The notes under the pieces: generated by a model
What the model was told of the DNA's origin: nothing
The model's input: only the letters and a program-made list of their open reading frames with translations
The model's database searches: none
Made by a program: the position numbers and the translations under genes
In this document: positions 1 to 64,000 of the stretch, one piece after another
Layout: the number at the start of each line of letters is the position of its first letter
Position numbering within the stretch: the first letter of the stretch is position 1
Source of the DNA: Vibrio penaeicida
Lineage (GTDB): Bacteria > Pseudomonadota > Gammaproteobacteria > Enterobacterales > Vibrionaceae
DNA: 64,000 nt
Assembly: GCF_019977755.1 (NCBI RefSeq)
Contig: NZ_AP025144.1
Location: forward strand, 124,001 to 188,000
Reading direction: 5' to 3'

Positions 1-1824
1 CAGCATTACGGATTAAGTGTTCTGGATGTTGCGATTAAGCCATTGCCTCATGAGATTGGCGATCAATGCCATTTCCTCTTAGAAGCGCAAGACATCACTG
101 CACGTAAAGCGACCGAGCAAAAATTGCTCGCCAGTGAAGCCGATTTTCGTCATTACTACGAAAAGCAACCCGTGATGATGATGACGTTGGATGAAAACAA
201 CCGAATTCAAGCGGTGAATCGATTCGCACAAGAGTTGTTGAGCTATTCCTCGCAGCAAATGCTGGGTCGGAAATTGGAAGATTTCTATGCCGGTTCGGTA
301 GAACTGAATGCGCGACAGGTGTTACTTCAGCCCAAACCCCACCATCTTTCTGTTTGGCGACGCGAAATTGAATACACGACAGCGAGCGGCTTCACCATAT
401 GGGTTCGAGAAAATATCCGCCCATTAACCGAAACTCATCAATTACTGATTGTGGGTGAAGACATCAGTGAAACCCATGATTTATCACAGCAATTGGCGTA
501 TCAGGCCCAACACGATTTACTGACAGGCACTTACAACCGAAACTTCTTTGAGCAGCAATTGCAAAAAGCCATGGTGGAAGTGGAAGGGCATGTTCGCACT
601 CACGCTATGCTGTTCCTCGATCTCGATCAGCTCAAGGTGATTAACGATACGGTAGGGCATGAAGCAGGTGACGAAGCCATTGCATTTTGTGCGTTACTGA
701 TACAACAAATATTGCCCAATAGCGCCATTTTATCGCGCATGGGAGGTGATGAGTTTGCTGTGTTATTGCGAGATTGCACCAAAAGTGAAGCGACCGATAT
801 TGCTCAGTCGATCATTGACCAATTGAACCAGCACCCATTTGTTCGTGATGACCTGACGTTAAACATCAGCTGTTCCATCGGCATACGTCTTATCGACCAT
901 ACAGCGGACTCGCCTCAGATGGTACACGCCCACGCAGATACGGCGTGCCACGCCGCCAAGGAAGAAGGCAGAAACCGCTATCAGCTTTACTTACTTCACG
1001 ATGAAGAGCTCAAACAGCGTGAACGCGAGATGGAAAGCGTGAACTTAGTGCATGAAGCGATTGCGAATGAGCGTTTGCAGTTGTTTGCTCAGCAAATTCA
1101 GGGTTTAGACGAGGAGAATGCTCACCAATGCTACTTTGAAATATTGGTTCGACTGGTGGACTCCAATGGAGATTACATTTCCCCTGGTGTCTTCATGCCT
1201 GCGACTGAGCGTTACAATATTGCGCATTTGGTTGATAAATTTGTCGTCACTAGGACGTTGAGCTGGCTGGATGAACATCCAGAGCAAGCCGCGTATCTCG
1301 ATCGAGTATCGATTAATGTTTCGGGTCAATCGGTAGGCAATCAAGATTTTATGACAACGTTGAAAGACGCGTTGCAGCAGAGCAATTTTCCTAATCATAA
1401 AATCTGCCTAGAGATAACGGAAACCGCGGCGATTCATAGCATCAAGCAAGCAAGCCAAGCATTTACCGAATTGAAATCTTTAGGTTGTTTGGTGGCGTTG
1501 GATGATTTTGGTTCTGGGCTGTCTTCATTTGGTTACCTAAAAACCCTCCCCGTCGATATCGTGAAGATTGATGGCATTTTTGTGCGAGATATAGACCAAA
1601 ATGAGAGCGATTATGTCATGGTTCGCTCCATTAACGATCTCGCTCAGCAAATGGGCAAAGTCACCGTTGCTGAATTTGTGGAGTCGTCTGCCGTGATGGC
1701 TTGCTTGAGCAAATTAGGTGTGAATTATGGTCAGGGTTATCATATTGGTATGCCCAAACCTCTGTCAGAACTGGTGGACGAGCTCGTTCAAGAAAAGCGC
1801 ACATTACTTACGGAAAATGAATAG
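1..1824 (+). CDS. PAS-GGDEF-EAL cyclic-di-GMP protein (5' end outside window)
   Basis: Predicted cyclic-di-GMP turnover enzyme. The frame is open from base 1, so the true start lies to the left of the window. What remains is the tail of one PAS/PAC unit, a complete second PAS domain (sensor), a GGDEF domain with intact GGDEF signature at 742-756, and an EAL domain. The EAL part reads EIL instead of EAL (from 1138), keeps the ExLxR arginine, the SINVSG asparagine, LEITET, LDDFGSG (1498-1518), VKIDG, AEFVES and GQGY, so the phosphodiesterase site looks complete. The position where an RxxD product-inhibition site would sit before GGDEF lacks both key residues. Both activities may be present; which dominates cannot be read from sequence. 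No operon partner is visible: rsmJ begins about 100 bases downstream with its own ribosome binding site. Confidence 0.93.
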   Translation, partial: QHYGLSVLDVAIKPLPHEIGDQCHFLLEAQDITARKATEQKLLASEADFRHYYEKQPVMMMTLDENNRIQAVNRFAQELLSYSSQQMLGRKLEDFYAGSVELNARQVLLQPKPHHLSVWRREIEYTTASGFTIWVRENIRPLTETHQLLIVGEDISETHDLSQQLAYQAQHDLLTGTYNRNFFEQQLQKAMVEVEGHVRTHAMLFLDLDQLKVINDTVGHEAGDEAIAFCALLIQQILPNSAILSRMGGDEFAVLLRDCTKSEATDIAQSIIDQLNQHPFVRDDLTLNISCSIGIRLIDHTADSPQMVHAHADTACHAAKEEGRNRYQLYLLHDEELKQREREMESVNLVHEAIANERLQLFAQQIQGLDEENAHQCYFEILVRLVDSNGDYISPGVFMPATERYNIAHLVDKFVVTRTLSWLDEHPEQAAYLDRVSINVSGQSVGNQDFMTTLKDALQQSNFPNHKICLEITETAAIHSIKQASQAFTELKSLGCLVALDDFGSGLSSFGYLKTLPVDIVKIDGIFVRDIDQNESDYVMVRSINDLAQQMGKVTVAEFVESSAVMACLSKLGVNYGQGYHIGMPKPLSELVDELVQEKRTLLTENE

Positions 1825-1924
1825 CGGCATTCACTCAGCGGTTCGTGATTGCCATTCGTGATTATTGTGTGAATCTGAGGTTATTCAGGTAAACTGACGC
1901 AAAAATTTCCCCTTGGAGCCAACC

Positions 1925-2704
1925 GTGCAGCTGAACCTTATCTGCGAAGCCCCTCATCGACAACCTGAACTCAACGCCATTGCTGAGCAGTGGGGGCTGA
2001 CTCATGACCCTGAATCTGAATTTGGTTTGGTGCTTACTCATGAACGCTTAGAGCTGCGCAAGTTAGATGAAATAAAGCTTGGGGCGATCTACGTCGACTT
2101 AGTGGGTGGAGCCGTCGGTCACAGGCGTAAATTCGGTGGTGGTAAAGGGCAGGCAATCGCCAAAGCTGCGGGTTTAAATAAAGGGGCGACACCGACGATT
2201 CTGGATGGCACCGCAGGATTAGGGCGAGATGCATTTGTATTGGCTTCTCTGGGGTGTAAAGTTCAAATGGTGGAGCGAAACCCAGTGGTAGCGGCGCTGT
2301 TAGATGACGGCTTATCAAGAGCCAAGCTCGATCCAGAAATTGGTGGCTGGGTGAGTGAAAGAATGTCTCTTCTTCATGCATCGAGTCTCGACGCGTTAAA
2401 TGAATTGCGTAATAACGCAGAGTTTGAAGCTCCTGATGTGGTTTACCTCGACCCAATGTACCCTCATCCAGAGAACAAAAAGAAATCAGCGTTAGTGAAA
2501 AAAGAGATGCGAGTTTTTCAATCGTTAGTCGGTGCAGACCATGATGCTGATGGGTTATTAACGCCTGCTTTTGAACTGGCAACAAAACGCGTTGTGGTTA
2601 AACGTCCTGACTATTCCGACTGGTTAGATGGCGAAAAACCGTCCATGGCGATAGAGACCAAAAAAAATCGATTTGATGTATATGTAAAGGCATCAATGAC
2701 ATAA
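1925..2704 (+). CDS. rsmJ: 16S rRNA (guanine1516-N2)-methyltransferase RsmJ
   Basis: Methylates G1516 of 16S rRNA with S-adenosylmethionine. The 259-residue protein matches the RsmJ (YhiQ) family: the block FVLASLG with preceding [10 protein letters not shown] (SAM motif I), [14 protein letters not shown], the YLDPMYPHP catalytic-type motif, [17 protein letters not shown] and [10 protein letters not shown] all occur in the usual order. I chose the GTG at 1925 because GGAG lies six bases before it and the protein then begins [10 protein letters not shown] like other family members; an in-frame TTG twelve bases upstream would place the SD inside the gene. It keeps the rsmJ-uspA-uspB-yhiN neighbourhood known from E. 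coli. Confidence 0.93.
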
Positions 2705-2756
2705 CAATTCGACGCAAATTACCGCTTGCTTCGGCGCATTTCGATCTGTATATCTA

Positions 2757-2775
2757 AGTAAGAATGATTCTTATA
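2757..2775. promoter_or_regulatory. Fur-box-like palindrome upstream of the Cys/Lys-rich gene
   Basis: The core TAAGAATGATTCTTA (2759-2773) is a perfect 7-1-7 palindrome. Against the consensus AATGANAATNATTNTCATT I count 12 of 16 informative positions matching. It lies about 55 bases before the next start codon, a sensible place for an operator. Iron control is inferred, not shown. Confidence 0.45.
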
Positions 2776-2827
2776 GTTAATTCCACTTTGAGTGTGTGAT
2801 TGCGGATATTAGAGCCGGAGCAGTAAA

Positions 2828-3346
2828 ATGGCAGAGCGTTTTTGCAAACTAAATCGTCGTGACATCAGCGCCAGTTTGGGTGAAATCCATGCTTTGGTGT
2901 CTTCCCCTAAATATCTTTGCCGCTCTTGTGCGCGTTCATCTTCTGACAAAAAGAATCTGTGTAAACCTGCCGCTATTCCGCCAGCATCTTGTATGGAAAA
3001 TGCCTCAGAGAAACAAGTCAAATGTGGTTTGGTTGCTGAATCTCTCGCTGCTGACCGCGTTTTGGACCAAGCCACCTCTGTTGCCGATGGTGTTGAAATC
3101 TCGATTGAACCATCTCAGCCTATACTGACCACAAGCAATGAATTGACGTTGTCGAAAAAAGCATTGAAAAAACAAAAGAAAGGTCAGAAAAAGCTGAAAG
3201 GCATATTGAAAAAACAGAAGAAAATACTTAAAAAGCAAAAGAAATTACTCAAGAAACACAAGAAATTAGAAAGTCGCTTCAGTCGAATTAATCAGGGTGT
3301 TCTTGCGGCACAGGGGATCTTACCTCAACACCAGCATATTCATTGA
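2828..3346 (+). CDS. Unrecognised Cys-rich / Lys-rich small protein
   Basis: Function unknown. The 172-residue product has two contrasting halves. The first 66 residues contain six cysteines (6, 31, 34, 45, 55, 66), including a CRSC pair, which could bind a metal or form disulfides. Residues from about 112 to 153 are a strongly basic run built from repeated KKQKK / LKKQKK / LKKHKK units, predicted helical, ending in an ordinary tail. No signal peptide or membrane segment is visible. The start ATG follows GGAG in a good position, and a strong terminator follows, so it is a single-gene unit. A Fur-like palindrome sits upstream and ferritin is nearby, which hints at metal or iron biology. The lysine-rich tail could also bind nucleic acid. 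Both ideas are inference. Confidence 0.75.
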   Translation: MAERFCKLNRRDISASLGEIHALVSSPKYLCRSCARSSSDKKNLCKPAAIPPASCMENASEKQVKCGLVAESLAADRVLDQATSVADGVEISIEPSQPILTTSNELTLSKKALKKQKKGQKKLKGILKKQKKILKKQKKLLKKHKKLESRFSRINQGVLAAQGILPQHQHIH

Positions 3347-3370
3347 TTCAACGTAGCGTGAAAAATACAT

Positions 3371-3402
3371 AAAAATGGCGAGCTCAATGCTCGCCATTTT
3401 TA
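3371..3402. terminator. Bidirectional intrinsic terminator
   Basis: Stem AAAATGGCGAGC / GCTCGCCATTTT with loop TCAAT, flanked by A-run and T-run, so it can stop transcription from the Cys/Lys-rich gene on the plus strand and from uspA on the minus strand. Confidence 0.88.
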
Positions 3403-3455
3403 TGCCTCAGAGATTTGATTATTTGATTGAGTCGATAATCTAGATTTTACAGGCT

Positions 3456-3884
3456 TCAACTGTCTTGCAATGGCACCACCAACATATCGACTGGAGTGCA
3501 ATTGATGAGCTGTCGCGTAGAAGAAAGCAGCTTGCTCCAAAAATCTTGGTGGTGCCCACATACCACCAAGTCTATTTTCAGGTCATTGATGGCTTCGCAT
3601 AGCTCGCCGCTCAAATCCCCTGTTCCGACTAAGGTGTGCTTGATCGGGTAGTTGGCGTGGTCGGCCAATATTTGCAGCTGTTTTTGGGAAGCTTCCATAT
3701 TGTGGTGTTGAGTATCGGCAAGGTTGATATCGATAAGCCCGGTATAGAGCTCGGCATAATTCACATCGATGTGAATAAAGGAGACAGCGGCTTCAAGAGG
3801 GGAAGCAAGTTTGACGGCTTTCTCAATCAGAATTTTGCTGTCGTCTGATAGGTCGACAGTGACCAATATATGTTGATAGCTCAT
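3456..3884 (-). CDS. uspA: Universal stress protein A
   Basis: Small cytoplasmic stress-survival protein of 142 residues, the normal length for a single-domain Usp. It begins MSYQHILVTVDLSDDSK, the typical first strand of the family, and ends with the PVDMLVVPL strand. The loop after VVCGHH does not show the G-2x-G-9x-G(S/T) ATP-binding signature, so it belongs with UspA itself rather than the ATP-binding UspFG type. AGGAGG precedes the ATG at good spacing. It is transcribed away from ftnA and uspB, which lie on the other strand upstream. In E. coli uspA and uspB are also divergent neighbours; here ferritin is placed between them. Confidence 0.92.
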   Translation of the reverse strand: MSYQHILVTVDLSDDSKILIEKAVKLASPLEAAVSFIHIDVNYAELYTGLIDINLADTQHHNMEASQKQLQILADHANYPIKHTLVGTGDLSGELCEAINDLKIDLVVCGHHQDFWSKLLSSTRQLINCTPVDMLVVPLQDS

Positions 3885-4147
3885 AATCTATCCTCCTGCC
3901 CGTACTCGGACAATTCCCTTCAACAGTTCTGATTTAAGACTAGCATTTCATCTATCAATATTTTGCCAAAGAGATCCCATTGCTATCTTATACGTACCTA
4001 CTCATATTAAATTAAGGTAGATTTTTGGTTCACGATAGGGTTTTTTGGGCTAATTGTTCTTATTCTCAATGAGAAAATTGAAGCATCGACGCTCCCTTAT
4101 ATCGTGTTATAGTGACAACAATTACAAGTATTTAACAGGAGCATTTC

Positions 4148-4678
4148 ATGCTGTCTCAGACAATGGTCGAACAACTGAATGAGCAAATAAATCTCGAATT
4201 CTTTTCATCCAATCTATACTTACAAATGAGTGCTTGGTGTGAAGATAAAGGATTTGAAGGTGCGGCCGAGTTTTTGCGTGCTCACGCAGTAGAAGAAATG
4301 GAGCATATGCAACGTCTCTTTACTTACGTGAGTGAAACAGGGGCAATGCCTATCTTAGGTGCTATAGAAGCGCCAAAGCACGAATTTGGTAGCCTTGGTG
4401 ATGTTTTCCGTGAAACGTTTGAACATGAGCAAATGATCACTCAAAAAATCAACAAACTGGCGCACGGTGCATTTACTAGCCAAGACTACTCAACCTTTAA
4501 TTTTCTTCAGTGGTACGTTGCAGAGCAACATGAAGAAGAGAAATTGTTTAAAGGGATTTTAGATAAGCTGGAACTTGTAGGTGAAGACGGTAAAGCGCTG
4601 TTCTTTATCGACAAAGATCTAGCAGCCATGGCAAAAGAAGGTTCGTCTTCTATCATGGACGCTTCCGCTGCAGTCTAA
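4148..4678 (+). CDS. ftnA: Non-haem ferritin
   Basis: Iron storage protein forming a 24-subunit shell. At 176 residues it has the usual FtnA length. All ferroxidase-centre ligands are in the expected places: Glu17, Glu50, His53, Glu94, Gln127 and Glu130. The ATG is preceded by CAGGAG. The gene is followed 67 bases later by uspB and may be cotranscribed with it because no hairpin separates them. Its location inside the uspA-uspB-yhiN block is different from E. coli, where ftnA is elsewhere. A short inverted repeat (TTCTC-AAT-GAGAA near 4062-4074) lies upstream but does not match a Fur box well. Confidence 0.96.
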
Positions 4679-4745
4679 GTAGCGAGTTAAAGTCAATTTG
4701 ATTGTCTTTTCCTTTTGGCGTCTAAGAAGATGTAGGGAGGAAAAG

Positions 4746-5069
4746 ATGATCAGTGTCGATACTATTCTATTCACGCTTATGCTCGTCAGCTGCGTTAATA
4801 TGGCGAGATACCTTACCGCGTTACGCGCGCTCATTTATATCATGCGCGAAGCCCATCCATTACTGTATCAGCAGGTAGATGGTGGTGGTTTTTTCACTAC
4901 GCACGGTAACGTCACCAAACAAGTCCGACTTTTTCATTACTTGAAAAGCCGTGAGTATCTGCATCATCACGATCCTATTTTTACCGGGAAATGCAATAAA
5001 GTCAGAGAGTTGTTTATACTCACGACAACGTTACTTGGTGTGACTTTATTTGCTGCCATCATGCTGTAA
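4746..5069 (+). CDS. uspB: Universal stress protein B
   Basis: Membrane protein of 107 residues, close to the 111 of E. coli UspB, linked there to ethanol resistance in stationary phase. It has an N-terminal membrane segment (about residues 5-20), the conserved [13 protein letters not shown] and [16 protein letters not shown] blocks, a basic cytoplasmic-type centre and a second membrane helix at the C-terminus. An open frame extends 16 codons further upstream, but GGGAGGAAAAG sits directly before the ATG at 4746, which fixes the start. A terminator follows at 5137. Confidence 0.9.
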
Positions 5070-5136
5070 TTAAAGGCTCAACAAGACGAGGTAGAAACCC
5101 AGCGTAACTCTGGGTAAAATACCCACCAGATTTGCA

Positions 5137-5170
5137 AGGATGCGCGATAATTCGCGCATCCTTTTTATTT
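5137..5170 (+). terminator. Intrinsic terminator after uspB
   Basis: Stem AAGGATGCGCG / CGCGCATCCTT around ATAATT, followed by TTTTATTTT. It closes the ftnA-uspB unit before yhiN. Confidence 0.88.
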
Positions 5171-5218
5171 TGATTGAGCGCAGCAAACCCCAAAGCTCAA
5201 GTCGTTGTGGAAGAAGTA

Positions 5219-6406
5219 ATGAGTTCAGAATTTGATGTCGTAGTCATTGGTGCCGGAGCGGCAGGCTTAATGTGTGCAGCCGAAGCGGGCAAGCGTGGTC
5301 GCCGAGTATTGGTGGTGGATCATGCCAAAAAGCCGGGGCGAAAAATTCTGATCTCGGGTGGCGGTCGGTGTAACTTCACTAACTACGATGTGACGGCAAA
5401 TAACTTCTTGTGCCAGAACCCCCATTTCGTGAAATCCGCCTTGTCGCAATACACCAATTGGGACTTCATCTCGCTGGTTTCGAAATATGGCGTTGATTTT
5501 GAAGAACGCGATCATGGGCAGCTGTTTTGTCTCGACTCAGCGAAAGACATCGTGAACGTTTTGCTAAAAGAGTGCGACCAACCGAATATTACCCAACGTT
5601 ATCGCGCTGATATCCACAACATTCAAAAAACAGACAGCGGTTTTTCATTCCAAATAGACACCGATGAAATTACCTGTGCATCTTTAGTGATAGCTACGGG
5701 TGGCTTATCCATGCCGAAATTGGGGGCGACGCCCTTTGGTTATCAAGTTGCCGAGCAATTTGGGCTAGAAGTGATTTCGACTACCGCTGGTTTGGTGCCT
5801 TTCACACTGCATAAAGAAGATAAGGAAGCGTTTGAGCCGCTATCTGGCATTGCTATTCCTTCTGAAATCACCGCCGAAGACGGCACCGTTTTCAAAGAAG
5901 CGCTGCTGTTTACCCATCGTGGTTTATCTGGTCCTGCGGTATTACAGATATCTTCATTCTGGCAAGCTGGTCAGAAGGTTACGATTAACTTAGTTCCTGA
6001 AGCAGATGTAATGGATCTGCTGACCACTTCTCGCGAAAAACACCCGAATCAAAGCTTAAAGAATACGCTTTCCAAAGTACTTCCTAAGCGTTTGGTTGAG
6101 ACGCTAATAGAGCGCAAAGAGCTGGTGGATAAACCCCTCAAGCAGTTCAACGACAAAGAACTGCAAGCCATCGAGACACACCTAGAAAACTGGCAAATCC
6201 TACCAAATGGTACTGAAGGGTATCGCACGGCAGAGGTCACTTTGGGTGGTGTGAATACCGATCACTTGTCGTCTAAAACCATGGAGTGCAAGGATATTCA
6301 AGGGCTGTACTTCGTTGGAGAAGTGATGGATGTGACGGGCTGGCTTGGTGGCTACAATTTCCAATGGGCATGGTCGAGCGGTTTTGTTGCTGGGCAGTGG
6401 GTGTAG
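5219..6406 (+). CDS. yhiN: YhiN/HI0933-family flavoprotein
   Basis: Predicted FAD-dependent oxidoreductase of unknown substrate (HI0933/BaiN-like family), 395 residues. It starts with the dinucleotide-binding strand VVVIGAGAAGLMCA, followed by KKPGRKILISGGGRCNFTN, VIATGGLSMP, FTHRGLSGPAVLQISS and the C-terminal FAD-contact block GEVMDVTGWLGGYN, all family hallmarks. The frame is open to a TTG at 5174, but that overlaps the terminator tail; the ATG at 5219 aligns with E. coli YhiN. Its Shine-Dalgarno (GGAAG) is weak. Keeps the conserved uspB-yhiN adjacency. It is the last core gene before a 23-kb accessory stretch that runs to hdfR. Confidence 0.92.
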   Translation: MSSEFDVVVIGAGAAGLMCAAEAGKRGRRVLVVDHAKKPGRKILISGGGRCNFTNYDVTANNFLCQNPHFVKSALSQYTNWDFISLVSKYGVDFEERDHGQLFCLDSAKDIVNVLLKECDQPNITQRYRADIHNIQKTDSGFSFQIDTDEITCASLVIATGGLSMPKLGATPFGYQVAEQFGLEVISTTAGLVPFTLHKEDKEAFEPLSGIAIPSEITAEDGTVFKEALLFTHRGLSGPAVLQISSFWQAGQKVTINLVPEADVMDLLTTSREKHPNQSLKNTLSKVLPKRLVETLIERKELVDKPLKQFNDKELQAIETHLENWQILPNGTEGYRTAEVTLGGVNTDHLSSKTMECKDIQGLYFVGEVMDVTGWLGGYNFQWAWSSGFVAGQWV

Positions 6407-6826
6407 GTGTTTGGGTACAATGAAGTTTGTATATAGTCGATAAAGTTATTTGATCTACATGGCTGATGGCGTTGAGGTGGTGATTAACCATATGCAGGTC
6501 AAGCCCTTATTGGATTTGTGTACGCGCAGCTTGTAAAGGCAAGTCAGAACCCGTTGACTAAGCATGAAATAACTTTAATCGAACCACTCAAGATGGCCGT
6601 GTGATGGGCTTCTATTCTAACCTGCTCGACTAAGCAATCAGCTCTGCGGCGACGCATAAATGCACGCCCACTGCATCGCCTATATGGATGTAAGCGAGGA
6701 GCGTGAACAGGAGCGGAAGCTTTGCACACCACTCGTTAGATAAACTAAGCGATGCGCACCGCAAACTGAATACCTGCCGGTTCAACAAGGTAGACAAGCA
6801 ACAATCACCAGCCCCTGTACACTCAG
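6407..6826. other. Intergenic stretch without a recognisable gene
   Basis: Four hundred and twenty bases between yhiN and the aldo/keto reductase. Short open frames exist on both strands but none has a ribosome binding site or a family I recognise. It marks the left edge of the decayed islet and may be debris of an earlier insertion. Confidence 0.6.
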
Positions 6827-7855
6827 TTACAAGTAGCAGGTTTTATTGATAATGCCGTCAATCGTATCGAGTTCAGCTTCGGTAAAAGAAGCACAATGCA
6901 GCGCATGCACACTGCTCTTCAGCTGGTCAACACTACTGGCACCAATAATTGCGCTGGTGACAGCATCGTTATTGAGAACCCATGCAATAGCCATTTGCGC
7001 CAAAGTCTGTCCTCTGTTTTCAGCCATGTTGTTTAGTTTATGAACAATACTCAGCTTTTCTTGACTGAGCTGATGTGCATTCAAGTGCATTATTTCAGGA
7101 CGTGCAGCTCTGGATCCTTCCGGAATTCCTGACAGGTATTTGTTGGTCAACATTCCCTGCGCCAACGGTGAGAACACAGTAAGACCAAAACCTTCCCGTT
7201 GCGCCAATGCTGTCAGTCCCTGTTCAATAGTGCGATCAAACAAACTATACCTTGGCTGATGCATCAGCATTGGCGTACCCAGCTCCTTTAATATTCTTAT
7301 CGCGGCTTCAGTTTCCTGGGGACTGTAATTTGATAAACCAATATAAAGGGCACGTCCGGAGCGAACAATATGATCGAGAGCCATCATAGTTTCTTCTAGA
7401 GGTGTATCCGGATCCGGCAGGTGAGAATAGAATACATCCAGATACTCCACTCCCAGTCGATGCAGGCTTTGATCACAACTTGCCAGCAGGTACTTTCTCG
7501 ACCCACCTTTACCATAAGGTCCTGCCCACATGCCGTAGCCAGCCTTGCTAGAAATAAATAATTCATCTCTGTAGCCAGCAAGATCTTTGTTCAGTACAGA
7601 CCCAAAGGTTTCCTCTGCAGCTCCATGCGGAGGACCATAGTTATTAGCAAGATCAAAGTGAGTTATACCAAGATCAAATGCTGTTCTGATAATATCTCTG
7701 GACTTTTCAATCGGGTCTACTCCGCCAAAATTCTGCCACAAGCCTAACGAGAGGCGAGGCAAAATAACACCGCTGCGGCCGCACCTTTGATACGACATGT
7801 TTTCGTACCTGTCTGCACTGGCTTGATGTTGGACATTAGGATCTTTGAGTATCAT
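6827..7855 (-). CDS. Aldo/keto reductase, YghZ-like
   Basis: NADPH-dependent reductase of the AKR superfamily, 342 residues, closest by memory to E. coli YghZ (L-glyceraldehyde-3-phosphate reductase, about 346 residues). The catalytic tetrad is visible: Asp and Tyr in THFDLANNYGPP, Lys in FISSKAGYGMW, His in DVFYSHLPDP. Near the C-terminus SAIIGASSVDQL matches the cofactor phosphate-binding loop. The upstream Shine-Dalgarno is weak (AGAGAC). It appears intact although its neighbours are pseudogenes and an IS relic, so it may be passenger cargo of the islet. Physiological substrate unknown. Confidence 0.9.
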   Translation of the reverse strand: MILKDPNVQHQASADRYENMSYQRCGRSGVILPRLSLGLWQNFGGVDPIEKSRDIIRTAFDLGITHFDLANNYGPPHGAAEETFGSVLNKDLAGYRDELFISSKAGYGMWAGPYGKGGSRKYLLASCDQSLHRLGVEYLDVFYSHLPDPDTPLEETMMALDHIVRSGRALYIGLSNYSPQETEAAIRILKELGTPMLMHQPRYSLFDRTIEQGLTALAQREGFGLTVFSPLAQGMLTNKYLSGIPEGSRAARPEIMHLNAHQLSQEKLSIVHKLNNMAENRGQTLAQMAIAWVLNNDAVTSAIIGASSVDQLKSSVHALHCASFTEAELDTIDGIINKTCYL

Positions 7856-7877
7856 AGATAACGTCTCTAATAGTTGT

Positions 7878-8659
7878 TCAATTAACGAATGGTGACAAGG
7901 ATTTTAGGAAGGCGACTAGCTTTTTGACTTCCTCATCGCTCAGGTTTATATCAGTCAACTCGTGAACAGACATAGCTCCTAGTGAATTATCATTGTCATT
8001 GTAGTGATTAATAACAGCAAAAAGGTTTTCGGCTTTTCCGTGGTGAAAATAGGGAGGAGTTAAAGCAACGCCTCTTAATGATGGTGTTTTAAATGCACCA
8101 GTTAGCAAAGTTGATTTGTTCCTGCCTAGAAACCGAATCGCAATACAATTATTTTTATCAGCATCACTGTAACGCCCTAAACAATTAAACTCGTCTGCGA
8201 GCAATGCATCAATGCCATTGGCTCGACCAAAATCCAAGTTATGACCTTCCCAGTCACTGGTCGCATCCACATCGCAATTGTTCTTTCATTCGCTGAACTT
8301 CCCTTCTGCATGATGCTACGCCAAACACCATTATGACCTTCTGTTAGTTTCATCCAGAAACCGACAGAAAACTCCGCAGCATTAGTAGCTATTGCTTCAG
8401 TATGGGGAATAATCATACTGTCATCAGCACTGTTTATTTCAATAGCCAGATCGGAAAGCGGCCCTGTCACAATAGTAGGTGTGCCTTGTATATACTGCCT
8501 TTGCAGCAAAGTGGCGGCTTTGGCAGGCGCCAATAAACTAACCAAATGAACTGATAGAAAGAGTATAGGTAGCACTATGCGAAGGCTGAATAAATAGGGT
8601 GAATCAGCCTGGGTTGAGAGTGGATAGCCACCCCTCAACAGCTTGTTTTTTAGATCCAA
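7878..8659 (-). pseudogene. Broken gene: LamG-type N-terminus joined out of frame to di-haem cytochrome c peroxidase C-terminus
   Basis: Two overlapping frames make one damaged gene. The upstream part (8659 down to about 8250) has a signal peptide ending LLAPAKA and a concanavalin/LamG-like stretch (FSVGFWMKL ... RTIAMWMRP). The downstream part (about 8265 to 7878) reads ADEFNCLGRYSDADKNNC, GAFKTPSLRGVALTPPYFHHG and ends LVAFLKSLSPFVN, the C-terminal end of a MauG/CCP-type di-haem peroxidase. The frames differ and neither CXXCH haem-binding motif is present, so the central part with both haem sites is gone. The parent was probably a secreted LamG-peroxidase fusion with an internal deletion; two unrelated fragments brought together is the alternative. 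Confidence 0.75.
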
Positions 8660-8856
8660 GTCGAATTCTCTCAGTTTAGAAAGTTATAATATTCACCGCA
8701 ATTTATCATTTTTGATACATTGTTTCAATTTTATAGAAATAGAATTTTAATAAATGGGAGTGGTTAGGATTGTGACAAAAACTCAAAATATACCCATACA
8801 TAGAGGCAGGGTGAGAGCGTGAACATTTTGTTAAATCCTGTCGGCATGTACTTCGC

Positions 8857-9114
8857 TCATTTTTCAGCCACCTCTGTGCTTTCGTGTTCGCAATAGCGGC
8901 AGCCGTGCTTGTGCCACAGGCTGAAACCGGTTTTATCCCAGTAGAGCACCTTGAGCTTGTCTCTGTGACGGGTGAAAAATACAAACAAAGTACCGGAAAA
9001 CGGTGATAACGCCATTTGCTGCTCTACCAATAGGGATAGACCGTTGAGCCCTTTGTGGAAGTCGACGAGGGTCTTATGCAAGTAGATCTTGCTAACATGA
9101 GCAAACATCCTCAT
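8857..9114 (-). pseudogene. tnpB: IS66 TnpB (Orf2), C-terminus aberrant
   Basis: Accessory protein of IS66 elements. The 85 codons contain the family core: VSKIYLHKTLVDFHKGLNGL, PFSGTLFVFFTRHRDKLKVL and YWDKTGFSLWHK. After WHK the sequence turns into an unrelated tail instead of the usual YKRLE...W ending of a protein of about 115 residues, suggesting truncation. The start ATG at 9114 overlaps the tnpA stop codon. Confidence 0.75.
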
Positions 9115-9358
9115 ACGGCGAGTTCGCGTATCAGGGGCGCCAACCAGCGTGGTTCGACATCGGGGGGAGCAGAAGCTGAGCTTGACCCAGATTGAGCTAG
9201 AGTTGGGAAGATGCATGATCACCTTGGAGCAATTGAGCAAAGGGAGAGGGCTTATCAGCTCGCGGGGGACTCGCAGTTGGTTAGCTCCGCTTTACGTTTA
9301 CTGAAATAGTTGGGGTTGATCCCCTGTTGCTGACAAAATTCGCCTTGGCTCAAGATTC
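8857..9358 (-). mobile_element. IS66-family insertion sequence remnant (tnpA fragment + tnpB)
   Basis: Degenerate IS66-type element. Near 9356-9255 a frame reads SQGEFCQQQGINPNYFSKRK, the start of TnpA, then hits a stop. After a frameshift the TnpA C-terminus (PPDVEPRWLAPLIRELAV) ends at 9111 and overlaps the tnpB start in an ATGA arrangement typical of IS66. No tnpC transposase with a DDE domain follows, and I could not find terminal inverted repeats, so the element is not self-mobile. It lies between the broken peroxidase gene and the DUF1566 genes. Confidence 0.8.
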
Positions 9359-9378
9359 AGGACGAGACAATTCTATCT

Positions 9379-9413
9379 AAAAAACCAGTCAGCTATTGCT
9401 GACTGGTTTTTTT
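9379..9413. terminator. Strong bidirectional terminator
   Basis: Stem AAAAACCAGTCAGC / GCTGACTGGTTTTT with loop TATT and T-run on both strands. It terminates the DUF1566 gene transcribed towards it and isolates it from the IS66 relic. Confidence 0.9.
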
Positions 9414-9420
9414 ACTACTG

Positions 9421-10137
9421 TTATGGTTTTTTCCTTACCAAACGCATCATACTGTAATCTCGTGAATGGGCTCTCAGTGGTGAACTGTGGCCATTAAATG
9501 GAACCGTATAAAAGAACAAGTAGTCGCCCGGTAGATTCGAGTCTGTACTTACTTGAAGTGAATGATAAGCCTGCCCTCTATATATTTTTTCAGACGCGAT
9601 CGCTTTTTCATTATCTGGCCAGCTCCAATCAAAATCCGTATCTTTTAGCGCAATGATCTCTTCTGTTGTGAGACCAATCTTATAGCTAAACATGGGATAC
9701 GTCGCTGGAACACATCGATCATTATAAATAGTGAGCAAATCTTTCATATTTGGCAGATGCCATAAATGGTTAGATTCCCCTAATCGCTGATTCTCTGCTT
9801 CAACGATTTCTAGGGTTTTTTCTCTCACATTCGGATAGAACTTACGCTCTGGGAACAGATCCATAGCCACGGTAGGTACACCCTCGCAACTCATTTGATC
9901 GCTACTCAGTGTTTGCCCGATAAAGCAGTAACTCCACTGCAGCCCTGTCGCTGCATCATTCACTACTTTGTAATCTCCTGCATCGGTGGTGAGCACTTCA
10001 TGAGTAAAGCGGTTACTTGGGTTCATTTCCGTATCGGCTAAACATACGCGTAAGTCTTCGTTAGCCCATGCAGACGTGACCATCAGAGATAAACATGCTG
10101 TTAAATATTTCACTCGTTTGTTCCTTTTACTCTGCAT
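9421..10137 (-). CDS. Secreted DUF1566 (Lcl C-terminal-like) protein
   Basis: Exported protein of 238 residues. It begins with a signal peptide (basic start, hydrophobic core, cleavage probably after SAWA). The rest is one DUF1566-type domain: DAATGLQWSYCFIG, then WHLPNMKDLLTIYN and a cysteine-containing RCVPATYPMFS block, ending in a YSMMRLVRK strand. I placed the start at the ATG overlapping the stop of the upstream large lipoprotein gene (11-base overlap); an ATG four codons earlier is possible. Overlap and shared domain type indicate cotranscription and a joint surface role with that lipoprotein, next to the Tad locus. Exact function unknown. Confidence 0.82.
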   Translation of the reverse strand: MQSKRNKRVKYLTACLSLMVTSAWANEDLRVCLADTEMNPSNRFTHEVLTTDAGDYKVVNDAATGLQWSYCFIGQTLSSDQMSCEGVPTVAMDLFPERKFYPNVREKTLEIVEAENQRLGESNHLWHLPNMKDLLTIYNDRCVPATYPMFSYKIGLTTEEIIALKDTDFDWSWPDNEKAIASEKIYRGQAYHSLQVSTDSNLPGDYLFFYTVPFNGHSSPLRAHSRDYSMMRLVRKKP

Positions 10138-13100
10138 AGTAACCATCACTGATTAGTACCAGCGGGTTATGATCCGAATTATTAAAGTACTTAGCTTCTA
10201 GCCAGAACGCCGTCAGTGCTCGATTTTTTAGACCATCCATACTTGGCGCATCTAACCAAAATCCATGGAATGTGCTGTCGTTCATTCTTGGGAAGTACAA
10301 ATTAGGGAAATAACGAGTATCTAGGTTGGACGCACGGTTTCTACCGAAGTCGAACAAAGCGTAACCCTCTTCCAGCGTAGGAATACGCCAGTTGCTTAAT
10401 CCACAACGTTTTTTGCTGTTTATCCAAGTAATCTGGTTTTCAACCGTACACTGCTTTGGATCCGTCGAAACGACGTTCAAGTTAGGTAACGCACAGGTAC
10501 CATCAAACACATCACCAGCGTTGGTTGCATCTCTAACAAACATATTGTCACCATCAAAAATGGTGTAAGGCTCATCATCTTGACGTCCATGTTTGGTTTC
10601 CCAAACCAGTCCAGTATGGGCATCAAGGACACAAGAAAATGGACTTTGCTTATACGTCAGGTCTTGTCGAATCAATGGTACGCCATCATTGTTCAATTTG
10701 ACGTAGCGGGCACCCAACATGCCATCTTTATTGCTATTTCTGGCTTTACCACTTAGTGGGTCACATGCGGTGTCGCTGTCTCTACCACGGTGGCTATCAT
10801 CAGACTCAATACCCGCAGTCACACGTGAGTCAGCAATATGGATATGTTGAGGGGAATAGGTTAATAGAGCACTTGGCGTTCCAATATTACTCTGAACACG
10901 GATATGATAAGCCTGCTCAAATGTTAGCCCTGTGATGGTCGCCCTTAACTTATTCGTAGGTTTTTGATGTTCAGCATCGACAACATTTTCAAATTGATTG
11001 CTGCCCCAACCTAATGTGTATTGGGTGGCGCCAACTTGTTTATCCCATCCAATGGTCACCCAGTGGCCATCTTCATTTTTGCCTTTACCATCAATACGAA
11101 CGCCTAGCACTTGATCGTGATTAAGAACCACCTGGCAGGTAGGATCCAACACGCTAACCGGGTAAACGGTTACCCAACTTCCTGGTCTTGAAAACTCGAA
11201 GTAGTATTTGTCTTCCTCTGAGTTGGCTAATAGCTGAGTCATATTTTGAGTAATGTGAGAGACATTGACATCAAGGTTATTAATGAGCACTTCACCAATG
11301 GCATACTTAGCCGCAAATCTGTCTTGCAAGTTCTCCATATCTGGCAGCAGGTTATTACTGGATACCACGCCGTAGTTTCCTAACATGTCGATATCAAGAA
11401 TATCCAGAACATCCATATAAATGTCGGCGCTTTCAACCAGATCGATCGATCGACCAAACAACTTACCTTCCACTTGCAGCGCAAATATTGCAGCCAAAAA
11501 TTCAACTTGCTGACGGGGGAAAGCATTATATCGAGCAGCGATCTCATCAAGGGTAAACGGGTAGAGGTAACCCGCGTATCCATGCTTTGATAACGAGGTT
11601 TTGAACATTAACGCCGCTTGCGCACTCGAGATATAGCCGACGCTTAATCGTTCCAGTTCGCTGATTTCTAAAGTGCCATTACCATTGGTATCACGTTTCA
11701 CTAATTCACAGAATGATCCCAATACCGACCTTAGCTGGACGCCAGTTTTGTTGTCGCGGATATGAATGGTCAACGTGTCGTGCATTTCATCTTCCGTGTA
11801 CTCGTAGTTGTACTCAAACTCTCTGTTCGGAACTGGCGGTTTGCCTGGCTGACACCTCTCTAAATTATTATCGACATTGCGCAATGGAATGGTAAAAACG
11901 AAGCCATTTTTGCCTGCATAATCCATGGTTTTTCTGCGTTGACCATCAAGATCAATCAGAGCAATTGGTTCATGGCGTCCAATAGGTTGACGACCATTGG
12001 TGTCTTGTTCTTTTGGCTTGTTTAGGCGAGTACCCAATACCACTTCTACTGACGCTTCTTCTAACTCGACTGGGAAACGGCCACTGATACGAAGATGCTG
12101 TTCAGGCGCCAATCCCATTATCTGCTTCTTAAGCGGATGGTGGTAATTGGCATTCTCCAAATTACTCCAAGATCTTAGGTGGCGCCTCTCTATCTGTTCA
12201 TCAGCGGTAATGTTCATCTGAGGATAAGTAGGCACCGTTTTGCCAACTTGCGCTTTATAATGTTTCCAGATTGGCTCTTTAGGATCAGCAGCGAGCGCAA
12301 CCAGTATTTTTTTGCCCAATGCTTGTAATCCCGTACCACTACCCGGCCACGTGGTATTGGGCAGAGTAAAGTACTTGCTAGGATTAGTGTCTGGGTCGGC
12401 CGCAACATCCTGCTGATATTGTTCATAAATATGTTCAATATCAGCCGGACTCAATGTCCAAGTAATAGGGGCGCCTTTACCGGTTTCGATGTCGAGAGCA
12501 TCATAGAGCCCAAGCAAATCGTACTGACTGTCACGCCATGAATCGCTAATAACTAGATCAAATGGTGCATCAAACACCGTAGGTTCGCCGTCCCCCGGGT
12601 TCGCTATGGCGACATGCTCTTTAAGTTTCCTGTCCTGATTCCAGTCAAGAGTCAGATCACGCTCTCCTTGGTCCGCCATCTGCTCATAAACCGCAGCCAG
12701 TTCAATCACTAGCTGTTGGGTATAAACCAGCTCTCCACGAGCATTGGCAAGTTGCTGAGTCGTCAATCTAAACAGCCAATTTAACATTGCCCTGTTATGG
12801 TTAGGCGGGTTAATGACTTTTAGCTGAGCGGTATTTATCTCAACCACCTGCTCATCTAATGGTGTATTGGGATTACCTTTAATCAGTAACCATTGCTCGG
12901 GCGTGAGGCTTAGGGTGTAACTGCCATAATAAGAAGGACGCCAGCTACTGCTGCCCGTGGTCTTCATATGGTCATAGATAGCCGTTCTTTGATCTTGTGT
13001 TAAATGCACCCAAGTGCTGTTACTTTGCTCTGAGAGGTAACGCCTAACGGCTTCATTTTTTTGCCTGACGGGCAGATTGGCATACTGGGTTAAACTGGTA

Positions 13101-13717
13101 GAAAGCAGATGCTTAGCGACGGTATTAAATGCTTGAGTAATGGGATCTAACGACAGAGTCACTAACTCGGTTTCATCAATCACACCATCGCCAGAACTGT
13201 CCATTTGAATGATGCTCGCTAAGGTGTCTAACTCCGTCTTAAAGTACTTACTTTGCGCTGTTGTAGTGGTGGCTCCGCCTGCATGGCTGGTTCTAGTACT
13301 CGCCGTTGATTGGCTTGCGATCCAGCCTTCCACAGAAATAGGCTGATTGTCAGGCCATTGTGAGACTTCAAAGGTGTATTCATAACTGCCTTCCGGTACA
13401 GCACTCTGCCATGTGTCACAAGTGTTCCCCGCACACACTTTGAACTCGAAAATATCGGTAGCCGTTGCCAGAGGCACAGGCCCTGAAATAGTGATATCCC
13501 GAAGCTGAGTAGGTGGTTGCGGAGGGGTGACTACTCCCCCTGGGTTACCGGGCGTTGTTCCTGGGTTTCCGGGGTTCGAGGTTCCCGGATTTCCCGGCTT
13601 AGTGGTTCCACTGTTTCCTCCTCCGGGGGGCGACGCTACTCCATCTGTTGGTCTTTCACTACAACCTAAGGTAGCCAAACCAAGCAAACTGGTAATAACT
13701 ATACGTTTAAAGAGCAT
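10127..13717 (-). CDS. Large putative lipoprotein: collagen-like spacer, two EF-hand-like modules, FnIII-like region, C-terminal DUF1566
   Basis: 1196-residue surface-type protein, function unknown. A signal sequence ends in LATLGC, close to a lipobox. Residues about 25-65 are a low-complexity PGNPGT repeat resembling a short collagen-like linker. EF-hand-like calcium loops occur near 172-184 (DSSGDGVIDETEL) and 675-687 (DTNGNGTLEISEL), each in similar sequence, suggesting an internal duplication. Around 880-955 there is a fibronectin III-like stretch (GWDKQVGATQYTLGWG, TGLTFEQAYHIRV). The last 165 residues form a DUF1566 domain (DAHTGLVWETKHG ... CGLSNWRIPTLEEGYALF). It diverges from flp across a 231-base AT-rich gap and overlaps the smaller DUF1566 gene. 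Likely an adhesin or Tad-associated matrix protein, by inference. Confidence 0.85.
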   Translation of the reverse strand: MLFKRIVITSLLGLATLGCSERPTDGVASPPGGGNSGTTKPGNPGTSNPGNPGTTPGNPGGVVTPPQPPTQLRDITISGPVPLATATDIFEFKVCAGNTCDTWQSAVPEGSYEYTFEVSQWPDNQPISVEGWIASQSTASTRTSHAGGATTTTAQSKYFKTELDTLASIIQMDSSGDGVIDETELVTLSLDPITQAFNTVAKHLLSTSLTQYANLPVRQKNEAVRRYLSEQSNSTWVHLTQDQRTAIYDHMKTTGSSSWRPSYYGSYTLSLTPEQWLLIKGNPNTPLDEQVVEINTAQLKVINPPNHNRAMLNWLFRLTTQQLANARGELVYTQQLVIELAAVYEQMADQGERDLTLDWNQDRKLKEHVAIANPGDGEPTVFDAPFDLVISDSWRDSQYDLLGLYDALDIETGKGAPITWTLSPADIEHIYEQYQQDVAADPDTNPSKYFTLPNTTWPGSGTGLQALGKKILVALAADPKEPIWKHYKAQVGKTVPTYPQMNITADEQIERRHLRSWSNLENANYHHPLKKQIMGLAPEQHLRISGRFPVELEEASVEVVLGTRLNKPKEQDTNGRQPIGRHEPIALIDLDGQRRKTMDYAGKNGFVFTIPLRNVDNNLERCQPGKPPVPNREFEYNYEYTEDEMHDTLTIHIRDNKTGVQLRSVLGSFCELVKRDTNGNGTLEISELERLSVGYISSAQAALMFKTSLSKHGYAGYLYPFTLDEIAARYNAFPRQQVEFLAAIFALQVEGKLFGRSIDLVESADIYMDVLDILDIDMLGNYGVVSSNNLLPDMENLQDRFAAKYAIGEVLINNLDVNVSHITQNMTQLLANSEEDKYYFEFSRPGSWVTVYPVSVLDPTCQVVLNHDQVLGVRIDGKGKNEDGHWVTIGWDKQVGATQYTLGWGSNQFENVVDAEHQKPTNKLRATITGLTFEQAYHIRVQSNIGTPSALLTYSPQHIHIADSRVTAGIESDDSHRGRDSDTACDPLSGKARNSNKDGMLGARYVKLNNDGVPLIRQDLTYKQSPFSCVLDAHTGLVWETKHGRQDDEPYTIFDGDNMFVRDATNAGDVFDGTCALPNLNVVSTDPKQCTVENQITWINSKKRCGLSNWRIPTLEEGYALFDFGRNRASNLDTRYFPNLYFPRMNDSTFHGFWLDAPSMDGLKNRALTAFWLEAKYFNNSDHNPLVLISDGYYAE

Positions 13718-13948
13718 GATTATTCCTTAAAAACACTATTCCAGCCAAATTAAAACGGTGTATCGTTCTGCAAGTGTGTCTCATAAATGATTATATATGA
13801 CTGGCATTCTGTATAATTACAGATTGTTATTCTGTATGTTAATGGTTATTTAGAATATATTATAATATTGTTATTGATTTTCTCAATGATATTAATAATA
13901 ATTCTCATAATCATTTGACTGCTGAATGCAATATAAGGAATATTTTCA
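13718..13948. promoter_or_regulatory. AT-rich divergent promoter region, tad locus / lipoprotein
   Basis: Very AT-rich intergenic region separating two oppositely transcribed units. Promoters for both must lie here. AT-richness is compatible with H-NS silencing (inference). A Fur-like sequence (13897-13915) matches 12 of 16 consensus positions and lies 34 bases before flp. Confidence 0.55.
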
Positions 13949-14149
13949 ATGAATGGTTTCACCAACCTTCTAAAACGCTACTTTAAAGATGAAAGTGGCG
14001 CTACAGCTATTGAATACGGAATTCTTGCGGCAGGTTTAGCTGCGGGGATCTTGGCGATTTTTGGTTCTGACGGTCTATTCATCACCGCTCTAAAAGATAA
14101 GTTCCAGGCCATTATTGACGGTATGAACATGGGTGCCAGTGGAGAGTAA
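13949..14149 (+). CDS. flp: Flp-type pilin
   Basis: Major subunit of the Tad pilus, 66 residues. It has the short leader ending KDESG and the Flp motif ATAIEYG immediately after the predicted TadV cleavage site, followed by a hydrophobic helix LAAGLAAGILAIF and a short C-terminal tail. AAGGA precedes the ATG. It is the first gene of a thirteen-gene locus in the order known from Aggregatibacter. Only one pilin gene is present here. Confidence 0.95.
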   Translation: MNGFTNLLKRYFKDESGATAIEYGILAAGLAAGILAIFGSDGLFITALKDKFQAIIDGMNMGASGE

Positions 14150-14579
14150 TTTCCTTTTATTACTCAAAGCCACCACTTTTGCTCTGTTATGCATAGTTTC
14201 ACTGACTGACATAAGAAATCGAACAGTCCCAAACTGGGCGTTATTGATACTGGCGATTGTGGTGTTCACTGCAGTCCCGTTTAGCGTTTATCACGCCACC
14301 ATTAGTTTGATCATTTTGTTTCTAGGCATTGTTGCCTTCCACTATCGTTGGCTAGGGGCTGGTGACAGTAAGCTGCTGGCAATATGCGCCTATGGCTCCA
14401 TCGAACATTGGCAGTGGTTGTTACTGCAAACCGCTTTGGTAGGTGGAGGATTAAGTATAGCCATTCTCGTATACAACCATTTAGTCGGATTGGGTTTGAT
14501 AAAACACTCCCCTATAAAAACGGTGCCTTATGCCGTCGCAATTGCTGGCAGTGCCATAACAACCATTCACTACATTTAA
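14133..14579 (+). CDS. tadV: TadV prepilin peptidase
   Basis: Aspartic prepilin peptidase (CpaA/TadV family) that cleaves Flp and the pseudopilins TadE/F; inner-membrane, 148 residues. The two catalytic aspartates are in SLTDIRNRTVPN and in GAGDSKLLA (the GxGD motif). Multiple hydrophobic helices are present. The GTG chosen overlaps the end of flp by 17 bases; a second GTG two codons later is equally possible. Overlap suggests translational coupling. Confidence 0.92.
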   Translation: MPVESNFLLLLKATTFALLCIVSLTDIRNRTVPNWALLILAIVVFTAVPFSVYHATISLIILFLGIVAFHYRWLGAGDSKLLAICAYGSIEHWQWLLLQTALVGGGLSIAILVYNHLVGLGLIKHSPIKTVPYAVAIAGSAITTIHYI

Positions 14580-14592
14580 AAAAGCAAACACC

Positions 14593-15486
14593 ATGAAAAA
14601 GTTACTTTTTGTGCTCATTAGCATAGGTTTACTACTCGTTACGCTAATGTTTGTCTGGTCAAATACGGCGGCAACGCCAGTATCAAAAACAGAAGAACAG
14701 GTCAAAGTAGAAGAACCTAAAGCGATTGCTCCAAGGATTTTGGTTGCCAAATACCCTATTCAAGTCGGTTCTTTACTTCGCTCTCAGGATTTCACCTGGG
14801 CACCGTTCGATGACTCTGAACATCAATTGATTGATCTGTTTTTAAAAGATTTTGTCGAACTCAAATCATTAGAAGGCAGCTTGATCACTCAATCCCTTGT
14901 CGCTGGTCAGCCTTTAACCTCCTCTGTCATTATCCGACCGGAACAAAGCCATTACCTCTCTTCTATGCTTGCTCCTGGGATGAAAGGCGTCACCTTAGAT
15001 ATCACCTTTGCTGGTAGCAATTACGGATTAATTCGAGCAGGTAACTATGTCGATATCCTCTTAACCACTTCCAAAAAACATCAAGATGAAGAAGGGTTTG
15101 GGGAAGTGACTAAACACGCTAACAACTTAGTTTTAGAAAATGTTCGCTTGCTAGCGGTAGACAATGTTTTGACCGACATCCTGAGTGGTCCAGAGAAACA
15201 AGATCCATCAAGTTCACTCAATCAAAACGGGGAGCGCACGGTCCCGGTCACTTTTGAAGTGACGGCCGATCAAGCGCAACGTTTGCTGCTGGCTCGTAAG
15301 CTTGGTGCTTTGTCTCTTTTACTTCGTAGCGCCTATCAAGATGCAAGCCTAGCTCAATCAGACAACGTCACGCTATGGGATGAGGAAATTTCTGATAACC
15401 ATAATCCGCGCATGCGGCCACAGCACTCTATCCGAATTTTTGACGGTCAGGATGTCCGTACACAAGAAAAACCGACAGCGAGATAA
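14593..15486 (+). CDS. rcpC: Tad pilus assembly protein RcpC/CpaB
   Basis: Periplasm-facing assembly protein of 297 residues with an N-terminal membrane anchor (LLFVLISIGLLLVTLMFVW). A SAF-like domain follows (PRILVAKYPIQVGSLLRSQDF, LVAGQPLTSSVI), then the CpaB region beginning LAPGMKGVTLDI and RAGNYVDILLT, and a VTFEVTADQAQRLLLA block. Thirteen bases after tadV, four bases before rcpA, so firmly inside the operon. It is thought to work with the secretin RcpA. Confidence 0.92.
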   Translation: MKKLLFVLISIGLLLVTLMFVWSNTAATPVSKTEEQVKVEEPKAIAPRILVAKYPIQVGSLLRSQDFTWAPFDDSEHQLIDLFLKDFVELKSLEGSLITQSLVAGQPLTSSVIIRPEQSHYLSSMLAPGMKGVTLDITFAGSNYGLIRAGNYVDILLTTSKKHQDEEGFGEVTKHANNLVLENVRLLAVDNVLTDILSGPEKQDPSSSLNQNGERTVPVTFEVTADQAQRLLLARKLGALSLLLRSAYQDASLAQSDNVTLWDEEISDNHNPRMRPQHSIRIFDGQDVRTQEKPTAR

Positions 15487-15489
15487 CTC

Positions 15490-16908
15490 ATGAACACTTT
15501 CAAAACACTCTGTATATGTGTGCTGACACTGCTTTGCTCTGCTCAGGTCTATGCAAAAGTTAACACGCTAGAAATCTCCGTTAACGAAAATCGTTTAATT
15601 GCTGTTTCCGGTGAGGTGCAAGACATCTTTGTGTCTGATCCTGACTTACTTGTTGTACATGCTCCCTCCAGTCAACACATTATGATTGCGGGTAAAAAGT
15701 TAGGGGAGACAGACATACTTGTCCTTGGTGCTAACGCTTCTACATTGGCTCATTACAAAATTGTGATCAGCGTTGATATCTCTGATCTGGAGCAAAATGT
15801 CCGACATGCTTTCCCTGATGCTAGCGTCTCCTTTGCCTACAGTGGCGGGGCTATTATTGCAATGGGAGAAGTATCGACACCATTGCAAGCTCATGAAATT
15901 CTCAGCATGGCTTCTGGTTATGCGAAATCTCTTCAAGAAGAAGATACACAAACCATGGGCGCGCCTTCTTCACAGGACGGGAATGGTGCTAGGGCAAACG
16001 GAGCAGCGAAGCCTGGCGGTGGTATGGGTACTTACCCGTTAGTGGTTAATCAACTAAAAACCGCAGGAAGCACGCAGGTTAATATCTCCGTACGTATCGT
16101 CGAGATGGAGCGGACAACCAGTGAACAACTGGGTCTGAGATGGAGCTCTGTTGGTAACATGCGTTGGGGTACTTGGGACAGTTTGCAAACCGCTCTTGGG
16201 GTAACGCCAGGCAATAAGTTTCCTACTAACAACTTGCCTAGTGGACCCGATCAGCATGGTCTAAACGTGATCATTGATGCCTTAGTCGAAAACAGTCTAG
16301 TGAATGTCCTTGCTGAGCCTAATCTAACGGCTAAGTCTGGAGAAGCTGCCACCTTTATGTCTGGAGGAGAATTTCCCTTCCCTGTCGACAATGGCGACGA
16401 CGGTGTCAGCATTGAGTTTAAAAAGTTTGGTATCGCTTTGGAGTTGACGCCAACCGTACTGAGCAACAACCAGATCAGTCTAACGGTTGCGCCAGAAGTA
16501 TCGACGTTAAGCCGTGAAAACAGCGTCTCCATTGCCGGTGTTGAAGTACCGGGAATCGAAACCCGCCGAGCCACCACTACCATCGAACTGGCAGATGGAC
16601 AAAGCTTTGCGCTAGCCGGCTTAGTTCGCACCTATCAAGATCATAAAGTGGAAGCTTTGCCTTTTCTTGGCGAAATCCCTGTACTGGCCCCTTTTTTTAG
16701 TAACAACAGTTTCAAAAACTCAGAAAGTGAGTTGGTTATTATTGCCACTGCCCGATTAGTCGAACCCACAAGTGATCCCTCTCTTCTTACCACACCTCTG
16801 GATCGTTACAGACCAGCGAGTCGTTTTGAGCGCGTATTCCTGCAGAAAACAGGGGAAACACACGATCAAAACAGCAGGTTGTTTGGCAACTACGGTTACA
16901 ACTATTAG
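15490..16908 (+). CDS. rcpA: Tad outer-membrane secretin RcpA/CpaC
   Basis: Forms the outer-membrane channel for Flp pili, 472 residues. A signal peptide ends at VYAK. The N-terminal region carries the BON-like ENRLIAVSGEVQDIFVSDPDLL block typical of CpaC. The secretin domain includes VNISVRIVEMERTTSEQLGL, LAEPNLTAKSGEAATFMSGGEFP, GIALELTPTVL and the end motif LPFLGEIPVLAPFFSNNSF. Length and order match the family. Confidence 0.95.
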   Translation: MNTFKTLCICVLTLLCSAQVYAKVNTLEISVNENRLIAVSGEVQDIFVSDPDLLVVHAPSSQHIMIAGKKLGETDILVLGANASTLAHYKIVISVDISDLEQNVRHAFPDASVSFAYSGGAIIAMGEVSTPLQAHEILSMASGYAKSLQEEDTQTMGAPSSQDGNGARANGAAKPGGGMGTYPLVVNQLKTAGSTQVNISVRIVEMERTTSEQLGLRWSSVGNMRWGTWDSLQTALGVTPGNKFPTNNLPSGPDQHGLNVIIDALVENSLVNVLAEPNLTAKSGEAATFMSGGEFPFPVDNGDDGVSIEFKKFGIALELTPTVLSNNQISLTVAPEVSTLSRENSVSIAGVEVPGIETRRATTTIELADGQSFALAGLVRTYQDHKVEALPFLGEIPVLAPFFSNNSFKNSESELVIIATARLVEPTSDPSLLTTPLDRYRPASRFERVFLQKTGETHDQNSRLFGNYGYNY

Positions 16909-16913
16909 GAATC

Positions 16914-17477
16914 ATGATGAATCAATTAAAACTTTGTTCAGTGGCTTTGTTGTTGCCTGCACTGGTCGCTTGTGTCGCACCAAATCAAGTACTTCCGCAT
17001 CATAGTTACACCGACACGGCTGAATTTAACGCTGACAGGGAAACACTGCCTGTCGTGTTAGATCAGTTAACCGCGCCCCTTATTCATCGAGAAGAAGTGG
17101 GAGAGATAAACATTACTCTGCAAGGCGGCTTGCTTAGTCAATCAGAAAAACAAGAGATTGAAAGCCACCTATCAAACAAACTCTTAATGCAAGTAGAGCT
17201 GGATCATACCCCTAGTGTGGAGGAAACCATGCAGGGAGATATCGAAGTGATTTTTGCGCCGGATACGTGTCGATACAATAAATCTGCTGTTCCTGTGAGT
17301 CCTCAAGCCTGCCAGCAATTGCGCAATCAGTACGCCAGTGCCAGCGATAAAATGGCATGGCATCAGGGGAATATCTACCAAGAGCATAACACTGCACTAT
17401 CTGCCGGTGCTGTTCAAAGACTTTACAACAACAAAATCAAATCTGCGGAAAAGCAGTCAGTAACCGGAGAGGATTAA
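16914..17477 (+). CDS. rcpB: RcpB-like Tad lipoprotein
   Basis: Putative outer-membrane lipoprotein of 187 residues in the rcpB position between secretin and tadZ. The signal sequence ends LVAC (lipobox). The mature part is poorly conserved; it contains INITLQGGLLSQSEKQEIE and a pair of cysteines (DTCRYN, PQACQQL) that could form a disulfide. Assignment rests mostly on gene order; the family is thought to gate or stabilise the RcpA channel. AGGA precedes tandem ATGs. Confidence 0.8.
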   Translation: MMNQLKLCSVALLLPALVACVAPNQVLPHHSYTDTAEFNADRETLPVVLDQLTAPLIHREEVGEINITLQGGLLSQSEKQEIESHLSNKLLMQVELDHTPSVEETMQGDIEVIFAPDTCRYNKSAVPVSPQACQQLRNQYASASDKMAWHQGNIYQEHNTALSAGAVQRLYNNKIKSAEKQSVTGED

Positions 17478-17480
17478 CCC

Positions 17481-18599
17481 GTGTCAGACAGTACGTTTAA
17501 CGTCGTTGCTTTTGTATTAGACGACCACAGTCAACAAATCATCACTCAACTGGCTGCCGACATTGATAACCAGAATATTCAGGTACAAAAAGGCGACATT
17601 AACAAGGCAAGAGAGTGGTGTACAAAACATGGCGCCCCCGACCTTTTGTTGGTTGATGGAGGTGACTGTGTCAACTTAGACAGCGCTCTTAGTGAGCTAT
17701 CACATCATTGCCCTCCTCAGATGAAGTTGATCGTTCTGGGGAAAAAGCAAGAAGTGACCCTTTATCGCCACTTAATGTTTGCCGGAGTGAATGATTACCA
17801 CACAACTCCTCTTGATGCCGATGCACTGAGACTGAGTTTGCTTCATCTTCAAGGTCATCAGGTGAAAAAATCCCTACGTACGGGCAAAGTCATCTGTGTT
17901 CTTGGTAGTTCAGGCGGCTGTGGTGTCAGTACTATTGCCAGCAACTTAGGCTACTATCTTGCAGAAAAGCAAAGTCAGCACGTTGCGCTTGTCGACCTTG
18001 ATGTCTTCCATAGTCAGCACCCTATTTTACTTGGCACCGACTATGAACCCAATTTAGAAAATATTCTAAAAGATGCGGATCGTATTGACGAAACTCTGCT
18101 CGCTCACAGTAGCCATCAGTTTTCAAAAACACTGCACCTGTTTTATGGTCAAGATAGCCAGTTACCCTCCGACAATCATGGCTCGATAACTGAGACCATT
18201 CAGGCTCTGGCAGAGCACTATGGTACGGTGATTATTGATATACCCAACCTCCATAATCCAGCCATGTTAGACGTCATTGAAAAAGCCGATAACTGTATTT
18301 ACGTCACCGATTACAGCCTTAATAGTTACCGCTTTTTAGCCAAACTTAGAGCGCGCGTTCAATCGACACATCAAAGACAGATTTTGGTGGGTAATTTGTG
18401 CAGAAAAAGTAAAGGGCGAGTGCCTAAGACTGAACTGAGTAAGTCTCTAAGCTTAGACTTGTCCCTTGAGTTCCCTTTTGATGCCAAAGCGTTTGAAAAG
18501 TCAGAACTGGTAGGCAAACCTATTATGTCTCAAAGTACTCGATTCAGTAAAAAGCTTGCTCAGCTAGGCCAAATGGTCAGCTCGGCAGCAAAAAGGTAA
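17481..18599 (+). CDS. tadZ: TadZ/CpaE pilus localisation ATPase
   Basis: MinD/ParA-like protein that places the Tad machine in the cell, 372 residues. An N-terminal receiver-like (atypical response regulator) domain spans about residues 1-120. The ATPase domain starts VICVLGSSGGCGVST, a deviant Walker A in which the usual GGVG reads GGCG, followed by VALVDLDVF and VIIDIPN. GTG start with GGAGAGG upstream. Three bases after rcpB. Confidence 0.9.
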   Translation: MSDSTFNVVAFVLDDHSQQIITQLAADIDNQNIQVQKGDINKAREWCTKHGAPDLLLVDGGDCVNLDSALSELSHHCPPQMKLIVLGKKQEVTLYRHLMFAGVNDYHTTPLDADALRLSLLHLQGHQVKKSLRTGKVICVLGSSGGCGVSTIASNLGYYLAEKQSQHVALVDLDVFHSQHPILLGTDYEPNLENILKDADRIDETLLAHSSHQFSKTLHLFYGQDSQLPSDNHGSITETIQALAEHYGTVIIDIPNLHNPAMLDVIEKADNCIYVTDYSLNSYRFLAKLRARVQSTHQRQILVGNLCRKSKGRVPKTELSKSLSLDLSLEFPFDAKAFEKSELVGKPIMSQSTRFSKKLAQLGQMVSSAAKR

Positions 18600-18605
18600 T
18601 TGCTC

Positions 18606-19904
18606 ATGTTTAGACAAAGCAGCCTTGCGCCCAAGCAGAGAACTCATCAACTGTTAACCATGTCAGATGAGGCGAAAAGTGCCTTTTATGAGCTGGTTGA
18701 TCCATCGGTTGCCGCTAACCTAAGCAGAGATGAGTTGCTACCGAGAGTCCGAGAAGCTTTAGCTAATATTGCTTCAAAAAAAATGCTGCCATACAACAAT
18801 CAGGAATTGGCTGTTCTTGCGCTTCAATTGGTTGATGAAATGGTGGGCATTGGCCCGATTCAACCTTTGTTAGAAGATCCAAGTGTTTCAGACATTTTAG
18901 TGAACGGCCCTGATACTGTGTATGTGGAGCGTCAGGGTATTCTACAAAAAACCGACATTCGATTTAGGGACAGTAAGCATGTTTTGAACGTCGCTCAGCG
19001 TATTGTGAATGCAATAGGGCGAAGAGTGGATGAGTCAAACCCTATGGTTGATGCAAGACTTAAAGATGGCAGCCGAGTAAACGTCATCGCTCCGCCACTT
19101 GCATTACACGGTACCTGTATCTCTATCCGTAAATTTCCAGCCAACAAAATGATGCTGGATAGCCTGGTGAGCAAACAGAGTTTGTCTTCCCAAATGGCTG
19201 ACTTTTTGGCCATCGCAACACACTGCCGCTGCAATATCCTTATTTCAGGAGGAACGGGTTCAGGTAAAACAACCCTGTTGAATGCGTTGAGTCGACATAT
19301 CAGTGAAGACGAACGCATCATTACCATAGAAGATGCAGCAGAGCTCTCTTTAGCACAGCCGCACTGGGTTCCTTTGGAAACTCGTAACGCGAGTACGGAA
19401 GGGAACGGAGAGGTGAATGTTCGCGATTTGGTCAAAAACGCACTTCGTATGCGTCCAGATAGAATTGTTTTAGGTGAAGTTCGTGGGGCGGAAGCCTTTG
19501 ATATGTTGCAGGCGATGAATACGGGACATGACGGCTCGCTTTGTACTCTTCACGCAAACAACCCCCAAGATGCCATTGTTCGTCTAACAAACATGTTGCA
19601 AATGGGTGGTGAGCGACTGTCGGATCAAATCATACGCAGTCAAATTGTCAGCGCTATCGATGTCGTTGTGCAACTGGAAAGAATGAGAGATGGGCATCGC
19701 CGTATTACCGCCATCAGTGAAGTCGTAGGGAGCCAGGGCGAGCACATTGAGCTCAAGCCGATTTTCCGTTTTGATCTCAAACGCGCGGATAAACATCAGA
19801 TACACGGTGACTACAACGTATTCAATGTCTCTGAAGCCCTGCTAGAAAAAGCCTCTCACTTTGCTCTGGAAGAAGAGATGCAAACCAGCGTGGAGAAATC
19901 ATAG
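18606..19904 (+). CDS. tadA: TadA/CpaF secretion ATPase
   Basis: Hexameric ATPase energising Flp pilus assembly, 432 residues. Walker A ISGGTGSGKTTLLN, Asp box (IITIEDAAEL), RMRPDRIVLGEVRGAEA (Walker B region) and the His box SLCTLHANNP are all intact. The N-terminal region LLEDPSVSDILVNGPDTVYV is typical of CpaF. I chose the ATG at 18606 over a TTG six bases earlier; spacing from AAGG fits better. Confidence 0.96.
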   Translation: MFRQSSLAPKQRTHQLLTMSDEAKSAFYELVDPSVAANLSRDELLPRVREALANIASKKMLPYNNQELAVLALQLVDEMVGIGPIQPLLEDPSVSDILVNGPDTVYVERQGILQKTDIRFRDSKHVLNVAQRIVNAIGRRVDESNPMVDARLKDGSRVNVIAPPLALHGTCISIRKFPANKMMLDSLVSKQSLSSQMADFLAIATHCRCNILISGGTGSGKTTLLNALSRHISEDERIITIEDAAELSLAQPHWVPLETRNASTEGNGEVNVRDLVKNALRMRPDRIVLGEVRGAEAFDMLQAMNTGHDGSLCTLHANNPQDAIVRLTNMLQMGGERLSDQIIRSQIVSAIDVVVQLERMRDGHRRITAISEVVGSQGEHIELKPIFRFDLKRADKHQIHGDYNVFNVSEALLEKASHFALEEEMQTSVEKS

Positions 19905-20803
19905 TGGCTTTGCTGATTGGAATCACCTTGGTGTGGTTAATCGCCGGTGCCTTTGCCTGGCATCATATAGAAAAGCAGGACGGTTGGAAAAAACAGCTCG
20001 GCCGATACACCTTAGTGGCACTGTCCCAAGATCAGGAGAGCGTCGCTCCTTTCTGGGAGCGTTGGCAATGGTTCCAAAACTTGGTGACCTTTCTGGGGTA
20101 TGAAAAGCTTCGTCAATGGGCGGCGGGTGGCATAGTCGCGCTGGTGGCTTTTTCGACTCTGCTGATTATCAACGGCATGGATTGGTACGTATCCATTCCA
20201 TTGAGTGCCGTCAGTATTGGCTTAGCCGGCTATTTTTTCTATCTTCAGCAACAACAAAAAGCCATGGACCATTTTCGTAATGAGCTGCCAGACATCATCG
20301 ATGGTTTGTTAAGGGCGTTACGTGTTGGCGCTCCAATGGCGGATACCTTTCTTGAAATATCTCACCAGCACGATGGCATCACTCGACGTCTGTTTGAACG
20401 AATGCACGATGAGCTCAGTGTCGGTCAGACTTTACCTGACGTAATGAAGCATGCTGCGAAAAGAATGCCTATTGCTGAGTTTCGATTCTTAACCATAGTA
20501 CTGAGTCTGCAACAAGAAACCGGTGGTCGCCTGACAGGCGTACTGGAAAGACTCAGTCATACATTAAGAGCCCGAGCCGAACTTAATGCCAGCATTCTCA
20601 GCATTACATCTGAGTCCCGTAACTCAGCTAAAGTACTGGCGGCTCTACCTGTTCTGGTCTGTTTAGTGCTGTTTACCACAGGCAAAGAACACTTTGACTT
20701 TTTAATGGCTTCAACGGGAGGGCAACTTGTTATGGCATATGTCGTCACTAGCATTCTGTTTGGCCTTTTTCTCATTCGACGTATGACACAGTTAAAAGGA
20801 TAA
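19904..20803 (+). CDS. tadB: TadB inner-membrane platform protein
   Basis: One of two T2SS-F-type integral membrane proteins of the Tad system, 299 residues. Hydrophobic helices lie near the start, at about 75-115 and at the C-terminus. The T2SSF domain block PDIIDGLLRALRVGAPMADTFLEI and LTIVLSLQQETGGRLTGVLERL match TadB. GTG start overlaps the tadA stop by one base (TAGTG), indicating coupling. Confidence 0.92.
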   Translation: MALLIGITLVWLIAGAFAWHHIEKQDGWKKQLGRYTLVALSQDQESVAPFWERWQWFQNLVTFLGYEKLRQWAAGGIVALVAFSTLLIINGMDWYVSIPLSAVSIGLAGYFFYLQQQQKAMDHFRNELPDIIDGLLRALRVGAPMADTFLEISHQHDGITRRLFERMHDELSVGQTLPDVMKHAAKRMPIAEFRFLTIVLSLQQETGGRLTGVLERLSHTLRARAELNASILSITSESRNSAKVLAALPVLVCLVLFTTGKEHFDFLMASTGGQLVMAYVVTSILFGLFLIRRMTQLKG

Positions 20804-20808
20804 GTATC

Positions 20809-21729
20809 ATGGAACTGACCACTATCCCCAACTTTTGGATTGTCTCATTGGCATTGGTGATGATTTTCATCCTTGTGTTAGCGACTTTTTTCTTGTCTCA
20901 GCAAACCCTTGCGCGTTGGCAGGAACAGTGTGCACGATACACAAAAATCAACGACGATGAAGACGTCGGCGTTGCCCAACAAACTCCGTCATTCTGGAGC
21001 TCGTTAGGGGTGCTGTATCCGGTATCAGACAAAGAGAAAAAACGCCTTGTTCAAATGTTAGAACAAGCGGGGATACAATCACCAACTGCACTGAACTCAA
21101 CACGAGGTGCCAAGCTGTTTCTTGGCTTGATGGCGGCCGTTATTGCCCTTTTTTGGCGTTGGTCTCAAGAAGAGCTTCTTGAAGCCATGACCGTCATGTT
21201 TATTTTAATTAGCTATGTACTTGGTTCAAACCTTCCGGAGTACTGGCTGAAACGTTTGGCCCGCCAAGCGATACAAAAACAACAACAAGTGGTTCCAGAC
21301 GCCATCGATCTGATGGTTATTAGCGTAGAAGCCGGATTGTCTCTTGAACGTGCCTTGGAAAAAGTCGGCACATACCTACTTGATGTGGAACCCATGTTAG
21401 CCAACCAGTTTTTGCGTACCCACGCTGAGATCCAAGTGCGGGGAGAATCTTCTGAGTGTCTGAAAAAACTGGCATGGAGAACCGGATTAAAAGAACTTGA
21501 GCGTTTGGCAAGCACCATTTCTATGGCCGAGCGATATGGTTCTCCTCTTGCGGAAACCATGAGAACCATCAGTGATGATGCGCGCCAAATGAGAAAAATG
21601 GCCCTTCAGGAACAAGCCGGTAAGCTGCCAAGTCGCATTACCTTGATTCAAATGGCGCTTATTATGTTGCCTCTGCTTGTTCTTATCATTACCCCAACAA
21701 TGAACCTATTACTAGAGAGCTTACGATGA
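20809..21729 (+). CDS. tadC: TadC inner-membrane platform protein
   Basis: Second T2SS-F-type platform protein, 306 residues, partner of TadB. N-terminal membrane helix, PDAIDLMVISVEAGLSLERAL, RTGLKELERLASTISMAERYG and the ending KLPSRITLIQMALIMLPLLVLIITP are characteristic. The end overlaps tadD by four bases. Confidence 0.92.
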   Translation: MELTTIPNFWIVSLALVMIFILVLATFFLSQQTLARWQEQCARYTKINDDEDVGVAQQTPSFWSSLGVLYPVSDKEKKRLVQMLEQAGIQSPTALNSTRGAKLFLGLMAAVIALFWRWSQEELLEAMTVMFILISYVLGSNLPEYWLKRLARQAIQKQQQVVPDAIDLMVISVEAGLSLERALEKVGTYLLDVEPMLANQFLRTHAEIQVRGESSECLKKLAWRTGLKELERLASTISMAERYGSPLAETMRTISDDARQMRKMALQEQAGKLPSRITLIQMALIMLPLLVLIITPTMNLLLESLR

Positions 21730-22496
21730 GTTCATTTTTTACCTTTAAAGGCCTAGCCTCCATTTACCTTTGTCTTATGCTGCTAGGCTGCGCAACGCCG
21801 CAAAAAGTGAACAAACAGACGGAAAATAACGAAAAAGTTCTGGCTGAAGCTTCCTTTAACTACGGACAATTTGCAAAGGCTGAAGAGCAGTACTTAAGGC
21901 TGCTTAGCGCATACCCAGACAAACTGGAATATCAGCTTATGCTTGCCCGAAGCCAGTATAACCAAGACAAAAAAGAAGCGGCTATCGCCAAACTAAAACA
22001 CGTCACCTTAGCTGAAGATCCTATCGCTGCCCAGGCTAGTATGTACTTAGGTCGTTATCTTCTGGCAGCAGCAAGAGTGCCAGAAGCCATTGCCGTCTAT
22101 GAACTGGGGGTCAGCAAGGCGAATAATAATCGTATTAAGGCTCGACTTCATAACGGGCTAGGCATCGCTTTACTGGAGTTTGATTTAGAACGAGCTCGTT
22201 CAGAGCTCACCCAAGCTGTCGCCCTTGCCCCCGACAATCCTCATTATCGCTCCAATTTAGCGCTTAGCTATCTGCAGGACAATCAGTTGGCTAAGGCACG
22301 ACAGACTTTTGAGCCTTTGTTGGCGTATCAGCAGTTGCCTATTCAGGTCGAGCTTAACTTTGCCCTATTACTTCTGGCAGAAGGCGATGAAGATCAAGCT
22401 CGGGCTCTGTTAACTCGTCATTTACCAGCCAGTGAAGTGGAAAGAGATCTGTCGATACTCAAAGGTCGTTTAAATGGCTCAGGAACCCTACTATGA
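21726..22496 (+). CDS. tadD: TadD TPR lipoprotein
   Basis: Tetratricopeptide-repeat lipoprotein of 256 residues that supports secretin assembly in other Tad systems. Lipobox MLLGC follows a hydrophobic signal. TPR-like helical pairs run through most of the mature protein (ASFNYGQFAKAEEQYLRLLS, GLGIALLEFDLERARSELTQ, NLALSYLQDNQLAKARQTF). Starts inside the tadC stop (ATGA) and ends inside the tadE start. Confidence 0.9.
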   Translation: MSSFFTFKGLASIYLCLMLLGCATPQKVNKQTENNEKVLAEASFNYGQFAKAEEQYLRLLSAYPDKLEYQLMLARSQYNQDKKEAAIAKLKHVTLAEDPIAAQASMYLGRYLLAAARVPEAIAVYELGVSKANNNRIKARLHNGLGIALLEFDLERARSELTQAVALAPDNPHYRSNLALSYLQDNQLAKARQTFEPLLAYQQLPIQVELNFALLLLAEGDEDQARALLTRHLPASEVERDLSILKGRLNGSGTLL

Positions 22497-22963
22497 CAAG
22501 CTCGTCAAAACGGCAAAAAGGGGTGATCAGTCTTGAAACCGCTTTTTTGATGCCTGTTTTTCTCGGGATCACTTTGATGTTTTTTGATGTATCGCGGCTC
22601 CATCTTCAATACGGATTGCTCGAACATGCCATGCGTCAATCTCTTCGCGAACTGCTTACAGAAAATTGGTACAACAACCCTTTAACCAGCGGGAAAGTAA
22701 AACGTATGGTTGAAGAGCACGGCTTTGGATTTCTCGACTCGGTCACCATTGAACTGATCAAGTTTGATTCGATGGATGCCCTGTTGCAAGTGGAAGATGA
22801 AGAAGAAGAGGTTGACCCTATTTATCGTCCTTCTGATCCCGTTTACCGAGTGACGGCCACCTTGACGACTGAGTTGAAATTTAGCCCGCTGGGCTTCTTT
22901 GAACCTGAAAAACTCAAACAAACCAGTACCGTCATTATTTCTCAGGATTTATTGTTTAACTAA
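22493..22963 (+). CDS. tadE: TadE pseudopilin
   Basis: Minor pseudopilin of 156 residues. A short leader ending KRQKG is followed by VISLETAFLMPVFLGITLMF, the TadE-like hydrophobic helix with Glu at position 5 after the predicted TadV cleavage. Overlaps tadD by four bases. Confidence 0.9.
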   Translation: MTSSSKRQKGVISLETAFLMPVFLGITLMFFDVSRLHLQYGLLEHAMRQSLRELLTENWYNNPLTSGKVKRMVEEHGFGFLDSVTIELIKFDSMDALLQVEDEEEEVDPIYRPSDPVYRVTATLTTELKFSPLGFFEPEKLKQTSTVIISQDLLFN

Positions 22964-22965
22964 CT

Positions 22966-23463
22966 ATGTGCATAAAAAAGCTACGTCAGTCCGGTCTCCC
23001 TTCCAGAGCCAAAGGAAGCATAAGTCTAGAGATGGCCATGATTGCTCCTATATTACTGACCATCATACTGGCTTCGTCGGAGCTACTCACCATCATGCGT
23101 GTTGAACAGAGACTCATTAACTTAAACTACAACATACTGACACTGGTCGGAAATCAGAGAACACTAACAAGAGAGAACAATATCGCTCAGCTTCCTTATT
23201 TCCGTGACTTTGCAGAAACCCAATTAGAGTTTATAGCCAAAGGGCAAGCTGGCTTATCCATTGCCACTTATAATGCCGCAACCGATGAAACCACCGTTAT
23301 TTTACTTGATGGTCGCTGCCCATTGACCAAGCGTTGGCCGGATTTTGCATTAGGGAGTTTGGTCGAAGTCACCCTATGTTTTGACCCTGAAGAGACCAAT
23401 CCAATTTGGAACCTGTGGCCGAAAGGTCGTTTTTCTTCAAGCATGATCCGAGAGGTCAACTAA
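22966..23463 (+). CDS. tadF: TadF pseudopilin
   Basis: Second minor pseudopilin, 165 residues. Leader ending RAKG, then SISLEMAMIAPILLTIILAS. The two downstream cysteines (GRCPLTKRW, VTLCFDPEE) could pair. Two bases after tadE and one before tadG. Confidence 0.88.
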   Translation: MCIKKLRQSGLPSRAKGSISLEMAMIAPILLTIILASSELLTIMRVEQRLINLNYNILTLVGNQRTLTRENNIAQLPYFRDFAETQLEFIAKGQAGLSIATYNAATDETTVILLDGRCPLTKRWPDFALGSLVEVTLCFDPEETNPIWNLWPKGRFSSSMIREVN

Positions 23464-23464
23464 G

Positions 23465-24853
23465 ATGGGTACTTTACAAAGACACAAACAGCGGGGCGTT
23501 ATCTCTGTATCAACCGCTCTGTTTCTGTCCGGCATGCTCACATTTTTTAGTTTTGTTCTGGTGGTCATTATTTCAAGCATCACCGACAGCCGACTCTCTA
23601 TGCTGGCCGACTCCATCTTGTATTCAGCTTCAGACAGTCATACTTCCGCTCTGGATGCCCAGCAGCTTTTGGAAGCGAACATAGAGTCAGATACTTCTGG
23701 ATTAAAAGATCCTACGGCGTCACTGCATAAACGGGAAAGCGATGCCTCGGTTAGCGTAAAAGGGACGGTGGACTTAGATCAACTGGTGCTCACGGACCAA
23801 CTTCAAACCGGCAATTTAGATATAAAACATCACGCAAAATCCCAACTTCATCAATTGACCCTAGAAATAGCCGTTATGCTGGATGTGTCTGGTTCCATGA
23901 TGGACAAACCTATGGAGCAAGCATTAAAAGGTCTACGAGATTTTGCTGATATTCTCTATGCACAAGAGAGACGTAACTTAAGTAAAACCGTTAGCATTGT
24001 TCCAGCGACTGGCTATGTCAATATTGGCCTTAGACCTGAGTTTTTTAAGCCTAGCGCCATCAAGGTTCCCAGAGGTCTTAAGCCTTTGTTTAAGGAAATG
24101 CGCTGGAGGGATCTGCTGAGCGATAAGATACCAGATCGTTGGCGTGGAGCCATGTGTACCCAGCTCACGGAAGTTCAGGAAGGTTTATCTAACGCCAGCG
24201 CCATGACACCAACTTGGATTAGAAACTTAGAGCGTGGCCCACAACATCAGGATCTCAGGTTTGTTTTGCATACCGCTTTTCCTCCTGGGGTACCGGAATT
24301 TCAAGATGGCACGCCACTGTTAGAGTTTTATCCAAAAGACAATAAAGATCCCTATCGTCCTAACTGGAAACATTTACTGGCTCTATTTGATAATTCCGAC
24401 TGTGGTGTCAGTAAGGTTCTACCTTATTTGTCCAACCATAAAGAACTCGTCAGAGGGCTTAAAACAATGTATCCAGAGGTGAGCACCAATAATGCTGAAG
24501 GAATTGTTTGGGCTTGGCGTTTACTCTCTCCAGAATGGAGAGGAAAATGGGACAAGAAAAAATCCGAGCTGCCTAGAGATTACGGTTTGCCTAACAATAA
24601 AAAAGTGATGATCTTGTTTACTGATGGCGATCACTTAACCGACCCTAAAATGCGTGACCGGAAACAAGTCTCCCTATGTCGAGAGATGAAAAAGAAAGGC
24701 ATTGAAATCATCGCCATTGACTTCAATAATCGCTCTCAATCCATGAAATCGTGCGCCAGTCCGGGCCGGTACTTCCCTGCCAACAACCGAACCATAAGAA
24801 CAGTGCTTCAACAAGTAGCTACCACGCTTAACAAGATTGAACTGGTGAAATAA
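23465..24853 (+). CDS. tadG: TadG, von Willebrand factor A-type pilus protein
   Basis: 462 residues. N-terminal membrane helix (ALFLSGMLTFFSFVLVVIIS), then a VWA domain with MIDAS residues in MLDVSGSMMDKPM and ILFTDGDHLTDPK. Expected to act on the outside as an adhesin-like or assembly component. It is the last gene of the locus; a hairpin follows. Confidence 0.9.
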   Translation: MGTLQRHKQRGVISVSTALFLSGMLTFFSFVLVVIISSITDSRLSMLADSILYSASDSHTSALDAQQLLEANIESDTSGLKDPTASLHKRESDASVSVKGTVDLDQLVLTDQLQTGNLDIKHHAKSQLHQLTLEIAVMLDVSGSMMDKPMEQALKGLRDFADILYAQERRNLSKTVSIVPATGYVNIGLRPEFFKPSAIKVPRGLKPLFKEMRWRDLLSDKIPDRWRGAMCTQLTEVQEGLSNASAMTPTWIRNLERGPQHQDLRFVLHTAFPPGVPEFQDGTPLLEFYPKDNKDPYRPNWKHLLALFDNSDCGVSKVLPYLSNHKELVRGLKTMYPEVSTNNAEGIVWAWRLLSPEWRGKWDKKKSELPRDYGLPNNKKVMILFTDGDHLTDPKMRDRKQVSLCREMKKKGIEIIAIDFNNRSQSMKSCASPGRYFPANNRTIRTVLQQVATTLNKIELVK

Positions 24854-24859
24854 ATCACG

Positions 24860-24892
24860 CAGCCTCTTAGTTTACTAAGGGGCTGACTTTAT
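24860..24892 (+). terminator. Terminator of the tad operon
   Basis: Eleven-pair stem CAGCCTCTTAG / CTAAGGGGCTG with one wobble and loop TTTA, followed by ACTTTATT. The T-run is weak, so termination may be partial. Confidence 0.6.
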
Positions 24893-24906
24893 TATTCCTG
24901 CACAAG

Positions 24907-25128
24907 GTACAACCTTTCATTCCTCAAGATCTCTCCAATATTGGGTACGACAATATTTATCAATCAGACTTGAGTTATCCCAAGCTTACAACCGTCGACA
25001 TTCCGCTGAACACCATTGCCACGCAGGCACTGGATGGTATTCAAAGAAAGTTTGATGAAAAAGACGCGTTGTGCGAAATCAAAATCAAACCCCGCTTAGT
25101 GATTCGAGGATCGGTGTCCAACGTATAG
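24907..25128 (+). pseudogene. C-terminal fragment of a LacI/GalR-family regulator
   Basis: A 73-codon frame reads FIPQDLSNIGYDNIYQSDLS, PKLTTVDIPLNTIATQALDG and KPRLVIRGSVSNV then stop. These are the last strands of the LacI/GalR ligand-binding domain. No DNA-binding domain and no start codon precede it; the tad terminator is only a few bases upstream. It is therefore a stump left by a deletion or insertion. A small hairpin terminator follows. Confidence 0.8.
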
Positions 25129-25131
25129 TAG

Positions 25132-25152
25132 AAGGACGCTAGGGTCCTTTTA
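25132..25152 (+). terminator. Small terminator behind the LacI fragment
   Basis: AAGGAC / GTCCTT stem with loop GCTAGG followed by TTTA. Probably the terminator of the former regulator gene. Confidence 0.5.
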
Positions 25153-25585
25153 CGTCGCTCTATACACATTCAGCATCTTTTCCCTTTCTATTGAGTTTTT
25201 TGTTATTTTACATTTTGAAATATATATAATTATCAAAATGTTAAAGTGCTTTGAACTTCATTTTAGCCGTTACTATCGACACCTGACTGAATTTTCGTGC
25301 TTCTTGGAATTAATTCTCTTTAAGTCACCATTAAGTTGATGTTAACAGCTTAATATCTCTGTGTTTTCAACATTTTATTCTTAAAAAACAACACCCTGTT
25401 GTTTCATCTTGAAAAGTTGAGCTCTGCCGCACGCATTTATAAAACAAGTTGTTGTAAGTTTTGTTGTGTATAGCATCAATTCCGCGTAAGCACTGCCATA
25501 TCGACGTGTTAAAAGCCCAATTATCCCTAATAAATCCATGTGATTTTAGGGAAGTAGTTAATTGACTTTTCATTAAGGGACTATT
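25153..25585. other. AT-rich leader region of the exporter-oxidoreductase-aminotransferase operon
   Basis: No gene is recognisable in these 433 bases. They must contain the promoter for the following three-gene operon. I saw no convincing operator or riboswitch. Confidence 0.5.
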
Positions 25586-26785
25586 TTGTTTAAAAATATT
25601 GATTTGCCTGGTTTATATAAGAATTCATCTTCTTTATTTATGAACAAACAGGTTCTGGCTATTTTCCTTCTTGCGAGTGCAAGTGCAGCAGTTAATCCCT
25701 ATAAAAATATATTTGGTATTGATGTTGTTGGCGTCTCCGAGCTTTCTTATAGCTTGGTGATGTTATTCTCTGGAATAGTCATAACAATATTCAGTATTTT
25801 CTTTGGGATGCGATCTGATATAAATGGTAGCTTTGTTAAGTACATTTATATTTGTGCATTCTGCGGTATTGTCGGTAACCTCAGCCTGTATTTTTGGCCG
25901 AATGAAATAGTCTATTTTGTTGCTAACTGCTTACTTCTGCCTGTCTTTTTTGTTATCAACTCACTGATATTTGGGTATGCGGCAGCAAAGCGTCAAAACG
26001 TTGAAGGCAACGACCAACATAAAGAAAATGCAGCGTTGCGATCAGTGTACTCAATGGGCTATGTGGCTACACTAGGTGTGATTGGCTCTTTAGCACTAGA
26101 AAAAAATCAACTCATATATGTATGGCTGTACGCAGGTATCTTTGCTGCCCTTATCTTAGGGGTATTTTCTAATGAACCCTTAAAAAACGTCGAATATAAA
26201 TCAGATAAGGCATCTGAATCATTATTAAAAGTATTTAATAAAGAAAATGTGATTAAATTAATCAGTGTTTCTCTTGTCACCAATATGCTTTTTACATTAG
26301 ACGCCACGGTACCACTTATTATCGTTAATCAAGTTCAAGGTGGATATTCGGGTATTGGTGCTTTTGAAGCCAGTATTGCTATTTTTGAAGTGTTCTTTAT
26401 TTTTTATTGGTCGCGTTTAGCATCCAAAATGCAACCATCCAGTGTCATTATTATCGGTGCAGTGATATTCGCTATTTCTATTGCGTTACTTTCCTTCACA
26501 CAAACCATGACGCATATTTATTTACTCATCCCTATGCTTGCACTTGGTGCTGCGTGTTTAATCAGTATTCCTATTGGTTTCTTGCAATCGTTGGCAACAG
26601 GTCGTGCTGGTGTGGGTGGCTCGTTACTTTCCATCTCTTTCTTTATTTCTTCGTCAGTGTCCTCTGTGGTCTATTTCGTGGGTATGTATTACTTCGAGAC
26701 CAAAGGGGCTATTTGGTTATCGTCCATCGTTGGACTGGTTGGCTTGCTCGTACTGTATTTCATTGACAGAAAGAAACACCAATAA
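25586..26785 (+). CDS. MFS transporter, possibly SetA-like sugar efflux type
   Basis: Integral membrane carrier of 399 residues with about twelve hydrophobic helices, the size of sugar-efflux permeases of the SetA type. Recognisable features: an FGMRSD loop after helix 2 (variant of the MFS motif A), a central hydrophilic loop (about 190-220) and LSISFFISSSVSSVVYFVG near the end. The TTG at 25586 has AAGGGA five bases upstream; an internal ATG at codon 19 (FMNKQV) is the main alternative. It is the first gene of an operon with an oxidoreductase and an aminotransferase, so I infer export of their product. Direction of transport is not provable from sequence. Confidence 0.8.
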   Translation: MFKNIDLPGLYKNSSSLFMNKQVLAIFLLASASAAVNPYKNIFGIDVVGVSELSYSLVMLFSGIVITIFSIFFGMRSDINGSFVKYIYICAFCGIVGNLSLYFWPNEIVYFVANCLLLPVFFVINSLIFGYAAAKRQNVEGNDQHKENAALRSVYSMGYVATLGVIGSLALEKNQLIYVWLYAGIFAALILGVFSNEPLKNVEYKSDKASESLLKVFNKENVIKLISVSLVTNMLFTLDATVPLIIVNQVQGGYSGIGAFEASIAIFEVFFIFYWSRLASKMQPSSVIIIGAVIFAISIALLSFTQTMTHIYLLIPMLALGAACLISIPIGFLQSLATGRAGVGGSLLSISFFISSSVSSVVYFVGMYYFETKGAIWLSSIVGLVGLLVLYFIDRKKHQ

Positions 26786-26805
26786 AAATAATACAAGGAG
26801 AAAGT

Positions 26806-28176
26806 ATGAGTAACCTATGTGTAGTAGGTGGTGGTTTATCGGGGTTAGAATTTGCCCTCTATGCCGCAGTAAGTGGAAAGCGTGTACATATTTATGAAGC
26901 GGGTCCAAGCCTTCGTCAAGAACACGTGCATTTTGATACCAGAATACTAACGGGTGATGAAAAATTAAGACCTTGGACGGCGAACAACCATTGGGGACAA
27001 GGGGGGATCAGTGAGCGGCTTGGTGGACGGTCACTTTGCTACCACGGGGTTATGTTGCCTCTTGAGGAGGCTGCACTTGCCTCATGGCCTAAGAGCTGGC
27101 AACAGATCTTGGCGGGAAAGAATGGCCTATATCCAGAGTTAACCCAAGGCTTTTCTTCTCAATTTCCTGAGATGACACCTTCCAACCCAGTTGCGGATTT
27201 CTTAACACATGTGCCTCAGGCTGCACGATTTATGGAAGATGGCCGATTCACTTCCTACAGCCCAATGCACTCCCTAGAGAGCTTTATCCGAGACGGCGTA
27301 ATTACCATCGAGCGCGCTAAAATTGCGAAGGTGGCAAAATCAAATGGTCAATTTTATCTAACAGACACCAGCGGTAAAACCGTGAACCAGACAGGATTCT
27401 CAAAGTGTGTGCTGGCGGCTTCTGCGATGGTGAACAACGCTATAATCGCTAGCTCGATTGGGCAAAGCTTTACGTCTGAACTGACGGATCATTACTGTTT
27501 GGGTATTGCGGTCAAAGTAAAAGAAGGAACCGAAATAGGTGCCTACAGACACGAAATGCTGTGGCATGGCTACAGTAAGCACCACGACCTGAACGCCAAT
27601 ATTTTTGTGGTTGAGCGACCTAGAACGCCTGATGGCGACAGGTTGTTATTGCTGATGGCGGTAGTAGAACAAAACCCAGAAGATTCACCGTTGAGCCAGT
27701 TGCGCTGTCAAGTCAGTGGTGGCAAAGCAGAGCTTGCGATCGACGCTCACCATTCTGAGCGTGATATCGATAACTACAACAAAGTTGCTAATAGATTAGT
27801 GGAATTTGCTCGCGAAAAGCTGAATGCGGATCTGCGTGCTTTATCCCCTACTGAAGATGAAAAACAAGGCAAACACTTCAAATCTTTTGCTGATTCATCC
27901 ATTCAAGATGAATTCGACATTGCGCTCAATAGTTTAGATACCACTTCTCAAACCAATGTCTTTACTCGGTTCACCTTTCCTTATGGTGCTTACGAACATG
28001 AAAGCGCTTGCCACCCGCTGGCAGGAAAAGGTGTTAACGCATTAACCGAGGAACTTGAGTTAGCCGCGATGCCTGGGCTGTATGCCATTGGCCCCGGTGC
28101 GTTCCCAAGGCTAGGCATTGCAAACCCTGCACTGACGATTTGTGCTATGTCCCGTTGGCTAGCATCACATATTTAG
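26806..28176 (+). CDS. FAD-dependent GMC-like oxidoreductase
   Basis: 456 residues. Rossmann FAD-binding motif VVGGGLSGLEFALYAAVSGK at the N-terminus, the GMC-like flavin-contact block WGQGGISERLGGRSLCYHGV (about 64-83), and a C-terminal FAD/substrate segment GLYAIGPGAFPRLGIANPAL. These resemble flavin enzymes that oxidise alcohols of sugars or cyclitols (for example the 6'-dehydrogenases of aminoglycoside pathways); that likeness is from memory. AAGGAG lies before the ATG, twenty bases after the MFS gene, and nine bases separate it from the aminotransferase. The gene order suggests it makes a carbonyl group that the next enzyme aminates. Substrate unknown. Confidence 0.8.
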   Translation: MSNLCVVGGGLSGLEFALYAAVSGKRVHIYEAGPSLRQEHVHFDTRILTGDEKLRPWTANNHWGQGGISERLGGRSLCYHGVMLPLEEAALASWPKSWQQILAGKNGLYPELTQGFSSQFPEMTPSNPVADFLTHVPQAARFMEDGRFTSYSPMHSLESFIRDGVITIERAKIAKVAKSNGQFYLTDTSGKTVNQTGFSKCVLAASAMVNNAIIASSIGQSFTSELTDHYCLGIAVKVKEGTEIGAYRHEMLWHGYSKHHDLNANIFVVERPRTPDGDRLLLLMAVVEQNPEDSPLSQLRCQVSGGKAELAIDAHHSERDIDNYNKVANRLVEFAREKLNADLRALSPTEDEKQGKHFKSFADSSIQDEFDIALNSLDTTSQTNVFTRFTFPYGAYEHESACHPLAGKGVNALTEELELAAMPGLYAIGPGAFPRLGIANPALTICAMSRWLASHI

Positions 28177-28185
28177 GAATAGAAA

Positions 28186-29415
28186 ATGAGTAATAAAACC
28201 TTAGCATTATTAGGTGGTGAGCCGATTGTTTCTGAGCCGCTTCCAGCGTGGCCGAGTTTGGATAAATCGGTACTGGGAGACATTGAGAACATTTTAGAAA
28301 CCGGAGAAATTAACTACTGGACGGGCAACCGAGGTCGCCAGTTTGAGGCCGATCTTGAATCTTACCTTGGTGATGGTCATGTGATCACGACCACCAATGG
28401 CACGTCGGCTTTGCATACGGCATTCACCTCCTTGGGTATCAGTGACGGCGACGAAATAATCTGTCAGCCATACACGTTTATTGCCTCTGCTTTTTCCATC
28501 ATGCAAGCCGGTGCTAAACCTGTTTTTGCCGATGTGGACGAAAGCCACACATTGGATGCCAGTAAGCTAGAGCGTCATATTACGCCAAAAACCAAAGCCA
28601 TTCTTGTTGTCCATACTTTTGGTGTACCCAGCGATATGGACGCTATCAATGCCATTGCAAAAGCTCATAACTTGCTGGTGATTGAAGACTGTGCGCAGGC
28701 ACTAGGGTCGCAATACGATGGTCAGCTATTGGGTACCGTGAGTGATGCAGGGTGTTTTAGCTTCTGTCAAAGCAAGCACATCACCACTGGTGGTGAAGGC
28801 GGTGCGATTTTTGTCGGTTCTGAAGATCTAGCGTGGAAATGTCGTTCGTTCCGAGACCACGGCTTTGATGTTGAAAAGCGACTGCACCTGTTTGAATTGG
28901 AACAGAAGCTGCCCTACATTCACGTGAGATTGGGTTTCAACTTCAGAATGACTGAGATTCAATCGGCGATTGGCATCAAAGAGTTAGCGAAGTTTAACAG
29001 TGGTAATTTAGAACAGCGCATCAAGAATGGTAAGCGTTTGACTGCTTTGTTGGAAGAGCATCCTTTGGTGTCACATCTGCCTATTGACGATGAAAAGAGA
29101 GTGAACTCTTACTGGTGGGCACCGTACATTTTGGATATGTCTCTGCTGGATTGCGACATCAAAACGTTTGCTAATGCGATGGCTGCTGAAGGGGTACCTG
29201 CGTACCCTGTTCCTTGGCCTGAGATCTATAAAGAGCAAGCGTTTGCCAATATGGAGGGGTCACCTTCATTAGAAGAATGGCAAGCGGATTGCCCGATGGC
29301 AAAAACGCTCGGTGAAACTACGTTGGTATTTCACACGCACCCAGTGTACGACGAACATTTGATGGAAGCCTTCTACGCCGCCTTTAACAAGGTGTACGAA
29401 CATTATAAAAAATAA
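28186..29415 (+). CDS. DegT/DnrJ/EryC1/StrS-family PLP aminotransferase
   Basis: 409 residues; transfers an amino group to a keto sugar or keto cyclitol in this family. Motifs: NGTSALHTAF (PLP phosphate binding), PYTFIASAFSIMQAGAKPVFADVD, IEDCAQALGSQY with the PLP-pyridine Asp, and SFCQSKHITTGGEGGAI with the Schiff-base Lys. The N-terminus LALLGGEPIVSEPLPAWPSL and the length of about 410 recall the subgroup of scyllo-inosose / AHBA-type enzymes rather than the shorter LPS sugar aminotransferases. Last gene of the operon; terminator follows. No other LPS or capsule genes are nearby, which argues for a small diffusible product. Confidence 0.85.
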   Translation: MSNKTLALLGGEPIVSEPLPAWPSLDKSVLGDIENILETGEINYWTGNRGRQFEADLESYLGDGHVITTTNGTSALHTAFTSLGISDGDEIICQPYTFIASAFSIMQAGAKPVFADVDESHTLDASKLERHITPKTKAILVVHTFGVPSDMDAINAIAKAHNLLVIEDCAQALGSQYDGQLLGTVSDAGCFSFCQSKHITTGGEGGAIFVGSEDLAWKCRSFRDHGFDVEKRLHLFELEQKLPYIHVRLGFNFRMTEIQSAIGIKELAKFNSGNLEQRIKNGKRLTALLEEHPLVSHLPIDDEKRVNSYWWAPYILDMSLLDCDIKTFANAMAAEGVPAYPVPWPEIYKEQAFANMEGSPSLEEWQADCPMAKTLGETTLVFHTHPVYDEHLMEAFYAAFNKVYEHYKK

Positions 29416-29441
29416 AATGTCGGAATAAGAGCAATGAGTCT

Positions 29442-29474
29442 AAAAGGAGCGCCTAATGAGGCGCTCCTTTTTTA
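29442..29474. terminator. Bidirectional terminator
   Basis: Stem AAAAGGAGCGCC / GGCGCTCCTTTT with loop TAATGA and T-run; shared between the aminotransferase operon and the convergent hdfR. Confidence 0.9.
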
Positions 29475-29518
29475 TGTTAGGTAGGGCATATTGCTGAAGG
29501 TTGCTGGACGACTAGAAG

Positions 29519-30406
29519 CTAAACGCCCATTTCGCCAGCTTGTTGCAAGCTGAATGCGGTGAGTGGGTCGATGTCTTTTACCATGCCTTCGATACGTTGC
29601 ACCGCTTCAATGGCCGATGTGTCCTTGCGATAACTCAGGTAAATAGGTCTATACCACGGCTCTATGTCTTTGATTTGATGAAGCTGACCAGAAGCTACGA
29701 AGGGTTCAACAATCGAAGCCGGCAGATAGGCAGCGCCACCCTTATCCAAGATAAAATCCAATGCAATACGAGCAGTGGATGTTCTAAGTAATGGCGGAGC
29801 AAGCTTGCGATGCCGATCGGCGTGTTCCGAAGCAAATCGAGTTCCCCAGTCAACGTACACGTAGCGATTGTTTAGAGCACCATGAGCATCGGTTTTTTCC
29901 GTCGACACCAAAAGCAGAACCAAGTCAGCCACTTTCTTACAAGCCAGTTCGTCTGATTTGAGGGGGTCAAAGGCAAACGCCATATCGAGCGTTTTTTCCA
30001 ATAAACGCCGGTTAAGGTTTTCTCTCGCTAACGCTTCTGCTTGAAAGGCATAGCCGCTAAACGTGTCAGCGATAACACTCAAACAGTTCTGCAAATACGC
30101 ATCCCAGATGTTGGGCGTGCCAGCCAAAGTTAATTGGATTGATTTATCTTCTGCTAAAGAGAGTTCGGTTTTGGCTTGCTGAAGCGTGTTTACCATGATC
30201 TCCGCGTAGGAAATCAACTTCTCTCCGGCACTGGTAAGCTTAATGCTGTTCCGATCGCGAATGAATAAGTTGGTATCGAAATAGCTTTCTAACTGCTTGA
30301 TCCGAGCACTGACAGCAGCTTGAGTGATATAGAGGTTTTCTGAAGCTCGTCCAAAGTGACGAACTCGTGCAACTTCGAGAAACGTACGGAATACTTTTAC
30401 ATCCAT
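29519..30406 (-). CDS. hdfR: LysR-type regulator HdfR
   Basis: 295-residue LysR regulator. The N-terminus MDVKVFRTFLEVARVRHFGR, ASENLYITQAAVSARIKQLE (HTH) and NLFIRDRNSIKLTSAGEKL closely follows E. coli HdfR, a flhDC repressor. The divergent neighbour is maoP, as in E. coli, supporting orthology. Although it converges on the aminotransferase operon, that conserved pairing makes it a core gene, not the dedicated regulator of that operon. Confidence 0.88.
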   Translation of the reverse strand: MDVKVFRTFLEVARVRHFGRASENLYITQAAVSARIKQLESYFDTNLFIRDRNSIKLTSAGEKLISYAEIMVNTLQQAKTELSLAEDKSIQLTLAGTPNIWDAYLQNCLSVIADTFSGYAFQAEALARENLNRRLLEKTLDMAFAFDPLKSDELACKKVADLVLLLVSTEKTDAHGALNNRYVYVDWGTRFASEHADRHRKLAPPLLRTSTARIALDFILDKGGAAYLPASIVEPFVASGQLHQIKDIEPWYRPIYLSYRKDTSAIEAVQRIEGMVKDIDPLTAFSLQQAGEMGV

Positions 30407-30619
30407 AATTTATCCAGAGTGGCTTAGCCGTTTTGATACCCAATTAACGTTCATTGGAACCAGTATTTTTTATATGCATTTTTAGATCTACGGGGCTCAC
30501 AAATCAATAATAGATTTTTGTGTTTACGATAAAAATAATTTGTTTTTCTTTTTTCAGTTTACGTCCTAATTTTCACCTCATACGACACCTTTTAATTTGT
30601 ATCAATATCTGAGGCAACT

Positions 30620-30970
30620 ATGTCAGACATCGAAGTTCGTGTTGGACAAAAACGTTTTTTCGATAATAAGAAGTTTCCACGTGGATTTGGAAAATCCGGC
30701 GACTTCACTCTTATGGAGTGCGATCTTCTCACTACTTATGGTGATACACTCAATGCGTTACAGCATGGTGAATTAGAACCTGAAAACAGCGAAGAAAAAC
30801 ACTTTCTTAAGGTGCTGGAAAACCCCGGAAAAGCCAAGACAAAGCTTGAAAATGTGTGGTTAAAATATCACAAAATTGCTTATGGTCGACGTACGTTCCA
30901 CACGCTTCACACGATAGGTAAGCAGGTTGAAGAAGAGTCGGAAGAGTTGATCACAATCGACGACGAATAA
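30620..30970 (+). CDS. maoP: Ori macrodomain protein MaoP (YifE)
   Basis: 116 residues. In E. coli MaoP, with the cis site maoS, organises the Ori macrodomain. Family blocks: KRFFDNKKFPRGFGKSGDFT, a variable middle, NVWLKYHKIAYGRRTFHTLH and an acidic tail. Divergent from hdfR across 213 AT-rich bases; a maoS-like site may be in that gap but I cannot identify it by eye. A terminator follows. Confidence 0.9.
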   Translation: MSDIEVRVGQKRFFDNKKFPRGFGKSGDFTLMECDLLTTYGDTLNALQHGELEPENSEEKHFLKVLENPGKAKTKLENVWLKYHKIAYGRRTFHTLHTIGKQVEEESEELITIDDE

Positions 30971-31001
30971 AGTGAGTTGAGCGGGTTTAATTCCAAAGCA
31001 G

Positions 31002-31027
31002 ACGGCACCGATGAGGTGCCGTTTTGT
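31002..31027 (+). terminator. Terminator after maoP
   Basis: Stem ACGGCACC / GGTGCCGT with loop GATGA and TTTTG; it ends ten bases before a MITE-like element. Confidence 0.82.
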
Positions 31028-31036
31028 CATTTGGGT

Positions 31037-31304
31037 ATATACTCACACCACCTCAAGGTGCAGGATTCAGAGCTCCATCTTCTGTTTCATTTCAAGGAAA
31101 AGAACGCAGTGGAATGACGAGTCCTTTCCAAGTTTTTTGACGATGAAATGGGACAGAAGATGAGCTCCCAAGGGCGAGTTTGCTTGGTTTTCATTCTGCG
31201 TTACCAATTCTTGATTTAGAACCACTAGATCTGCAAATTGGTGCCTTGCCTGAAAACCAAGCAATTCTCGCTGAACCTAGTATCTTGAGGTGGTGTGAGT
31301 ATAT
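31037..31304. repeat. 268-bp MITE-like element with 21-bp perfect terminal inverted repeats
   Basis: The ends, 31037-31057 and 31284-31304, are exact reverse complements (ATATACTCACACCACCTCAAG and its complement). Inside are further inverted repeats: GAGCTC...TCTTCTG...CATTTC near 31070-31093 pairs with 31143-31166, and GCTTGGTTTTC near 31180 pairs with GAAAACCAAGC near 31250. No credible transposase is encoded. The element would fold into several hairpins if transcribed. It lies between two convergent genes and touches the stop codon of the EamA gene. Probably a non-autonomous transposable repeat; a TA target duplication is possible but not clear. Confidence 0.8.
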
Positions 31305-32207
31305 TTAGGCTTTTTGGCTCGCTTTAGGCTTACGCTTTATTTGCTGAATGAGTAAACCAACGACAATCATCACCAACCCAATAAAGGTAGAAGGGTGAAT
31401 CTCTTCGCCAATAATGGTCGCGAGCAACATAAGCGAAATAAACGGTGACGTGAATATGAGGTTGCTGATTCGTGCGGTATTTTCCGTTGCCTTAAGGGCA
31501 CTTAGCCATAAAACAAATGTCACACCCATCTCAAAGAGCCCGACATACGTTACGGCTACCCAGCCCTTCAGGCTAATGTGCTCCCAACTGGCTCCTTCAT
31601 AAAAACTGATGGCGAAAGCAAACGGCAACGCGACGAGAAACCCAAGTAATACACCCAATACAGGATCGGCTTTGTTTTTGGTGTTTAATATCCAATACCC
31701 AGCCCATAAAACAGTGGAAAGCAGAGCTAATCCAACGCCCATTGGGTTTTCAAATTCCAGCGCGAGCACATTACCTTTGGTTGCAATAACGACAACGCCA
31801 GCATAACCAAGTAGGCATGCCGCCCAGTCTTGTTTACGAATCTTTTGCCCTAAAAACACCGCCGCCATTAATGTCAGTGTGATTGCCCAACTGTAATTGA
31901 GGGGCTGGGCCTGTGAAGCGGGCAACAAGTCGTAAGCTTTGAAAAGAATCAAATAGTAGAAGAGTGGGTTGATGAGCCCAAGCAACAAATAAAACCAAGG
32001 GTTAGCGGCATATGTATTTTTTAACTGGCCGAGGTTTCCCTGAACACCGCAAATCACAAACAACGCAATGGCCGAAACCAAACTGGCCGCAGTAAGCATC
32101 TGGATTGGGGTAAATTCCGCTAACGTCAATTTGAACGCGGTGGCAACCGTAGACCATAAAAGCACGGCACTTATGCCATAAATCAACGCCTGTCGCTCAT
32201 TTTTCAT
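31305..32207 (-). CDS. EamA/DMT-family permease
   Basis: 300-residue inner-membrane transporter with ten hydrophobic helices in two EamA halves (first half SAVLLWSTVATAFKLTLAEF, second half LALLSTVLWAGYWILNTKNK), basic C-terminus. Substrate unknown; the family exports or imports small metabolites. The stop codon TAA is immediately next to the terminal repeat of the MITE-like element, so the insertion may have defined the present 3' end. Confidence 0.88.
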   Translation of the reverse strand: MKNERQALIYGISAVLLWSTVATAFKLTLAEFTPIQMLTAASLVSAIALFVICGVQGNLGQLKNTYAANPWFYLLLGLINPLFYYLILFKAYDLLPASQAQPLNYSWAITLTLMAAVFLGQKIRKQDWAACLLGYAGVVVIATKGNVLALEFENPMGVGLALLSTVLWAGYWILNTKNKADPVLGVLLGFLVALPFAFAISFYEGASWEHISLKGWVAVTYVGLFEMGVTFVLWLSALKATENTARISNLIFTSPFISLMLLATIIGEEIHPSTFIGLVMIVVGLLIQQIKRKPKASQKA

Positions 32208-32324
32208 TCTTCATTTTTCCTTACTTCTGGGCGCGAAAATGGATTGGACTGAAGCCAAAAACTGGACATTTATCCAGTGTAAAAATACTATCAAAGAGTT
32301 AAGTCAAAAACTTAGGCAAACATT

Positions 32325-33827
32325 ATGCAGTGGATAGTGGAGAATCAGCAGCTTCTTTTAAGCGCTTTTGGCATTTTTGTCACTGGAATGATCATTTCAG
32401 GCTGGTGGGTGAAACAAAAAATGCGGCTGGAACTCCAGCGCCAAGAGCAAGAACTGGAGACAGAGAAACAACTCCACCAAAAAACCGCCGAGCAACTTGC
32501 TTCTGCACAGCAAGATCTGGATGAACTTGATAATGCCCGAGACCAATCTGCCTTTGAGTTAAAACAGACTCATGGAAAAATGTTGGTCGCGATGGAAAAA
32601 TTGAGGCAACTAGATTCACTTCGCCAAGAGAAACAAGCACTGGCTACAACCGTCGACCAGCTCCGACGTGAACTGGCAGAAGCACAAGCCAGCCAGCGTG
32701 AACAGGATGCACGCCATCATCAAGCCCAGCAAGCCAGTGAGGAAAAGTTAGCGTTGCTGGAGAACGCAGAGCAACGACTCAAACAACAATTTGAACACTT
32801 AGCCAATCAACTTTTTGAAAATAAAACCGCTAAAGTTGACCAACAAAATCGCCAAAGTTTAGAAGGGTTACTCAATCCACTCAAAGATCAGATTGAAGGG
32901 TTTAAAAAACAAGTGTCGGACAGCTTTGGGCATGAAGCCAAAGAGCGTCATACCTTGGTGCACGAACTTCGTAACTTACAAAAGCTCAATGAGCAAATGG
33001 CACAAGAAGCCCTGAATTTGACTCAAGCGCTGAAAGGGGACAATAAGCAGCAAGGGAATTGGGGCGAAGTTGTGTTGGCTCGTGTGTTGGCGGAATCGGG
33101 TCTTCGTGAAGGGCACGAATACCAAACGCAAGTCAGTTTACAAGACGAAGCTGGCAAGCGTTATCAGCCCGATGTGATTGTTCACTTACCCCACGACAAG
33201 CAAGTGGTTGTGGATTCCAAAATGGCGTTAGTCGCTTACGAACGTTATTTTCACGCCGATACCGATTCTGAACGCGATGCAGCATTAAGTGAGCACCTAC
33301 TTGCGTTACGTGCGCACATAAAAGGGCTCAGTCAAAAGGATTACCAGAAACTCAAAGGCATTCAAAGCTTGGATTACGTGCTGATGTTCGTGCCAGTTGA
33401 ACCCGCATTTCAGGTTGCCATTCAAGCCGACCCAAGTTTGGTGAAAGACGCCATGAGGCACAATATCATCATAGTGAGCCCAACCACTTTGCTGGTGGCT
33501 CTACGAACCATCGACAATTTATGGCGCAATGACAGACAAAATCAAAACGCGCAAATCATAGCTGAGCGAGCCGCCAAGTTGTACGACAAACTCCGACTAT
33601 TCCTAACCGACATGGAGAGTTTGGGCGGAGCACTGGATAAAGCCAATCAGAATTTTCAGGGTGCCATGAACAAATTGGCTACCGGAAGAGGCAACGTTGT
33701 GCGGCAAGCGGAGAGTTTCAAAGATCTTGGGGTCGAAGTTAAACGTAGTATTCCAGATACCCTGTTGGAAATCGCGCAAAATGACACGTTAGTGGAAAGA
33801 CAACCGCTTGAGGATAAAGTAGACTAA
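32325..33827 (+). CDS. rmuC: DNA recombination protein RmuC
   Basis: 500 residues. N-terminal membrane anchor ([19 protein letters not shown]), long coiled coil (about 30-190, very rich in Gln/Glu/Leu heptads), then the nuclease-like RmuC domain: [41 protein letters not shown] and [13 protein letters not shown]. Thought to limit DNA inversions at short repeats. Located upstream of ubiE as in E. coli. Confidence 0.94.
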
Positions 33828-33864
33828 GCGCTCGCAATGCCCAAGGGATTGTTTACGAGGAAAA

Positions 33865-34650
33865 ATGATGACAGAAACAAACGTTCAGAATACCCCTGCT
33901 TCACCCGTTGACGACACAACACATTTTGGCTTCACAACCGTAGCCAAGGAAGAAAAAGTGGAGAAAGTGGCCGAAGTATTCCACTCGGTTGCAGCGAAAT
34001 ACGACATCATGAATGATTTGATGTCTGGTGGTATTCATCGGTTGTGGAAACGTTTCACGATTGACTGCAGCGGCGTACGCCCTGGTCAGCGTGTTCTCGA
34101 CTTGGGTGGTGGTACTGGCGACCTGACGGCGAAATTTTCTCGTATTGTCGGTGAAAAAGGGAACGTGATCCTTGCCGATATTAACAATTCCATGCTGAAT
34201 GTGGGTCGCGATAAACTGCGCGATAAAGGCATCGTAGGTAACGTTAATTATGTTCAAGCCAATGCGGAAGAACTGCCTTTCCCAGACAATCACTTCGATT
34301 GTATTACCATTAGTTTCTGTTTGCGAAATGTAACGGACAAAGAAAAAGCGCTTCGTTCAATGTATCGCGTGCTTAAGCCTGGTGGTCGTCTGCTGGTTCT
34401 GGAATTTTCTAAACCTGTATTCGAGCCGCTTTCTAAGGTCTACGACGCGTATTCGTTCCATTTACTGCCTAAAATGGGCGAGTTGATTGCCAACGATGCT
34501 GAAAGCTATCGCTATTTGGCGGAATCCATCCGAATGCACCCAGACCAAGAAACACTGAAAGGCATGATGGATGAAGCGGGTTTTGAGCAAACCAAATACT
34601 ACAATTTAACAGGCGGTATTGTTGCACTACACCGTGGTTTTAAATACTGA
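33865..34650 (+). CDS. ubiE: Ubiquinone/menaquinone C-methyltransferase UbiE
   Basis: SAM-dependent C-methyltransferase of ubiquinone and menaquinone synthesis, 261 residues. Hallmarks: [29 protein letters not shown] motif [31 protein letters not shown] and [15 protein letters not shown] at the end. GAGGAAAAA precedes tandem ATGs; either may be used. Heads the ubiE-ubiJ-ubiB run. Confidence 0.97.
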
Positions 34651-34657
34651 GGTTACT

Positions 34658-35263
34658 ATGCCATTTGAACCTTTGGTCACCGCTGTGGTGGAAACCACGC
34701 TTAATACCCTGATTCAGGATGACCCTGCCTTAGTGAAACGCATGACCCGTCTGAAAGGGCAGGTGATTCAGGTTCACGTAAAAGAAATCAACAAAACCCT
34801 CACCTTTATTTTTAGCCAGCAGATTGACGTGCTGGCACATTTTGAAGGGGACGCAGACTGTTATCTGTCTTTGAGCCTAAGTGTTTTACCTGAGTTACGT
34901 GAACAGGCGAATATTACGCAACTGATCAAACAAGACAAACTGGTGCTGGAAGGCGATATTCAACTGGCACAAAAGTTCTCTCAATTATTGACGGATGCCA
35001 AACCCGATCTCGAAGAGTGGCTTTCTCGTGTAACAGGGGATGTGATTGCCCATACTTTTGTCTCTAGCGCGAAGCAAAGCGTTGAGTGGGTCAAAAAAAA
35101 TGCCGAGAAAAAGCAAGACCATATCGCTCAAGTGTTGACGGAAGAGTGGCGTATTGCGCCTCCTCCTCCTGAAGTCGCACACTTTTGTGATCAAGTGGAC
35201 GATATTGCCAGTGCTGTGGCACGCACAGAATCTCGCCTTAATGCACTGCTGGAGAAAGCATGA
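34658..35263 (+). CDS. ubiJ: Ubiquinone accessory factor UbiJ
   Basis: 201 residues with an N-terminal SCP2-like lipid-binding domain ([32 protein letters not shown]) and a helical C-terminus. Binds ubiquinone intermediates with UbiK. The frame is open upstream into ubiE, but the ATG seven bases after the ubiE stop with GAGG before it is the natural start. Overlaps ubiB by four bases. Confidence 0.92.
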
Positions 35264-36894
35264 CACCAGCTGAATTACGCCGCCTATATCGAATTGTAAA
35301 AGTTCAGCTTGAATATGGGCTGGATGAATTATTACCCGACCATCACCTTACCCGTGCCCCACTTCTTGCTCGTAAAGGGCTGTTTTGGCTTAAAAACAAA
35401 CATCAAGACAAAGAGCTCGGCAATCGCATTCGTTTGGCGCTGCAAGAGCTAGGTCCTGTTTGGATTAAGTTCGGTCAAATGATGTCGACTCGCCGCGATC
35501 TCTTTCCTCCTCACATCGCCGACCAATTGGCGTTGTTGCAAGATCAAGTTGCCCCTTTTGATGGTCAGCTAGCGAAAGATCAAATGGAGAAAGCGCTTGG
35601 CGGCAGCCTAGATAATTGGTTTACGGATTTTGATATCAAACCGCTTGCCTCGGCTTCGATTGCCCAAGTACATACTGCGAAGTTGAAAGACAGCGGACGC
35701 GAAGTAGTGCTGAAAATTATTCGTCCAGACATCAAACCCGTGATCGACGCGGATTTGAAGTTAATGTATCGGATGGCGAAAATCGTTGCCAAAGCATTGC
35801 CAGAAACTAGGCGATTAAAGCCTGTTGAAGTGGTTCGAGAATACGAAAAAACTTTGCTGGACGAACTCGACCTGAGACGAGAAGCCGCCAATGCGATACA
35901 GCTAAGACGCAACTTTGAAGGCAGTAAAGAGCTGTATGTACCCGAGGTGATTTCGGATTTAAGCAGCGAAACCTTGATGGTATCTGAACGGATCTATGGT
36001 ATTCAGGTGTCTGATATAGAGGCGCTTCACGCTAACGGCACGAACATGAGCCTGTTGTCTGAGCGCGCTGTTAGCGTTTTCTTTACTCAGGTATTTCGCG
36101 ACAGCTTCTTTCATGCCGATATGCACCCAGGAAATGTCTTTGTGAAGCCTGAACATCCAGACGATCCAATGTGGATTGGTTTGGATTGTGGCATTGTTGG
36201 TACCTTGAACAGAGAAGATCAACGCTACTTGGCAGAAAACTTGTTGGCGTTTTTCAATCGCGATTATCGCAAAGTTGCCGAGTTGCATGTCGATTCTGGC
36301 TGGGTACCCGCCGACACCAATGTGCAGGAATTTGAATTTGCTATCCGCATGGTGTGTGAGCCGATATTTGCCAAGCCACTGGGTGAGATCTCGTTTGGGC
36401 ATGTTCTGCTCAACCTTTTCAATACCGCCCGACGCTTTAATATGGAAGTGCAACCACAGCTGGTACTTTTGCAGAAAACGCTTCTTTATGTGGAAGGGTT
36501 GGGGCGTCAGCTTTACCCTCAGCTTGATTTGTGGAAAACCGCGAAGCCATTTCTGGAAACTTGGATGGCAAATCAAGTAGGTCCACAGGCTGTGATCAAT
36601 GCAGTAAAAGATAAAGCACCATTTTGGGCAGAAAAACTGCCAGAATTGCCTGAGCTGTTGTACGATAGCCTTAAGCAAGGTAGGGCTTTAGATCAGCGCA
36701 TGGATAAGCTTTATCAAGGATACCGTCAATCCAAACGCCAGCAAGGAACCGGAAGGTTTTTATTTGGAATTGGGGCAACGTTAATTGTGTGCGGGGCTAT
36801 CTTACTGGATAGTCAATATGAACCATTTGCTTTAAGCAGTGGCCTCGTTGGTGTCACATTTTGGTTGTTTAGTTGGCGTGCTTACCGTAATTAG
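35260..36894 (+). CDS. ubiB: Ubiquinone biosynthesis ATPase/kinase-like UbiB
   Basis: 544 residues, ABC1/ADCK/UbiB family. Visible: the KxGQ motif in [19 protein letters not shown], the Ala-rich loop [22 protein letters not shown] (VAVK-type Lys), [13 protein letters not shown] catalytic loop and GLDCGIVG metal motif. Two C-terminal membrane helices ([17 protein letters not shown] and [10 protein letters not shown]). ATG overlaps the ubiJ stop. Confidence 0.96.
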
Positions 36895-36952
36895 GCGGTA
36901 GACTTTCTTTAAAAGATTATATTTTTACAAAAACTAACCCGAGGTGAGCGAA

Positions 36953-37201
36953 ATGGGTATTAGTGTAACCCAACTAATTATTATAGCCGTTATTGTGCTA
37001 TTGCTGTTTGGAACTAAGAAGCTCCGTAACATTGGTGGCGACTTAGGCGGTGCTGTAAAAGGCTTCAAAAAAGCGATGAGCGACGAAGACAAAGCATCGA
37101 CTGAAAAGAAAGACGCTGACTTTGAGACGCAAAACATCGAACAGAAGAAAACAGATGCAACTTCTGATACTGATACCGCTAAAAACAAAGAGCAGGCGTA
37201 A
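36953..37201 (+). CDS. tatA: Twin-arginine translocase subunit TatA
   Basis: 82 residues. One membrane helix ([18 protein letters not shown]), amphipathic helix [19 protein letters not shown] and an acidic tail. I use the ATG at 36953 (GAGGTGAG upstream) giving MGISVTQL as in other TatA; a GTG nine bases earlier would consume the ribosome binding site. Confidence 0.95.
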
Positions 37202-37204
37202 CAC

Positions 37205-37543
37205 GTGTTTGATATCGGTTTTTGGGAACTGGTATTAATATCTGTCGTCGGGCTTGTGGTTTTAGGTCCGGAGCGGTTACCCGTTGCCATTCGTAGTGTT
37301 TCTCGATTTGTCGGTGCAGCGAAAAGCATGGCAAATAACGTTAAAGACGAATTGTCGCACGAGCTGAAAGTGCAAGAGCTGCAAGATAACCTGCGTAAAG
37401 CGGAACAAATGGGGATGGAAGATCTCTCTCCCGATTTAAAAGCCTCTGTTGATGAACTCAAACAGGCAGCGCAGGATGTACAAAGGCCCTATGCAAGTAA
37501 AGAAGATGCCCCGGCACCTTCAGATAAGAAAGCCGATGAGTAA
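37205..37543 (+). CDS. tatB: Twin-arginine translocase subunit TatB
   Basis: 112 residues. [20 protein letters not shown] and [15 protein letters not shown] are diagnostic; a charged amphipathic region follows. GTG start three bases after tatA. Followed, unusually, by a strong hairpin before tatC. Confidence 0.95.
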
Positions 37544-37547
37544 AGTA

Positions 37548-37574
37548 AAGAGCTGCATCAGGCAGCTCTTTTTT
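37548..37574 (+). terminator. Intrinsic terminator/attenuator between tatB and tatC
   Basis: Stem AAGAGCTGC / GCAGCTCTT with loop ATCAG and a run of T. It has all features of a full terminator but lies inside the tat operon, 24 bases before the tatC start. Confidence 0.82.
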
Positions 37575-37597
37575 GATCCCCGTTGTTGAGGTTCGAT

Positions 37598-38350
37598 ATG
37601 TCTTCTGTTGAGCAAACGCAACCATTGATCAGTCACTTAATTGAACTGCGCAACCGACTATTGAAAGCAATAGTGTCGGTGATGGTGGTTTTTTTAGGGT
37701 TGATCTGGTTTGCCAACGAAATCTATGAGTTTGTTTCCGCGCCTTTAATTGAAAGGTTGCCGGAAGGTGCGACGATGATCGCGACCGATGTGGCATCGCC
37801 ATTCTTTACGCCTCTGAAGTTAACATTAGTGGCGTCGATTTTTGTTGCTGTTCCTTTGATTCTTTATCAGATCTGGGCTTTTGTTGCCCCTGGTCTTTAT
37901 AAGCATGAACGCAAGTTGATCATGCCACTGCTGTTTTCGAGCTCAGTGTTGTTCTATTGCGGTGTCGCGTTTGCGTACTTTGTGGTTTTCCCGCTGGTAT
38001 TTGGTTTCTTTACTGCGATTTCCCTTGGTGGCGTAGAGTTTGCGACGGACATATCCAGTTATCTAGATTTTGTTCTGGCTCTGTTTATGGCATTTGGCAT
38101 TGCTTTTGAAGTGCCTGTTGCGATTATTTTATTGTGCTGGACTGGCGCTACGGACGTAAAAAGCCTCAGTGAAAAGCGCCCTTACATCGTTGTCGCAGCG
38201 TTTGTTGTTGGCATGATGCTGACGCCACCTGATATGATCTCTCAAACATTATTGGCGATTCCAATGTGTTTGTTGTTCGAGGTAGGACTATTCTTTGCTC
38301 GCTTCTATGGGCGACGAGAACCTCAAGAAATCGGGCAACCGGAAGAATAA
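37598..38350 (+). CDS. tatC: Twin-arginine translocase subunit TatC
   Basis: 250-residue polytopic membrane protein that recognises the RR signal peptide. [50 protein letters not shown] and the six-helix pattern are typical. The ATG at 37598 with GAGG upstream is preferred over a TTG fifteen bases earlier. Confidence 0.95.
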
Positions 38351-38380
38351 AAAAACTGCGCCATTCGAGCGCAGTTTTTA
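38350..38380. terminator. Terminator between tatC and tatD
   Basis: AAAAACTGCG / CGCAGTTTTT with loop CCATTCGAG; works for both convergent genes. Confidence 0.88.
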
Positions 38381-38410
38381 TTTTTAGAGGCGATGTTTTC
38401 ACACCAAGTC

Positions 38411-39175
38411 TTACGATAAGCGGAACAGTTTTTTCGCATTCTGCGTCGTTATCTGATCGACTTGGTCTAATGATAATTCTCTAAGATCGGCCACGCGCTG
38501 GGCAACAAGCTGAGTGTAAGCGGGCTCGTTTCGTTTTCCACGATGAGGGACAGGTGCTAGGTAAGGGCAGTCGGTTTCCACAATCACGTAATCCATATCT
38601 AAATGAGGGATCACTTTGTCCATCCCGCCATTTTTGAACGTAGACACACCACCTAAGCCAAGATGAAAGCCTAAATCATTGATCGCTTTGGCTTCTTCTA
38701 AGCTTCCACCAAAACAGTGGAATACACCAGAAAGGCGACCATCTTGTTCTTTAGCAAGTAAAGGTAGAGTTTGCTCTATGGAGTCCCGAGTGTGGATCAC
38801 AACTGGTAAATCTAACTCTTTTGCCCAATTGAGCTGAGTTGTGAAGGCTTTTTCTTGTTCGGTTCTAAAGGTTTTGTCCCAATACAGATCAATACCTATT
38901 TCACCGACGGCAATGAAATTATGTTTATCAAACCAAGAATAAATTTCAGCCAGAGTGCTCTCGACGTCGGCATTCACGTAGCAAGGATGCAGCCCCATCA
39001 TAGAGTGACAAACACCAGGGAATTGTTCCTGTGTTTTTAGCATGGGTGCAATCGAATCGAGATCGATATTCGGCATTAAAATTTGGTCTATATTTTGTTC
39101 TAAAGCACGAGTAATAACGGCTTCTCTGTCTTCATCAAATTCTGCGGCGTAAATGTGAGCGTGAGTATCTATCAT
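38411..39175 (-). CDS. tatD: TatD-family metal-dependent DNase
   Basis: 254 residues, TIM-barrel hydrolase. Metal ligands appear in MIDTHAHIYAAEFD, GEIGIDLYW, VVIHTRDS, GVFHCFGGS and VETDCPYLAPVPHRGKRNEP. It is convergent to tatC, unlike the cotranscribed tatABCD arrangement of E. coli. No role in Tat export is implied. Confidence 0.93.
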   Translation of the reverse strand: MIDTHAHIYAAEFDEDREAVITRALEQNIDQILMPNIDLDSIAPMLKTQEQFPGVCHSMMGLHPCYVNADVESTLAEIYSWFDKHNFIAVGEIGIDLYWDKTFRTEQEKAFTTQLNWAKELDLPVVIHTRDSIEQTLPLLAKEQDGRLSGVFHCFGGSLEEAKAINDLGFHLGLGGVSTFKNGGMDKVIPHLDMDYVIVETDCPYLAPVPHRGKRNEPAYTQLVAQRVADLRELSLDQVDQITTQNAKKLFRLS

Positions 39176-39296
39176 GTTGGTATTTGAGTGTTAATGACAA
39201 AATTCTTGTCTCAGTATACCTGAGATTTTAAAACTCATGCTCGGGATTATAAAACTCTGCGTCTAAGGGCATTTTTGTCGATTCTTACTGGCGTGA

Positions 39297-40394
<1,098 letters not shown>

Positions 40395-40420
40395 ATGTTG
40401 GCCGGTAGTTTTTATCATTT

Positions 40421-40450
40421 AAAAGCTGAGCCTGATGGTTCGGCTTTTTT
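40421..40450 (+). terminator. Terminator after hemB
   Basis: AAAAGCTGAGCC / GGTTCGGCTTTT with G-T wobbles and loop TGAT, followed by T-run. The T-run ends 14 bases before the GNAT start, so GNAT may be expressed partly by read-through. Confidence 0.72.
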
Positions 40451-40463
40451 GTTTGGAGTTGTT

Positions 40464-40898
40464 ATGAAAATTCGAACGGGAAGCCTAGATGAGTGTATTG
40501 ACGTAGCGAACGCTATTCCTGAATTTGTGCACAAGGAAACCGTCCTTAACTTGGCCAAGAGGTTACAAGATAAGGTGAATCTTGTTCTCATTGCCGAGGA
40601 TGATGGCCATCTACTTGGTTTCAAAATAGGCTACGAACTGGATAAAGACAGTTTCTATAGCTGGTTTGGCGGTGTTTTACCCGAAGGAAGAAAAAGAGGA
40701 GTCGCCCAACTTTTACTGGAAGAACAGGAGAAATGGGCGATAAAAAGTGGGTATAAGCAAATAAATGTGAAGTCTCGCAATGAATTTCCGTCTATGCTGC
40801 GTCTCTTAATACGTAACGGATATCTGGTTGATATGGTTGAAAAATATCCTGATATCCTAGAGTCTCGAATCCATTTCATAAAAAAAATCAAAAAATAA
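40464..40898 (+). CDS. GNAT-family N-acetyltransferase
   Basis: 144 residues. The acetyl-CoA pyrophosphate-binding block reads LPEGRKRGVAQLLLEEQEKW, followed by YKQINVKSRNEFPSMLRLLI and a FIKKIKK tail. GGAG precedes ATG. Substrate unknown. Its stop codon overlaps the first of two Fur boxes leading into RyhB. Confidence 0.85.
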   Translation: MKIRTGSLDECIDVANAIPEFVHKETVLNLAKRLQDKVNLVLIAEDDGHLLGFKIGYELDKDSFYSWFGGVLPEGRKRGVAQLLLEEQEKWAIKSGYKQINVKSRNEFPSMLRLLIRNGYLVDMVEKYPDILESRIHFIKKIKK

Positions 40899-40951
40899 AT
40901 GAGAAAAATTCTCGTTTAGCTATTGACCTGCAAATGAGAATCATTATTATT
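40898..40951 (+). promoter_or_regulatory. Two Fur boxes and promoter of ryhB
   Basis: Box 1 (40898-40916) matches 14 and box 2 (40933-40951) 15 of 16 informative positions of AATGANAATNATTNTCATT. A -35 TTGACC (40923-40928) and -10 TATTAT (40945-40950), 16 bases apart, lie between and inside them, so Fur bound at box 2 would block the promoter directly. Confidence 0.85.
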
Positions 40952-40956
40952 GAACT

Positions 40957-41142
40957 CGTCTTAGGGAATAAGGAACAGTTCAAAAGGAATTGATTTCAGT
41001 TTCAAGCGAACTTGCACTGATTCTTGAATGACACGACATTGCTCACATTGCTTCCAGTGTAATTTAGCTTTAAGGCGAAGTGATATATTTCATCATTTCG
41101 GCCACTTCTGCTAGGCGACATCATTAGATGTCGCTTTCTTTT
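40957..41142 (+). ncRNA. ryhB: Small RNA RyhB
   Basis: Iron-starvation sRNA that represses iron-using genes with Hfq. The core ACGACATTGCTCACATTGC followed by TTCCAGTG (41032-41060) is the conserved base-pairing region of E. coli RyhB. The transcript ends in GCGACATC / GATGTCGC with TTTCTTTT (to 41142). The start is estimated from the -10 box, so the 5' end may be off by a few bases. At about 186 nt it is longer than the 90-nt E. coli RNA, as known for Vibrio, and it lies between hemB and polA as in V. cholerae. Confidence 0.9.
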
Positions 41143-41410
41143 ATCTAAAATTTACTTTTCTCTCCCTTACGGCTTCATTTTCTTCTACTTCACAATCTAC
41201 CTCGAAAGCTTAACAAACCACGAATAGTGGTATAGAACATATAAATGGCGGTAAATTCACCTCAAATGGTCCATAGATCGTTCGTTATCGACTACTCAAT
41301 ACTCAGTATGATTCTTTCTTACATTACCTTCGAATGCCGTACTCTAAATACTGATTAAAATGTCAAATATTTCTATTGATTTTTTAGATTATTTTCTCTT
41401 ACTCAAATTA

Positions 41411-41561
41411 TTTTCCACAAGGCATGATCATAATAAGATCAAAGATCTTAGGATCTAAATTTGGTTAAGTGATTGTATTTAATGGTTTTTAAAAGAAAAT
41501 AAGCATGTTTTTTTGACTGTTAATCATCTGTGGGTAACTTTTACCAACAGAGTTATCCACA
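41411..41561. promoter_or_regulatory. DnaA-box and GATC cluster upstream of polA
   Basis: TTTTCCACA (41411-41419) and TTATCCACA (41553-41561) fit the DnaA-box consensus TTWTNCACA, and TGTGGGTAA (41529-41537, minus strand TTACCCACA) has one mismatch. Four GATC Dam sites fall within 30 bases (41426-41455). The surrounding sequence is very AT-rich. The rest of the 600-base gap between ryhB and polA shows no gene. Confidence 0.6.
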
Positions 41562-41744
41562 GTTATGGTTATGATTTGTTGCGCAACAAGCTTCTTTCTT
41601 AGAGGTGCTTTTTGGGACTCGCTTTAACAGTTGGCTGAGAAATGGCACTCCAGCTTCATTTTGAGTTTGCGAACGTGGTATCCCAAGTCGAGTCATGGCA
41701 TTCTAAGCCCATTATTTCTCGCACTGTATTTGGACAGACAGATT

Positions 41745-44540
41745 ATGGCAACCATACCAGACAACCCTTTGATTCTCATTGATGGCTCATCGTATCTTTA
41801 TCGGGCGTTTCACGCATACCCCGGTACCATGAGTAATGGCGACATACCGACCAATGCGGTTTATGGCGTGGTGAACATGCTGCGCAGTATGATGCGCCAA
41901 TTTAGTTCTGAGCGAATTGCGGTCATCTTTGATGCTAAGGGCAAAACATTCCGTGATGATATGTATCCGGAATACAAAGCTAACCGCCCACCAATGCCTG
42001 ACGATTTGCGTTGTCAGATAGAACCTTTACACAATGTTATTAAAGCCATGGGGCTTCCACTTATCTGTGTGCCTGGCGTTGAAGCCGATGATGTGATTGG
42101 TACATTGGCCGCTCAAGCTTCAAAAGCGGGAATGCCGGTATTGATCAGTACTGGCGACAAAGACATGGCGCAGCTTGTGGATGAAAACGTCACACTGATA
42201 AACACTATGACGAATGTCGTCATGGATCGTGAAGGCGTTGTGGACAAGTTTGGTATCCCTCCTGAATTGATTATCGACTACCTCGCATTGATGGGGGATA
42301 AAGTCGATAACATTCCGGGCGTCCCTGGTGTTGGTGATAAAACCGCAACGGCTTTGCTACAAGGCATTGGCGGTTTGAGTAAGCTCTATGAAAACTTAGA
42401 CGATATTGCACCTCTTGGCTTTCGTGGCTCAAAAACCATGGCGAAAAAGTTAACAGATAACAAAGAGAACGCATACCTGTCTTATGAGTTAGCGACCATT
42501 AAACTGGATGTTGAGCTAGAAGAGACACCTGAAACCCTTAAAAAAGAAACCCCCAACAAAGACGAGCTGATCAAGCTGTATGGGCAATTGGTTTTCAAAT
42601 CTTGGCTAAATGAATTGCTTGAAGGCGGTACTGGCGAGGTAGAAGCCATTGGCAACAATGCGTCTGGGGCAAACTCTACTTCTTCTGCTTCTGTAGACAG
42701 CATGGATACCAGCGCTGTTTCGATTGATCGCAGTCAGTACGAAACGGTCCTAACACAAGAGAGCTTTAACGCTTGGTTAGAAAAACTGAAAGCTGCTCCG
42801 CTGATTGCGTTTGATACCGAAACAGATAGCTTGGATTACATGGTAGCGAATCTTATAGGCTTATCGTTCGCTACAGAAGAAGGTGTGGCTGCGTATGTGC
42901 CCGTCGCACATGACTACTTGGATGCACCAGAGCAATTGGATCGAGACTGGGTACTGGAGCAGCTCAAGCCTTTACTAGAAGACAGTAATGTCGCTAAAGT
43001 GGGGCAGAACTTGAAGTACGACGCCAGTGTATTGGCTCGCTATGACATTGAAATGCAGGGTATCAAGCACGACACCATGCTAGCGTCTTATGTGTATAAC
43101 AGTGTCGGCGGTAAACACGATATGGACAGCTTAGCGCTTCGCTTCCTACAGCACAGCTGCATGTCTTTTGAATCGATCGCAGGTAAGGGGAAAAACCAGC
43201 TGACGTTTAATCAAATTGATTTGGAAGAAGCTTCACCCTACGCGGCGGAAGATGCGGATGTCACACTTCGTTTGCATAATCGTATTTACAGCAATCTAGA
43301 GCAAGATGAAAAGCTTAACCATATATACCAAGACATCGAAATGCCTTTGGTTCCAGTGCTGTCACGTATAGAGCGCACGGGCGTTATTATTGACGACATG
43401 TTATTAGGTGCGCAATCACAAGAAATTGCTGTACGGTTGGATGAACTGGAACAAAAGGCATATGAGCTTGCTGGCGATAAATTTAACCTAAGTTCTCCAA
43501 AACAGCTTCAAGCCATATTATTTGAGAAAATGGGGCTACCTGTTCTAAAGAAAACACCATCGGGTGCGCCTTCTACAAATGAAGAAGTCCTGCAAGATTT
43601 AGCCTTAGATTATCCGTTGCCGAAAGTGATTCTAGAGTATCGCGGCTTAGCGAAACTGAAATCTACTTACACCGATAAACTTCCTAAGATGATCAACCCA
43701 ACAACAGGTCGAGTGCATACGTCGTATCATCAAGCGGTAACGGCAACGGGGCGTTTCTCTTCTACCGATCCTAATTTGCAGAATATCCCTATCCGAAATG
43801 AAGAAGGCCGACGAATTCGCCAGGCATTCGTCGCTCCTCATGGTTGGAAGATTCTCGCGGTCGATTACTCTCAAATCGAATTGAGAATCATGGCGCACTT
43901 ATCGGGTGACCAAGCACTTCTAGATGCCTTTAGCCAAGGGAAGGACATTCACTCTGCAACAGCAGCAGAAGTCATGGGCGTCGATATTGAGCAGGTCAGC
44001 AGCGAACAACGTCGCCGCGCTAAAGCCGTCAACTTTGGACTCATCTACGGTATGAGTGCGTTTGGTCTTGCTAAACAACTTGGTATTCCTCGCGGTGAAG
44101 CGCAGGGATACATGGATAAATATTTTGAACGCTACCCTGGTGTGATGCAGTACATGGAAGACACACGAAGTAATGCAGCAGAGCAAGGGTTTGTCGAAAC
44201 GCTTGAAGGTCGTCGTTTGCATCTACCAGAGATAAAGTCTCGTAACGGTATGCGTCGTAAAGCAGCAGAGCGTGCGGCGATTAACGCCCCTATGCAGGGA
44301 ACTGCGGCTGACATTATTAAGAAAGCCATGTTACTGGTGGATGCGTGGATACAAGCTGAAGGCGATGGCAAAGTGAAACTGCTGATGCAGGTACACGATG
44401 AATTGGTGTTTGAGGTAGAAGAGTCAGTTCTTTCCGAAGTTGAAAGTAAAGTACAAAAACTGATGGAATCTGCAGCAGATCTAAATGTCCCATTAGTGGC
44501 GGAAGCAGGGCATGGTGACAACTGGGATCAAGCTCACTAG
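41745..44540 (+). CDS. polA: DNA polymerase I
   Basis: 931 residues with all three activities. 5' nuclease domain (about 1-300; [45 protein letters not shown]), proofreading domain with intact acidic pair IAFDTETDS, and polymerase with motif [16 protein letters not shown], motif [21 protein letters not shown] and motif [11 protein letters not shown]. The frame is open 38 codons further upstream, but [16 protein letters not shown] is the normal N-terminus, so I start there even though the SD is weak. Followed by terminator and Spot 42 as in Enterobacteria. Confidence 0.97.
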
Positions 44541-44573
44541 CCAAATCTTGCTCTAATCTAGCAAATATATATG

Positions 44574-44599
44574 AGCCAGCGCACATGCTGGCTTTTTTA
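44574..44599 (+). terminator. Terminator after polA
   Basis: AGCCAGC / GCTGGCT with loop GCACAT and TTTTTT. Confidence 0.9.
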
Positions 44600-44677
44600 T
44601 GAGCTAAAAAAAGTCGTGTAAAATAAAGTGTTAATGTACTTTTACAAATTATTGATGAAAAAAAACTACAAAAATAG

Positions 44678-44706
44678 TTTTCATCCCTGAGTAAATGTTG
44701 TACATT
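44678..44706 (+). promoter_or_regulatory. Probable promoter of spf
   Basis: -10 TACATT (44701-44706) ends seven bases before the predicted Spot 42 start; a TTTTCA at 44678-44683, 17 bases upstream, can serve as -35. In E. coli CRP represses spf; no CRP site was confirmed here. Confidence 0.6.
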
Positions 44707-44713
44707 ATCTCTC

Positions 44714-44820
44714 GTAGGGTACAGAGGTAAGATGTTCTATCTTTCAGACCTTTTGTTTCACGTTATTGGATTAGGCTGATTCAGCCGCCCCAGTCAGTTT
44801 TTGACTGGGGCGTTTTTTAT
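44714..44820 (+). ncRNA. spf: Spot 42 small RNA
   Basis: Hfq-dependent sRNA controlling catabolic genes. The first bases GTAGGGTACAGAGGTAAGAT are identical to E. coli Spot 42, and the whole 107-base sequence follows it closely, with differences in the middle and in the hairpin loop. It ends in the stem GCCCCAGTCAG / TGACTGGGGC and TTTTTTAT. Position between polA and engB is the conserved location. Confidence 0.95.
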
Positions 44821-45290
44821 TGTAATAAAAACAACATATTATTGTAATGTCGAGTATTTAGTGCTTCTCTTTTCCACACAAACTCATTTCTTCATGGAAT
44901 GCAATTCAAAACGTATTCGCTAGAATTTTGCAAACCAATCCTCTCAAAGCCAAGTTAATAACTTCAATTTCATGTAAATAAATTTATTCAGATTTCTTCA
45001 CTGAAGAGCTTTTTGTAGTAAAAAACCGCATTATCAATAAGATGTTTTTTGTTGAAAAATAAGCTTGATGTGAAATTTGGTTATGGAAGGCGTGAAACAA
45101 GAGGTTTATGCAAATAAGCCCTGATAGTAAAAGGTGTCAGGTGGCAAGTTTTTAAAAAAAAGTATAGAAAGACCTTGAGTTTTGATGGGAGATCATGAAT
45201 GCTTTTTACCTATAATAATAATACCTCCTATTTCTCTCCCGTTGCCCCACCAATACAGGTGGGGACTTTTGTCTCTAAGAGAAAAACAGC
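44821..45290. other. Intergenic region with a G/C hairpin, possible sRNA terminator
   Basis: No protein gene is convincing between spf and engB. At 45245-45270 there is CCCCACC / GGTGGGG with loop AATACA followed on the plus strand by ACTTTTG, which suits a plus-strand terminator, not engB on the minus strand. A TATAAT at 45211-45216 is upstream but has no good -35 partner. A small RNA downstream of spf has been reported in Aliivibrio (VSsrna24, from memory); whether this is its equivalent is open. Confidence 0.35.
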
Positions 45291-45947
45291 TTATTCTTCA
45301 TTTGGTTGTGATGGGATTTCACCTTCTTCGCTCTCTTCTATTAGAGCTGGTGCAAACCATTCGTCCATCTTCGCTCTCAACTGGTCAACACCAATGCCTT
45401 TCAAAGAAGAAAATGCGTCTACTTTCACTTCGCCACCAAACGCTAACGCGGCTTCGCGGATTTTAAGTAGTGAGGCTTTTCTCGCTCCGCTTTTCAGCTT
45501 GTCGGCTTTGGTGAGCAGCACTTGAACTGGAATACCTGAATCTACAGCCCAGTAAATAAGCTGCTGATCCAAATCTTTCATTGGATGGCGAATGTCCATC
45601 AGAACCACTAAGCCTTTAAGCGATTGGCGTTTTTGAAGGTACTCACCTAAGGACTGGTGCCACTTTTTCTTCAACTCCAAAGGCACTTGCGCAAAACCAT
45701 AACCCGGAAGATCAACAATGTGGCAGTTGTCATATACTTTAAATAGGTTAATTAATTGAGTACGACCTGGAGTTTTACTGGTTTTTGCTAAACTTCTTTG
45801 GTTAGTTAGTCGATTTAGTGCACTGGACTTACCGGCGTTAGAGCGACCAGCAAACGCAACTTCTATTCCCTTATCCTCTGGCAAGTGACGTATGTCAGGG
45901 GCGCTGGTAATAAAATGTGTGTTCTGGTAATGAATTTTTGCGCTCAC
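45291..45947 (-). CDS. engB: Ribosome biogenesis GTP-binding protein EngB (YihA/YsxC)
   Basis: Essential GTPase for 50S assembly, 218 residues. G1 [26 protein letters not shown] (G2), [11 protein letters not shown] (G3), LLTKADKL (G4) and the C-terminal [13 protein letters not shown] (G5) are present. The GTG at 45947 has GGAG seven bases before it and gives an N-terminus aligned with E. coli; an ATG four codons earlier and further upstream codons are open but less fitting. Divergent from the cytochrome c4 gene. Confidence 0.95.
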
Positions 45948-46097
45948 TGTTAACTCCATCTCGTCTTTGTGTAGTCGATTGATTACTTTTTTGTGAATTT
46001 GTGTAAAATATCCCTGCTCGGCATAAGGTCGTTTTATTGTACCAATAGCCAACCACATCATGTGGTACTGGAAGCTTGATAATTATAATGGAATGTC

Positions 46098-46715
46098 ATG
46101 AAAAAATTAGTGCTAATCTTGAGTTTATTAGCCAGCTGCTCTGTATGGGCCCAAGGTAGTATTGAAGCTGGTAAAGCAAAATCTCTTACTTGTGCAGCCT
46201 GCCACGGTGCAGACGGTAACAGTTTGATTCCAATTAATCCAAAACTGGCTGGTCAGCATGCCAAATATCTTGAGAAACAGTTAAAAGATCTCAAGCTAGG
46301 CGGGCAGACAGGCGGAAAGCAAGGTCGTTATGATCCTGCTATGAGTGCCATGGCCGTTCCATTGTCAGACGAAGACATCGCAGATCTTTCTGCTTATTAT
46401 TCGTCACTGACAACCGCAGAAAGTACGACTCCTGATGAAGTGGTCGATCGCGGTAAAGTGCTGTACGCCGCTGGTGATATGCAACGTGGCATTACAGCTT
46501 GTATTGCTTGTCATGGTCCTCGTGGTAACGGTACTGAGCTTTCAGGATTTCCTAAAGTGTCGGGTCAACATCCTGATTACATCAAAGCTCAATTGGTTAA
46601 ATTCCGTTCCGGAGATCGCAACAACGATATGAACGCAATGATGCGTGATATCGCGAAAAAGCTGACAGACGAAGACATCGACATACTGTCCAAATACATG
46701 GGCGGTTTGCACTAA
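46098..46715 (+). CDS. Cytochrome c4
   Basis: Periplasmic or membrane-associated di-haem electron carrier, 205 residues. Signal peptide ends VWAQ. Two haem c sites, CAACHG in the N-terminal half and CIACHG in the C-terminal half, each with distal Met candidates (YDPAMSAMAVPLS and NDMNAMMRDIA). The two halves are homologous. Divergent from engB, as is typical for this neighbourhood. Confidence 0.95.
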   Translation: MKKLVLILSLLASCSVWAQGSIEAGKAKSLTCAACHGADGNSLIPINPKLAGQHAKYLEKQLKDLKLGGQTGGKQGRYDPAMSAMAVPLSDEDIADLSAYYSSLTTAESTTPDEVVDRGKVLYAAGDMQRGITACIACHGPRGNGTELSGFPKVSGQHPDYIKAQLVKFRSGDRNNDMNAMMRDIAKKLTDEDIDILSKYMGGLH

Positions 46716-46756
46716 GCCTTATTTGAAGACAACCCTATATTGTCTTTATTGAGACT

Positions 46757-46786
46757 AAAAAGCGGCGATTTTTTTGCCGCTTTTTG
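46757..46786 (+). terminator. Terminator after cytochrome c4
   Basis: AAAAAGCGGC / GCCGCTTTTT with A/T-rich loop GATTTTTTT. Confidence 0.88.
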
Positions 46787-46901
46787 CGTTTCAATCCCAT
46801 CAACGGCTCTTTTTACCATGATTAAGCAGAAAGTGCTCAATAAAACTCCACTCTAACCTCACTTTCTGGTATGTTTCGCATCCCTAACTGAGGATGCCTA
46901 C

Positions 46902-47552
46902 ATGCATGTATGTCCGCTCTGCGACTCATCGCAGACTTCCGACTACTTTGAAGACCGTCGTCGACGCTATCATCAATGTCAGCAATGCGAATTGGTGTTT
47001 GTTGATCCCAATCAGCGCTTGACGGCAGAAGAAGAAAAGACCATGTATGATTGGCACGAGAATGACCCTTCTGATGAAGGATACCGTCGTTTTTTGAGCC
47101 GAATGTCCACGCCGATAATTGAGCGAGTCAAACCGCATTCGCATGGGCTGGATTTTGGTTGTGGACCCGGTCCTACACTGTCTCTCATGTTAGAAGAGAG
47201 CGGGCATACCGTTTCTCTTTACGATCTCTACTATTATCCTGATAAGAGGGTACTTGAAAGAGCGTATGATTTCGTAACTGCCACCGAGGTAATAGAACAC
47301 CTCTATCAACCCGATGAAGTGTGGCAGCAATGGTTGAGTTTAGTCAAACCAGGCGGATGGCTAGGGATAATGACCAAAATGGTGATTAGCCTTGAAGCGT
47401 TTGCTGGATGGCATTATAAAAATGATCTTACACATGTGATCTTTTTTAGTCGTGCAACGTTTCAATACTTAGCGCGACGGGACGGACTCCAACTCGAGTT
47501 TATTGGCAATGATGTAATTTTACTGAGGAAACCCAGTAATGAGTCGAAGTAA
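46902..47552 (+). CDS. Zinc-ribbon class I SAM methyltransferase
   Basis: 216 residues. N-terminal cysteines CPLC (4,7) and CQQC (26,29) form a probable zinc ribbon. The Rossmann methyltransferase domain has motif I GLDFGCGPGPTLSLM and TATEVIEHLYQPDEVW, then LVKPGGWLGIMTKM. Substrate unknown. The last 14 bases overlap yihI, so the two are coexpressed, which may point to an RNA or ribosome-related target. No E. coli counterpart at this spot that I know of. Confidence 0.85.
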   Translation: MHVCPLCDSSQTSDYFEDRRRRYHQCQQCELVFVDPNQRLTAEEEKTMYDWHENDPSDEGYRRFLSRMSTPIIERVKPHSHGLDFGCGPGPTLSLMLEESGHTVSLYDLYYYPDKRVLERAYDFVTATEVIEHLYQPDEVWQQWLSLVKPGGWLGIMTKMVISLEAFAGWHYKNDLTHVIFFSRATFQYLARRDGLQLEFIGNDVILLRKPSNESK

Positions 47553-48087
47553 AAAATCTAGAAAACCAGGTGCCGTAATAGGCGAACCTGAAGTAATTGT
47601 AACGCGTAATCGCAGCGAATCTGACGTTGAAGGTCGCTTGCGTAAAAAGCTGAAAAAACGTAAAGGTTTGAAGTCGGGTAGCCGTCATTCTGAAGCCTCC
47701 GAATCGAAGCACTCTGGCAACGGTCAAAAACGTGACCCTCGCTTGGGCAGCAAGAAAAAGATTCCGTTGATTATTGAACCAACGAAAAAGCCAACGAAGC
47801 AAGAGCGACGTCTTTCCGCTGAGCAAGAGCTTGAAATGTTGGAAAATGATGCACAGCTGGCTGTATTACTAGATCGAATCGACGCAGGCGAAAGCTTGGG
47901 TAAAGGTCTACAACAGTTCGTGGATGAAAAACTGGATCGTATCGAAGTTCTGATGAATCAACTTGGGTTGATGGAACCAGAAGTAGAAGAAACTGAAGAA
48001 GCGTTTCAAGCACCTGCTAAAGCGAAATCTGACGATGATTTACTCTCTCAGTTCGAAGATCTAGATATAGATAACTTGAAAGAATAG
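47539..48087 (+). CDS. yihI: Der GTPase-activating protein YihI
   Basis: 182 residues. Activates the ribosome-assembly GTPase Der. The first half is strongly basic (KKSRKPG, GRLRKKLKKRKGLKSGSRH, RDPRLGSKKKIP), the second half acidic and helical (LSAEQELEMLENDAQLAVLL, LDRIEVLMNQLG), the usual YihI pattern. Placed before hemN as in E. coli. Confidence 0.9.
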   Translation: MSRSKKSRKPGAVIGEPEVIVTRNRSESDVEGRLRKKLKKRKGLKSGSRHSEASESKHSGNGQKRDPRLGSKKKIPLIIEPTKKPTKQERRLSAEQELEMLENDAQLAVLLDRIDAGESLGKGLQQFVDEKLDRIEVLMNQLGLMEPEVEETEEAFQAPAKAKSDDDLLSQFEDLDIDNLKE

Positions 48088-48098
48088 GCGAGAAAGTA

Positions 48099-48593
48099 AT
48101 GTCAGTAACCGTATTAGCTGTGATTGGTGGGCTCATCATTTTGGGGCTGGCCGCGTACGCAGGTTATCTTTTACTGCAACTGAAAAAGCAGAAGGAACTG
48201 CAAGCGAAACACAAAGCGCTGGCGATTGATAAACGTAATGCCAACATTTTTGAAAACGTTGATACTCTTTGCGCGGCTGGAATTCAGGGGCAATGTGATC
48301 TGTCTGAAATCAGCATTCGCGTTTATTGCATCCTAGATTACGTGCAGGGTGAAGATCGAATTGACTTCGATAAAGAATACCCTGCAATTGCCGAGTTGTA
48401 TCATGTCGTTAAGGATATGGCTCGTGGAGAAGATAGGCAAACATTGGCGAAGAAAGAGCGCATGCAGCAGACTCTGGCTCGCCAGAAAGCAGAAGTCCGT
48501 TTAAATGATGCCATTGTCGAAGAGCTTAAAATACTCAAAGACAAAATCAAACCGCTGAACAACCAGATCAATATCAATGTGATCGCTTCCTGA
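48099..48593 (+). CDS. DUF2489 membrane-anchored protein
   Basis: 164 residues, function unknown. One N-terminal membrane helix (VLAVIGGLIILGLAAYAGYLL), a charged helix, then the DUF2489-type core (CDLSEISIRVYCILDYVQG, FDKEYPAIAELYHVVKDMARG). Eleven bases after yihI, so probably the third gene of that operon. Confidence 0.82.
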   Translation: MSVTVLAVIGGLIILGLAAYAGYLLLQLKKQKELQAKHKALAIDKRNANIFENVDTLCAAGIQGQCDLSEISIRVYCILDYVQGEDRIDFDKEYPAIAELYHVVKDMARGEDRQTLAKKERMQQTLARQKAEVRLNDAIVEELKILKDKIKPLNNQININVIAS

Positions 48594-48611
48594 TTTATTT
48601 ATCATTATATG

Positions 48612-48659
48612 GATCGACCCAGATCATGTTCTGGGATCGATCTCAGAGTGCGAGTGATC
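48612..48659. other. GATC-rich hairpin region upstream of hemN
   Basis: Five GATC sites (48612, 48622, 48635, 48639, 48656) occur in 48 bases. Left arm GATCGACCCAGA pairs with TCTGGGATCGATC (one extra base), loop TCATGT. No T-run follows, so it is not a normal terminator. Confidence 0.55.
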
Positions 48660-48769
48660 TCACTAGCACTTCTGAACATTTCTATTATTAAATCCGACAG
48701 CGTATACCGTCACTATCATTGTGATATGGCAAAATACGCCCCTAAGCACTAAACCGGAAGCACAAAGCG

Positions 48770-50161
48770 ATGTCGAGTCACAAAACAATGTCGAGTGAGC
48801 AAATTGTTTGGGATCAAACTGTATTAGATAAATACAATTACTCAGGGCCGAGATACACTTCTTATCCAACTGCGTTGGAATTTCATGAAGCCTATACCAT
48901 TGCTGAATTCGATATGGCCTGCGCACAATACCCAGAGCGCCCATTGTCACTGTACGTGCATATTCCGTTTTGCCACAAGCTTTGCTACTACTGTGGTTGC
49001 AATAAGGTGATCACACGTCATCAGCATAAAGCGGATGAATACCTAGATGTACTAGAACATGAAATTCGACAACGTGCTTCCTTGCTTCACCATCGCCATG
49101 TGACGCAATTGCATTTTGGAGGGGGGACACCAACCTTCCTTGATAAGACCCAAATATCACGTTTGATGTCTCTGCTTCGTGAAGAGTTTCAATTTGATGC
49201 GAGTGCTGAAATCAGTATCGAAGTTGATCCAAGAGAGATTGAGCTGAATATGCTTGATCACCTGCGTGCTGAAGGGTTTAACCGTTTAAGTATTGGTGTT
49301 CAAGACTTTGATAAAGAAGTACAAAAACTGGTTAATCGTGAGCAAGATGAGCAATTTATCATCGACATGGTTGAAAAAGCCAAACAGCTTGGTTTTCGCT
49401 CTACCAATCTGGATTTGATTTACGGTTTACCCAAGCAAACTCAAGCTTCTTTTGCGAAAACGTTAGAGCAAGTGCTGAAAATGCAACCGGGTCGTTTGTC
49501 GGTGTTTAACTATGCCCACATGCCTCAGCTATTCGCCGCGCAGCGTAAAATCAAAGACGCTGACTTACCTGCGCCAAGTGAGAAGATGGCGATTCTTCAA
49601 GATACCATAGGTACATTGACGGGCGCAGGTTACCAATTCATTGGAATGGACCACTTTGCGCAACCAGAAGACGAGCTTGCAGTCGCACAACGCGAAGGCA
49701 TTCTGCACCGTAATTTCCAAGGCTATACCACGCAAGGCGATTGCGATTTAGTGGGATTTGGAGTGTCTGCGATTTCTATGATTGGAGACAGCTACGCTCA
49801 GAATCAAAAAGAGCTGAAGAAATACTATGCCCAAGTTAATGAACTGCGTCATGCGCTTTGGAAGGGCGTATCGTTGGATTCTGATGACCTGCTGAGACGT
49901 GAAGTCATAAAACAGCTAATCTGCAACTTTAAGCTGGATAAAACGTTCATTGAAAATGAATTTGATGTTGAGTTTAATCGCTACTTCAAAGAAGACTTAG
50001 AACTGTTGCAAACTTTTGTGGATGACAGGTTGGTCGAAGTGGATGATACCGAAATTCGCGTCACGTTGCGCGGTCGCCTGTTGATTCGAAACATCTGTAT
50101 GTGCTTCGATAAATACCTACGAGATAAGGCACGTCAGCAGCAATTTTCACGCGTGATTTAG
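48770..50161 (+). CDS. hemN: Oxygen-independent coproporphyrinogen III oxidase HemN
   Basis: Radical SAM enzyme converting coproporphyrinogen III to protoporphyrinogen IX without oxygen, 463 residues. Cluster motif CHKLCYYCGC, GGGTPTFLD, SIEVDPREI, GFNRLSIGVQDFD and the C-terminal HemN domain (GFGVSAISMIG) are intact. N-terminus KYNYSGPRYTSYPTALEF is typical. Two ATGs (48770 and 48788) could start the protein. Terminator follows. Confidence 0.96.
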   Translation: MSSHKTMSSEQIVWDQTVLDKYNYSGPRYTSYPTALEFHEAYTIAEFDMACAQYPERPLSLYVHIPFCHKLCYYCGCNKVITRHQHKADEYLDVLEHEIRQRASLLHHRHVTQLHFGGGTPTFLDKTQISRLMSLLREEFQFDASAEISIEVDPREIELNMLDHLRAEGFNRLSIGVQDFDKEVQKLVNREQDEQFIIDMVEKAKQLGFRSTNLDLIYGLPKQTQASFAKTLEQVLKMQPGRLSVFNYAHMPQLFAAQRKIKDADLPAPSEKMAILQDTIGTLTGAGYQFIGMDHFAQPEDELAVAQREGILHRNFQGYTTQGDCDLVGFGVSAISMIGDSYAQNQKELKKYYAQVNELRHALWKGVSLDSDDLLRREVIKQLICNFKLDKTFIENEFDVEFNRYFKEDLELLQTFVDDRLVEVDDTEIRVTLRGRLLIRNICMCFDKYLRDKARQQQFSRVI

Positions 50162-50184
50162 AGAAACTCGAATATTTGAATAAA

Positions 50185-50209
50185 CAAAAGGGGCTTGATG
50201 CCCCTTTTT
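50185..50209. terminator. Terminator after hemN
   Basis: AAAAGGGGC / GCCCCTTTT, loop TTGAT, T-run; A-run on the other side makes it usable for the convergent DUF2959 gene. Confidence 0.9.
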
Positions 50210-50268
50210 GGTGTTTTGAGTCTATATGGCTTTTATCAGTACCGAACGAAGGCTCTGTAGAGTTCGGC

Positions 50269-50904
50269 CTATTTAAGCTTCGCCAAAAATTTATCCGATT
50301 CTGCTATGGCGGATTTCATCTCTTTGATCGCCACTTCAATGTCTTTCTCTAAACTCATAAACTCGCCTTGCAGTGACCCAATGGCACTCGCATTCAAGTT
50401 ATGCTTTAAATAGAGTGTGTTGTCTTGTAAGGTGTTGAGCACAGGCGTCATTTTTTTCTCTGCCCGCTTCATGGCACGTAGCATGGTATTGTATGACGCC
50501 TTGGTTTGCTTGAGTTTGGACTCACTGTCGCGGCGAAGTTTACTGCTAGTGTATAGGGTGAGCTCTTCTTCCCATTCCTCAAAAAGGGCATCCGACACAT
50601 CTTCAATGGAACTGATTCGACTAGAAACCGCTTCAGCTGCATCTACGCTGTCTTCATACTTGGCGTCGATTTTCTTATACATCGATTCCAAATCGCCGCC
50701 ATCAAATTGCGTTAAGGCAGAAAGGGCTTCAAGTGCACTCGAAAATTCCTCTTGGGCTTCTTGTTGTGCGGTTCTGGCATCTTCCACCCTATCGACCATG
50801 ATGTCGCGTTTGTGAACACCCACTTTCTCCATCGCTGAATAATACGTTGATTGGCATCCAGTAATAAAAAATAAAGACATAGCCATAGCAAAAACAAAAC
50901 GCAT
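50269..50904 (-). CDS. DUF2959 lipoprotein
   Basis: 211 residues. Signal peptide with lipobox ITGC, then an almost entirely helical, charged protein likely to form coiled coils (EDARTAQQEAQEEFSSALEA, KLKQTKASYNTMLRAMKRAE). Matches the DUF2959 pattern YYSAMEKVGVHKRDIMVDRV. ATG at 50904 has AAGGAAA upstream; an open extension of 20 codons lacks a site. Function unknown; envelope location inferred. Confidence 0.85.
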   Translation of the reverse strand: MRFVFAMAMSLFFITGCQSTYYSAMEKVGVHKRDIMVDRVEDARTAQQEAQEEFSSALEALSALTQFDGGDLESMYKKIDAKYEDSVDAAEAVSSRISSIEDVSDALFEEWEEELTLYTSSKLRRDSESKLKQTKASYNTMLRAMKRAEKKMTPVLNTLQDNTLYLKHNLNASAIGSLQGEFMSLEKDIEVAIKEMKSAIAESDKFLAKLK

Positions 50905-50938
50905 TTGGATTTCCTTTTCGTATAGAATTGAAAGAACT

Positions 50939-51838
50939 ATGGACGACTTAACAAGGAGATACAAGTTGAAGTTCGAAGAGATCGCCGTACATTCTCAACA
51001 ATTTTTCCGTTATCTACTTGGGCGCATGGGACATGACCGTTTAACCGTAAGTGCTGGGTACATGGCGTACATCACGCTATTGTCGCTTGTCCCTATGTTG
51101 ACAGTATTGCTTTCGGTGCTTTCTAAATTTCCGGTGTTTGCCAATGCAGGGGACGTTCTTCAGGAGTTTGTGATTACTAACTTCGTGCCAGCAGCCGGAG
51201 CAGCAGTGAAGTCAGCACTGAATGACTTTGTTGCTAATACTGGCAAAATGACCGCGGTTGGTGGCGGTTTTCTGTTTGTGGCTGCCTTGATGCTGATTTC
51301 CAATATCGATAAAAACTTAAACTATATTTGGCGTGTAGAAAAAAAGCGTCGCCGTGTGTATTCGTTTTCAATGTACTGGATGGTGTTAACACTAGGGCCG
51401 ATTCTTGTTGGCACTTCTATTGCCGCCACGTCTTATGTGACGTCTCTTAATTTGATTGAAAGCGAGACTATATCGACGGTGTACTCCGAATTGTTGAGTT
51501 GGTTGCCTTTTATTTTATCTTTTTGTGCATTTATGGGGCTATACATGTTGGTGCCAAACAAGAAGGTAATGTTGAAAGACGCAGCGCTAGGCGCTCTCGT
51601 GGCTGCCATACTATTTGAACTGAGTAAAAAAGGTTTTGCTATGTATATTACTCAGTTCCCGTCTTACCAGCTTATTTACGGTGCATTAGCTGCTATACCG
51701 ATTCTTTTTGTTTGGGTTTACTTGTGTTGGTTGATTGTTCTGGTAGGAGCAGAAGTGACAGCAAGCCTTGGAGAGCGAGAAATGTGGTACAGTACCGAGC
51801 TCGAAAATAAAGAAGAACAACAAGGAAGCGACGGATGA
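50939..51838 (+). CDS. yihY: YihY/BrkB-family membrane protein (UPF0761)
   Basis: 299 residues, six hydrophobic helices; function unknown. [59 protein letters not shown] and [19 protein letters not shown] are family hallmarks. The start is uncertain: the ATG at 50939 has only GAAAG upstream, while a TTG at 50966 follows a strong AAGGAG by seven bases and may be the real start. Overlaps dtd by four bases. Confidence 0.9.
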
Positions 51839-52269
51839 TCGCCTTAATTCAAAGAGTCAGTGAGGCTGCAGTCCATGTTGATGGCACTGCAGTTGGCGAG
51901 ATCAATAAAGGGATTCTTATCCTGCTTGGTGTTGAAAGAGAAGACGACGAAGCCAAGGCGAAACGCCTGATGGAACGTGTTCTAACCTACCGAATTTTTG
52001 AAGATGATCAGGGAAAAATGAATCTGAATGTCCAAGAAGTGAACGGAAGTGTTTTAGTCGTGTCTCAATTTACATTACCGGCGGACACGAAAAAGGGGAC
52101 ACGCCCGGGCTTCTCTAAAGGTGCCCATCCCGTCGAGGCGGAGCGTTTGTACGATTATTTCTCTGATCGATGCGCCGAAAAAATCAGTACAGAGAGAGGA
52201 CGATTTGGCGCTGATATGAAAGTGTCTTTGGTCAATGATGGACCAGTGACTTTCTGGCTACAAGTTTAG
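51835..52269 (+). CDS. dtd: D-aminoacyl-tRNA deacylase
   Basis: 144 residues, usual length. Hydrolyses D-aminoacyl-tRNAs to recycle t[16 protein letters not shown], the catalytic-site [20 protein letters not shown] and the C-terminal [11 protein letters not shown] (cross-subunit GP motif) are present. Coupled to yihY by an ATGA overlap. Confidence 0.96.
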
Positions 52270-52362
52270 TCAGCAAGACCAAGCTTCAAATATCCGTATA
52301 AGCTTTCAAACTGCATACAAGCTTTCGATCTCTGAAAGAGTGCTAACGAGCAAAGGAATCTC

Positions 52363-53280
52363 ATGTTTAAACTAGTCACCCCAAAAACAGCGAACCAGCT
52401 GAATAAGTACTACCACTTTCGCTGGCAAATGCTGCGTGAACCTTGGCGTTTGCCTGTCGGTTCGGAAAGGGATGAATACGATGAACTTAGCCATCACAGA
52501 ATGATCGTCGACGGTAAAGGTCGTCCGATGGCTATTGGGCGTTTGTACATTACGCCTGATAATGAAGGTCAGATCCGCTACATGGCGGTGAAACCGAATC
52601 GCCGAAGTAAAGGTATTGGATCGCTAGTTATGGTGGCGTTGGAGTCGTTTGCTCGCCAAGAAGGGGTTAAGCGCTTAGTGTGTAATGCACGTGAAGACGC
52701 GATTGCCTTCTACGAGAAAAATGGCTTTGAAAGCCAAGGTGAACTCAATGACGAACGTGGTCCTATGCGTCACCAACAAATGGTGAAATCGCTGGATCCA
52801 TTGGCGAATGTATTGCGACGTCCGGAGTGGTGTGCAGAATTGCAAGATCGCTGGGAAAGCCAAATCCCTATTAGTGACAAAATGGGCATTAAGATCAATC
52901 AATACACGGGCTACCGTTTTGAATGCAGTGCTCAGCTAAACCCTAATTTAAACCCTCACAACACCTTGTTTGCTGGTTCAGCGTTTACTTTAGCGACACT
53001 AACGGGGTGGGGGATGACTTGGCTCTTGATGAAAGAGCGTGAGTTGGAAGCAGACATTGTGCTGGTGGACAGTCGTATACGTTACTGCCATGCCGTTGAA
53101 CAAAGCCCAATTGCAGCAACGTCGCTCGATGGAATCAGTGGTGACTTAGACAGGTTAGCCGCTGGGCGTAAAGCACGTGTCGTCATTAATGTGACGATTT
53201 ACAGCGGCGAACATGCGGCTGTGGAGTTTACTGGCACGTACATGCTTCTGCCTAATTATCAGGGAATGCTAGGGCGCTAG
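52363..53280 (+). CDS. GNAT acetyltransferase - thioesterase-like fusion (YiiD-like)
   Basis: 305 residues. The first half is a GNAT domain (YMAVKPNRRSKGIGSLVMVA, AIAFYEKNGFESQGE), the second half a hot-dog thioesterase-like domain (NLNPHNTLFAGSAFTLATLT, EADIVLVDSRIRYCHAVEQ). E. coli YiiD has the same two-domain plan. Substrates unknown. Follows dtd by about 90 bases, as part of a conserved dtd-yiiD cluster. Confidence 0.88.
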   Translation: MFKLVTPKTANQLNKYYHFRWQMLREPWRLPVGSERDEYDELSHHRMIVDGKGRPMAIGRLYITPDNEGQIRYMAVKPNRRSKGIGSLVMVALESFARQEGVKRLVCNAREDAIAFYEKNGFESQGELNDERGPMRHQQMVKSLDPLANVLRRPEWCAELQDRWESQIPISDKMGIKINQYTGYRFECSAQLNPNLNPHNTLFAGSAFTLATLTGWGMTWLLMKERELEADIVLVDSRIRYCHAVEQSPIAATSLDGISGDLDRLAAGRKARVVINVTIYSGEHAAVEFTGTYMLLPNYQGMLGR

Positions 53281-53286
53281 GGAATG

Positions 53287-55221
53287 CTAAGGTATGAGTT
53301 TTTCTAGTGTTTGACAGTCTTCTCGTGTAATCGGAGCACTAGAGAGTGGTTGATACATCCACTCTCCACATTCCCCTTTTAACATGAGCGTAATGTTTCC
53401 CTTATCCGCATTCACCAAATCAACATTTCCATGTATCGAACCGGCAAAGTCTCCTCCTTGAATGCGCGATTCTTGCATTGTGATTCTTCCTCGATCGACA
53501 TCAATAATAAAGTCAGACACAGAAACGGGCTCAGGTTCTTTCTTTGATAGCTCAAGAGGGATACTAGGATCCATCAATGCAGCGAAGTGAGAAGCGGTCG
53601 TCAGGTCGCGAAATTGGGTCGAAATGAAGCCTGAAACGCTGTGATTGAATGAAGCCGTGTCACCAGACAACCCCGAGAGCTCAAATTGGGTGTCAGTCAG
53701 GCCCGACAAGTCGAGAGGCAGTGGGTGAACGTACTGAAGTGTCTCTATCGGAATACCATCACCTTGGAATTTGAGCGCCCACGGACGGCTGTGTTGACGA
53801 TAATCCCACTGTCCTTGCGCGCGAATCAGTCCATCATTAACTGGGATGATGACTTTATCCAGATAACTGATTCCAGCATTGGCATGAGCTTCTACAAGTA
53901 ATTGAGAGCCAATCAATTTTCCAAAGTTGGCACTGTTTGCTGTTAATGCTAGTCGCCCTTGCCATAAGCCAACTTGACCATTTCTAAGTACATCCAATTG
54001 ATTTCCCTGAATATTTAGTCCGGAGATCTGGCGTTTTGGCTCTGACTCTAGGTCAATATACTGCGCACGTTTTACGGAAAGCTGGTCAATGGTCAGATTG
54101 GCGAGACGGTCGATTTGTTCTTTAAAAGGCGTCAGTGACAGCTCGCTGTCGGTATGCCATTCAATACCCGTTAAGTTAAGTTGCGCTAAATGCCAAGTAT
54201 CAGGAGTAAACTCGCCATTAACCTGGATATAGCCTTGATCCATTCCAAGATTGGCACTGTGCACCGTAATAAGATCAGGTGAAAAGCTGGCTTCAAGAGC
54301 GGGTTCTAGCCACAGTTGATCGGCATAATCAATGCTTTCAGCATTGAGTGAAATCGAGCCAGAGGGCTGTTTCCATAATCCGAAGGGAAAGCGAATGTCT
54401 TCCAGTGTCATATCTGCCTGAACCATCGCGAAAGAAGGGAATTCCAAATCGCTACGCAGTACATCTAAGCGCTTTATGGCAATCTCAGAGCTGTCGGTAC
54501 TTGCCCATTTGAATTTCTTGAGGGTTTTCCAATCGTTTTTAGTTACTGTCAGCTCATTCAGCGCGGCGTTAACGACGCTCCAACGCCCGTCTTTCCATTC
54601 GGCTTGACCAGATAGTGTTCCTCCGCGCCAGCTGAAGGACAGGCCATATATCTTCTTACTGTCTGCAAAAATATCGGCGTCTAACAACGTATGATTGAAA
54701 GCTTCATTTTGCCAATAGATTTGATCGGCGCTCAATTGAATTTCGCCATACCAACGCCATACAGGATGATCGCTAACAACGGGCTGTTTTATCTGGAATT
54801 TAAGCCCTCTTACGATCCATTCTTGGTTGGAGAAATCGAGGTTGTCCACGGCAATTTGGTGCACTTTAACAAAAGAAAGTGGGCGAATGTTGGGTACGCC
54901 CTTTTGTAGTTGCATCCCACTGAGCTGCAAACTCGCAATACTGATTTTTGTGCCATTAAAGATTTCAGGGTCGAGCCAGATATTTGCTGTTTCGATGAAC
55001 ATGGGTTCAGGCTGCGTTGAAAGCTCAACACCATGAAGTGTTAATTGATATGGGGATTGATACTCCACGTTTTCTATTTGGATAGTGAGGTTACTCACTT
55101 GATTGGCAATGAAATTCACCACCGACGTAGCATAGCGGGTATGCAGGCTGCCAAATAATGCCAGCACTGAAACAACGATCAGCAGTAAGAATAAAACCAC
55201 AACCGTGGAGGCTTTTCTCAT
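53287..55221 (-). CDS. AsmA-family envelope protein
   Basis: 644 residues. N-terminal membrane anchor (ASTVVVLFLLLIVVSVLALF), then a long beta-rich periplasmic body and an AsmA-like C-terminal region (SVSDFIIDVDRGRITMQESR, GGDFAGSIHGNVDLVNADKG). The family includes bridge-like lipid-transfer proteins between the membranes. I use the ATG giving MRKASTVV; a TTG start fifteen codons earlier is also open. Convergent with the yiiD gene, only six bases apart. Confidence 0.82.
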   Translation of the reverse strand: MRKASTVVVLFLLLIVVSVLALFGSLHTRYATSVVNFIANQVSNLTIQIENVEYQSPYQLTLHGVELSTQPEPMFIETANIWLDPEIFNGTKISIASLQLSGMQLQKGVPNIRPLSFVKVHQIAVDNLDFSNQEWIVRGLKFQIKQPVVSDHPVWRWYGEIQLSADQIYWQNEAFNHTLLDADIFADSKKIYGLSFSWRGGTLSGQAEWKDGRWSVVNAALNELTVTKNDWKTLKKFKWASTDSSEIAIKRLDVLRSDLEFPSFAMVQADMTLEDIRFPFGLWKQPSGSISLNAESIDYADQLWLEPALEASFSPDLITVHSANLGMDQGYIQVNGEFTPDTWHLAQLNLTGIEWHTDSELSLTPFKEQIDRLANLTIDQLSVKRAQYIDLESEPKRQISGLNIQGNQLDVLRNGQVGLWQGRLALTANSANFGKLIGSQLLVEAHANAGISYLDKVIIPVNDGLIRAQGQWDYRQHSRPWALKFQGDGIPIETLQYVHPLPLDLSGLTDTQFELSGLSGDTASFNHSVSGFISTQFRDLTTASHFAALMDPSIPLELSKKEPEPVSVSDFIIDVDRGRITMQESRIQGGDFAGSIHGNVDLVNADKGNITLMLKGECGEWMYQPLSSAPITREDCQTLEKLIP

Positions 55222-55283
55222 CTTCCTTGTTCCAAATTTCTCAATCCAGCTTTCAGATTGGCTCAATTATCGATTGGATTCAA

Positions 55284-55309
55284 TAAAAAGCCCCTCGAAA
55301 GAGGGGCTT
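55284..55309 (-). terminator. Terminator of pckA
   Basis: On the minus strand AAGCCCCTC / GAGGGGCTT with loop TTTC followed by TTTATTG. It lies between pckA and the AsmA gene. Confidence 0.9.
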
Positions 55310-55347
55310 GGTAATGGATTTGCTACTTTAATCCACTTTCGTAAGCA

Positions 55348-56973
55348 TTAACTGAGTTGAGGACCCGCCGCAACTAATGACTTACCTTCATCATTGTCTG
55401 TGTATTGGGCAAAGTTATTGATAAAGCGGTTGGCTAAATCCTCGGCTTTGCTATCCCACTGAAGTGGATCGGTGTAGGTGTCACGAGGATCAAGAATGCC
55501 GGTATCAACACCATGTAAAGCAGTTGGCACTTCAAGGTTGAAGACTGGGATGACTTTCGTATCTGCGTGGTCAATCGAGCCATCTAGAATCGCATCGATG
55601 ATTCCGCGAGTGTCTTGAATCGAGATGCGTTTGCCTGTTCCATTCCAACCAGTGTTGACGAGGTAAGCTTCCGCTCCAGCAGCTTCCATACGTTTCACCA
55701 GCACTTCAGCGTACTGAGTTGGGTGCAATGTTAAGAATGCAGCGCCAAATGCAGCAGAGAACGTTGGTGTAGGTTCTGTGATACCGCGCTCTGTACCTGC
55801 CAGTTTTGCTGTGAACCCAGACAAGAAGTGATACTTCGTTTGCTCTGGAGTTAGCTTCGATACTGGAGGAAGAACCCCAAAAGCATCAGCAGTAAGGAAA
55901 ATAACTTTCTGCGCGTGACCTGCTTTCGAGACTGGTTTAACAATATTATCGATGTGGTGTATTGGGTAAGAAACACGTGTGTTTTCAGTCTTAGAGCCAT
56001 CATCAAAATCGATAGAGCCATCAGCGCGAACGGTTACGTTTTCCAGCAAAGCATCACGGCGAATAGCGTTAAAAATATCGGGTTCCGCTTCTTTGGATAG
56101 ACGAATCGTTTTGGCGTAACAGCCTCCTTCAAAATTGAAGATACCGTCATCGTCCCAGCCGTGTTCATCGTCCCCAATAAGTTCGCGTTTCGGGTCGGTT
56201 GATAAAGTCGTTTTACCTGTTCCTGATAAACCGAAGAACACAGCGACATCCCCTTCTTTGCCAACGTTAGCGCTGCAGTGCATTGAAGCGATACCTTGCA
56301 AAGGAAGAAGGTAGTTCATTACGGCAAACATCCCTTTCTTCATTTCACCGCCATACCATGTGCCTCCGATGATTTGCACACGCTCTGTAAGGTTGAAAGC
56401 GACGAAGTTCTCGGAGTTCAGACCTTGGGCTTCCCAATTAGGATTGGTTGTCTTCGCTCCATTCATAACAACAAAATCCGGTTCGAACGAGGCAAGTTCT
56501 TCATCAGTAGGACGAATGAACATGTTTTTTACGAAGTGGGCCTGCCATGCAACTTCTGTAATGATTCGAACGCTTAAGCGAGTATCAGGGTTGGCACCGC
56601 AAAAACCATCAATTACAAAAAGACGCTTACCTGAAAGCTGATCCGTCACCAAATCTCTTAGCTCAGTCCATGTTTCTTGGGTAATTGGCTTATTGTCATT
56701 TTTCCCTTGATCAGACCACCACAGAGTGTCTTTGGTCGTCTCGTCTTTAACGATGTATTTATCTTTCGGTGAGCGACCAGTAAAAATACCAGTGTCGACA
56801 GCAACGGCACCAAGTTCTGTAACTGTACCTTTTTCGTAGCCTTCAAGCTCTGGGCGTGTTTCTTCTTCAAACAACTGCTCATAACTTGGGTTACGCAAAA
56901 CCTCAGTCACGCCAGTGATTCCGTGTCGGGTAAGATCGATGTGTGCAGCCTTTGTATGTTCCATAACGGTCAT
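55348..56973 (-). CDS. pckA: ATP-dependent phosphoenolpyruvate carboxykinase
   Basis: Gluconeogenic enzyme (oxaloacetate + ATP to PEP + CO2), 541 residues. Kinase-1a loop [35 protein letters not shown] (metal site), TGRSPKDKY and the Arg-containing [15 protein letters not shown] are intact. The frame is open 55 codons upstream, but the ATG at 56973 with AAGGAG gives [14 protein letters not shown] as in V. cholerae. Near hslO/hslR as in E. coli. Confidence 0.96.
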
Positions 56974-57246
56974 AGGTGCTCCTTGTAGGGTATAAATTGT
57001 AGGGGTTTTGTAATTATTTATAGTTTTCTGCTCACCACTTTGGCAACTTTGAGCAACTCTCATCTCAGGTCTTGTTGAATATTTTATCCCTGAGGTGAGT
57101 GGGGTTTTTACACTCTTGTCACAGTTTGGCTTGCTCATTTTATCGCTCGCGCAATCCTTTGCGCTAGATCAAAAGGATTAATACTTTGACAAAAATAAGT
57201 ATAGCGTACGGTGATATAAATGTGTGTTTTAGTAGCGAAAAGGCAT
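56974..57246. promoter_or_regulatory. pckA upstream region
   Basis: With the adjoining hairpin this 344-base gap to hslO has no other gene. The pckA promoter must lie here. CRP activation would be expected for a gluconeogenic gene, but I found no convincing CRP site by eye. Confidence 0.4.
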
Positions 57247-57274
57247 TAAAAAAGCCAGCATTGAGCTGGCTTTT
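57247..57274. terminator. Bidirectional terminator after hslO
   Basis: AAAAGCCAGC / GCTGGCTTTT with loop ATTGA, A- and T-runs on both sides. Confidence 0.88.
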
Positions 57275-57317
57275 AGAAAGTATTCTAGGTGCTTATTAAA
57301 GCGTGAAAAATAATGGA

Positions 57318-58193
57318 TTAGTGAAGGGTATCGTTGCTGTCAGTGGCTTGCTCATAAAGCTCAGATACGTCATCTTCGTTAAACGAGTAATCCGTGCCGC
57401 AGTAATCACAATGTAAAGAAACGGATCCTTCAGTCGCTAAAATGTCATTAATTTCATCTCGTGAAACTGTGATAATGGCAGCGCCACTTCTTTCACGCGA
57501 ACAGCCGCAGAAAAACTCGACTGGCTGTGCTTTAAACAGTTGTACTTTCTCTTGGTTATAAAGACGATAAAGTACATCGTTAGCGGGCAATCCAAACAAC
57601 TCTTCATTTTTCACCGTGTCGGTGAGTTGCTCTAGGTGTTCAAAATCATTCGCTGAACCAGTGCCATCTGGCATGGTTTGCAACAACATACCTGCTGCAT
57701 GTGCTTTACCTTCATGTTCACCAAGGCGGAACCATAGGCGAGTTTGAAGCTGTTCAGAGCGTTCAAAATACACTTCAAGAACTTCTGACAACGTTTCCCC
57801 TTCTAGACCGACCACACCTTGGTAACGTTCGCCTTGCTTAGGAGCAATGGTGATCACGAGGTGACCTTTGCCTATCAATTGATGTAGCGTTGCGTCATCG
57901 GCTAGATCGCCTTCCCAGCGAGCTACTCCGCGAACTTTCTGGTCATGATCGCCATTGATCACAACTAACGGAACAGGGCCATCACCCTGCAATTGGAGTG
58001 TGATAGACCCTTCGAACTTTAGAGTCGCAGTTAGCAGCGTTGTGGCAACGAGAAGCTCACCCAACAGATTTTTAACCGGTACTGGGTATTCCTTGCTTGA
58101 AATGATTTCTTGGTACGTACTATCCAGTTGTACCAATTCGCCACGAACGGATAAATTTTCAAATAAGTAGCGATGCAATTGGTTGTTTGCCAT
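57318..58193 (-). CDS. hslO: Redox-regulated chaperone Hsp33
   Basis: 291 residues. Oxidation-activated holdase. C-terminal zinc cysteines CGC and CDYC are in the correct arrangement ([11 protein letters not shown] and [10 protein letters not shown]). N-terminus [21 protein letters not shown] and the [16 protein letters not shown] block are typical. Seventeen bases after hslR on the same strand, so a two-gene heat-shock operon. Confidence 0.96.
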
Positions 58194-58210
58194 GCGAGGA
58201 GCTCCAGCAT

Positions 58211-58600
58211 TTATTGATTCTTGAACTTTATGATGTCTCGACGCTGTTTTTTATCCGGGCGTCTTTCCGGGCTTGGGCTGTACAGGGTATTCAGCTTTCT
58301 TTTTTGTGCATTGTCTTCACGTTTAAGAAGGCTGTCTTCGGTTTCTCGGTAAAGCAGTTGAGCTTCTGGAGCGCCGCGACGTTGATCGGATATCTTTTCA
58401 ATGATCACCGTTTTCTCTTCATGCCCTTGTCTCAGCAATATGGTTGCACCAAGTTCGACAATTTTGCTCGGCTTGGAACGTTGACCATTATAATGGACTT
58501 TTCCTCCATCAACCATATTCCGTGCGATAGATCGCGTTTTGTAGAAACGAGCGGCCCAAAGCCATTTGTCGAGCCTAACCGTGGCAGTATTTGAACTCAT
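58211..58600 (-). CDS. hslR: Ribosome-associated heat shock protein Hsp15
   Basis: 129 residues. S4 RNA-binding domain [20 protein letters not shown] at the N-terminus, then [20 protein letters not shown] and a basic C-terminus. Rescues free 50S subunits carrying nascent chains. Divergent from gspC across a 259-base gap. Confidence 0.95.
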
Positions 58601-58859
58601 AGTAAATTCGTGTCTCTAATGATTGACTTGCCTCATTATTTACACAATGGTGACGAGTATGAGGGTTTTCAACCTAAAATGGGATGAAACGTAATCAGTC
58701 TAAAGTCTGTTAATGTGAATTGTTGCTAATCTTTATAAGAACGATATTTGGTATCCATCAATTTATATGACAATGCGCAAGCCTTTGTGTAGGCTTTGAC
58801 TTTTATTTATCAGACTGCCTTAACATATCTGAAGTTTTAATACAGGGAGCGCATGATAC

Positions 58860-59798
58860 ATGTCATCTTCGGTGGTGCAAAAATATCAATTAGATCAGAA
58901 GTTCACCGCTTTTCTGGCGTTTATCGTCAAACAACAAGGAAAGCTGAGTGCCTGGTTGACATTATTGCTGATTGCCATCTCTGCTTGGATTGTCGGGCAG
59001 CTTAGTTGGCAATTAATTCCTCAAGACAGCGGCGTTACCCGCTGGTCGCCGACAACAGTGGCTACACAGGCTGTTCCTGGATCTATCGAAGCAGCGTCGG
59101 GTGATGCTATCGCTTCTTTGCTCGATGCCCATCTATTCGGTCGTTATTCTGATAAACCAGTGGCAAAACCTAAGCCAAAGCCTGTCGTGAAAGACGCACC
59201 CAAGACTCGATTGAGTTTGGTTTTGGTTGGAGTGGTTGCAAGCTCTTCAATAGACAGCAGTTTGGCAGTCATTGCTAACCGAGGCCAACAACAAACGTAT
59301 GGTATTGGTGAGCAGATTGAAGGCACGCGCGCTTCACTTAAAGGGGTATTGGTTGATCGCGTAATTATCGATAATCAGGGGCAGGATGAAACTTTGATGC
59401 TAGAAGGTGTCGAATACAGCAAACTGGCACAACAAAATGCATCAGAACCACCGCCAACATCCGATTCAAATGTCGGAAGCTTTCCAGGTGTTAACGAGAT
59501 TGAGCAGATCAGACGCGAAATTTCTCAAAACCCTCAGCAAATAATGCAATACATTCGTCTTTCTCAGGTCAGAAGAGAAGGCGATATCGTAGGGTATAGA
59601 GTAGGACCTGGTAGCCAAAGAGATTTGTTTGATGCGGTTGGGTTAAAAGAAGGTGATATCGCGACGCAACTTAATGGAGCGGATCTGAGTGACCCTTCTG
59701 CCATGGGAAAAGTGTGGCAAAGTATATCTGATATGACGGAATTGAACCTGACAGTCGAGCGCGACGGTCAAAGGCACGAAATCTTTATTGAGTTTTAA
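58860..59798 (+). CDS. gspC: Type II secretion protein GspC (EpsC)
   Basis: 312 residues. Inner-membrane coupling protein that contacts the secretin GspD. One membrane helix (WLTLLLIAISAWIVGQLSW), HR domain (IASLLDAHLFGRYSDKP, RLSLVLVGVVASSSIDSSLA) and a C-terminal PDZ domain (GYRVGPGSQRDLFDAVGLKE, GDIATQLNGADL). GGGAG upstream. First gene of the gsp operon, with its promoter in the gap to hslR. Confidence 0.94.
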   Translation: MSSSVVQKYQLDQKFTAFLAFIVKQQGKLSAWLTLLLIAISAWIVGQLSWQLIPQDSGVTRWSPTTVATQAVPGSIEAASGDAIASLLDAHLFGRYSDKPVAKPKPKPVVKDAPKTRLSLVLVGVVASSSIDSSLAVIANRGQQQTYGIGEQIEGTRASLKGVLVDRVIIDNQGQDETLMLEGVEYSKLAQQNASEPPPTSDSNVGSFPGVNEIEQIRREISQNPQQIMQYIRLSQVRREGDIVGYRVGPGSQRDLFDAVGLKEGDIATQLNGADLSDPSAMGKVWQSISDMTELNLTVERDGQRHEIFIEF

Positions 59799-59840
59799 AA
59801 CCGACGCAGAACTGCGTTGGGGTATGAGTGGGAGTATCAC

Positions 59841-61871
59841 GTGAAACAGTGGTTAAACAAAGGAACCTGGTTGCTTGCTGGTAGCCTTGCATGGTCACCA
59901 GCATTGGTGGCAAGTGAGTTTAGTGCCAGTTTCAAGGGAACCGATATTAAAGAGTTCATCAATATTGTTGGACGTAACCTCGAAAAAACCATCATTGTCG
60001 ATCCGGCAATTCGAGGAAAAATCGATGTTCGAAGTTATGACGTGTTGAATGAAGAGCAGTACTACCACTTTTTCCTAAATGTTTTGGAAGTATACGGCTT
60101 TGCTGCAGTAGAAATGGAAAATGGCGTACTTAAGATCGTACGTGATAAAGATGCCAAGACGGCTGCTATCCCTGTTGTTGGAGACGAGACTCGTGTACAA
60201 GGCGATGCCGTTATCACGCGAGTTGTGGCAGTACGAAATGTATCCGTAAGAGAACTTTCTCCATTATTACGTCAGCTAAATGACAATGCGGGTGCGGGTA
60301 ACGTCGTGCACTATGATCCTGCGAATATCATATTGATCACAGGTCGTGCGGCGGTTGTTAACCGCCTTGCTGAAATTATCGAGCGTGTTGACCGTGCAGG
60401 TGACAAAGAAATCGAAGTTGTAGAGCTTAGAAATGCATCTGCAGCGGAAATGGTTCGTATTGTTGAGGCATTGAACAAATCGACGGCTCAAAAAAATACT
60501 CCCGCTTTCTTAGAACCTAAACTAGTGGCGGATGAGCGCACTAACTCGATTCTTATATCGGGTGACCCGCAGGTTCGTAAACGCCTACGCAAGCTTATCA
60601 TGCAGTTGGATGTAGAAATGGCAACCAAAGGCAACAACCGAGTGGTTTACCTTAAGTATGCTAAAGCGGAAGACCTTGTTGATGTGCTGAAAGGTGTTTC
60701 CGATAATCTGCAAGCTGAAAAGCAAGGCGGAGCTCAAGGTGGCGGTGGTGCGAAAGCACGTAACGAAGTCATGATCTCTGCTCACGTTGGTACCAATGCA
60801 TTAGTCGTAACGGCTCCGCCAGATATTATGCGTGCCATCGAAGATGTGATTTCCCAATTAGACATTCGCCGTGCGCAAGTGCTTATCGAAGCGATGATCG
60901 TGGAGTTAGATGAAGGCGATGGCGCTAACCTTGGTGTTCAGTGGGGTAACTTAAGTACAGGTGCTGCTGTACAGTTTGCGAATTCTGGTGCGTCTATAGG
61001 CAGTGTTATGGTTGGCTTGGAAGAAGCTAAAGATACCACTGAGACAAAAGCGGTTTATAACTCCGACGGCGAGTTTTTGCGAAATGAAACGACCACCACT
61101 AAGGGTAGCTACGACACTTTGGCTAAGGCGCTTGGCGGTGTGAATGGTGCCGCGCTTAGTTTTATCGCGGGTGATTGGACTGCGTTAGTGAGCGCTGTTT
61201 CAAGTGATTCCAATTCGAATATTCTTTCTTCTCCAAGCATTACGGTGATGGATAACGGTGAAGCGTCATTTGTTGTTGGTGAAGAAGTGCCTGTTTTGAC
61301 TGGTTCTGCTACTGGCTCTAATAATGACAACCCATTCAGCACGGTTGAACGAAAAGAAGTCGGTATCAAACTGAAAGTGGTTCCGCAAATCAACGAAGGC
61401 GACTCAGTTCAATTGACCATTGAACAAGAAGTGTCGAATGTATTGGGTGCAGATGGAGCGGTCGATGTACGATTCGCTAAGCGTCAACTTAATACGTCGG
61501 TGATGATTCAAGATGGTCAAATGTTGGTACTAGGTGGTTTGATTGACGAACGTGCTTTAGAAAGTGAAGCGAAAGTGCCATTGCTCGGTGACATTCCAAT
61601 CTTAGGGCATTTGTTTAAATCAACCAGTACAAAAGTATCGAAGAAAAACCTGATGGTCTTTATCAAGCCAACCATTATTCGAGATGGCGTAACGGCCGAT
61701 GGTATTAGCCAGCGCAAATACAACTACATTCGTGCCGAGCAACTTCTCAAAGCTGAAGAAGGCTTGAAGTTACTGAATGATGAATTTGTTCCTGTGCTTC
61801 CTAAGTATGGTGAAGATATTCGCCACCCTGAAGAGTTGCGAGCATTCATTGAGCAGCTGGAGGCAAAATAA
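59841..61871 (+). CDS. gspD: Type II secretion secretin GspD (EpsD)
   Basis: 676 residues. Signal peptide ends LVAS; N0 domain [20 protein letters not shown], three N1-N3 domains, then secretin core ([55 protein letters not shown]) and S-domain. The GTG at 59841 with GGGAG is chosen over upstream codons because it gives the V. cholerae-like [16 protein letters not shown]. Overlaps gspE by one base. Confidence 0.97.
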
Positions 61872-63376
61872 TGGCGGATACGCTGGTCGTTTCTGAAGGC
61901 TTTGTTCGCTTACCTTTTGCTTTTGCTAACCGACATAAAGTGGCGATGGAAGTCGCCACTCAGCCGGGTGCTTTACCTAGCCTTTATTATGTAGAACCTT
62001 TAGCACTTGACGTACTCACTGAAGTACGTCGAGTGGTGAAAAAATCATTCACCCCTGTTGCTCTTGCCGCTCAAGACTTTGAGAGTAAGTTAACAGAGTT
62101 GTATCAACGAGACTCTTCTGAAGCGCGTCAGTTAATGGAAGATATCGGTGCCGACAACGACGACTTCTTTTCGTTGGCTGAAGAGCTGCCACAAAATGAA
62201 GACTTGTTGGAATCAGAAGACGATGCGCCAATCATCAAACTGATTAACGCTATGCTCGGTGAAGCGATCAAAGAAGGCGCGTCGGATATTCATATCGAAA
62301 CCTTCGAAAAATCCCTTTCCATTCGTTTCCGTGTGGATGGCGTTTTGCGTGAAGTTCTCGCACCAAGCAGAAAGCTAGCACCGTTGCTTGTTTCTCGCGT
62401 TAAAGTTATGGCGAAATTGGATATTGCAGAGAAGCGAGTTCCGCAAGATGGTCGAATTTCACTGCGAATAGGTGGACGAGCGGTCGATGTTCGTGTGTCG
62501 ACTATGCCATCATCACACGGTGAGCGTGTGGTGATGCGTCTTCTTGATAAAAACGCGACTCGCCTTGATTTACATAGCCTTGGTATGACGCCTCGCAATC
62601 ATGACGGCTTCCAAACTCTGATCAAACGTCCTCACGGTATCATTTTGGTTACTGGTCCTACGGGTTCAGGTAAATCCACCACCTTGTATGCGGGTCTTCA
62701 AGAGCTGAACAGCACCGAAAGCAATATCTTAACGGTGGAAGATCCGATTGAATTTGATATCGACGGTATCGGTCAGACTCAGGTAAACCCGAAAGTAGAC
62801 ATGACGTTTGCCCGTGGCTTACGTGCAATTCTTCGTCAGGATCCCGATGTGGTGATGGTCGGGGAAATACGTGACTTAGAGACTGCCCAAATTGGTGTTC
62901 AAGCATCGTTAACGGGTCACTTAGTGATGTCGACTTTACACACCAATACAGCAGTAGGTGCGATTACGCGATTGCGTGATATGGGTATCGAACCGTTCTT
63001 GATTTCGTCTTCTCTACTGGGCGTCCTTGCACAGCGATTGGTTCGTACCCTTTGTCCTGATTGTAAGAAGCCATATGAAGCAGATAAAGAGCAGAAAAAG
63101 CTGTTTAATCTGACAGAAGCTGAGCCCCTTACGTTGTACAAAGCCTGTGGTTGTGAATCGTGCAACTTTAAGGGATATCGTGGACGTACTGGTATCCATG
63201 AATTGTTGGTTATCGATGATGACGTTCAAGAGCTTATTCATAGTGAAGCCGGAGAACAAGCCATTGAAAAACATGTACGTGGTGCCACACCAAGTATTCG
63301 TGATGATGGTTTGAGTAAGGTCCGCCAAGGGAAAACGACGCTTGAAGAAGTCATGCGCGTGACCAAGGAAGTATAA
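61871..63376 (+). CDS. gspE: Type II secretion ATPase GspE (EpsE)
   Basis: 501 residues. N1 domain, then RecA-like ATPase with Walker [16 protein letters not shown], Asp box [10 protein letters not shown], Walker B region [17 protein letters not shown], His box [15 protein letters not shown] and the tetracysteine zinc element (CPDCK ... CGCESC). Complete. Overlaps both neighbours by one base. Confidence 0.97.
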
Positions 63377-64000
63377 TGGCGGCATTTGAATATAAAGCTC
63401 TGGATGCTAAGGGAAAACAGAAAAAAGGTGTTATCGAAGGGGATAACGCACGCCAAGTTCGTCAAAAGTTAAAAGAACAAGGCTTGATTCCTGTTGAAGT
63501 GATTGAAACAAAAGTAAAAGAAGCGAAAGCCTCTTCGTCTGGTTTCTCTTTTAAGCGTGGGATCAGTACCAACGATTTAGCATTACTGACTCGTCAACTA
63601 TCAACACTCGTTCAGGCAGGAATGCCCCTAGAAGAATGTTTGAAAGCCGTCGCGGAACAAACCGAAAAAGCGCATATTCGCACCATGATGGTGGCAGTTC
63701 GCTCTCGAGTTGTTGAAGGGTATACGCTTTCAGACAGCTTAGGTGATTACCCACATGTGTTTGATGACCTTTTCCGAGCGATGGTAGCTGCGGGTGAGAA
63801 ATCAGGGCATTTAGATACGGTGCTAGATCGCCTTGCCGACTACGCAGAAAACCGTCAGAAGATGCGATCTAAGCTTCAACAAGCGATGATTTACCCCGTC
63901 ATGCTGACGTTGATCGCTGTCTCTGTTATCGCTTTTCTTCTCGCGACCGTGGTTCCTAAAATTGTCGACCAATTTGTTCAAATGGGACAAAAGCTGCCTG
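63376..64000 (+). CDS. gspF: Type II secretion platform protein GspF (3' end outside window)
   Basis: First 208 codons of the inner-membrane platform protein. N-terminus AAFEYKALDAKGKQKKGVIE, then T2SSF domain block LTRQLSTLVQAGMPLEECLK, MVAAGEKSGHLDTVLDRLAD and the first membrane helix MLTLIAVSVIAFLLATVVPK. The frame is open to the window edge. The start ATG overlaps the gspE stop by one base. Confidence 0.95.
   Translation, partial: MAAFEYKALDAKGKQKKGVIEGDNARQVRQKLKEQGLIPVEVIETKVKEAKASSSGFSFKRGISTNDLALLTRQLSTLVQAGMPLEECLKAVAEQTEKAHIRTMMVAVRSRVVEGYTLSDSLGDYPHVFDDLFRAMVAAGEKSGHLDTVLDRLADYAENRQKMRSKLQQAMIYPVMLTLIAVSVIAFLLATVVPKIVDQFVQMGQKLP

Follow-up and report, generated by a model that had tools for sequence, protein, structure and literature searches.

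A compact three-gene operon of Vibrio penaeicida that possibly makes and exports a small amino sugar

The window, a stretch of 64,000 nucleotides of the Vibrio penaeicida genome, contains three forward-strand open reading frames of 399, 456 and 409 amino acids, separated by gaps of 20 and 9 bases (Table 1). A first-pass annotation described them as three close genes with a terminator of their own, which was borne out by these gaps and by a terminator-like hairpin downstream of the last gene. Seven such hairpin sites were found in the region versus 5.5 in shuffled sequences, and the one listed here was the longest. A sub-threshold match to the Rfam family sraL at the operon end (23.6 bits versus 39) was regarded as chance. 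No promoter-like site was detected by a scan of the conserved 5' region, nothing convincing as an operator conserved across genera was seen in the aligned 5' regions of nine loci, and no series of attC-like repeats indicating an integron cassette array was present in locus L025.

Table 1. Features of the three-gene cassette and its borders (positions in the window).
Position	Strand	Feature	Basis
25506..25585	+	Short 5' region that Vibrio sp. S9_S30 shares with the window, together with the cassette	DNA homology between the window and locus L003 from 25506 on
in 25506..25585	+	AAGGGA, Shine-Dalgarno-like, 5' of the TTG start	Read from the sequence
25586..26785	+	MFS transporter, 399 aa, TTG start	MFS_1 (PF07690), 41.9 bits, above cut-off
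26806..28176	+	FAD-dependent GMC-type oxidoreductase, 456 aa	Alignment A1, fold matches, profile match
28186..29415	+	DegT/DnrJ/EryC1/StrS PLP aminotransferase, 409 aa	DegT_DnrJ_EryC1 (PF01041), 295.4 bits versus cut-off 19.8; alignments A2 and A4; fold
29442..29471	+	Terminator-like hairpin 3' of the aminotransferase gene	13-pair stem, 7 G-C pairs, T-rich tail

The same three-gene order was found again in other genera, a recurrence that the first-pass annotation had proposed to look for, and the pairwise identities of the three proteins correlated at 0.94–0.98 among 11 taxa. Since the order recurs and the identities correlate, the cassette is more than a chance arrangement. Twelve genomes matched before exclusions; two of them (G096 and G249), whose match was limited to 37–53 N-terminal residues, were set aside, leaving ten carriers, four Vibrio and six of a second genus. 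Photobacterium halotolerans is one species that carries the cassette. The dN/dS values were 0.027 for the MFS gene, 0.050 for the flavoenzyme gene and 0.036 for the aminotransferase gene. Class and phylum samples yielded no further carriers, the single hits for the flavoenzyme (1/369 at E ≤ 1e-40) and the aminotransferase (1/369 and 1/398 at E ≤ 1e-90) being the window's own genome, and none of 54 pattern stretches from a scan of viral contigs was related to the cassette. The unit looks compact and mobile, and it occurs in a small number of bacteria from marine and soil habitats. A search for close homologues of established role found none, but the close relatives are all uncharacterized.

The flanks were read gene by gene in the window, L003, L018 and L025, and L026–L030 were compared as DNA alone. 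None of the four flanks read contained an O-antigen or capsule cluster, in agreement with the earlier statement that no LPS, capsule or sialic-acid genes adjoin the cassette, which argues against an operon that always lies inside such a cluster. A LysR gene, whose top NCBIfam match is HdfR (196.9 bits, under the cut-off of 240), adjoins the cassette. It was rejected as a dedicated regulator, because it stands with its maoP-like neighbor but without the cassette in all six other Vibrio loci read (six of the nine non-carriers with a match) and because no LysR relative occurs in the six second-genus loci. A sugar-type LacI remnant was also observed upstream, at 24880–25125.

The second protein gave only generic FAD/Rossmann matches in Pfam (best, DAO, 31.4 bits) and no match to GMC_oxred_C. 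Among six relatives scanned with the latter model, P0044 and P0071 passed, P0002 and P0056 fell below the cut-off, and P0005 and P0010 gave no match. As two relatives pass and the predicted structure has the overall GMC fold, the previous assignment to GMC-like FAD oxidoreductases stands. An N-terminal GxGxxG FAD-binding motif (G8, G10, G13) is invariant in the 17 sequences of alignment A1, as are H398 and N440, which a profile match aligns to positions 440 and 484 of the bacterial glycoside 3-oxidase 7qf8. This His/Asn pair is reported to be essential there (PMC10646112). The model has a pLDDT of 82 and a pTM of 0.87, with residues 53–69 and 394–397, just before H398, below 50. Its nearest folds are those of sugar oxidases of the pyranose oxidase/glycoside 3-oxidase type, namely PsG3Ox (7qf8/7qfd) and MtCarA (7dve), but its identity to solved bacterial sugar oxidases is 14–18%, and Foldseek TM-scores are about 0.5–0.6. 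The fold leaves the substrate unfixed, since Z declines slowly towards pyridoxine, choline and other GMC oxidases (22–23); oxidation of pyranose sugars at C2 or C3 would be a candidate activity. No signal peptide is evident, the first strand starting at residue 3, and the enzyme is apparently cytoplasmic. Its relatives are named hypothetical, NAD-binding or GMC protein, and nothing more.

In the third protein, K197, which we take to be the catalytic lysine, is invariant in 20 aligned sequences; the model (pLDDT 81, pTM 0.84) falls below 50 at residues 195–203 and 228–251. Membership of the DegT/StrS family was upheld, whereas the proposed scyllo-inosose/AHBA-like subgroup was split between two lines of evidence. 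By sequence, the top solved relative is the UDP-sugar aminotransferase Pcryo_0638 (219 bits), with 163 bits for a chain named glutamine--scyllo-inositol transaminase by its depositors, 146–149 bits for the 2-deoxy-scyllo-inosose enzymes BtrR and RbmB, and 116.5 bits for AHBA synthase. By fold, BtrR ties with the top row (Z 43.0 versus 43.6), RbmB lies 1.1 below it, and both have the lowest rmsd of 50 rows (2.0–2.3 Å). Among the 120 matches listed of 7235, a large group at 50–56% identity contains many named members from Lentisphaerae or Planctomycetes. A defense role was dismissed, the defense library giving weak DndA/SspA matches alone. The product of Pcryo_0638, UDP-2-acetamido-4-amino-2,4,6-trideoxyglucose, and relatives at 36–38% identity in polysaccharide-type clusters of one Deinococcus and one Sphingomonas plasmid would suit a role in nucleotide-sugar or glycan modification together with distant polysaccharide genes. 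We consider this role highly improbable: no glycosyltransferase, epimerase or LPS gene lies beside the cassette in the four flanks read, NCBIfam nucleotide-sugar aminotransferase models reach half of their cut-offs or less (PseC, 208 versus 423.5), and, to our knowledge, such aminotransferases do not usually have an MFS partner.

The first protein was earlier called an MFS transporter of SetA-like size; the family holds, but the SetA likeness is faint, as TIGR00899 scored 35.5 bits, far under its curated cut-off of 522.3. Of the 19 relatives listed from 8000 candidates scored, 16 were at 49–99% identity, and several lie on contigs equal in length to those found for the other two genes; the protein apparently belongs to a cassette-specific family. 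Its direction is probably export. Of the four annotated neighborhoods of distant relatives (28–30%) that were read, three look catabolic, which would fit uptake as well as export: RidA, MurR/RpiR, SDR and beta-N-acetylhexosaminidase genes in Rhizobium and Sinorhizobium, with ROK in one, and genes for RpiR and SDR proteins in the third. Together with the LacI remnant, they are consistent with import of an amino sugar or glycoside that the two enzymes would modify or degrade. Such a catabolic role nevertheless appears unlikely, given that the cassette lacks a kinase, a hydrolase, a dehydratase and a regulator of its own, that the LysR and maoP-like pair exists independently of it in the six other Vibrio loci read, and that a GMC oxidase with a DegT aminotransferase follows the logic of amine synthesis.

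A product of the aminocyclitol type was also put forward in the first-pass annotation. The flavoenzyme would oxidize an imported cyclitol (myo-inositol or methyl-inositol) to an inosose, which the DegT enzyme would convert into an inosamine for export, as in rhizopine synthesis. In the mosBCDEF locus of Sinorhizobium meliloti L5-30 (PMC6668481), MosDEF, probably a membrane-bound complex of three gene products, performs FAD-dependent hydroxyl oxidation of ononitol (inositol in an engineered version), MosB a PLP-dependent amination with glutamate, and MosC membrane transport. The three roles are alike, although the likeness is one of role and the cassette has one GMC protein instead of MosDEF; no MosDEF-type extra dehydrogenase subunit lies next to the flavoprotein gene in the window, L018 or L025, and no mos locus, looked for through MFS relatives, was recognized in the few plasmid neighborhoods inspected among 1047 and 232 matching records. 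The fold tie with BtrR points the same way, as does a streptidine-like cluster on plasmid unnamed2 of Streptomyces sp. NBC_00853, where a broad-family GMC protein (25% identity over 99%) lies near a DegT aminotransferase. Unlike the cassette, this cluster adds "streptomycin biosynthesis" and amidinotransferase genes, and no MFS relative was present in the 17-kb stretch read. Inositol-1-phosphate synthase, whose model matched 6 of 14 control genomes, was missing in nine of the ten carriers and present in G297. The IolE cut-off of 290 was reached by none of the ten, and five of the six second-genus carriers gave no match whatever. The IolE-like matches of the four Vibrio carriers (191–196 bits) and the synthase of G297 speak for this version, and the Vibrio carriers may use inositol. 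With these markers, the sugar-oxidase fold of the flavoenzyme and the lower BtrR/RbmB scores by sequence, an aminocyclitol product seems rather unlikely.

Our tentative reading, which we hold to be only slightly less probable than its opposite, is that the operon makes a small exported amino sugar. The oxidation, amination and export core proposed earlier is supported by the stand-alone conservation, the catalytic residues and the folds, export being the presumptive part. The substrate would be a sugar or glycoside in free, unactivated form. In view of its fold and catalytic residues, the FAD enzyme would remove a hydride at one of the secondary hydroxyl groups, most likely that of C2 or C3 as pyranose oxidase and glycoside 3-oxidase do, to give a keto-sugar; the DegT enzyme would aminate the ketone, probably with glutamate or glutamine as donor; and the MFS protein would send the amino sugar out. 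Products that would suit this scheme are an aminodeoxyglucose resembling kanosamine or an amino-trehalose. A search of the literature on trehalosamine found nothing. The cassette would be inherited and transferred between genomes as a single block.

Comparable chemistry is known elsewhere. The compact NtdCAB/KabCAB operon of Bacillus oxidizes and aminates a sugar phosphate to give the amino sugar kanosamine, but with a glucose-6-phosphate 3-dehydrogenase and a phosphatase in place of flavoenzyme and transporter (PMC8788734), and in gentamicin biosynthesis, the FAD dehydrogenase GenQ and the PLP aminotransferase GenB1 act in turn on a carbohydrate, but at C6' of an aminoglycoside, with GenB class III transaminases rather than DegT, and within a large cluster (PMC4039129). 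PsG3Ox and MtCarA serve C-glycoside breakdown (PMC10646112, PMC10807413). Neither a Gfo/Idh-type dehydrogenase nor a phosphatase gene of the NtdCAB type is found in the cassette. We know of no bacterial pyranose oxidase or glycoside 3-oxidase paired with an aminotransferase, nor of an earlier pairing of a single-gene GMC flavoenzyme with a DegT aminotransferase; each enzyme type is already known, and their combination looks new. More broadly, that this is a minimal, horizontally moving operon joining its own transporter to a newly paired GMC/DegT couple, for an exported amino sugar or aminocyclitol, we judge to be evenly balanced.

If the product were confirmed, three genes would suffice for a cell to produce and secrete a new amino-carbohydrate, and the pathway would therefore be easy to express, test and use. 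In marine bacteria, the product could serve as a rhizopine-like private nutrient, a signal or an antimicrobial. Within the literature covered (the enzymes, rhizopine, kanosamine and trehalosamine), a confirmed product would place amino sugars of the rhizopine or antibiotic kind in marine Vibrionaceae too and give a first role to this flavoenzyme family. Actinobacterial relatives occur in Glycomyces niveus, Micromonospora chersina, Lentzea xinjiangensis and Nocardia sp. GAS34; plasmid searches for actinobacterial neighborhoods returned Eleftheria as the sole result. Finally, cousins of the flavoenzyme–aminotransferase couple occur on one metagenome contig, where the flavoenzyme falls within the identity range of named actinobacteria, and the couple may thus represent an ancient module for natural products of the amino-carbohydrate type.

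The three genes of the cassette are separated by intergenic gaps of 20 and 9 bases and are followed by a strong terminator-like hairpin, as described in the first-pass annotation. The annotation had also placed no LPS, capsule, or sialic-acid genes beside them, and this held within the window, where none was seen when the ORF lists were read by eye (ORFs of at least 100 aa, and of at least 250 aa in a second reading). A Tad/Flp pilus-type locus lies to the left, and LysR, maoP-like, DMT transporter, rmuC, ubiE, ubiJ-like, ubiB, and tat genes lie to the right (names assigned by eye); the LysR protein was nearest to HdfR, with a score under the model cut-off. In the stretches compared, nucleotide identity of the window was 96–97% to Vibrio penaeicida 6E01 and 95–96% to TUMSAT-NU1.

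Features of the cassette and its left border (positions in the window)
Feature	Position	Strand	Remark
Tad/Flp pilus-type locus	~6401–25505		names by eye
LacI/GalR-type regulator, C-terminal piece only	24880–25125	+	Peripla_BP_3, E 8e-10, profile 101–167 of 167
MFS transporter gene	25586–26785	+	ORF list; TTG start
Near-consensus sigma-70 site	26763–26792		11/12, spacer 18
FAD oxidoreductase gene	26806–28176	+	ORF list
DegT-family aminotransferase gene	28186–29415	+	ORF list
Strong terminator-like hairpin	29442–29471

The sugar-binding regulator piece, which has the Tad locus on one side and the cassette on the other and no adjoining DNA-binding part, is a remnant. At 37.5% GC, the MFS gene is AT-rich; its third-position GC is 0.35, versus 0.44–0.51 in the other eight genes measured. 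The sigma-70-like site at its end, ahead of the flavoenzyme gene, may be due to chance or may be an internal promoter, since five such sites were found in the region versus 11.1 expected from shuffles.

A full-length flavoenzyme was found in 10 of the 296 genomes of the window's family, a count that leaves out two genomes (G096 and G249) with matches of 37–53 residues, and all 10 carriers have the three genes in the same order (the other three Vibrio carriers were read as loci L002–L004). Six carriers, among 52 genomes of that genus, are Photobacterium, with gaps of 36–38 and 10–12 bases. The first-pass annotation had suggested seeking this order elsewhere; the betaproteobacterium Eleftheria terrae also has it, on a replicon of 737 kb, with gaps of 18 and 10 bases and annotations of MFS, hypothetical protein, and DegT. 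Judged by identical lengths of the longest contig, a proxy as distinct from a gene-by-gene contig reading, all three genes would lie on one contig in Aliikangiella coralliicola (326445), Photobacterium sp. GJ3 (3603274; G110, already among the 10 carriers), and one further source (121519), and two of the three in six further sources (1764289, 5655, 9195, 14310, 47571, and 1795691). The unit is rare: the window's own genome was the sole match to the flavoenzyme profile (E ≤ 1e-40) among 369 sampled genomes of the class, and to the aminotransferase (E ≤ 1e-90) among 369 genomes of the class and 398 of the phylum.

The pairwise identities of the three proteins correlate at 0.94–0.98 across 11 taxa, and therefore the proteins travel together; the three genes are a real unit that stays together. 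Compared with Vibrio sp. S9_S30, dN/dS was 0.027 for the MFS transporter, 0.050 for the flavoenzyme, and 0.036 for the aminotransferase. In that strain (L003) the right flank is shared with the window and the Tad locus is absent at this site; the stretch from a YhiN-like flavoprotein gene to the cassette holds ABC-transporter genes (by eye). The left side is thus a variable insertion site. DNA comparison of the Photobacterium loci showed flanks common to L025–L028, with which L029 shares the cassette alone and L030 the cassette and 0.8–2.3 kb located several kilobases off; L030 and L029 share three pieces of 0.35–2.3 kb.

The best reading is that an unactivated sugar would be oxidized to a ketone by the FAD flavoenzyme, the ketone would be aminated by the DegT PLP aminotransferase, and the product would be exported by the MFS transporter, a direction that we infer because the two enzymes follow a synthetic logic. 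FAD oxidation and PLP amination of carbohydrates were shown for GenQ/GenB1 (PMC4039129). Taken as a whole system, the nearest analogue is rhizopine synthesis (mos; PMC6668481), in which MosDEF, a probable FAD dehydrogenase complex, oxidizes ononitol, MosB performs the amination, and MosC is a transport protein. Among the papers listed in searches of the open-access literature, which were directed at the enzymes and at rhizopine, kanosamine, and trehalosamine, none joined these parts in such a cassette. Its chemistry and protein families are known, and their combination, with its own transporter, is new to us.

The SetA-like label previously given to the transporter was unsupported by a curated SetA-type model. 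Of the 19 database relatives listed (8000 candidates scored), 16, at 49% identity or more, apparently form a cassette-specific family, and the rest are at 24–28%. All but Eleftheria and one Loktanella of the 232 plasmid records with a match belong to Rhizobium and kin. Two of five neighborhoods opened in the latter contain RidA, RpiR, SDR, and beta-N-acetylhexosaminidase genes and look like amino-sugar catabolism; one other had RpiR and SDR, one was unrelated, and one was without annotation.

A sugar is favored over a cyclitol as the substrate because of the fold result, because inositol-1-phosphate synthase was not found in nine of the 10 carriers, and because none of the 10 reached the IolE cut-off (five gave sub-threshold matches, the four Vibrio carriers at 191–196 bits). 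A cyclitol is still a live alternative: the modelled DegT protein ties in fold with BtrR, a 2-deoxy-scyllo-inosose aminotransferase, a distant GMC relative of the flavoenzyme lies within a streptidine-like cluster, and no synthase would be required if the cyclitol were imported.

The remaining carrier, G297, has an inositol-1-phosphate synthase gene (G297:C17:130123-130449) on the contig that bears the cassette, some 66 kb away from it. On a plasmid of Streptomyces sp. NBC_00853 (L020, 4421–9467), genes for a DegT aminotransferase, a "streptomycin biosynthesis protein", an inosamine-phosphate amidinotransferase, and a GMC oxidoreductase, possibly a flavoenzyme of a streptidine oxidation step, lie in a row. 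Methyltransferase, sugar phosphate isomerase/epimerase, glycosyltransferase family 9, and radical SAM genes lie near a 25% flavoenzyme relative on a Roseibium aggregatum plasmid (L019, 7986–9410).
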